From an archaeon (GTDB taxonomy: Archaea; Iainarchaeota; Iainarchaeia; Iainarchaeales; Iainarchaeaceae): a stretch of DNA of 35,262 nt. This document shows positions 1 to 35,262 of this stretch, piece by piece; within the stretch, counting starts at the first letter, position 1, and each line of letters starts with the position of its first letter. Made by a program: the position numbers and the translations under genes. The stretch lies in NCBI GenBank assembly GCA_024653905.1, contig JANLGZ010000034.1, positions 1 to 35,262 of the forward strand, given 5' to 3'. A model generated the notes under the pieces. It was not told the DNA's origin, made no database searches, and saw nothing but the letters and a program-made list of their open reading frames with translations.

Positions 1-630
1 GTGGTTACTGGCCAGTCTAGGTATGATGTTATTTCACAACCAGAAAAAATATTTAACAAGGAAACTTATTGTAGTCACTATAATCTTAATCCTGCTAAAA
101 AAATTGTGCTTTTTGCTGTTGCTTTGCCAATAAAACCATTCATTGATTCTGAAAGAAAAATTTTCAAAGCACTCAGAAAAATGGAGGGTATTCAGGTTGT
201 TCTGAAGCCTCACCCAAGAGGAGACTCAAAAAAGTACCGTGAAATAGCATTGGAAGAAGGACTTGATGTTAAAATAATCCATGAGGACTCGAGTGTTTTT
301 GAATCTATTTTTGCCAGTGATCTTGTTATTACTCATCCATCAACCATTGTAACTGAAGCAGTGATGATGAGCAGACCTGTGGTACTAATTGAGTTTACTG
401 ACAAAAAAGAAGAAATTCCCTGGGTTGAAAGCGGAGTAGCCTTAAGAGTTTCAGAAGAAAAAAATGCAGAGGGAAAAATTCGGCAGATGCTTTTTGATAA
501 AACTGCAATCAAAAAAATGTCTCAGGCCAGGGAAAAATTTGTTACAAATCACTTGTATAAACTGGACGGAAAATCTACACAAAGACAGGTAGAATTGATT
601 ATTGAAATGATAAAAAATAAAACTAATTAA
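1..630 (+). CDS. C-terminal part of a GT-B-fold glycosyl/glycerophosphotransferase-like protein (truncated by window edge)
   Basis: Open from base 1; 'VTGQSRYDVI', 'VVLKPHPRGD' and 'SDLVITHPSTIVTEAVMMSRPVVLIEF' resemble the C-terminal half of the capsule / CDP-glycerol transferase / UDP-GlcNAc 2-epimerase-like GT-B fold. The GTG at base 1 is probably internal. Confidence 0.6.
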   Translation: MVTGQSRYDVISQPEKIFNKETYCSHYNLNPAKKIVLFAVALPIKPFIDSERKIFKALRKMEGIQVVLKPHPRGDSKKYREIALEEGLDVKIIHEDSSVFESIFASDLVITHPSTIVTEAVMMSRPVVLIEFTDKKEEIPWVESGVALRVSEEKNAEGKIRQMLFDKTAIKKMSQAREKFVTNHLYKLDGKSTQRQVELIIEMIKNKTN

Positions 631-660
631 AAGTAAATGAAAAATAATTTAGTGCAAAAA

Positions 661-2094
661 TTATCCGTTCTTGTCGAGATGTCTTGCGCCTCTGAAATTA
701 TCTATTTCTCCAGCGTAAAGAGCGGTAAAATCTTTTATTATTTTTTTTGCCTCTTCCATATTTCCTGAGGTGTGCTTATAATGATCAATAACTAGGTCAG
801 TGTTTACCTCTAGAAGTAGTTTGTATGCTTGTTCATCAGGAATACTCATATTATTAATAAAAATCAAATCAGAGTTCTTGAATTTCTTAAAAAAATCATC
901 TGCTCCGCCCAGTTTTCCCTGTTTAATAAGAGTATAATATAATGGGCTTCCAGGGTAAGGGGTTACAGGTCTGATTGTTCTGCATTGATCATAAGTGTTA
1001 TATTTCATTATAAAATTGGCGTTGTTTCTCAGTGTTTCTGCAGTATCCCCAAAGTTGTTCCAAATGAAATTCAGACCCATTCCTACTCCGCCGACTTTTT
1101 TCACAACCTCAAGGGCATTAATGTTCTTTTTTACAGTAGTGTTCTTGTCCATTATTCTCAACACTTCATCATCAGATGACTCAAAACCAAAGTTAATGAA
1201 TGTGCATCCGCATCTTTTAAGTATTTCTATAAGTTCCTCATCAATTAAATCAACACGAGCATTGCATGAAAATTTTATTTTAAGATTTGCCTCTTTAAGG
1301 GCTTTCTCAAACTCACGCAGGCGTGATTTTGAAAGTACAAAAAGTTCGTCTAAGAAATAATAGCATGTAACCCCGTATCTTTCATAAAGAATCTTTAATT
1401 CTTCTATAATATTCTGGAGGCTTCTTACTCTAATTCCTCTTTCGAGCCTATAACAAAAATTACATCTGTTGATGCATCCTCTGCTTGAAAGAAAAACAAA
1501 AGTTTTTTCTCCTGGGTCCTGTTTGAAAAATTTTATTGAGTTAACATATTTTTCCATTGGGAAAATTTCCCAAAGAGGAAAAGGAATTTCATCAATATTA
1601 CTGATAGGAGCATCTCTTTCGTTAACAATCGGTTCTCCATTTTCTGTGTATGCAATGCCTTTGATTTCATTCAACGGCTTGTTGTTTATTTTTGCATCCA
1701 AAAGTTTGATTATTCCTTTTTCAAATTCACCAATTGCAATTATATCGGCTTTTGTTTCTTTGAGCAGATATTCCGGAATTGGAGATGGACCAGAACCCCC
1801 GAGAACAAACCATGCATTTTTTTTATGGGCATTAATTGTTTCGCATAGCTCTCTTACGGTTTCCTCGAAACGTGCTGCCATGAAGCCCACGCCTATCAAA
1901 TCATACTCATTTTCATCAAGGTGTTTGGCAAGTTCCTCATTAGTATAATGAAAAATATCCATACAATATGATTCTACCTGAGCGCCCTTCTCATGCAGGA
2001 CAGCAGCAAGATATGCCGGACCAAGCGGAAGAAGATTATCATCTTGGTAAACATCATGAATAATGAAAAGAACCTTGTTTTTCTTTGTAAACAT
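661..2094 (-). CDS. B12-binding-domain radical SAM protein
   Basis: CxxxCxxC motif 'SSRGCINRCNFCYR' after an N-terminal cobalamin-binding-like domain ('LGGSGPSPIPEYLL'). ATG at 2094; the ORF track starts at a TTG one codon earlier. Confidence 0.88.
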   Translation of the reverse strand: MFTKKNKVLFIIHDVYQDDNLLPLGPAYLAAVLHEKGAQVESYCMDIFHYTNEELAKHLDENEYDLIGVGFMAARFEETVRELCETINAHKKNAWFVLGGSGPSPIPEYLLKETKADIIAIGEFEKGIIKLLDAKINNKPLNEIKGIAYTENGEPIVNERDAPISNIDEIPFPLWEIFPMEKYVNSIKFFKQDPGEKTFVFLSSRGCINRCNFCYRLERGIRVRSLQNIIEELKILYERYGVTCYYFLDELFVLSKSRLREFEKALKEANLKIKFSCNARVDLIDEELIEILKRCGCTFINFGFESSDDEVLRIMDKNTTVKKNINALEVVKKVGGVGMGLNFIWNNFGDTAETLRNNANFIMKYNTYDQCRTIRPVTPYPGSPLYYTLIKQGKLGGADDFFKKFKNSDLIFINNMSIPDEQAYKLLLEVNTDLVIDHYKHTSGNMEEAKKIIKDFTALYAGEIDNFRGARHLDKNG

Positions 2095-2250
2095 CAATTT
2101 AACCTTTTAAATCTGTATTTTTGTATACAGAGGAATAGTAAATATTTTTCACAACCTTGTTTAAAACACTTGTCTTTTTTCTTTCTGCCGTATTTTTTGG
2201 CGAATTACCAATTATTGTTGTAACAAAAATAATATTAACAACAAAATTTC

Positions 2251-2260
2251 AATATAAATA
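2251..2260 (+). promoter_or_regulatory. Archaeal TATA box candidate upstream of the neuA-like gene
   Basis: 'aatataaata' centred about 24 bp before ATG 2279. Confidence 0.5.
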
Positions 2261-2278
2261 AACTAAACAGGAAACTAT

Positions 2279-2965
2279 ATGAACAATTACGATATTCTGG
2301 CAATAATTCCTGCAAGAGGCGGTTCTAAAGGCTTGCTGAAAAAAAACATTAAACCGCTTAACAAAAGGCCGCTTATTTATTATGCGATTAGTGAAGCTAA
2401 AAAAGCAGGGATAAAAAGAATTGTTGTTTCCACTGATAATAAAGAAATAGAAAAAGCAGCAGTTAAATACGGAAGCCAAACAATTATTCGACCTAAAAAA
2501 CTTGCAAAAGATTCAACCCCTATGTTACCTGTAATAAAACATGCCTTGTCAGTTTTGCGTAAAGAAAAATATTCTCCTGATATTGTTTTGGTTTTGCAGC
2601 CAACCAGCCCGCTCAGAAAAGCTTCTGACATAAAAAAAGCATTGAAACTTCTTTATGTTTCAAAAGCAGATTCAGTTATTTCTGTTACAAAACTAAAAAA
2701 ACCTATAGAATGGGTTCTTGAAAAAAATAACAAAGGTTTTCTTGTGAATAATTCAAGCAAAAAAATTTATGCAAGACAGCAGGCTAAAGAAAGGTATTAT
2801 CCTAATGGCGCAATCTTTGTATCCTGGACAGAATCAATCCTGAAAAATAACCTTCTTTATGGCCCTAAAACAACAGGTTATGTAATGCCTGAGGAATCAT
2901 CTGTTGATATTGATACAGAACTTGATTTTATTCTTGCAGAAAAATTGTTGAAGGGGAAAAAATGA
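2279..2965 (+). CDS. legF: Acylneuraminate / CMP-nonulosonate cytidylyltransferase (NeuA/LegF family)
   Basis: N-terminal 'IIPARGGSKGLLKKNIKPLNKRPLIYYAI' signature; 'VLVLQPTSPLR'; 'DIDTELDF' C-terminal motif; overlaps the neuB-like gene by 4 nt. Confidence 0.92.
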   Translation: MNNYDILAIIPARGGSKGLLKKNIKPLNKRPLIYYAISEAKKAGIKRIVVSTDNKEIEKAAVKYGSQTIIRPKKLAKDSTPMLPVIKHALSVLRKEKYSPDIVLVLQPTSPLRKASDIKKALKLLYVSKADSVISVTKLKKPIEWVLEKNNKGFLVNNSSKKIYARQQAKERYYPNGAIFVSWTESILKNNLLYGPKTTGYVMPEESSVDIDTELDFILAEKLLKGKK

Positions 2966-4011
2966 ACATAAAAATAGGCAAAAAAAATATAGGTCCTAAT
3001 GAAAGAGCATTTATTATTGCTGAAGCCGGGGTCAACCATAATGGCAGTTTCAGGATAGCAAAGAAGCTAGTGGATGAAGCGGTTGTTGCAGGGGTTGATG
3101 CAATAAAATTTCAGACTTTTTCTGCAGACCGATTAGTCACAATTGATGCCCCCAAAGCAGATTATCAGAAAAAAAATACTCATAATTCCGCTTCACAATA
3201 TTCAATGCTGAAAAAACTCGAGTTAAGTGAAAAGAACCAAACGGCACTGAAAAAATATTGTGATTCAAAGAAAATAATTTTCCTTTCTACACCCCATTCA
3301 GGAATTGAGGATGTAGATTTTTTGTCAAATTTAAATGTTGAGGCTTTCAAAATTTCTTCAGCGGATTTAACTAATATTCCTCTTATTGAATATGCTGCAA
3401 AGAAACGAAAACCAATAATTTTGAGTACAGGGATGTCTAGCTTTGAAGAGATTTCAAAAGCAGTGAACGCAATAAGAAAAAGAGGCAATAAACAAATAAT
3501 TCTGCTTCAGTGTACAACCTCCTATCCTTGTCCTCCAGAGGATGTTAATCTTCTTGCAATGAAAACAATGGAAAAAAAATTCAAACTTCACATTGGATTT
3601 TCGGATCATACTACTGGGTTATTGGCAGCACAATTAGCTGTTGCTATGGGGGCAAAGGTAATTGAGAAGCATTTCACACTTGATAAAAATATGCCTGGGC
3701 CAGACCATTGTGCTTCTATCAATCCGAAACAGCTTTCAGAATTTGTTTTAGGGATAAGATTAGTTGAGAAAATACTGGGGTCTGAGAAAAAAACAGTTTT
3801 ACAATCTGAAAAGAGTAATCTAAAAACAATCAGAAAAGGCATTTATGTGGCACAATCCATATTAAAAGGCACTAAAATTACTCGAAAAATGCTTTGCATA
3901 AAAAGACCTTTTGCAGGGTTGCTTCCTGAAAAAATTGTTTCAATTATAGGAAAAAAAGCAGTGAAAAATCTTGAAAAGGATACTCCTCTGAAAAAGAATT
4001 ATGTGCGTTGA
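2962..4011 (+). CDS. legI: N-acetylneuraminate/legionaminate synthase (NeuB/LegI family) with C-terminal SAF domain
   Basis: 'FIIAEAGVNHNGSF', 'DAIKFQTF', 'IILSTGMSSFEEI', 'LLQCTTSYPCPPEDVNL', 'GFSDHTTG', 'VIEKHFTLDKNMPGPDHCAS'; SAF-like 'RKGIYVAQSILKGTKI' near the C-terminus. Confidence 0.96.
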   Translation: MNIKIGKKNIGPNERAFIIAEAGVNHNGSFRIAKKLVDEAVVAGVDAIKFQTFSADRLVTIDAPKADYQKKNTHNSASQYSMLKKLELSEKNQTALKKYCDSKKIIFLSTPHSGIEDVDFLSNLNVEAFKISSADLTNIPLIEYAAKKRKPIILSTGMSSFEEISKAVNAIRKRGNKQIILLQCTTSYPCPPEDVNLLAMKTMEKKFKLHIGFSDHTTGLLAAQLAVAMGAKVIEKHFTLDKNMPGPDHCASINPKQLSEFVLGIRLVEKILGSEKKTVLQSEKSNLKTIRKGIYVAQSILKGTKITRKMLCIKRPFAGLLPEKIVSIIGKKAVKNLEKDTPLKKNYVR

Positions 4012-4014
4012 GTT

Positions 4015-5163
4015 TCAATTATCAAAATTTTTTTTCTGAAGAAGCTTTTGATTTATATTAGTTTTTGCAAGTATTTGGCAAATTTTTTTGCCAGTAGTTC
4101 CATTGCCATAAATTATTTTTGCGTTTTTTGCTTTTTTAATAAAGTTTTTATCAAACAGTGCTTTTCTAATCGCGTTTTCAATTTTTTTTGCATCATGAGG
4201 AGTATTAATTACATTTGTGCTTCTTTCTCTTCCGTCCTGTCGGATTCCGATGTTAATTGCAGGTATTCCGAATGCCGTGCTTTCTATTACTCCGCTACTT
4301 GAGTTGCCGAGTATACCTCCTGAAAATTTTAAAATGCTAAGATATTCTTTTTGTGAGAGATTTTTACATACAATAATCTGTTTTCCTGCCTGTTTTTTTA
4401 TTTGTGTTATCATTTTTCTGGCGCCGGAATCAGAGTTAGGGTAAATCAAGATCGTCTGTACTTTTGATTTAATAACTGCATCAAGCGTTTCTTTCATCTG
4501 CATTCCTGCTTTTTCAGATTCAGTTGTCACAGGGTGCTGAACCACAATAATAAATTTTTCTTCGGGGATAATTCCAAATTTTTTTCCAATCCATTTTTTG
4601 TCAAACAATTTTGCGTTAAGAATCGTGTCCATGCAAGGTGCTCCGACAATATTTATTCTCCAATTGGATTCGCCCATTTTTCTTATTCTTTCAGCGCTTT
4701 TTTTTGTTGCCGGAAAATGAATGTTTGCAAGTTTTGTGATTGCGTGTCTTACAGATTCATCAATTCCTGCCCTGCTTATGTCTCCACCGTGAAGGTGTGC
4801 AATTGGAATATTCATATAAACTGCCGCAATTGCTCCGGCAAAAGCTTCTGTTCTATCCCCAAGAACAACAAGAAAATCAGGTTTTATTTTTTTCATTGCA
4901 TTTGCAATTCCTGCAATTCCTTTCCCCATTGATTCAGCCATAGAAAAACCAGTGTCCTTTTCAGGGTTCATTTTGACTCTGGCGCTAATTTTAAAACCGT
5001 CTTTTTCTATTTCCTTTACACTGTATCCGAATTCTTTTGAGAGGTGCATTCCAGTTGCTATTACAAAAAGCTTAAGTTTCGGGTGATTTTTGATTTCTTT
5101 CATCACAGGTTTCAAAAGGCCGTATTCTGCTCTTGTTCCGGTCAGTACACACACTTTAATCAT
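4015..5163 (-). CDS. legG: Hydrolysing UDP/GDP-sugar 2-epimerase (NeuC/LegG family)
   Basis: 'VCVLTGTRAEYGLLKPVMKEI', 'VLGDRTEAFAGAIAA', 'PIAHLHGGDISRAGIDESVRHAITKLANIHF', 'GNSSSGVIESTAFGIPAINIGIRQDGRER'. Confidence 0.94.
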   Translation of the reverse strand: MIKVCVLTGTRAEYGLLKPVMKEIKNHPKLKLFVIATGMHLSKEFGYSVKEIEKDGFKISARVKMNPEKDTGFSMAESMGKGIAGIANAMKKIKPDFLVVLGDRTEAFAGAIAAVYMNIPIAHLHGGDISRAGIDESVRHAITKLANIHFPATKKSAERIRKMGESNWRINIVGAPCMDTILNAKLFDKKWIGKKFGIIPEEKFIIVVQHPVTTESEKAGMQMKETLDAVIKSKVQTILIYPNSDSGARKMITQIKKQAGKQIIVCKNLSQKEYLSILKFSGGILGNSSSGVIESTAFGIPAINIGIRQDGRERSTNVINTPHDAKKIENAIRKALFDKNFIKKAKNAKIIYGNGTTGKKICQILAKTNINQKLLQKKNFDN

Positions 5164-5906
5164 TTGAGTTCAGCTCTCCATAAAATTAGTTTTTTACCTT
5201 TGTTATGTAGATATGCTCCGTTGTAGGGTTTTGAAAAGGCCCTTATTTTTCTTGATATTTCTTCAAGAGTTTCGTTTTTGAGATCAATGCAATTGCTGTT
5301 TTTTTCAGGCTTTTCAAATTCACTTGCCTTTGATTCGTCCTGCTTTTTCCAAAGAACCTTTTTTTGTGCGATAAGAGGTAAGTATTTTTTCACAAGTTTC
5401 TTTCCTGTCTCAATAACCTTTTCATAAACTTCAAAAGAGTGATCGTTTTTTTCAATCAAGAATTTTTCCTGTCCTGCAATATCTCCGTTGTCTATTCCAT
5501 CAGAAACACGGAACATTGTTACTCCTGATTCCTTCCAACCGTGGAGAATGCTGTTTATAATTGGAGCTGGACCCCTTCCTTTTGGCAGAAGAGTCGGATG
5601 AAAACCAATGAATCCTTCTTTTGGCATGCTCAAAATTTCTTTACTAATAACCTGCCTCCATCCGCACATAACAATCAAATCCGGTGCAAGTTTTTTGATT
5701 AATTTTGCTTCAAGGTCTAATCTTTCTATTTCAAAAACATCAATTCCGAACTCTTTCCACTTTTTGATTTCTATTCCATCATACATTACGGTTTTTGTTC
5801 CATCTGCAAGAGTGATTATGCCGGTGATGTTTATCCCTTCAAGATTAATTGCTTCTTTAAGCAGCTCATATCCAAATCGATTAGCAGATAGCCACAATAT
5901 ATTCAT
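5160..5906 (-). CDS. Formyltransferase-family protein (Fmt/ArnA-like; probable sugar N-formyltransferase)
   Basis: 'GFHPTLLPKGRGPAPIINSILHGWKESGVTMFRVSDGIDNGDIAGQ' formyltransferase core with His and Asp; Fmt-C-like 'RKIRAFSKPYNGAYL'. ATG 5906 or GTG 5915 start; overlaps legG by 4 nt. Confidence 0.88.
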   Translation of the reverse strand: MNILWLSANRFGYELLKEAINLEGINITGIITLADGTKTVMYDGIEIKKWKEFGIDVFEIERLDLEAKLIKKLAPDLIVMCGWRQVISKEILSMPKEGFIGFHPTLLPKGRGPAPIINSILHGWKESGVTMFRVSDGIDNGDIAGQEKFLIEKNDHSFEVYEKVIETGKKLVKKYLPLIAQKKVLWKKQDESKASEFEKPEKNSNCIDLKNETLEEISRKIRAFSKPYNGAYLHNKGKKLILWRAELK

Positions 5907-5908
5907 TG

Positions 5909-6550
5909 CTACCACGTTTCCCTGATAATCATGAATGCTTCCGCGTTCTCTGTGCAGATTTCACTTCCGCGTTTTCCTGACAAAAGTTGTATTCCCTTTG
6001 CACTTCTAGGGTGAGGGTTTTTTTTCACTTCAGATTTGTAAATTTCAAATGCGCTTATTTTCTTTTTTAAAAATTTTGTTATATCTACCCAAAAATTCGG
6101 GCGGAATGTATCAACACCCCATTCAGTTTCCGAAAGTGTTTCATAACAAAGCAGTCTTATTTTTTTTGGAGGTCTAACTGCAACCATAGTGCCGTTGAAA
6201 ACCATTGCATGATCCTGATTTAAATCACCCCAAAAATTAGTGTACACAATATCGGGATTTACTTTTTCAACAATTTCTGTTATTTTTTTATTAATTTCTC
6301 CATGGGCTATTTCATTAAGTTTTATAGTTGGAAAATCCAGATTGAATCTTTTTTTTATTTTAAGCAGTTTGTCAACTTTTTTTTGCTCTTGAATTTTTTT
6401 TGCAATATATTCCTTTGACCATTTTGGTTCATGCGCTTTTGTAACAATGCAAACATAAACATCATCTCCATCGGAAACGTGTTTGCAAATCGTTCCGCCA
6501 ACCCCAAGTATTTCATCATCCGGATGTGCGCCTACAACAAGTACCTTCAT
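5909..6550 (-). CDS. PIG-L/LmbE-family zinc-dependent N-deacetylase
   Basis: 'VLVVGAHPDDEILGVGGTI' (HPDDE) and 'NQDHAMV'. The ATG at 6550 is preceded by 'aaaaggagctgaaaaa' (Shine-Dalgarno), so it is preferred over the longer track start at 6586. Confidence 0.92.
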   Translation of the reverse strand: MKVLVVGAHPDDEILGVGGTICKHVSDGDDVYVCIVTKAHEPKWSKEYIAKKIQEQKKVDKLLKIKKRFNLDFPTIKLNEIAHGEINKKITEIVEKVNPDIVYTNFWGDLNQDHAMVFNGTMVAVRPPKKIRLLCYETLSETEWGVDTFRPNFWVDITKFLKKKISAFEIYKSEVKKNPHPRSAKGIQLLSGKRGSEICTENAEAFMIIRETW

Positions 6551-6642
6551 TTTTTCAGCTCCTTTTAATACTGTTAATTCACTCAAATTAAAATGTTTGG
6601 GTACATTCCTTAATCTGTTTAAAGTTGGCTAATTAGAAATTG

Positions 6643-6656
6643 TTTTTAAATATAAA
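6643..6656 (+). promoter_or_regulatory. Archaeal TATA box, leaderless-type spacing
   Basis: 'tttttaaatataaa' centred about 25 bp before ATG 6674. Confidence 0.6.
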
Positions 6657-6673
6657 GCCTCACTATTTGGTTA

Positions 6674-7072
6674 ATGTCCTCTGAAAGATTCAAAGAATGG
6701 GTAATGCCAAAAATAGAAGAAGGAAAACTTACTCAATATAATTGGCTGGTTCAGCACAAGAAAGGTCTTGTTTTGGGTGAGAAAACCGATATAGGTGCGT
6801 TTACTTACATTAATGCAAAGAACGGAGTGGAAATTAAGGAACTTTGTCAGGTTGGTTCGCATTGCAGTATTTATAGTGAATCAACAATCGATGGTAAAAC
6901 TGGCAAAGTTATTTTGGAAAAAAATAGCAGAATAGGTTCACATACAGTAATAATGCCTGGGGTTACAATAGGCGAGAACAGCATTATAGGTGCCCATAGT
7001 TTTGTGAACAAAGACATTCCTGCTAACGTCGTTGCTATTGGATGCCCTGCAAAAGTAATTAAAAAATTGTGA
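6674..7072 (+). CDS. Left-handed beta-helix (hexapeptide repeat) acyltransferase, LegH-position N-acetyltransferase
   Basis: Imperfect hexapeptide repeats 'NSRIGSHTVIMPGVTIGENSIIGAHSFVNKDIPANVVAIGCPAKVIKKL'; located next to LegC/LegB-like genes. Confidence 0.88.
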   Translation: MSSERFKEWVMPKIEEGKLTQYNWLVQHKKGLVLGEKTDIGAFTYINAKNGVEIKELCQVGSHCSIYSESTIDGKTGKVILEKNSRIGSHTVIMPGVTIGENSIIGAHSFVNKDIPANVVAIGCPAKVIKKL

Positions 7073-7075
7073 GAA

Positions 7076-8224
7076 ATGTTTTTTATGGAAAAAAAATCAA
7101 TACCTCTTTTCAAAATTTATTGGGATGAGGCAGATGTGAAATCTGTTGAATCTGTTATAAGACGCGGAACTTATTGGGCTACGGGTCCTGAGATTGCGGA
7201 ATTTGAAAAAAATATTGCTAAATATATTGGCAGAGCGTATTGCGTAGCATTCAATTCTGGCACATCTGCTTTGCATTGCATGCTTCTTGCATACAATATT
7301 ACAAGCGGTGAAGTAATAGTTCCTTCATTTACTTTTATTGCTACTGCAAATTCTGTTGTCATGGCCGGAGCAAAACCGGTTTTTGCGGAAGTTGAGGAAG
7401 AAACATTTGGTCTTGATGTTAAGGATGTTGAAAAGAAAATAAATGAAAAAACAAAAGCAATTATTATAATGCATTATGGTGGCATGCCTTGCCGTGATAC
7501 TCTGGCAATAAAAAAGTTGGCAAAAGAAAAAAATTTGTTTTTTTTCGAAGATGCTGCAGAGTCGTGTGGTGCAGAAATTAACGGAAAAAAAGTATCCTCT
7601 TTTGGTGATGCTGCCATACTAAGCTTCTGTCAGAATAAAATAATTACTACAGGAGAAGGCGGAGCAGTGCTTACTGATTCCGAAGAAATTTATGAAAAAC
7701 TCAAATTGTTACGTTCTCATGGAAGACTTGATGAAGGTGAGGATTATTTTTCTTCAACTAAGGATATGGATTACATTAGTTTGGGTTATAATTTCAGAAT
7801 GCCTGCGATGTGTGCGGCACTTGGGAATTCCCAGCTCGTGAAAATTGACAAGATAATTGAATCCAGGAAAAAAAATGCAGAAATTTTCAACAAAGCACTT
7901 TTAGAAATCGATGGGGTGAAAATCCAGAGCAATCCTGAAAATTTTTTCAGTGTTTATCAAATGTATACTATAAAATTAGAGAATAAGTCCGCAAGGGATT
8001 CTCTTCAAGAATATTTACAAAAAAATAATATAACCAGCAAGATTTACTTTCCTCCATTGCACTTAAAGACATTCTATAAAAAAATGGGTTTCGGGAAAGG
8101 CAATCTTCCAAGAACGGAACGCTTGTCAGAGGAGGTTCTCACAATTCCTTTTTACCCGTCTATGACAAGGGATGAAATACTATTAATTTGCGAGAAAATA
8201 GCAGAATGGTCGGAATTAAGGTGA
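7076..8224 (+). CDS. legC: DegT/DnrJ/EryC1/StrS-family PLP aminotransferase (LegC-position)
   Basis: 'FNSGTSALHCMLLAYNI', 'SFCQNKIITTGEGGAV' with the PLP lysine, 'GYNFRMPAMCAALG'. Alternative ATG at 7085. Confidence 0.88.
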   Translation: MFFMEKKSIPLFKIYWDEADVKSVESVIRRGTYWATGPEIAEFEKNIAKYIGRAYCVAFNSGTSALHCMLLAYNITSGEVIVPSFTFIATANSVVMAGAKPVFAEVEEETFGLDVKDVEKKINEKTKAIIIMHYGGMPCRDTLAIKKLAKEKNLFFFEDAAESCGAEINGKKVSSFGDAAILSFCQNKIITTGEGGAVLTDSEEIYEKLKLLRSHGRLDEGEDYFSSTKDMDYISLGYNFRMPAMCAALGNSQLVKIDKIIESRKKNAEIFNKALLEIDGVKIQSNPENFFSVYQMYTIKLENKSARDSLQEYLQKNNITSKIYFPPLHLKTFYKKMGFGKGNLPRTERLSEEVLTIPFYPSMTRDEILLICEKIAEWSELR

Positions 8225-8278
8225 AAAATTGAGTTTTGAACCAGAGAGTATTAAAACATTTTCAGGAGCTTTTTAGTA

Positions 8279-9301
8279 ATGGATGCAGAGAAATTTTTCA
8301 AAGACAAGGATATTCTTGTTACAGGGGGCTGTGGTTCTGTTGGTTCTGAGATAGTAAAACAACTTCTTGAATATGATGTGAAAAGAGTCAGAGTTCTTGA
8401 TAATAGTGAAGTTGCTCAGTTTAATCTTCTTCAACGCATGAAAAACAATCCAAAGCTTAGAGCACTTATTGGGGATATTAGGGATCTCCAAAGAGTAAAA
8501 AGAGCAATGAAAGGGGTTGACATAGTTTTTCATGCTGCAGCACTAAAACACGTTCCATTATGCGAGTACAATCCGTTTGAGGCTGTTTCTACAAATGTTT
8601 ACGGTACTCAGAATCTTGTTAATATTGCAGGCGAAGAAGGGGTTGAAAAATTTATTTCAATAAGTACTGATAAGGCAGTTAATCCTATCAACACAATGGG
8701 GGCAACAAAGCTCTTAAGTGAAAAAATAGTTCTCAATGCTTCGATTGGGGATGTTGATACACAGTTTTCCTGCGTTCGTTTTGGTAATGTTTTGAATTCA
8801 AGCGGTTCTGTAATACCTATTTTTGAAGAGCAGATAAAAAAAGGTGGTCCTGTTACTTTGACTTCAAAAGAGATGGTAAGATTTTTTATGTCTCTTCCAA
8901 ATGCGGTTGAACTCATACTTAAGGCGGCTCAGGAAATGACTTCCAGAGAAATTTTTATACTGAAAATGAATGCTATGAAAATAATTGATCTTGCTGAAAT
9001 TATGATTGAAGAAGTTGCTCCAAAATACGGCTACAATCCTAAAGATATTAAAATAGAAATAATAGGAAAGAGGCCTGGTGAAAAAATTTCGGAATTACTC
9101 ATGACAACTGAAGAAGCAGAATATGCTGTTGAGAAAGATAATCTATTCATAATTAAAGAACAGCCGATAAGCATGTATGCTGCGGGAAAAAAACAATCCC
9201 CTATACAGCCTTTATCAAAGCAATATGATGCTAATAGTGCAAAGCTCCTTAATAGAGAAGAAATAAGAGAACTATTCAAAAATAATAAGAATCAGGACTG
9301 A
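8279..9301 (+). CDS. legB: NDP-GlcNAc 4,6-dehydratase, extended SDR (LegB/PseB/CapD-like)
   Basis: 'ILVTGGCGSVGSEIVKQLLEYDVKRVRVLDNSE', 'ISTDKAVNPINTMGATKLLSEK', 'RFGNVLNSSGSVIPIFEEQIKKGGPVTLTSKEMVRFFMS'; SD 'aggag' at 8264-8268. Confidence 0.9.
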   Translation: MDAEKFFKDKDILVTGGCGSVGSEIVKQLLEYDVKRVRVLDNSEVAQFNLLQRMKNNPKLRALIGDIRDLQRVKRAMKGVDIVFHAAALKHVPLCEYNPFEAVSTNVYGTQNLVNIAGEEGVEKFISISTDKAVNPINTMGATKLLSEKIVLNASIGDVDTQFSCVRFGNVLNSSGSVIPIFEEQIKKGGPVTLTSKEMVRFFMSLPNAVELILKAAQEMTSREIFILKMNAMKIIDLAEIMIEEVAPKYGYNPKDIKIEIIGKRPGEKISELLMTTEEAEYAVEKDNLFIIKEQPISMYAAGKKQSPIQPLSKQYDANSAKLLNREEIRELFKNNKNQD

Positions 9302-9311
9302 TGTCCCACTA

Positions 9312-9322
9312 TTTTTAAATAT
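9312..9322 (+). promoter_or_regulatory. Archaeal TATA box, leaderless-type spacing
   Basis: 'tttttaaatat' centred about 26 bp before ATG 9343. Confidence 0.6.
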
Positions 9323-9342
9323 CCTTTAAGGCTAATATTTAA

Positions 9343-10779
9343 ATGATTCATATTGAAAGCAGTAAAATTATTTATACAATGGCAATTATTGCGTTTATTC
9401 CAATTCTCATTGTTTGCGCAGGATTCATTCAGAATGCAGATTCTTATGCATCTGCTGATTTGAGTTCTAATATTGTTAATTTGTTTTTTTTGGAAAAATA
9501 CGGTTATTTAGAGAATGCCGCTGAATGGCAAAATGGGAATTTTTTAACTCTCTCATTTTATTTCCCCTTATCTTTTTTCTTTGCCCTGCCGATTTACAAA
9601 CTACTGTTGTTTTTCTCTGTTTCAAATGCGCTTTCATTAAGCGGTTACATTGTTATGCTTTTATCCGTGATTTTTTTATTTCTTATTGCAAAAAAAGAGT
9701 TTGCAAGTTTATCTTTAGGAATTATTTTTCTTTCTCTGGCTTTTTTTAACAAAGTTTCAATTAACACGTTTTTTGAAACCCAAAGAATGGCCACTATTTT
9801 TGCATGGGTTTTCTTTTTGGCATTTATGTTTAAATGTTTTTATATTTTCCGTAAAAAAGAATTCTCTTTCAAGGATGCAGTTTTCGTCGGTCTAACCTGG
9901 TCTCTTTCAGTAATGGCTTATGCACATTTCCTGTTATATGGTTTGTTTGTTTTTCCGTTTATTTTATTAATCAGCGGGTTTGATTTTAAAAAAATCGGGA
10001 TTGTGGCATTATTAGTTTCATTAAATCTTATCTGGATTATTCCCGCATTCGCTTCTTATTCAGATTCTGCTATTTCAATAATGGCATGGTTTTCAAACAT
10101 TCCCTTAACTTTTTTTGCTTTTTCGCTTTTGGTTTTGTCTGCACTCATTTATTTTTCTTTCATTGAAAAAAATGAGGTGACAAAAAAATTTCTCCAGTTT
10201 AATGCATTAATATTTGCATTTATTGTTTCAGGCGTATCAAGTTTTATCCCTGTTTTGAACAAGTTCATGTTTACATTATATCTTCAGTACTTCACAGTTG
10301 TTGCAGTATATTTTTTAATTACAAAAATTTTGTCTTCAGATAAAAAAGTTCTTTATTCAGTGTTTTTGGTTGTCCTTGCTTCATCGGCATATTCTGCTGT
10401 TTATTTTTCTGATTTTAGTGATAGAGTAAATTTTAACAATACTATCTGCAAGGAAGCAGATGGCATTGCGGATGCTATAATAGAACCGTACATGTTTATT
10501 GGTGATTCAAAAGGCTGTTACATTTCGGGTTATTTAGCCACACAGCATGGCAAGATAACTTTATTTGACGGGCTTTCTTATTCGCTTCCCATTCACCTGT
10601 ATGAATCCTATAATGAAATAAAAGCAGAAATTGAGGTTGATTGTGATGCAACAGTTAAACTCATGAAAAAATTAAAAGCAGGCTCTGTTATTTGTACAAA
10701 TGAATTTTGCGAAAAATTAAATTGTATTGAAACAATTGCATCTACTGAAAATCTGCAACTTAAATCATTAAATAATTAG
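9343..10779 (+). CDS. Polytopic integral membrane protein, possible GT-C-type transferase
   Basis: Many hydrophobic segments along 478 aa; first extracytoplasmic-like loop has acidic residues ('NADSYASADLSS'); no firm family motif. Confidence 0.7.
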   Translation: MIHIESSKIIYTMAIIAFIPILIVCAGFIQNADSYASADLSSNIVNLFFLEKYGYLENAAEWQNGNFLTLSFYFPLSFFFALPIYKLLLFFSVSNALSLSGYIVMLLSVIFLFLIAKKEFASLSLGIIFLSLAFFNKVSINTFFETQRMATIFAWVFFLAFMFKCFYIFRKKEFSFKDAVFVGLTWSLSVMAYAHFLLYGLFVFPFILLISGFDFKKIGIVALLVSLNLIWIIPAFASYSDSAISIMAWFSNIPLTFFAFSLLVLSALIYFSFIEKNEVTKKFLQFNALIFAFIVSGVSSFIPVLNKFMFTLYLQYFTVVAVYFLITKILSSDKKVLYSVFLVVLASSAYSAVYFSDFSDRVNFNNTICKEADGIADAIIEPYMFIGDSKGCYISGYLATQHGKITLFDGLSYSLPIHLYESYNEIKAEIEVDCDATVKLMKKLKAGSVICTNEFCEKLNCIETIASTENLQLKSLNN

Positions 10780-11745
10780 TTTTTTTTTATACCAATCAAT
10801 CGCATGTTTTAATCCTGATTCGAATGGTTCTTTTGCTTCAAAACCAATTATTTTTTTTGCCTTTGAATTATCGCTTGCTCTTCTTGGCTGGCCGTCAGGA
10901 TAACTTGAATCTAATACAAGTTTCTTTTTTGATCCAGATATTTTTAGTATCATTTCAGCAAGTTCCTTTATGCTGATTTCCTGATTGCTTCCGAGATTTA
11001 AAGGGTCTGCAACAGGGTATTTTTCACAAACTTCAAGCAGACCTTTAGCAAGATCTTTGACATAAATAAACGATCTTGTTTGTTTTCCAGAGCCCCAAAC
11101 AACCATTTCGTCGCCTTTTGCAAAGGCTTTTTTTATCAATGCAGCAATCACATGGGAGGTATTATCATCATACTTATCCCGCGGACCATAAGCATTATAG
11201 GGTCTTGCAATAGCTATTTTCATCCCAAATTCTTCATAATACGCTTTTGCCTGTATTTCGCCTAGTCTTTTTGCCCAGCCATAACCGTAATTTGTGGGTT
11301 CAGGACTATCTTTGAATCCTTCACTTTCAGGCGTTGGAATTGTTACTTTTCTTGGATAAACACAAGCACTGCTAACAACCAAAAATCGTTCAATTCCTTC
11401 AATACGGCTTGCCTCCAGTATGTTGGTGTTCATAATAATATTTTCAGTTAATATTGAACCTGGGTGTTTAATGTTATACTCTATACCCGCAACATTACTG
11501 GCAAGGTTTAGTACAATATCCATATTTTTTACTGCTTTTTTACAGTCTTTTTCATTAGAAAGGTCAGCATTGATTATTTTGATTTTTTCAGGATTTTCAA
11601 TATTCTGTTTGATTTTTTTGCTTTTAGAATCTCTCACAGTTATTGCGGTATTTGCGTCTAATTTAATCAGTTCATCAACTACATGGCTCCCTACAAAACC
11701 AGCTCCGCCTGTTACTAATACATTTTTGTTTTTATAAAATGACAT
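10768..11745 (-). CDS. NAD-dependent sugar epimerase/reductase (GDP-L-fucose synthase / ColC-like extended SDR)
   Basis: 'NVLVTGGAGFVGSHVVDELI', 'VSSACVYPRKVTIPTPESEGFKDSPEPTNYGYGWAKRLGE' and 'RPYNAYGPRDKYDDNTSHVIAALIKKA' resemble the Fcl/WcaG subgroup. Confidence 0.82.
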   Translation of the reverse strand: MSFYKNKNVLVTGGAGFVGSHVVDELIKLDANTAITVRDSKSKKIKQNIENPEKIKIINADLSNEKDCKKAVKNMDIVLNLASNVAGIEYNIKHPGSILTENIIMNTNILEASRIEGIERFLVVSSACVYPRKVTIPTPESEGFKDSPEPTNYGYGWAKRLGEIQAKAYYEEFGMKIAIARPYNAYGPRDKYDDNTSHVIAALIKKAFAKGDEMVVWGSGKQTRSFIYVKDLAKGLLEVCEKYPVADPLNLGSNQEISIKELAEMILKISGSKKKLVLDSSYPDGQPRRASDNSKAKKIIGFEAKEPFESGLKHAIDWYKKKLII

Positions 11746-11872
11746 AATCAAAATCTCTTATTTTTAATTTGTTTTTTTCATTCCGGATTATTGTGAATAT
11801 TAAATAATATTTTTATAACATTATGTATTTTTAGTTTTTGAATAATTAATTGAAACTTCACAGTTATGCAAT

Positions 11873-13123
11873 TTATCCCCCTTCAAATTCGATTAAATTA
11901 AAAACTTTATATCCTGCTTTTTCAAGTTTATTTTTTCCGCCTAAATCCGGGAGATCGATTATAAAACTGCATTCAACAATTTCTCCGCCAAGTTTAGTAA
12001 TAAGTTTACAAGCAGCCAATGCGGTTCCTCCTGTTGCTATTAAATCATCAGCAAGCAGAACTTTATCTCCTTTTTCAATTGCGTCTTTATGAATCTCTAT
12101 TTTATCTTTTCCATATTCAAGGTCATATTCTTCAAAAATTGTTTCAGCAGGAAGTTTGCCTGGTTTTCTGATTAAAACAAAGCCTAATCCTAATCTATTA
12201 GCCAGAACTGCGCCTGTGATAAAACCTCTGGATTCTATTCCAACAACAACATCGATTTTTTTATTTTTGTACCTTTCCACCAGCAAATCAATCATCTGAT
12301 TAAAACCGCCTTTGTCTTTGAGAAGAGTTGTTATGTCCCTGAACATTATGCCTTTTTTCGGCCAGTCTGGAACAGTTCTTATTTTCGATTTTATAATTTT
12401 TTGAATATCAATTTTTTCTTTTTTATTTTCTTTTAAATTTGAAATCAGTCCCTTTACAAGTAAGAATGAATTTTTTGATGCTGCTTTGCAGAATTCTGTA
12501 AAATCAATTGCTGCTGAATGATCGGCTTTATCTGAAATTGATCTGATTATCAAATGAGGCATATTATTTAATTCGCATACATGTGCTACGCTGGCGCTTT
12601 CCATGTCAACACAATCTCCTTTGAATTCTTTTCTTAGTGCTTCGGATTTTTCTTTTGTGGTTATGAATTGGTCTCCTGTAAGTATTCTTCCCTCGATTGC
12701 ATTCAATCCGATTGATTTTGCTGAAGATGAAGCGATTTTTCTTAGTTCTTCAGAAGCAGTAAAAATCCTTAGTTCTGTGAAAGGAATTTGGCCTTTTTCA
12801 AAGCCTAAATCTTCAGCATTGATATCATGCTGTATACTATCTTTTGAGATAACTATATCTTTTATATTTAAATCCGGATTGAGTGCTCCTGCAACACCTG
12901 TAAAAATAATTGATGATACTTTGAAATTAATAATCAATATTTGAGTGCATATTGCAGAATTAACTTTTCCTGCACCGGATTTAACAATCACAACTTCTTT
13001 GTTTGCTAATTTTCCTGAAAAAAATGTAAATCCGCATAATTCTGTTTTAATCATTCCTTCTAACTCAGATAAGTATAATTCTATTTCTTCATCCATTGCC
13101 CCAATCAGACCTATTTTTTGCAT
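11873..13123 (-). CDS. Fusion: 5'-methylthioadenosine/SAH nucleosidase (MTAN) + adenine phosphoribosyltransferase (APT)
   Basis: N-terminal '[14 protein letters not shown]', '[10 protein letters not shown]', '[12 protein letters not shown]', 'RSISDKAD' (MTAN catalytic Glu/Glu/Asp present); C-terminal '[23 protein letters not shown]', '[33 protein letters not shown]', PRPP loop '[17 protein letters not shown]'. One uninterrupted 416-aa ORF. Confidence 0.95.
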
Positions 13124-13179
13124 AATACTTTTTTCCCCTTTACTTTTAATTTTGTTTATATTTGTTCGGATTTCTTAAA

Positions 13180-14493
13180 TTAGAAATTTTTGACCATTTT
13201 ACGGGATTTAATGTATTCAAGAGATTTTTTCCTTTCTGCTTTTAATTCCTCATTTGACATCACATCATGTTTGAAAATAAAATCTGCATCCATTTCTTCT
13301 TCCTTTCCAAGACCAAGTGTCATTATATATTTTTTGAAATCCTCTTCATCCATTTCCAAACCGAATGTTTGCATATTATCATGAATGTCACATCCAGGAA
13401 ACGGAACTAAAGTTGAAACATCAACTGCGTCAGGATTTGTTTCATCACAGAATTTTATTAATCTATCCGCATAACCTGGTTTTTCTCCAGGCAAACCTAT
13501 TATGAAAAAAGTCCTTACCTGCATTCCTACTTTTTTCGCGATTTTTATAGCGCTTTTTACATCTTCAATTTTTATTCCTTTGTTTATTTTTTCAATTACA
13601 TTAGGATCAAGAGACTCAACACCGTAAGAAATTTCTTCGCACCCTGCATCTTTCATCAGTTGTAAAATTTCTTCAGTTATTTGATCAACTCTTGTTCCTG
13701 CTCTCCACCTGATTTTAAACGGCTTTATTTTTTCGCATACTTCTTTTATCCAGTCTTTTCTTGCAGTAATAGTATCATCATGGAATCTAAAATTTGTAAC
13801 ATTATACTTGTCTATAATGTATTTTATTTCTTTTACAACATTTTCAGGGGTTCTTAATCTTAATCTTCTTTGCCACATTTTTTTGCTTGCACAGAATGCA
13901 CAATTGAAAGGGCATCCTCTTGAAGTAATTACTGTTGCTGTGGGGCCAGCCCCGACAAAAAGCCCGTTTGCACTGAAAACATTTTCAAAAGGCAGCATAT
14001 CTCTGGCAGGAAATGGAATGCTATCCAGATCTTTAATAAGAACACTTTGGTAAATTCTTTTTTCATTATTGCCTTTTCTAAAATCATCTAATATTTCCAG
14101 TATTGTGTTTTCGCCTTCTCCTATTCCAATTTTGTCAAAAATAATATCTATTTTATCAGGTACGGATGTTGCATGTATTCCTCCGATTATTGCCCAGGAA
14201 TCCTTATTTTTGGATTTTGCGATTTCGGCGATTTTTTTGGCTGCGAGATAATCAGGAGTAGTGGCGGTTAGCGCATATACATCCGAATTCCCTATATACT
14301 TTGAAAATTCTTCCGGAGCTTTACATCTCAAATCAGTTATGACAACATTATATCCTTCTTTTAGAGTAACCGCGGCTAAGTACATTATACCAAGTTCTGG
14401 GTTTCTCATTTCATCGCCCAGATAAGGTTTTGGAGGTATTAAAAATTCTATTTTTGTGTCCTTTTTTTCCATTATTTTTTTTCCAGAATCCAT
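13180..14493 (-). CDS. B12-binding-domain radical SAM protein
   Basis: 'ITSRGCPFNCAFCASKKMW' CxxxCxxC; N-terminal 'WAIIGGIHATSVPDKI' cobalamin-binding-like domain. Confidence 0.9.
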   Translation of the reverse strand: MDSGKKIMEKKDTKIEFLIPPKPYLGDEMRNPELGIMYLAAVTLKEGYNVVITDLRCKAPEEFSKYIGNSDVYALTATTPDYLAAKKIAEIAKSKNKDSWAIIGGIHATSVPDKIDIIFDKIGIGEGENTILEILDDFRKGNNEKRIYQSVLIKDLDSIPFPARDMLPFENVFSANGLFVGAGPTATVITSRGCPFNCAFCASKKMWQRRLRLRTPENVVKEIKYIIDKYNVTNFRFHDDTITARKDWIKEVCEKIKPFKIRWRAGTRVDQITEEILQLMKDAGCEEISYGVESLDPNVIEKINKGIKIEDVKSAIKIAKKVGMQVRTFFIIGLPGEKPGYADRLIKFCDETNPDAVDVSTLVPFPGCDIHDNMQTFGLEMDEEDFKKYIMTLGLGKEEEMDADFIFKHDVMSNEELKAERKKSLEYIKSRKMVKNF

Positions 14494-14534
14494 TTAAGCA
14501 CTCAATAAACCATGAATTGAACCTTTTAAAAAAA

Positions 14535-15632
14535 CTATCCCTTAAGCAATCCTTTTAATTTTTGTTTAAATGCACTTATAGAAAGGTTTTGTTCAAAAAA
14601 TTTTCTCGAATTAAACCCCATTTCATTAAGTTCTTTTTTGTTTTTTTGTGAGAATTCCAGCATTAAATCCGCCAATTTTTTGTAATCATTCTGCGGAAAG
14701 GTTTTTCCGCAATTATTATCCTCAATTATTTCTTTCAAATCTCCAGTGGAAGTGCTTAGAATAGGTTTTCCAAGTTCAAGATAAGTTGAAATCTTATGAG
14801 GGTAAGTATATTCTGCAAAATCTCCCATGTAACCGCAGAGAAGAACATCACTGCTCTCAAGGGCATCTAAAAATTCTTTGTCCTCAACTCTGCCCAGAAA
14901 TTCAATATTTTTTTCCGAAATTTTGGAGTATTTTTCTTTATCAAATCCTGCAAAAACAAATTTCAATTCAGAATCTTTTTTCAGGCACAATTTGGCGGCT
15001 TTCAGTAGCGTGTCAACTCCCTGATAATAAGCATCATTTCCTCCATATCCAAAAACAAAATCATTGTATTTTTTTCCATTTTTTTTTGCAGTGCTTTTCA
15101 CAGGCCCGTAAATTAAATGGATTTTGCTTTTCATAAACCCGTATTTTTTCTCTAAATAAATTCCCATTTTTTTGCTTGGAATAACTATCTTGTCTGCACT
15201 TTTCACTGCTATCCATTCACATATGCGGATGAGGAAATTTTTTTGAAATTTTCCAAGTGAATGAATTTCTAAAATATGTTCGCAGCCAAAAAGTAAACGG
15301 TAAAAAGCAACAACACAACCCGCAACAAGCGCTATTGAATAAATTTTTTTAGGCCTCTCTTTCACAAGTTTTGTGAAAAGTATAATCATTACAATCGGCT
15401 CTCTGAAAAGCTGCGTTACTGCATAAATCCCCGGAAGTTTTCTTAATTTGCTTTGCCCCAATCCATCAAGTTTTTTTGTAAAATCGATTGTATTTGAATT
15501 GTAGCTACTTGTTGAGAGTACCTTAATTTCAGTTATTTCTCCAAGCGAATCGATTGTTGTTCTGGTTCTTGTCGGAGTTCCAGTTTTTGTTTTCAAATCA
15601 AAATTCGTGACTATATACAATAATTCATTCAT
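14535..15632 (-). CDS. Glycosyltransferase family 4-like
   Basis: GT-B C-terminal pattern 'FVFGYGGNDAYYQGVDTLLKAA', 'LLCGYMGDFAEYTYPHKISTYLELGKPILSTSTGDLKEIIEDNNCG'. Confidence 0.8.
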   Translation of the reverse strand: MNELLYIVTNFDLKTKTGTPTRTRTTIDSLGEITEIKVLSTSSYNSNTIDFTKKLDGLGQSKLRKLPGIYAVTQLFREPIVMIILFTKLVKERPKKIYSIALVAGCVVAFYRLLFGCEHILEIHSLGKFQKNFLIRICEWIAVKSADKIVIPSKKMGIYLEKKYGFMKSKIHLIYGPVKSTAKKNGKKYNDFVFGYGGNDAYYQGVDTLLKAAKLCLKKDSELKFVFAGFDKEKYSKISEKNIEFLGRVEDKEFLDALESSDVLLCGYMGDFAEYTYPHKISTYLELGKPILSTSTGDLKEIIEDNNCGKTFPQNDYKKLADLMLEFSQKNKKELNEMGFNSRKFFEQNLSISAFKQKLKGLLKG

Positions 15633-15789
15633 TTTATTGCCTCAAAAACTTAATCAGAGAGAAACTGCTTTTTTTTGGATATCTCTTCTCATAACTCTTG
15701 ATTTGCGCTTTTTATAATCTTTTGGTACAGGGATACTAATTCCTTTTTATTGAACTATTTTTATGGTTAACTAACTATCAATTAATTCT

Positions 15790-17319
15790 ATGAATATTCC
15801 CTCAACAGATTTTTTTAAACAGAATTTTGAATCCAAAATCATTGTAATAGCTGTTTGTGTTTACGTTTTATCATTTCTGATTTTTTACCCGTCTTTTTAT
15901 GCTTCAATAGATGAACATGGTTATCTGCAGAATACAGTGCGTCTAGCAAATGGCTCTATAGGGGAACCAAATGCTGAATATGCTGGAAGAGCGATATTTA
16001 ATGGAGAGGAATATATTTCCACAAGAGTCATCGGGAAATCAATTTTTCTTCTCCCGTTTATAGTTTTTGGTTTGAGTGGTGCAATGTTTTCAGGTCTTGT
16101 TATTCACCTTCTGAATTTTTGCATTCTGCTTTTGCTGTTCAAAAAACTCAAAATTAACAAAATGTTTTCCTTGCTTTATCTTCTTTTACCAACTTTTGTT
16201 TGGGCATCAAGAACTCTTTACCCAGGCCTGCTTGTACTGACATTTTTTCTTGCGGCATTTTATTTTTATTTCTCTGAAAAAAAGAAGCACAGTTTTTTTA
16301 CCGGTCTTTTTTTCGGGCTGGCGGTATTAACCAGAAATGATGCTGCCTATGGAGTTGTTGCCCTGTTAGTAGTAATGCTTTTCAAGGACAGAGAAAAATT
16401 ATTTTACACAGTGCTTGGCGGAATAGCACCAGCTCTTGCACTCTTCTCAATTAATTATCTCCTGTATGGTGGCGTCCTATCAACCGGTTCTGGAAGCATT
16501 TCCAATCTTCTATTCAATTATGCATCTGATAACATTGTTACTTTTACAGTTTACATTGCATTGCTCATGGTTTTTTTGCCTCTGCTTCTAATCTCGCCTT
16601 TCTTTGAGAAAAAAACAGGTGCCAAGTGGGAGTTTGCTGCATTTTCCATTGCTTACCTTGTGATGAACAGCACGTTTACAAACTTTTTCACATTTGAATT
16701 TTCATTCCATTCATTGGTGACATCCAGACTCCGCTATCTCATTTCTTTAATCGGAGTCTTACTAATTCCTTACTCTGCTTTTCTGACAGAGCTATCAGAA
16801 AAAGGATTTGCAAAAAAGCATTTTCAAAAAATAGTCCTAGTTGTTTTAGTGTTGCTTTCAGTCGGTACAATTGTTTTGTCCTCTGTCCATGCAGATTTTT
16901 TGTATGAGAAAAGAACATTAGTTTTCGAATCGGTTTACTCAAATACTCCTGCTAATGCATTGATTGTCGGAAGCAGTGATGATGCAATATTTTTTGTGAA
17001 AGATTTTTTCCCCGACAGGAAATACCTCAACATAAACCCAGGTGCAGATCTTGGCGGAAACCCTGAGAATATCAAAGTGATTGGAAAAATCAAGGAAAAT
17101 AAGGACTCTTATCTTTTACTGCTATCCTATACTCATGTCGAGGAAAAAAATTCTCTGAGGTCTGAAATAGTTGAGTCTGAGAGAAAAGAAATATTCAATT
17201 TTTACGAAGCTAATGCAGAGTCATTTGATTTGATTGCTTTTGAGCCTGAAATACAGATGTGGCTGTATAAGTATAATGGCGGAGAACTAAAAAATTCTGT
17301 GTCAGGTGAACAAAAGTGA
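15790..17319 (+). CDS. GT-C-type (GT39/PMT-like) integral membrane glycosyltransferase
   Basis: Multi-TM protein with acidic first loop 'YASIDEHGYLQNTVRLANG' after TM1; overlaps the next GT gene by 4 nt. Confidence 0.65.
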   Translation: MNIPSTDFFKQNFESKIIVIAVCVYVLSFLIFYPSFYASIDEHGYLQNTVRLANGSIGEPNAEYAGRAIFNGEEYISTRVIGKSIFLLPFIVFGLSGAMFSGLVIHLLNFCILLLLFKKLKINKMFSLLYLLLPTFVWASRTLYPGLLVLTFFLAAFYFYFSEKKKHSFFTGLFFGLAVLTRNDAAYGVVALLVVMLFKDREKLFYTVLGGIAPALALFSINYLLYGGVLSTGSGSISNLLFNYASDNIVTFTVYIALLMVFLPLLLISPFFEKKTGAKWEFAAFSIAYLVMNSTFTNFFTFEFSFHSLVTSRLRYLISLIGVLLIPYSAFLTELSEKGFAKKHFQKIVLVVLVLLSVGTIVLSSVHADFLYEKRTLVFESVYSNTPANALIVGSSDDAIFFVKDFFPDRKYLNINPGADLGGNPENIKVIGKIKENKDSYLLLLSYTHVEEKNSLRSEIVESERKEIFNFYEANAESFDLIAFEPEIQMWLYKYNGGELKNSVSGEQK

Positions 17320-18407
17320 ATGTTCTAATGCATGCTGCAGGCCCGTTCTTTGAAGAAGGAGGTGTGAGCAGGGTTGTAATTGAATTATCCCGTGAATTGC
17401 GGCTGAAAGGAGTTGATGTTGATTTTATTTTTGGAACCAATCCGGAAAATTACCCTAATGTTGATTCTTATCTGGACTTCCTCAAAGGTCCGTTGAAAAT
17501 AATAAAGCATTCTTCATTAACTGGATTGTTATTTTCAAACAAAATAACAGGAAGAAAATATGATGTTATACATTCACATACTCCGGAAGCTGCTTTTGAT
17601 TCGCTGAAATTTTCCTCTAAAACCAAGACAAAAACTCTTGTTCATCTGCATGGTTTTGACAAGGGCCTTTATGAGGAATGGCTCAAGGAAATAAACTTGA
17701 ACAGGCTTCAAAATGATTTTTTTACAAATTATTATCTGAGAAAATCGATTTCAAAAGGTGACAAGGTATTTGATGAATGTGAAAATTTCTGTGCGATTTC
17801 AAGAAGTGTGATTGTGGAAGCAGAAAAATTTTATAGTAAAACGCCTAGCTTGGTTTACAATGCATTTAATCCTGAAGAAAAAAAGTTCTCGATTTCCCAA
17901 TCTGCCTTAAGAAAAAAACTCGGGGTAGGTAAGGATGAAAAGATTGTGCTTTTTGTCGGGAACAATGGCTGGCGTAAAGGCCTTCCTTATCTTTTGGATG
18001 CAATGAAAATTCTTCCATCTAATTACAGGCTTGTTGTTATAGGTTTGAATGAAACAATCAATAATAAAAAAGTAATTAATATTGGGTGTTTGCCTCATAC
18101 CGCTTTGTTTGATTATTATGCTTTGGCTGATGTTTTCTGTATGCCGTCTCTCTATGAGCCTTTTGGCCTCGTTTATCTTGAGGCACAGTCATGTGAAACT
18201 CCCTGCGTGGGTTCCTTCGGTACTGCAGCCGAGGAATTAATTACAGATAAAAGAAATGGATTTCTAGCAAAAAAAAGAGATTTCCAAAGCATTGCAGATT
18301 CGATTGAAAAGGCAGTAGAACTCAAAGGGAAAATTAAAACTGATTTTAAGAAATTCTCTTGGGAAAAATCTGCCAAAGAGCTTCTGAAAATTTACGATTC
18401 ATTGTGA
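17316..18407 (+). CDS. Glycosyltransferase family 4
   Basis: 'AAGPFFEEGGVSRVVIELSRELRLKG', 'DVIHSHTP', 'VLFVGNNGWRKGLPYLLDAMKIL', 'PSLYEPFGLVYLEAQSCETPCVGS'. Confidence 0.92.
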   Translation: MNVLMHAAGPFFEEGGVSRVVIELSRELRLKGVDVDFIFGTNPENYPNVDSYLDFLKGPLKIIKHSSLTGLLFSNKITGRKYDVIHSHTPEAAFDSLKFSSKTKTKTLVHLHGFDKGLYEEWLKEINLNRLQNDFFTNYYLRKSISKGDKVFDECENFCAISRSVIVEAEKFYSKTPSLVYNAFNPEEKKFSISQSALRKKLGVGKDEKIVLFVGNNGWRKGLPYLLDAMKILPSNYRLVVIGLNETINNKKVINIGCLPHTALFDYYALADVFCMPSLYEPFGLVYLEAQSCETPCVGSFGTAAEELITDKRNGFLAKKRDFQSIADSIEKAVELKGKIKTDFKKFSWEKSAKELLKIYDSL

Positions 18408-18417
18408 TTTAAATAAA

Positions 18418-19473
<1,056 letters not shown>

Positions 19474-19494
19474 TATAACTTTTATGTTATCTAT

Positions 19495-20598
19495 TTAAAC
19501 TATTTTGGGTTCATTCATCGAGGTTTCCGAATAAATTGTCTCAAGAAGAGTAATTTTATTTTTCCATTTGAATTTTTTTGCCTCATCGACAACACTTTTT
19601 GCTATGTTTAAATTATTTTTTTGCATAATATTAACAATCTTCTTTGCACTGCTTTTTTTGTCTGTAAAATCAGCGAAAAAATCCGTTTTATCTTTTAATA
19701 TTTTTTCAAATCCGTTATTCCTTTGCACTATTGGTATGCATCCTGAAGCCATTGCCTCAACTAAAGTTAGCCCAAAGCCCTCATATTGTGAAGCAGACAC
19801 AAAGAATTCTGAAGAAGTATATAATTGGGCTATTTCTTCCTGTGAAGGATTTAAAATGAAAGAAATGTTTTCTTCCAAACTTAGCAGATTTACTTTTTCT
19901 TTAAATTCCAAGAAAAGATTTTCCCAATCTGTTCCTGCGATTATGAGTGAAAAATCTTTTTTGGATTTTTTTATTTCTGCAAAAGTTTCAAAGAGCAATT
20001 TAATTTTCTTGTTACTTGAAAATCTTCCCACAAAAATGAAAGAGTTTTTTTTCTTTTTTCCAGACTTGAATCTTTCAAGATTGACCCCGTTTTCCACGAG
20101 AATAACATTATTTGATATTTTTAAAAACAACTCCAAATCATTTTTACTTACTGCAATTATTTTGTCTGCTAATCCTAAAACAATTTTTTCAAAGAAACTG
20201 AAATAAATTTTTTTCACAAGTCCGAGGCTGGGTGTGTGGAAAATTCCTCCGTGTGTTGATACTACTACAGGTTTTTTATGAATCCATTTAGTAAGGAGCA
20301 AAAAATCCGAAAAAAAACCTATTCCATGTACATGCACAATGTCAGCATCTTTTATTTTACCTAAAACACCAAAGCCAATTTTGTAATATTTTAAATCCAA
20401 AAAAGGGATTCTTTCAACAAAAATTTTCCCGATTTTTTCTTTCGCAAAAAGTTTTTTCTTTGAATTGGCGCATTTATCAAGACAAATAACTTTTACTTCA
20501 TGTCCATGTTCTGTAAGTATATTGGAAATATCTTCAACCACTCTTTCCATGCCGCCGATGCACGGAGAATAATGGTTAACTACTTGGGTTATTCTCAT
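19495..20598 (-). CDS. Glycosyltransferase family 4
   Basis: 'QVVNHYSPCIGGMERVVEDISNIL', 'VSTHGGIFHT', 'FIFVGRFSSNKKIKLLFETFAEI', 'ASQYEGFGLTLVEAMASGCIPIV'. Confidence 0.93.
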   Translation of the reverse strand: MRITQVVNHYSPCIGGMERVVEDISNILTEHGHEVKVICLDKCANSKKKLFAKEKIGKIFVERIPFLDLKYYKIGFGVLGKIKDADIVHVHGIGFFSDFLLLTKWIHKKPVVVSTHGGIFHTPSLGLVKKIYFSFFEKIVLGLADKIIAVSKNDLELFLKISNNVILVENGVNLERFKSGKKKKNSFIFVGRFSSNKKIKLLFETFAEIKKSKKDFSLIIAGTDWENLFLEFKEKVNLLSLEENISFILNPSQEEIAQLYTSSEFFVSASQYEGFGLTLVEAMASGCIPIVQRNNGFEKILKDKTDFFADFTDKKSSAKKIVNIMQKNNLNIAKSVVDEAKKFKWKNKITLLETIYSETSMNEPKIV

Positions 20599-21599
20599 TT
20601 TTTTTCCTTCAAAATGTTGCGGTTAATAAATCCCATTATTAGCCCTAATTGGAAAGCGATTGTTCTTAGTGGAATTATTACAAGTGATGCAAGGGCAACA
20701 ACTCTGTCTCTAGGCCACGCATAAAAAGTGAATTGCAGAGTACTCACTAATCCAAGAGTGCCAATTATTCCGGAAACTCCAAGTGAAATAGCCGCCAATA
20801 CTAATTGATTTGCCCAAATAAGCGGAATTGAAGCTAAAAACAGTACAATTCCAGCATATCCTGCCATTATTTGAAATTTAATCCATGGAGTGGTATATGA
20901 ATCTTTCATAATTTTATCCTTGTGTTTTGAATAAAGATTAACCCTGTAAAATGCCCTGAAATACTTGACTTTCAAATATTCAAACAAGCTTTCAGGATGT
21001 GAATGATAAACAATTGCTTTTGGATTAAAAACAAGTTTTTTTCCCAGCTTTGCCAATTTATAACTCAGTTCAGGGTCTTCTCCTGAAGCCTTTGGAAAAG
21101 ATTCATCAAAACCACCCGCCTCTAAATAATCTTTTTTTCTATAACCCGCAGAATAACTCCCAATCCAATCAAGTGTTTCTGATTTTCTTTTCATCCGCTC
21201 ATAACGCTCTTCTATTTCAATCTGGTTGAATCTTGCAGTTATTGATTTTTGTTTTGTTCTGTAAGCTCCCTGAACCCCGATTATTTCTTTGCCCTTAAAT
21301 GGCGCAGTCATTTCTTTCAGCCAGTTTTGTTCAGGGACACAATCAGCATCAGTAAAAACGAAAATATCTCCTTTTGCATTCTTTGCACCAAGGTTCCTTG
21401 CCTTTGCGGGTCCCGCATTTTTCTGCTTCAGCACAATTGCCCCAAGTTCCTCTGCCGCGTCTGCAGTATCGTCAGTGGAACCATCATCAACAACAATAAT
21501 CTCAAAAGGTTCTGCGAAATCCTGATTTCTTATTGCGTCTACACAGTCCCCTATTGTTTTTTCACTATTGTAAGCAGGAATAATAATGCTGATTTTCAT
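20595..21599 (-). CDS. Glycosyltransferase family 2 with C-terminal membrane segments
   Basis: 'SIIIPAYNSEKTIGDCVDAIRNQDF', 'EIIVVDDGSTDDTADAAEELGA', 'FTDADCVPEQNWL'; hydrophobic C-terminus. Confidence 0.93.
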   Translation of the reverse strand: MKISIIIPAYNSEKTIGDCVDAIRNQDFAEPFEIIVVDDGSTDDTADAAEELGAIVLKQKNAGPAKARNLGAKNAKGDIFVFTDADCVPEQNWLKEMTAPFKGKEIIGVQGAYRTKQKSITARFNQIEIEERYERMKRKSETLDWIGSYSAGYRKKDYLEAGGFDESFPKASGEDPELSYKLAKLGKKLVFNPKAIVYHSHPESLFEYLKVKYFRAFYRVNLYSKHKDKIMKDSYTTPWIKFQIMAGYAGIVLFLASIPLIWANQLVLAAISLGVSGIIGTLGLVSTLQFTFYAWPRDRVVALASLVIIPLRTIAFQLGLIMGFINRNILKEKK

Positions 21600-22168
21600 T
21601 TTATTTTCACAGCCTTCACAATCATCTGTTCTTGTAAGCTTTTAGGTAATAAATAATGTATTAGTTTTCTGAATAAAAAACTCCATTTGTTTCGGCTTCC
21701 ATAACAATTTTCATTAGTGTACGGCTGGCAATAAAATTCCTCTACTTTAAGATTGTATTTTTCCAGTAGTTTTTCAAGTTGAGGGTAATTAAACAAACTA
21801 ATATGAATCGGAGTTTCGTATGATTTAAAAATTCTATTCACCAAACTTTTTCTGTTTGGAGTCGTCAAAACTAGTGACCCGTTTTTTTTCAACACTCTAT
21901 TTGCTTCTTTCAAAAAAAGTTCGGGTTTTTCAAGATGTTCTATTAATTCACCGGCAAAAACCGAATCAAATTCATTTTCTTCGAAAGGTATTTTCTCAGC
22001 ACTTGCATTTTTGTAATTAGATGTGTTTTTCTTTGTTTCAATATCAATTCCAAAAATATTTTCTTTTCCAAATTTTTCAATAAACTTTTGATGTATGCCA
22101 CCTACACTGTAACCAACATCAAGAATTTTTCCGTTCAGATTTTTTAATGCAAACTCTACTCTTTCCAT
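21596..22168 (-). CDS. Class I SAM-dependent methyltransferase
   Basis: 'KILDVGYSVGGIHQKF', 'FDSVFAGELIEHLEKPELFLKEANRVLKKNGSLVLTTPN'. Confidence 0.87.
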   Translation of the reverse strand: MERVEFALKNLNGKILDVGYSVGGIHQKFIEKFGKENIFGIDIETKKNTSNYKNASAEKIPFEENEFDSVFAGELIEHLEKPELFLKEANRVLKKNGSLVLTTPNRKSLVNRIFKSYETPIHISLFNYPQLEKLLEKYNLKVEEFYCQPYTNENCYGSRNKWSFLFRKLIHYLLPKSLQEQMIVKAVKIK

Positions 22169-22198
22169 TCAAACACCGCGATTAGTTTAGTATATTAG

Positions 22199-23758
22199 TT
22201 ATTGAGTGATTTTAAATATTGGTTTTGGCGCAGTTCCTGATTGTTCGGGTTCTTCCTTAACTTGTTTCATTGCGGCTGATTTTTTCCAAAAATCAATATC
22301 TAATAAGTATTTCATAAATGTTCTTCCGCCCATTAAAAGCCTTCTGGCTTCGCGAGGCTGAGTAATCGCAACTTTTAATCTTCCAAGCACATAAGATGGC
22401 CGCATGTAAAATTCCTTTCTTCCCCAATCGCATCCCTCTACAAGCTCTTTGGCTGTTAATTTATCTGTGCTTAAAATAGTATTATGAGTCCCTTCAGGAG
22501 TTAACCAGTCTTCCCAGTTCTTTGTTTTCAAAAAATCATTATCTACTGCCCACTTATATGCTGTTGTTCCGGGATAAAGCATTAGTGGAAAAAATTGTGC
22601 AGTATCAGGATCAAGTTTTTTTGCCCATTCAACAGTAGCCTTGATTGTTTCTTTTGTTTCTCCATTATTTCCAAGCATAAAACAACCGTGAACCAACAAT
22701 TTTGCTTTTTTGGTGTCCACCATAAACTGTTCAATCCTGCTAATTACAGTTCCTTTTTTTATGTTGTTCAATATTTGTTGATTTGAACTTTCAAATCCAA
22801 CACAAAGCAATCTACACCCTGCTTTTTTCATCCATTGCATTGTTTCAAGATCAACATCAGCTCTTGCATTGCATGTCCATGCAATTTTTATTTTTCTTTT
22901 AATAATTTCTTTAGCAATCTCAACCATTCTTTCTTTATCCTGGGTTAAAGTATCATCCTCAATCATAATGTCCTTGACATAAGGCAGGTTTTTTGTAATC
23001 CATTCAAATTCATCAACAACATTTTTCACACTTCGTGCTCTGTAAGTTTGTCCTGTTAAAGTCTGCGGGAACTTGCAAAAAGTGCACCTGAATTTACATC
23101 CTCTTCCTGTAATTATTGTAACCTCAGGAAACAAAACTGAAGGATAAAAATAATCTCTGATTTTTAAGTGCCTATTGTAAACATCGCTTACAAATGGCAT
23201 ATCATCTAATTCTTTTTCTTCAAGCGGAGTTCTATTTGGAGTAAATTTTGTTTCTCCTTTTTCAGAATAAGTTATTCCAAGAACCTTGCCTAGGGGTTTA
23301 TTATTTTCAAGAGCGTCTGCTAAATCTCTTATTGTGTGGTCGTATTCTCCTCTTGCAATAAAATCAATGCTATTGCTTGTTTTCAAACATTCTTCGGGAA
23401 GAGCACTAACGTGTGTTCCAACCATAATTAGTTTTGAATTAGGATTTACTTTTTTTAATGCGTCTGCAACTTTCACGTCATTTTTGAATGAAGCAGTTAC
23501 TGTATCAAGAACCATAAGTTCAGGTTTCCATTCCTCAACCAATTTAATGACATCATCCTGAGTCATTCCGTTAGCTGGGGCATCAATTAGTTTTACTTCG
23601 TGCCCTGCTTTTTCCATTACTCCAGTTGCATAACCCAGCCAGATTGGATAGTAAACACATCCGCCTTTGCTGATAGCTGGGCTTCTAGAGGTTCTAGAAA
23701 ACCTGTACAGGAACGGTGGACTTAACATCAATACTTTCATCTTTTTCACCAAAAACAA
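22199..23758 (-). CDS. B12-binding-domain radical SAM protein
   Basis: 'ITGRGCKFRCTFCKFPQT' CxxxCxxC; 'MVGTHVSALPEECLKTSNSIDFIARGE' B12-binding-like region. Alternative start at MKVLML (about 23740). Confidence 0.9.
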   Translation of the reverse strand: MFLVKKMKVLMLSPPFLYRFSRTSRSPAISKGGCVYYPIWLGYATGVMEKAGHEVKLIDAPANGMTQDDVIKLVEEWKPELMVLDTVTASFKNDVKVADALKKVNPNSKLIMVGTHVSALPEECLKTSNSIDFIARGEYDHTIRDLADALENNKPLGKVLGITYSEKGETKFTPNRTPLEEKELDDMPFVSDVYNRHLKIRDYFYPSVLFPEVTIITGRGCKFRCTFCKFPQTLTGQTYRARSVKNVVDEFEWITKNLPYVKDIMIEDDTLTQDKERMVEIAKEIIKRKIKIAWTCNARADVDLETMQWMKKAGCRLLCVGFESSNQQILNNIKKGTVISRIEQFMVDTKKAKLLVHGCFMLGNNGETKETIKATVEWAKKLDPDTAQFFPLMLYPGTTAYKWAVDNDFLKTKNWEDWLTPEGTHNTILSTDKLTAKELVEGCDWGRKEFYMRPSYVLGRLKVAITQPREARRLLMGGRTFMKYLLDIDFWKKSAAMKQVKEEPEQSGTAPKPIFKITQ

Positions 23759-23837
23759 AATAATAAGGTTTTAGTTATTTAATTGTTATTAATTGTTAAT
23801 TTGCAGTTATAAAGGCATTTTTGGTACAAATGCCAGT

Positions 23838-24563
23838 TCATTTGTTTTCCCCAACAAACTTGTTTACTCTTAATAATTCATCAAAAGAGCCAGCATCAAG
23901 CCATTCTTCTTTAAGTTTGCTGGCTTTCAAAGAACCATCTTTTATGTAGAAGTTATGTAGGTCGCTAATCTCAAGTTCGCCTCTTGCACTTGGTTTTAGG
24001 CCTTTAATTAATTCAAACACGTGTGAAGTATACATGTAAACTCCAATTGCAACCCAATTTGTCGGAGGGTTCTTTGGTTTTTCAACGACCTCGATAACAT
24101 TTTCTCCATCAAGCACAGCCACTCCTGCTTTTGAGGCCTCTTCTTTTGTTGTTTCGTAAATCAAAATTCTTGATTTTTCTTTTCCTTTATCAAATTCTTC
24201 CACAAATGGTTTTATGTTTTCAAAAAGAATATTATCGCCATTAATTGAAACAAATTTATCATTTCCAACAAATTCTTTTGCAAGATTAATGGCTTGAGGC
24301 AATCCGCCAGCTTCATCCTGTACTCTAAAAGTAAAATTTACTCCAAAATCTTTTCCTGAACCAAGCAGTGCAAAAATTGCGCCTGCGTGATGCGTTCCTG
24401 TAATAACAAGAATATCTTTTATTCCCGCATCCTTCAAAGTCTGGATTGGATAATAAATCATTGGCTTGTCATAAATTGGAAGCAAGTGTTTGTTGCTAAC
24501 GGCGGTCAAGGGTAATAGACGAGAACCCGTCCCCCCTGCCAAGATTATTCCTCGAATTGTCAT
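23838..24563 (-). CDS. rmlA: Glucose-1-phosphate thymidylyltransferase-like sugar nucleotidyltransferase
   Basis: 'GIILAGGTGSRLLPLTAVSNKHLLPIYDKPMIYYPIQTL', 'FVSINGDNI', 'GELEISDLHNFYI', 'EEWLDAGSFDELL'. Confidence 0.9.
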   Translation of the reverse strand: MTIRGIILAGGTGSRLLPLTAVSNKHLLPIYDKPMIYYPIQTLKDAGIKDILVITGTHHAGAIFALLGSGKDFGVNFTFRVQDEAGGLPQAINLAKEFVGNDKFVSINGDNILFENIKPFVEEFDKGKEKSRILIYETTKEEASKAGVAVLDGENVIEVVEKPKNPPTNWVAIGVYMYTSHVFELIKGLKPSARGELEISDLHNFYIKDGSLKASKLKEEWLDAGSFDELLRVNKFVGENK

Positions 24564-24713
24564 CACCTGTGTAATCTAAATATCGCTTATATTTTCTATA
24601 TAGTCTTGTTTCTTTAATAGATTTCTGGTACAGATATTCTAAAATAGGTATTGATTCTTCTGTCGAATATATTATAGTTCTAATTAAGTTATCTGGATTA
24701 CGCTGGATAGAAC

Positions 24714-25226
24714 TCATTTCTTCTCCTTCTTCGCCATTCTAGATTGTTGTTTTTCAAATAATATAATAGATATTGATTCAAATAATGGAATAGAAAGGTG
24801 AAAACAGTGAATTGTTCCATCTAAATGAAAAATTCTTTTAAGAGTCTCAGGGGTATACGGCCTTATATGATCAGGCTGATCCCAAAAATGAACGCTGGGA
24901 TAAGGTGTTATTATACAAACATACTTTTTTGAAATTCTAAATAATTCTTCTGCAAATTTTTCTGGTTCTTTAAGGTGTTCAATAACGTGTGCTGAATAAA
25001 CCAAATCAAAACTATTTTTTTCGAAATCGTTTTTAAAAATATCCATTTTTATAATATCTTTTCTTGTTGGCGCAAGATCAATAGCAGTAACTTTTTTTTC
25101 TTTGGATTCAAAATAATCTATCATTTTCCCGTTTCCTGATCCGACATCTAAAACTGTATTGAAATCAATCCCTCTGAAAAGAGAATCGTAAAAAAGTGCA
25201 TCAATTAATTTCTGTCTTAAAGACAT
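24714..25226 (-). CDS. Class I SAM-dependent methyltransferase
   Basis: 'TVLDVGSGNGKMIDYF', 'FDLVYSAHVIEHLKEPEKFAEELFRI'. Confidence 0.85.
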   Translation of the reverse strand: MSLRQKLIDALFYDSLFRGIDFNTVLDVGSGNGKMIDYFESKEKKVTAIDLAPTRKDIIKMDIFKNDFEKNSFDLVYSAHVIEHLKEPEKFAEELFRISKKYVCIITPYPSVHFWDQPDHIRPYTPETLKRIFHLDGTIHCFHLSIPLFESISIILFEKQQSRMAKKEKK

Positions 25227-26281
25227 TATTTATTCCCCTTCAAAGGTTTCACACCAACCGTTGCGTCGGTTGGGTGCGCGTCCAACACAAGGTTGGACTT
25301 AATCACAAAACTCATTTTCTCGCCTTTCAAAGGTTTCCACCATGCTTTATTATTTTTATACCAATCAACTGTTTCTTTTAATCCTTCTTCAAAATTCTTT
25401 TCTGGTTTCCATCCAAGTGATTCTAATTTTGAACTATTGAGACTGTATCTTAAATCATGTCCTTTCCTATCTTCCACATGTTCAATCATTTCATTCCCTT
25501 TACCCATTGCTTTGAGAATTCTTTTTGTCAATTCAATATTACTTAATTCATTACCGCCATCTACATTGTAAATTTCTCCTTTTTTTCCTTTTTCTCCCGC
25601 ACAAAGGATTCCTCTGCAATTATCTTCCACGTAGAGCCAGTCGCGGATATTTTCTCCTGTGCCGTATAGAGGAACTTTTTTTCCTTCCATCAAATTAGTT
25701 ACAAATAAAGGAATCACTTTTTCAGGATACTGATAGGGTCCATAATTATTTGAACTTCGAGTAACAACAATATCCATCTCGTAAGTGTTAGCGTAACTCA
25801 AAGCTAGTAAATCAGATGCTGCCTTGGATGCGGAGTAAGGATTTCTTGGTTCTAAAATATCTCTTTCAGTACTCTTGCCTGTTTCTACCGAACCATAAAC
25901 TTCATCGGTGGAGACATGAACAAATCTCTCAATGTTTTTTTCTCTTGCAACATCAAGCAAAGTTTTTGTCCCATAAACATTAGTTTTGATGAAAGGGTCT
26001 GAATCATTAATTGAATTATCAACATGGCTTTCTGCAGCAAAATGGAAAACAGTATCAATCCCATTCATTGCTTTTTCAACATCTTTTTTGATTGCGATGT
26101 CGCCTTTCACAAAAGCGTATCTTTTATTATCTGCAATATCCTTAAGATTTTCCGGGTTTCCTGCATAAGTAAGCAAATCCAGATTAACTATTTCATAATC
26201 TGTTTCTTTCAGAAGCATTTTTATAAAATTGCTTCCGATAAAACCGCAACCGCCAGTAACCAATATTTTCATAATAATCAA
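25226..26281 (-). CDS. rmlB: dTDP-glucose 4,6-dehydratase, with an unusual C-terminal extension
   Basis: 'ILVTGGCGFIGSNFIKMLLKETDYEIVNLDLLTYAGNPENLKDI', 'HFAAESHVDNSINDSDPFI', 'VHVSTDEVYGSV', 'PYSASKAASDLLALSYANTY', 'RSSNNYGPYQYPEKVIPLF'. C-terminus 'KPLKGEKMSFVIKSNLVLDAHPTDATVGVKPLKGNK' repeats KPLKG. Confidence 0.95.
   Translation of the reverse strand: MIIMKILVTGGCGFIGSNFIKMLLKETDYEIVNLDLLTYAGNPENLKDIADNKRYAFVKGDIAIKKDVEKAMNGIDTVFHFAAESHVDNSINDSDPFIKTNVYGTKTLLDVAREKNIERFVHVSTDEVYGSVETGKSTERDILEPRNPYSASKAASDLLALSYANTYEMDIVVTRSSNNYGPYQYPEKVIPLFVTNLMEGKKVPLYGTGENIRDWLYVEDNCRGILCAGEKGKKGEIYNVDGGNELSNIELTKRILKAMGKGNEMIEHVEDRKGHDLRYSLNSSKLESLGWKPEKNFEEGLKETVDWYKNNKAWWKPLKGEKMSFVIKSNLVLDAHPTDATVGVKPLKGNK
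25236..25337 (-). repeat. In-frame palindromic insertion flanked by 15-bp direct repeats (candidate small mobile/palindromic element) in the rmlB 3' end
   Basis: Direct repeats CCcTTCAAAGGTTTC (25236-25250) and CCtTTCAAAGGTTTC (25323-25337), offset 87 bp. Hairpins CCAACCG-TTGCGT-CGGTTGG (25254-25273) and GTCCAAC-ACAAG-GTTGGAC (25280-25298) lie between them. Confidence 0.75.
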
Positions 26282-26397
26282 ATAACCTAGTTAACATTAA
26301 AAATGGTTCAAATGAACTTTAAAATATAGTTGGTGCAATTTTAGATTTTTTATATTACTATTAAGATTAAAAATTGTTTTCAATCTGATTTAATATT

Positions 26398-27489
26398 ATG
26401 ATTCCGATTTCAAAACCTTTTCTTGAGGGAAATGAGTTAAAATATGTTACTGAGGCAGTTGAATCAAACTGGGTTTCCTCAATAGGAAAGTACATTCCTT
26501 TGTTTGAAGAAAGTTTTGCTTCATTTATAGGTTCTAACTTCGGAGTGGCTGTTTCGAATGGTACGGTTGCACTTCACTTAGGTCTTGAAGCTCTTGGTAT
26601 TGGAAAAGGTGATGAGGTTATTGTGCCTGATTTGACTTTTGTTGCTTCGCCAAATTCCATTATTTACACTGGTGCCAAGCCGGTTTTTGCTGATGTTTCA
26701 AAAGAAAACTGGAATATTGATCCTGAAGCAATCCGGGAAAAAATAACAAAAAAAACCAAAGCAATAATGCCGGTTCATCTTTATGGTGCTCCGTGTAAAA
26801 TGGATGAAATAATGGAAATTGCAGTTGAAAATGATTTGAAAGTTATTGAGGATTGTGCAGAGTCTCATGGTGCAGAATTTAATGGAAAAAAACTGGGTTC
26901 TTTTGGTGACTGTGGCACATTCAGTTTTTACGGAAATAAAATAATGACTTCTGGTGAAGGCGGTATTGTTACAACTAACAATGAGGAGCTTGCTGAAAAA
27001 ATGATGCTGCTTCGTGACCATGCCATGAGCAAAAAAAAGAGATACTGGCATGAAATAGTAGGATTTAATTACAGAATTACTAATCTTCAGGCTGCTCTTG
27101 GTCTTGCACAAACTGAAAAAATAAATTTTTTTATTGAAAGAAGAGATAAGATTGCAGAAAAATATAATTCTCTGCTTAAAGATGTAAAAGGCATTACTCT
27201 TCAGAAAGAAATTCCTAACTCAAAAAATGTCTGCTGGCTTTATTCTGTTTTGATTGAAGATGAATTCGGAAAAAGCAGAAATGAAGTAATGAAACTTCTT
27301 GCCGAAAAAGGGATTGACTCAAGGCCGTTTTTTTATCCTTGCCATACAATGCCACCTTACCTGAAAAAAGAATCTTTTCCAGTAAGCGAAAATCTTTCTT
27401 TGAAAGGAATGAACCTACCAACCTTTATAGGTCTGAAGGACGAGGAAATAGAGTTTATTGCAGATACAATTATTTCTCTTAAAGAATAG
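26398..27489 (+). CDS. DegT/DnrJ/EryC1/StrS-family aminotransferase, perosamine-synthase-like
   Basis: 'VSNGTVALHLGLEALGIGKGDEVIVPDLTFVASPNSI', 'FSFYGNKIMTSGEGGIVTTNN' (PLP Lys present), 'LRDHAMSKKKRYWHEIVGFNYRITNLQAALGLAQTEKI'. Confidence 0.9.
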   Translation: MIPISKPFLEGNELKYVTEAVESNWVSSIGKYIPLFEESFASFIGSNFGVAVSNGTVALHLGLEALGIGKGDEVIVPDLTFVASPNSIIYTGAKPVFADVSKENWNIDPEAIREKITKKTKAIMPVHLYGAPCKMDEIMEIAVENDLKVIEDCAESHGAEFNGKKLGSFGDCGTFSFYGNKIMTSGEGGIVTTNNEELAEKMMLLRDHAMSKKKRYWHEIVGFNYRITNLQAALGLAQTEKINFFIERRDKIAEKYNSLLKDVKGITLQKEIPNSKNVCWLYSVLIEDEFGKSRNEVMKLLAEKGIDSRPFFYPCHTMPPYLKKESFPVSENLSLKGMNLPTFIGLKDEEIEFIADTIISLKE

Positions 27490-27551
27490 AATTTAATTAG
27501 TAATTTATTTTCATTTGAATCCGGCTAAGTTTTTATAATGCCTTTGCAATA

Positions 27552-27564
27552 TTTTTATTATAAG
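27552..27564 (+). promoter_or_regulatory. Archaeal TATA box candidate
   Basis: 'tttttattataag' centred about 27 bp before ATG 27585. Confidence 0.45.
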
Positions 27565-27584
27565 TTTTTATTGAAGTGATTAGA

Positions 27585-28127
27585 ATGGATGTGCAGGTTG
27601 GACTATTAAGTAATTTTTTGCTGAGGCAAAGAAATTCACTTGCGGCTAAATATGTTAAAGGGAAAATGCTGGATGTTGGCTGTAACGAAGGCGAATTCAG
27701 AAAATTCATTTTGCCAAATACTGATTATTTTGGAATAGATATTAACCCTAAACCAAAAAAAATAAATTTTCCTTTCAAACAATTAAGTGTGGAAAATAAT
27801 TTGGAACAACTCGGGAAATTTGATTCAGTAACACTAATAGCGCTGATTGAGCATTTAAAAAAACCAGAAAAAGCAATTGAAAATGTTCACAAAATCCTGA
27901 ACCAAAAAGGAAGAATAATAATTACAACCCCGTCAAAAATTGGCGATAAAATTCATTCTATTACTAGTAATATTGGTCTAGTTTCAAAATTTGCAGCTGA
28001 GGATCATCAAAAGATTTTTTCCCTTGAAGAATTGGAATTTCTTCTGAAAAACCAAGGATTTAAGATTATTGAATCAAAAACATTTTTTTTTGGTTTAAAT
28101 TTATTAGTAGTCGGGGAAATAGACTAA
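27585..28127 (+). CDS. Class I SAM-dependent methyltransferase
   Basis: 'KMLDVGCNEGEFRKFI', 'FDSVTLIALIEHLKKPEKAIENVHKILNQKGRIIITTPS'. ATG 27585 preferred over GTG 27576. Confidence 0.85.
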   Translation: MDVQVGLLSNFLLRQRNSLAAKYVKGKMLDVGCNEGEFRKFILPNTDYFGIDINPKPKKINFPFKQLSVENNLEQLGKFDSVTLIALIEHLKKPEKAIENVHKILNQKGRIIITTPSKIGDKIHSITSNIGLVSKFAAEDHQKIFSLEELEFLLKNQGFKIIESKTFFFGLNLLVVGEID

Positions 28128-28259
28128 TTTTATATGCAAATTTTATTGAGCAAGTAGGCTAAAACCTCATTTAAAAACAATAATTGCTTTTAAAATTTGA
28201 ACCAATGATTTTAAATAAATGGATTTATGTTATTATTTTAGGTTGGTTAGTGGATTTCA

Positions 28260-29192
28260 ATGGAACTTGTAATAACAATCCCTGCATATAATGAGGAAAA
28301 ATCTATCGGGAATGTAATTTCTGAAATACCCTCAAAAATAAAAGGGGTAAAAAAAATTACTGTTTTGGTTATTGATGATGGTTCAACTGACCAAACAGTA
28401 AAAGTTGCCCGTGAAAAAAAAGCAGTTGTTATTTCTAACAAAGTCAACAAAGGTCTTGCTTTCAGTTTCAAAAGAGGTCTTGAAACAGCTCTTTCTATGG
28501 GTGCAGATATTATAGTTAACACTGATGCAGATTTTCAGTATAATCAAAAACAAATTCCTTTGCTTGTTGAACCAATTTTAAGCGGTGAAGTGGATCTTGT
28601 TCTTGGTTCAAGGTTTAAGGGTTCTATAGAAGAAATGTCTTTGCAGAAAAGGATTGGAAACATTATTGCATCAAAAACACTCAGCTGGATTTGCATGAGA
28701 AAAATCTCCGATGGTCAAACTGGATTCAGGGCTTTTAGCAGAGAAGCAGCAGCAAAAATTAATCTTTTTTCTAATTATACTTACACTCAGGAAAGTATCC
28801 TTCAGGCTGTTGATAAAGGGATTTCAATAAAAGAGATTCCTGTGGATTTCAGAAAAAGACATGGTGAATCAAGACTTATTTCAAATATTTGGGTTTATGC
28901 TTTTAATTCCATCAAAATGATTTTCTATTATTTCCTGTATTACAAACCTCTCAATCTTTTCACAGCTCTTTCCGCGATTACACTGGTCATTGGTTCGTTT
29001 TTTGGGGTAAAAGTCATACTGCATTATTTACAAACAGGCCTTGTTTCTCCGTACATTCCAAGTGCAGGTATTTTTGCTTTTTCAATAATATTAAGTGCCC
29101 AACTAATTTTGTTTGGTTTACTTTCCGAATCACAAAAAGTCAATAGACATGTTAATGAAGAGCTTCTTTATCTTCAGAAAATAAAAAAATGA
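28260..29192 (+). CDS. GT2 polyprenyl-phosphate glycosyltransferase (DPM1/AglJ-like) with two C-terminal TM segments
   Basis: 'VITIPAYNEEKSIGNVISEI', 'VLVIDDGSTDQTVKVAREK', 'NTDADFQYNQKQIP', 'LVLGSRF', 'SDGQTGFRAFSREAA'. Confidence 0.92.
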   Translation: MELVITIPAYNEEKSIGNVISEIPSKIKGVKKITVLVIDDGSTDQTVKVAREKKAVVISNKVNKGLAFSFKRGLETALSMGADIIVNTDADFQYNQKQIPLLVEPILSGEVDLVLGSRFKGSIEEMSLQKRIGNIIASKTLSWICMRKISDGQTGFRAFSREAAAKINLFSNYTYTQESILQAVDKGISIKEIPVDFRKRHGESRLISNIWVYAFNSIKMIFYYFLYYKPLNLFTALSAITLVIGSFFGVKVILHYLQTGLVSPYIPSAGIFAFSIILSAQLILFGLLSESQKVNRHVNEELLYLQKIKK

Positions 29193-29223
29193 GTTTAGAA
29201 AAATGAGTTTAGAAAAATGAGTT
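29185..29223. repeat. 14-bp tandem repeat, about 2.8 copies
   Basis: AAAAATGAGTTTAG at 29185-29198 and 29199-29212, then a partial third copy to 29223, at the junction of convergent genes. Confidence 0.85.
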
Positions 29224-30158
29224 CATTTCATTGATTCTTTTAAAATAATTAATCCTGCAATTGAGTAATCAAACAGAACTGAAATTAAAGCTGCAGAACC
29301 AGCAATTTCAATAGGGATTCCTTGTAAGCCTAAGAGGTAAATAAACATCCCTTCTCTGAAACCAAGCCCTGAGAAAGTTATTGGTATCAAAGAAACGATT
29401 GTGCCGATTGTCACAATAAAAATAAGTGTAAAGAAATCAATTCCGAGGCCGAATCCGTTTAGTATAAAATAAAAAACTAGTGTTTGTAATATAATTCTTA
29501 AAATAGTGAGACTAAAGTTCAATAAAAGTGAAACCTTGTTTGAATAAACTTTTTTCAGAGGTTTTGAAAATTTAACGAACTGCTGTGAAATTTTTTCAGG
29601 CAGGTATTTTTCCGCTAATCCAAGCCCAAATTCAAATGCTGCTATTATAATGCCGGCCCATAACAAAATTAGAAAAATTACTGTGTTGTTTAATTCGCTA
29701 TTTATAAGAAATAATATGCCAATTGTGCTGATTGCAAGAATAATAAGCAAGGTTAATGCTTTGTCCATAGTTACAATTGCTATTCCTTCCCCAAGCGAAA
29801 AACCATTTTTTTTCAGCATTGAACCGTAAGAAAAATCTCCAAGTTTGCCAGGTAAAACAAAACCAATAGCCCATGCAACATAAGAGTAATGAAACACTTC
29901 TGAAAATTTCACATCGCCTATATTTTTTGTTAAAATAAAAAGGTTAATCGCATTTATCATCAGTATTAAAGCAAAAATTATAATCATCCAGAATAGCACT
30001 AAAAAATTAAAATCTTTTAAAGAACCAATGACTTTCTCAATGCCAATGGCATTAAACACAATAGCCAGAACTATAACGCTGAACAAAAGCTTCGCATTTC
30101 TGGAGATTGAGATTCCTTTTATTTTTTCAAAAATATCTTTTCTTTTTCCATGTTCCAT
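29223..30158 (-). CDS. Flippase-like integral membrane protein (UPF0104 / lysylphosphatidylglycerol-synthase TM-region family)
   Basis: Polytopic; 'SYVAWAIGFVLPGKLGDFSYGSMLKKNGFSLGEGIAIVTMDKALTLL' and 'PITFSGLGFREGMFIYLLGLQGI' are typical of this family. Confidence 0.87.
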   Translation of the reverse strand: MEHGKRKDIFEKIKGISISRNAKLLFSVIVLAIVFNAIGIEKVIGSLKDFNFLVLFWMIIIFALILMINAINLFILTKNIGDVKFSEVFHYSYVAWAIGFVLPGKLGDFSYGSMLKKNGFSLGEGIAIVTMDKALTLLIILAISTIGILFLINSELNNTVIFLILLWAGIIIAAFEFGLGLAEKYLPEKISQQFVKFSKPLKKVYSNKVSLLLNFSLTILRIILQTLVFYFILNGFGLGIDFFTLIFIVTIGTIVSLIPITFSGLGFREGMFIYLLGLQGIPIEIAGSAALISVLFDYSIAGLIILKESMK

Positions 30159-31225
30159 TTTAGATCTTCCCTTTCCTTTAACATCTCTTTCCTGAATTTT
30201 TCAAAAAGATTTTTTCCATAAAATTCATTAATCGCATTTGCAATTGCATTGGAGTCTTTTGGTTTCACAAGCAAGCCGTTTTTCCCGCTTTTTACGAGAT
30301 CCTTGTTTCCACCGACATCTGTTGATATGACGGGCGTTCCAAAACCGATTGCCATCTGTATAATGCCGGATTGTGTCGAAGAAACATAAGGTAGAACAAC
30401 TGCATCAGTTTTGCTGAAGAATCCGTATACCTCCTCATCCCTGACATACCTATCCACAATATCAATCTTGTTTTCCAGTTTGAGTTTCTTTATTTTTGTT
30501 ATATACTCGTTTTTATCCTGCCAGAATTCCCCTACAATCATAAGCTTGATTTTTGGATTCTGTTTAATTATTTCAGGCATTGCATCTAAAAGAAAATGAA
30601 GCCCTTTGTATTTTCTGACAAACCCAAAAAACATTATCTTGTTGCTGATTTTTCTTTTTCCATTTTTTTCCTCGCCGAAATATTCTGAATAAGCAGGTTC
30701 CGGTAAAAAATTCACGTCTGCCTTTTTTTTCATCTGCAATATTATTTTCTTATCTGAATTTGAAAGCGTAATAAAATAATCTATTGGAAAAAACATTATT
30801 TTTGTGAGGAAATCATGCACTGGATTTTTTTCATGCGGTACAGCATTCTGTATAATCATTGATATTTTTGTCTTCGTCAAAAGCTTTGTCAAAATAGCAA
30901 TTGTAAAATATGCAGGCGTAAAAAAAGTATGCCACCACTGGAAAGTAACCCGATCCGGCTTTTCTTTGAGAATTATCCAGAAAACTTTTATCCAGCTTAA
31001 TGGATTGATTGAATCAAGTTCACGTCTGACTGTGAAATCCATAATTTTGTTTCCGCTGTTGTTTGTTTCCTGAAATTTTCCAGGGTAAAGCGTTTTCGGA
31101 AACAGTCTCGAAAAACTTATTGCAATAAGCTCATTGTTCTTTGAAATATTTTTGCAGAGAATATAATTGGAATGTGCTATTCCCCCTCGGTAAGGCGGAA
31201 GCGGGCCTATTATCATAACTTTCAT
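30119..31225 (-). CDS. Glycosyltransferase family 4
   Basis: 'MIIGPLPPYRGGIAHSNYIL', 'IMFFGFVRKYKGLHFLLDAMPEII', 'VVLPYVSSTQSGIIQMAIGFGTPVISTDVGGNKDLV'. Confidence 0.92.
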   Translation of the reverse strand: MKVMIIGPLPPYRGGIAHSNYILCKNISKNNELIAISFSRLFPKTLYPGKFQETNNSGNKIMDFTVRRELDSINPLSWIKVFWIILKEKPDRVTFQWWHTFFTPAYFTIAILTKLLTKTKISMIIQNAVPHEKNPVHDFLTKIMFFPIDYFITLSNSDKKIILQMKKKADVNFLPEPAYSEYFGEEKNGKRKISNKIMFFGFVRKYKGLHFLLDAMPEIIKQNPKIKLMIVGEFWQDKNEYITKIKKLKLENKIDIVDRYVRDEEVYGFFSKTDAVVLPYVSSTQSGIIQMAIGFGTPVISTDVGGNKDLVKSGKNGLLVKPKDSNAIANAINEFYGKNLFEKFRKEMLKEREDLKWNMEKEKIFLKK

Positions 31226-31890
31226 TTAATTGACTCCTTATTTTTTGTAAGCAGAACAATATATGTAGGAAAGATAATGTTCATTTTTTCAAGAATTGCT
31301 CTTGGAATAATTTTCCCAAGAAATTGTATGCTCTTCCACATGTCCAGCTTGAATTTTTTTGGATTGATTATAACATCAATTGTCAGATTTCTGATTTGAA
31401 ATTTTTTTGTCAATCTAACTATTTCAGCATAACTAATATTGTTAACTTCCGGATCCCTCTGTTCTTTTCCAATAATCCAGTATTTGTTAGGTGTTGCCAT
31501 ATAGCACACCCCGTTTTTTTTCAACACTCTGAAAATTTCTTCACAATGAGTTGCCTGTTCTTTTTTTGGTATGTGTTCAATTACATGATTGGAAACAACA
31601 ATATCAAATTTTTCTTCCTCAAACGGAATCTTTGCATTTTTTACTCTGGTAAATGTGTATCCTTGCTTTACAATTCGGTCATCTGCAATATCAATGCTTG
31701 TTACGGTTTTTGAGTTTTTGGAAAGCTCACGTGCAATAACGCCTGAACCTGTTCCAATATCAAGAACATTGCATTTACCAAGCGGCTTGATTGTTTTCAG
31801 CACGGCAATTATTTTTCCTGCTTTTTTCAGGTTGTGCTCTTCATCAATTTCAGCATGGGTTTTTGACATCTTCATAATTTCACCAGTCAA
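31222..31890 (-). CDS. Class I SAM-dependent methyltransferase
   Basis: 'NVLDIGTGSGVIARELSKNSKTVTSIDIADD', 'FDIVVSNHVIEHIPKKEQATHCEEIFRVLKKNGVCYMATPN'. Confidence 0.88.
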   Translation of the reverse strand: MTGEIMKMSKTHAEIDEEHNLKKAGKIIAVLKTIKPLGKCNVLDIGTGSGVIARELSKNSKTVTSIDIADDRIVKQGYTFTRVKNAKIPFEEEKFDIVVSNHVIEHIPKKEQATHCEEIFRVLKKNGVCYMATPNKYWIIGKEQRDPEVNNISYAEIVRLTKKFQIRNLTIDVIINPKKFKLDMWKSIQFLGKIIPRAILEKMNIIFPTYIVLLTKNKESIK

Positions 31891-31982
31891 TTAACTAATA
31901 TTGTTAATTATATTCATACTATATTGCTTACACATTTATTATTTGTGGTTTATTCATAATATTGTTAGAAAGGTGATTTTGC

Positions 31983-33131
31983 TTGAGAAAGGTTTCTGTT
32001 GGGGATTTTAAGATAGATGAAGAGATGAAAAAAGCAGTTATGGAAACCCTTAATGCAGAAATGATTTCTGAAGGTAAAAAAGTCGAAGAGTTTGAATCTA
32101 AATGGGCGGATTATGTTGGCACAAAACACTGTGTTTTAACCAATACAGGAACATCTGCTTTAATGGCAGGATTGACTGCTATTAAGTATAAAGATAATCT
32201 CCCTGATGGAAATAAAGTTATTACTTCGCCACTCACATATATTGCCACTGCAAATGCGGTTGTTACTTCTAAACTAGAACCTGTTTTTGTTGATGTTGAT
32301 AAAAAAACTTTTGGCATAACTCCTGAAAATATAACAACTTTTCTTGAAGAACAGGATTCAACTGAGGATATTTCAATTATCATGCCGGTACATTTGATGG
32401 GTTATGTTTGTGACATGGAAAAAATAAATAAAATAGGGAAAAAGTACGGGTTATCTGTTGTTGAGGATTCTTGTCAGGCACACGGAACAAAAATTGGAGA
32501 AAAAAGAGCAGGAAATAACTCCTTAATGTCATTTTTTTCATTTCACATTGCTCATAATATTCAGGTTGGAGAAATGGGTTGTGTTAATACAAATAATTCC
32601 GAAATAGATACTCTTGTGAGAAAAATAAAATCCAATGGAAGACGTTCGGATCAACTTAATGACCGGTTCTTTCATGACCTTATAGGGTATAATTTCAAAA
32701 CAATTGAACCATTAGCTGCTATTGGAGTTGTTCAATTGAAAAAAGCTGATTGGATATTCAAAAAAAGATCGGAGAATGTGAAATATCTTAATGAAGAACT
32801 TGAATCATTAAACAATGATTTACAGCTTCCTGAATATTCAAAAGACGTGAGCTACCTTGCTTATCCTATTATACTAAAAAATCAGAAAAAAACTTCAAGA
32901 ACTAAACTTATGCAAGACCTTGCTTCTTTTGGTGTTGAATCAAGGCCTTTATTCGGTTCAATTCCTACACAACAACCTGCTTATGCACATTTAAAGAAGA
33001 AATATAACGGAGTGCTTCCAAATTCTGATTATCTTGGAGCTAACGGCATTTATGTTGGTTGTCATCAGTTTCTTGATAGAGAAGATCTTAATCAAATTGT
33101 CAGTTCTCTGAAAAAAATATTTGCAAAATAA
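31983..33131 (+). CDS. DegT-fold PLP enzyme with His at the lysine position (ColD / E1-like NDP-4-keto-6-deoxyhexose 3-dehydratase)
   Basis: 'LTNTGTSALMAGLTAI', 'DSCQAHGTKIG', 'SFFSFHIAHNIQVGEMGCVNTNN' with no Lys where DegT aminotransferases have xNKxxxxGEGG; ColD-like C-terminus 'NSDYLGANGIYVGCHQFLDREDLNQI'. TTG start after 'aaaggtgatt'. Confidence 0.85.
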   Translation: MRKVSVGDFKIDEEMKKAVMETLNAEMISEGKKVEEFESKWADYVGTKHCVLTNTGTSALMAGLTAIKYKDNLPDGNKVITSPLTYIATANAVVTSKLEPVFVDVDKKTFGITPENITTFLEEQDSTEDISIIMPVHLMGYVCDMEKINKIGKKYGLSVVEDSCQAHGTKIGEKRAGNNSLMSFFSFHIAHNIQVGEMGCVNTNNSEIDTLVRKIKSNGRRSDQLNDRFFHDLIGYNFKTIEPLAAIGVVQLKKADWIFKKRSENVKYLNEELESLNNDLQLPEYSKDVSYLAYPIILKNQKKTSRTKLMQDLASFGVESRPLFGSIPTQQPAYAHLKKKYNGVLPNSDYLGANGIYVGCHQFLDREDLNQIVSSLKKIFAK

Positions 33132-33142
33132 ATTGCACAAAT

Positions 33143-34018
33143 TCAAATTAGTAATTTTCCGAATCTTAAACTTCCAATAAATCTGCTTAACTTTACTGCC
33201 AGCATATACCCAATTCCGCCAAGAATTATTACTGCTGTGTGAAGCGGGCTTTTGTTTTCCAGAAAAGTAATTCCTCTCGGAGAACTTAAATTCATTTTTT
33301 TTCCTTTTTCCCAGGTGCCTGTTGCAACTCTAAAATCCTGTAGTGGATCAACAAGAAACCCGTGTTTTATATGCAAAAATTCTTCACAAACTTTTGTAGG
33401 GTGCTTTTTGTAAAGAAGTACATCATTCTGGTGGTAATAAAGCCTTCGGAGAACATGCTTAACTAATCCCAAAAAACCCTGGGGCTTCACTTCTTTATGG
33501 TCATGAGTATAATTTGGTTTGATTAGTTTGAATTCATAACCAAGATCCATTATTTTAAAACTCAAATCAGTATCCTCGCGATAATAAGTATATTCTTCAT
33601 CATAACCCCCGACTTGTTCTAGAAGTTCTTTTCGAAAACCAGTGGATGTTCCGCCGTAATAATCATACCCGCTTACAATTCCTATTTTTTCTGAATTAAA
33701 ACCATCTGCCATTTTTTGCAACCAATTTTTTTCTGCAATACAGTCATGATCCATATTTATTACAATTTCATATTTAGAATTTGCAATTCCTTTGTTGCGT
33801 GCTTTACAGACCCCTGAATTTTTTTGGTGAAAAACCTTAAGTTTCCTTTCTTTTCCTTTTTTGTAATCATCAAGAAATTCCTTTGTACCATCTTTTGAAC
33901 CATCATTAACAACAATAAGTTCATATTTTCCTTTGAAATTCTGTTTCAAAAGTGAATTCAGGGTTTTCTCAAGAGTTTTTTTGTTGTTATAAGTAGCAAC
34001 TACAATACTTGCGTTCAT
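33143..34018 (-). CDS. Glycosyltransferase family 2
   Basis: 'SIVVATYNNKKTLEKTLNSLLKQNFKGKYELIVVNDGSKDGTKEFL', 'NMDHDCIAEKNWLQKM', 'YREDTDLSFKIMDLGYEF'. Confidence 0.92.
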   Translation of the reverse strand: MNASIVVATYNNKKTLEKTLNSLLKQNFKGKYELIVVNDGSKDGTKEFLDDYKKGKERKLKVFHQKNSGVCKARNKGIANSKYEIVINMDHDCIAEKNWLQKMADGFNSEKIGIVSGYDYYGGTSTGFRKELLEQVGGYDEEYTYYREDTDLSFKIMDLGYEFKLIKPNYTHDHKEVKPQGFLGLVKHVLRRLYYHQNDVLLYKKHPTKVCEEFLHIKHGFLVDPLQDFRVATGTWEKGKKMNLSSPRGITFLENKSPLHTAVIILGGIGYMLAVKLSRFIGSLRFGKLLI

Positions 34019-34497
34019 TTCAATTCCTCATTGTAAAATTTTTCAAGCAGTTCATTTATTTTTCCTCGCGCAACTTTTTTCGGAACAAATTTTTCCAGTT
34101 CGGAAAGTTTTTCTCCAAGTTCATTTACATTCCATGCAACCAACCCGAGCTTTTTTTGTTCAACAACTTCTGCAAGTTCTAGCTGATGGTCATTTGTGTG
34201 TTCTCCAAATTCTTTTCTTCTTGGAATAACAATCATTTTTTTTCCCAAATTTTTGCATAAACCAATATTGCCTTCTCCTGCATGAGTAATCACAATACTA
34301 GCTTGTGAAAGTTTTTTGTTAAATTCGTCCAGAGTCAAAAACTTTATATATTCACTTTTTGGTTTGTAAGTGCTGTATCCGGTTTGACAAAAAACCTTGT
34401 TCTTAATTTTTCCTTGTTCAACAAGTGCATCAACTTTTTTCAGAAGTCTGTCAAAATGCTGGGGGTGCGTTCCAAGTGTTACAAAAATTAATCCCAT
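34015..34497 (-). CDS. Alg13/PssE-like GT28 C-terminal domain protein (UDP-sugar glycosyltransferase catalytic subunit)
   Basis: 'IFVTLGTHPQHFDRLLKKVDALV', 'VITHAGEGNIGLCKNLGKKMIVIPRRKEFGEHTNDHQLELAEVV'. Confidence 0.9.
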   Translation of the reverse strand: MGLIFVTLGTHPQHFDRLLKKVDALVEQGKIKNKVFCQTGYSTYKPKSEYIKFLTLDEFNKKLSQASIVITHAGEGNIGLCKNLGKKMIVIPRRKEFGEHTNDHQLELAEVVEQKKLGLVAWNVNELGEKLSELEKFVPKKVARGKINELLEKFYNEELK

Positions 34498-34505
34498 AAA
34501 ATCAC

Positions 34506-34958
34506 CTAAAATATACTCCCGCCATAAACTCCTTTTGGATAAAACTTTTCAAGTTCTTTCCACTGGTAAATGAAAAGATCAGAAAATAAGTATGCGATTT
34601 TTCCGCTTATTCCTGGTTTTGTTGGTCTGCAGAAACTTTCAATAAAAATAATTTTTTTACCAAGAATTTTTCCTGCTATGCAAACAACTAATCCCACATC
34701 TGCACCGGTTGAAATAATCAAATCAGGATTTTCTTTTCTCAAAATACTAATTGCTTGAAAAAAACTTTTCAATGTTGCAACAGGATTTCTTTTGGGAAGT
34801 TCCACAAAAAAAACTTTCTCTTTTTCCCCTAAACTTTCAGTATCTTTTCTTTTGAAAGTAACAAAAAAATGTTCTTTTTTTTCATAAAAACTTTTCAGTT
34901 GCAGCATTTCTGCTAAGTGGCCTCCTGCAGAACACGTTAAACACACTTTTTTAGTCAT
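34506..34958 (-). CDS. Alg14/PssD-like glycosyltransferase partner subunit
   Basis: 'KVCLTCSAGGHLAEMLQLKSFY', 'PDLIISTGADVGLVVCIAGKILGKKIIFIESFCRPTKPGISGKIAYLFSDLFIYQWKELEKFYPKGVYGGSIF'. Confidence 0.9.
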   Translation of the reverse strand: MTKKVCLTCSAGGHLAEMLQLKSFYEKKEHFFVTFKRKDTESLGEKEKVFFVELPKRNPVATLKSFFQAISILRKENPDLIISTGADVGLVVCIAGKILGKKIIFIESFCRPTKPGISGKIAYLFSDLFIYQWKELEKFYPKGVYGGSIF

Positions 34959-35059
34959 CCTGATTAACTCCTCTTTGCTTTTAATTAAAGCTTATTGGTA
35001 TAACTTCAATTTTTGAAGGAAATTGGTACATTAATGGAATTCACTGCCTCTGATTTGGC

Positions 35060-35066
35060 TTTTAAA
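35060..35066 (+). promoter_or_regulatory. TATA box candidate upstream of the STT3-like gene
   Basis: 'ttttaaa' centred about 26 bp before ATG 35089. Confidence 0.5.
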
Positions 35067-35088
35067 CCTTATGAATTACCTTATATTA

Positions 35089-35262
35089 ATGTTAGAAAAA
35101 ATTAAGGTTTATGCAGAGGGGCATAAGAAAGAGCTTTTATTTGTTTTTTTGATTTTCTTGCTTGCGTTTGCTATTAGGGCTCATTTAATGATTTATGATT
35201 TGCTATTTGGGTTTGATCCTTATTTTCATGCACGTTTAGCGGAATATGTTGTTCAAACTTTA
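35089..35262 (+). CDS. aglB: N-terminus of a probable oligosaccharyltransferase (STT3/AglB family), truncated by window edge
   Basis: Own translation: 'MLEKIKVYAEGHKKELLFVFLIFLLAFAIRAHLMIYDLLFGFDPYFHARLAEYVVQTL'; TM1 followed by the STT3-type 'FDPYFHARLAEYV' motif. Alternative in-frame ATG at 35071. Confidence 0.82.
   Translation, partial: MLEKIKVYAEGHKKELLFVFLIFLLAFAIRAHLMIYDLLFGFDPYFHARLAEYVVQTL

What the first reader, a model, noticed from the sequence alone, without database searches (positions are those of the whole stretch)
4015..6550. Deacetylase-formyltransferase-NeuC operon: candidate N-formyl nonulosonic acid pathway
Seen: on the minus strand PIG-L deacetylase, formyltransferase and NeuC-like epimerase are packed with a 2-bp gap and a 4-nt overlap, and are surrounded by LegF/I on one side and LegH/C/B on the other. 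Known: PIG-L enzymes remove N-acetyl groups from amino sugars and ArnA/Fmt-like enzymes N-formylate amino sugars using formyl-tetrahydrofolate. Inference: one N-acetyl (C5 or C7 in the final sugar, or on a UDP/GDP precursor) is removed and replaced by N-formyl, giving an N-formyl legionaminic-type acid. I do not know of such a pathway described for an archaeon.
Basis: partly seen in the sequence, partly recalled or inferred. Interest (0 to 1): 0.7.

Follow-up and report, generated by a model that had tools for sequence, protein, structure and literature searches.

The report
Acetyl-to-formyl swap in archaeal sialic-acid-like sugar
This archaeal gene cluster most likely makes a sialic-acid-like sugar in which one acetyl cap is cut off and replaced by a formyl cap, and the same deacetylase-plus-formyltransferase pair supplies a step that was not named in the published pathway of a haloarchaeon known to carry this sugar.

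Summary
In detail: NeuC, formyltransferase (FT) and PIG-L form a tight minus-strand operon inside a complete legionaminic-type gene set. (1) The archaeal product is already known: Halorubrum sp. PV6 carries 5-N-formyl-legionaminic acid, with a candidate FT beside NeuC (PMC6137143). (2) I located that cluster (L135); the gene between neuD and legI, never mentioned in the paper, is a PIG-L deacetylase. (3) PIG-L and FT co-occur beside NeuC across archaea and bacteria and change together in 6 of 6 independent tree comparisons. (4) One DPANN archaeon fuses NeuA-NeuB-PIG-L and FT-NeuC. (5) The PIG-L-linked FTs are a clade whose catalytic Asn is replaced by Gly or Ala; in held-out genomes 17 of 20 FTs lacking the Asn, but 0 of 18 with it, sit beside PIG-L. 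(6) PIG-L + one FT + one acetyltransferase fits the measured Leg(Ac,Fo) mass of 302.10 Da. Best model: PIG-L removes the C2 N-acetyl (C5 of the final sugar) and FT formylates it, probably before NeuC. The sugar is not new; the deacetylation step, the Gly-FT subfamily and the swappable cassette appear undescribed in the open papers searched. No enzyme was assayed.

The parts
5909..6550 (-). PIG-L family deacetylase: proposed remover of the C2 (final C5) N-acetyl
   Evidence: PF02585; AHPDDE metal motif and distal DH invariant in 30 NulO-locus homologues; model pLDDT 94, nearest folds BC1534, BshB, diacetylchitobiose deacetylase
5160..5906 (-). Formyltransferase FT1, Gly-variant (catalytic Asn position is Gly101; His103 and Asp139 kept)
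   Evidence: PF00551/PF02911; FT1 clade; model pLDDT 94, nearest fold ArnA formyltransferase domain
4015..5163 (-). NeuC/LegG hydrolysing UDP-sugar 2-epimerase
   Evidence: TIGR03568 over cut-off; nearest solved structure is N,N'-diacetylbacillosamine 2-epimerase (hydrolysing) 5zlr
2279..2965 (+). CMP-NulO cytidylyltransferase (NeuA/LegF-like)
   Evidence: PF02348
2962..4011 (+). NulO synthase (NeuB/LegI)
   Evidence: TIGR03569 over cut-off
6674..7072 (+). Hexapeptide acetyltransferase (LegH-like), proposed C4 N-acetylation
   Evidence: PF00132; the same gene follows NeuC in L021, L022, L028 and L147
7076..8224 (+). DegT/PseC/LegC-type aminotransferase
   Evidence: PF01041
8279..9301 (+). UDP-GlcNAc 4,6-dehydratase (PF02719, PglF/PseB-like; LegB role)
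   Evidence: PF02719 E 4.8e-106

Best explanation
The cluster makes an N-formyl legionaminic-type acid, most likely Leg5Fo7Ac (stereochemistry unproven). LegB, LegC and LegH build UDP-2,4-diacetamido-2,4,6-trideoxyglucose. PIG-L removes the C2 N-acetyl, FT1 puts a formyl from 10-formyl-tetrahydrofolate on the freed amine, NeuC hydrolyses and epimerises the sugar, NeuB condenses it with PEP so that old C2 becomes C5, and NeuA makes the CMP sugar. Shown by sequence: the operon, the families, their conserved association, the fusions, and the presence of the same set in the known producer. Inferred: every catalytic step, C5 as the site (about 0.75), and action on the UDP sugar before NeuC (about 0.55; the free mannose-type sugar or the finished NulO are the alternatives).
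For: PV6-type cluster L135 has the same trio, two published primer sequences at 0 mismatches and matching ORF lengths; residue mass 302.10 Da observed, 302.11 calculated for one acetyl plus one formyl (ions from PMC6137143); PIG-L and FT associated beside NeuC (p 4e-5; 6/6 independent pairs); fusions NeuA-NeuB-PIG-L and FT-NeuC in L187; Gly/Ala-FT always with PIG-L in NeuC loci (20/20) and 17/20 versus 0/18 in held-out genomes; acetyltransferase present with one FT (10/10), absent with two FTs (0/7); FolD present in the genome.
Against: No activity has been shown. The FT1 catalytic Asn is missing, with no known replacement. Three Gly-FTs lack a PIG-L neighbour (L151, L152, L154). 14 NeuC loci have PIG-L with no FT1 seen (one, L038, has FT1 further out), so PIG-L alone does not imply formylation. 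The counting rule was found and counted on the same loci. In PV6 PIG-L is not in the transcription unit of the FT.
Confidence: 0.78

Rival explanations
1. FT formylates the C4 amine (C7 of the NulO), as PseJ does in Pse5Ac7Fo synthesis, and PIG-L acts on the C4 acetyl or on something else.
For: PseJ is a known NulO-pathway FT and is detectably related (6ci2, E 6.5e-13). FTs in loci without PIG-L mostly also lack an acetyltransferase, consistent with C7 formylation by Asn-type FTs (L033, L089, L134, L141).
Against: The window keeps an acetyltransferase, and C4 formylation needs no deacetylase. PV6, with the same set, is reported as 5-N-formyl (PMC6137143). Sister L134 swaps to an Asn-type FT with no PIG-L and no acetyltransferase.
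Confidence: 0.12
2. PIG-L and FT serve another sugar: PIG-L a GlcNAc-lipid, FT the perosamine-like sugar encoded elsewhere in the island.
For: The window also has a GDP-mannose dehydratase (18418-19473) and further DegT aminotransferases (26398-27489, 31983-33131). FT-PIG-L pairs exist outside NulO clusters.
Against: Overlapping operon with NeuC; conserved across distant phyla beside NeuC/NeuB; fused to NeuA-NeuB and NeuC. FT1 is a clade apart from the Asn-type FTs. The perosamine-like genes lie 9 kb or more away.
Confidence: 0.06
3. FT1 is not a formyltransferase any more: with Gly for the catalytic Asn it transfers another group or hydrolyses.
For: The catalytic Asn is missing in all 20 NulO-linked FT1s.
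Against: PV6 has one Gly-FT as the only FT found in its cluster region and carries N-formyl-legionaminic acid (PMC6137143). The fold is that of the ArnA formyltransferase domain (TM 0.88-0.90), and His and Asp are invariant.
Confidence: 0.05

Closest known systems
5-N-formyl-legionaminic acid cluster of Halorubrum sp. PV6 (HrrPV6_1046-1053; PMC6137143)
   Same: LegB, C, F, G, I, FT1, a hexapeptide acetyltransferase and (found here) PIG-L; known N-formyl product
   Different: Other gene order and strand arrangement (PIG-L with LegI, FT1 with NeuC); NeuD-type rather than short LegH-type acetyltransferase; proteins 27-46% identical to the window's; the paper names no deacetylase
PseJ, N-formyltransferase of Pse5Ac7Fo synthesis (PDB 6ci2)
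   Same: FT-fold enzyme in a NulO pathway
   Different: By general knowledge acts on the C4 amine in place of the acetyltransferase, no deacetylase; only a partial, weak match (residues 48-189)
ArnA / sugar N-formyltransferases (WbkC, VioF, QdtF, WlaRD)
   Same: Fold, His and Asp of the triad, proposed folate donor
   Different: They formylate C3 or C4 amines made by transamination (general knowledge); here an N-acetyl is proposed to be removed first, and the Asn is Gly
PIG-L/LmbE deacetylases (BshB, MshB, diacetylchitobiose deacetylase)
   Same: Family, metal motif, N2-acetyl of a GlcNAc-type sugar as substrate class
   Different: Substrate here proposed to be UDP-diNAcBac; 21-24% identity to the nearest solved structures by fold
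Leg5GluNMe7Ac of a Clostridium flagellin (PMC5207245)
   Same: The C5 nitrogen carries a non-acetyl cap; PIG-L loci without FT1 often carry an ATP-grasp ligase, some with two methyltransferases, as such a cap would need (inference)
   Different: Aminoacyl cap instead of formyl; that species' own cluster was not examined

Membership tests
Legionaminic-type NulO pathway | 4,6-dehydratase, aminotransferase, acetyltransferase, hydrolysing 2-epimerase, synthase and CMP-transferase together | tested here: met
   All six families present at 2279-9301
Legionaminic-type NulO pathway | Product is legionaminic acid itself rather than an epimer | not testable with these tools
   Stereochemistry needs NMR
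5-N-formyl-legionaminic acid pathway (Halorubrum PV6 type) | FT1-type formyltransferase with NeuC in a Leg cluster | tested here: met
   L135 FT and window FT are in one supported clade, 100/97
5-N-formyl-legionaminic acid pathway (Halorubrum PV6 type) | Formyl group at N5 of the product | not testable with these tools
   Reported for PV6 (PMC6137143); unknown for this organism
PIG-L deacetylase family | AHPDD metal motif and distal His | tested here: met
   Invariant H9, D11, D12, E13, D113, H114
Folate-dependent sugar N-formyltransferases | Asn-His-Asp catalytic triad | tested here: not met
   His103 and Asp139 present, the Asn position is Gly101; filed as a variant that works like an FT, not as a canonical member
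Folate-dependent sugar N-formyltransferases | FT fold | tested here: met
   TM-score 0.88-0.90 to the ArnA formyltransferase domain
PseJ-type 7-N-formyl pathway | FT replaces the C4 acetyltransferase, no deacetylase | tested here: not met
   Both a LegH-like acetyltransferase and PIG-L are present

The most novel reading that the evidence does not exclude
PIG-L plus a Gly-variant formyltransferase is an undescribed, mobile N-acyl exchange cassette for the C2 amine of 2,4-diamino-6-deoxy (and related) sugars in archaea and bacteria. It feeds legionaminic acids (Leg5Fo7Ac; predicted Leg5Fo7Fo where a second, Asn-type FT replaces the acetyltransferase) and bacillosamine-like sugars, and the same kind of PIG-L can be coupled to an ATP-grasp ligase to give aminoacyl caps.
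Probability: 0.55. Interest if true: 0.72.

Novelty: new variant of a known kind. Interest (0 to 1): 0.62.

Why it matters
5-N-formyl-legionaminic acid caps an archaeal S-layer glycan and a virus spike glycan, yet how an N-acetyl from UDP-GlcNAc becomes N-formyl at C5 was left open in the published pathway. A named deacetylase, a recognisable formyltransferase subfamily and simple gene-count rules make the step directly testable in a cultured archaeon, and would allow the cap chemistry of microbial sialic-acid-like sugars to be predicted from genomes.

Tried and rejected
Orthologues within the window's own phylum: none beyond distant FTs, so the trio is sporadic there. Sinorhizobium and Priestia plasmid PIG-L hits: no FT alongside. 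SSU rRNA was not found in the genome; S6e was used instead. Sigma-70-type promoter and terminator scans: at or near chance level. Paper searches for PIG-L with legionaminic acid or with formyltransferase gave one paper each (a Pseudomonas syringae LPS-core study and a bile salt hydrolase preprint, by title); I read neither. Rejected: FT as methionyl-tRNA Fmt (below that model's cut-off; archaea initiate without formyl-Met, general knowledge); FT as PurN (a separate PurN-like gene lies beside FolD). A second PIG-L elsewhere in the genome (contig 14, 50 bits) was not followed.

Full report
Observation. Pfam and NCBIfam support each family and each flanking Leg gene. The organism is an archaeon by its S6e protein, with a 1.15-Mb, 92% complete genome. 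It has FolD directly beside a PurN-like FT (C58:19298-20340), a plausible source of 10-formyl-tetrahydrofolate.

Known product. Halorubrum sp. PV6 carries an N-linked pentasaccharide ending in 5-N-formyl-legionaminic acid. The authors named LegB, C, F, G, H and I, a possible FT (HrrPV6_1050) and NeuD (1051), but no deacetylase, and the number 1052 does not occur in the main text (PMC6137143). Searching 400 genomes of the haloarchaeal class with NeuC gave 22 with a match. One locus, L135, contains two published primer sequences with no mismatch, and its legC, legB, legF, legG, FT and neuD ORFs are 1140, 1026, 723, 1164, 954 and 630 bp against published products of 1139, 1025, 722, 1163, 953 and 629; legI is 1059 against 1053. 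It is the PV6 cluster or one nearly identical. Between neuD and legI lies a 669-bp PIG-L gene (PF02585 E 1e-27). The published doubly charged ions 1546.65 and 1697.70 give a residue of 302.10 Da; legionaminic acid with one acetyl and one formyl calculates to 302.11. One FT, one acetyltransferase and one deacetylase are what that sugar needs.

Co-occurrence. Eighty NeuC loci from GTDB genomes were annotated with HMMs built here. PIG-L lies within 3 kb of NeuC in 21, FT in 13, both in 10 (Fisher p 4e-5). Close to the window the order is NeuB-PIG-L-FT-NeuC-LegH in Woesearchaeota and other DPANN archaea; related sets occur in Parcubacteria, Mcinerneyibacteriota, haloarchaea, Clostridiales and a deltaproteobacterium. 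On a NeuC tree of 102 rows, FT1 and PIG-L changed together in 6 of 6 independent pairs on well-supported branches (median p 0.031). Distance matrices of PIG-L, FT1 and NeuC correlate at r 0.91-0.93.

Fusions. In L187, from the archaeal phylum of L022, NeuA, NeuB and PIG-L form one 899-aa open frame, and FT1 and NeuC form the next, 696 aa, without stops or ambiguous bases. This is the most direct sequence evidence that both extra enzymes serve the nonulosonic acid pathway. Both frames contain AAT-repeat (poly-Asn) stretches, so the assembly should be confirmed.

Two kinds of FT. The FTs beside PIG-L have Gly (19) or Ala (1) where methionyl-tRNA formyltransferase and ArnA have the catalytic Asn; His103 and Asp139 are kept. 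All 20 lie in a NeuC locus with PIG-L. Thirteen FTs keep Asn: eight are second FTs in a locus that also has FT1, five are in loci without PIG-L. FT1s plus a Sulfitobacter FT, also Gly and also paired with PIG-L but without NeuC, form a supported clade (100/97). As a held-out test I searched two further phyla with the FT1 alignment: 17 of 20 FTs lacking Asn (Gly, one Cys) had PIG-L within 1.5 kb, against 0 of 18 with Asn, most of them Fmt-like (Fisher p 4e-8). One of the 17 (L150) rests on a weak PIG-L hit, some loci are near-copies, and three Gly-FTs next to aminotransferases lack PIG-L.

Counting rule. Ten loci with PIG-L, one FT1 and enough flanking sequence all carry a hexapeptide acetyltransferase; seven haloarchaeal loci with PIG-L and two FTs carry none within the searched span (p 5e-5 overall, 0.008 within haloarchaea). 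I read this as Leg5Fo7Ac versus a predicted Leg5Fo7Fo. Sister NeuCs L134 (Asn-FT, no PIG-L, no acetyltransferase) and L135 would make 7-formyl and 5-formyl isomers. The rule was seen in and counted on the same loci, so it needs an independent test; L021 carries FT1, a third FT type and LegH.

Other caps and contexts. Of 14 PIG-L NeuC loci in which no FT1 was seen, 6 have an ATP-grasp ligase, three of these with two methyltransferases, which fits caps like the N-methylglutamyl of Leg5GluNMe7Ac (PMC5207245); this is inference. No locus has both FT1 and ATP-grasp. L038, one of the 14, does have FT1 further out (L123). FT-PIG-L pairs also occur beside an initiating sugar transferase, with PglF-like, DegT or NeuD genes in some of them, and no full-scoring NeuC. 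Because those clusters appear to lack a nonulosonate stage, the pair probably acts on the hexosamine, which in the window would be UDP-diNAcBac before NeuC. The order is not proven.

Structure. AlphaFold models of both proteins are confident (pLDDT 94). The closest folds are BC1534, BshB and archaeal diacetylchitobiose deacetylase for PIG-L and the ArnA formyltransferase domain and Fmt for FT.

Limits. No enzyme was assayed. The C5 position rests on the published name of the PV6 sugar; the original structural paper (Kandiba 2012, cited there) was not read. The literature searched is the open-access part only, so a report of the deacetylase in a subscription journal would be missed.

Noticed in passing
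L187:6783-9482 and 9542-11632: Multi-enzyme fusions NeuA-NeuB-PIG-L and FT1-NeuC in a DPANN archaeon, with (AAT)n poly-Asn tracts inside the frames.
   Followed up: yes
L070:7064-9992, L082:6990-9992, L091:6995-10004, L075:8966-9880: NeuC-PIG-L loci with an ATP-grasp ligase (and, in L070, L082 and L091, two methyltransferases) in place of FT1: possible aminoacyl caps on the NulO nitrogen.
   Followed up: partly
L188-L192, L018:9852-13327: FT-PIG-L pairs next to an initiating sugar transferase (PglC-like), some with PglF-, DegT- and NeuD-like genes and no full NeuC: possible N-formyl bacillosamine-type sugars.
   Followed up: partly
L151, L152, L154: Gly-type FTs next to a DegT aminotransferase but without PIG-L; they break the association rule.
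   Followed up: no
window 11873-13123: Nucleosidase/phosphorylase domain (PF01048) fused to a phosphoribosyltransferase domain (PF00156), a possible nucleoside-to-nucleotide salvage fusion.
   Followed up: no
window 34018-34958: Adjacent Glyco_tran_28_C and Alg14-like genes, an Alg13/Alg14-like pair.
   Followed up: no
window 18418-19473, 26398-27489, 31983-33131: GDP-mannose 4,6-dehydratase and two further DegT aminotransferases: a second amino-sugar pathway in the same island.
   Followed up: no
L135:9472-9493: The primer printed in PMC6137143 as the legI reverse primer matches the 3' end of legF, so the printed primer labels may be swapped.
   Followed up: partly
window 661-2097, 13180-14493, 22199-23758: Three B12-binding radical SAM proteins scattered through the glycan island.
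   Followed up: no
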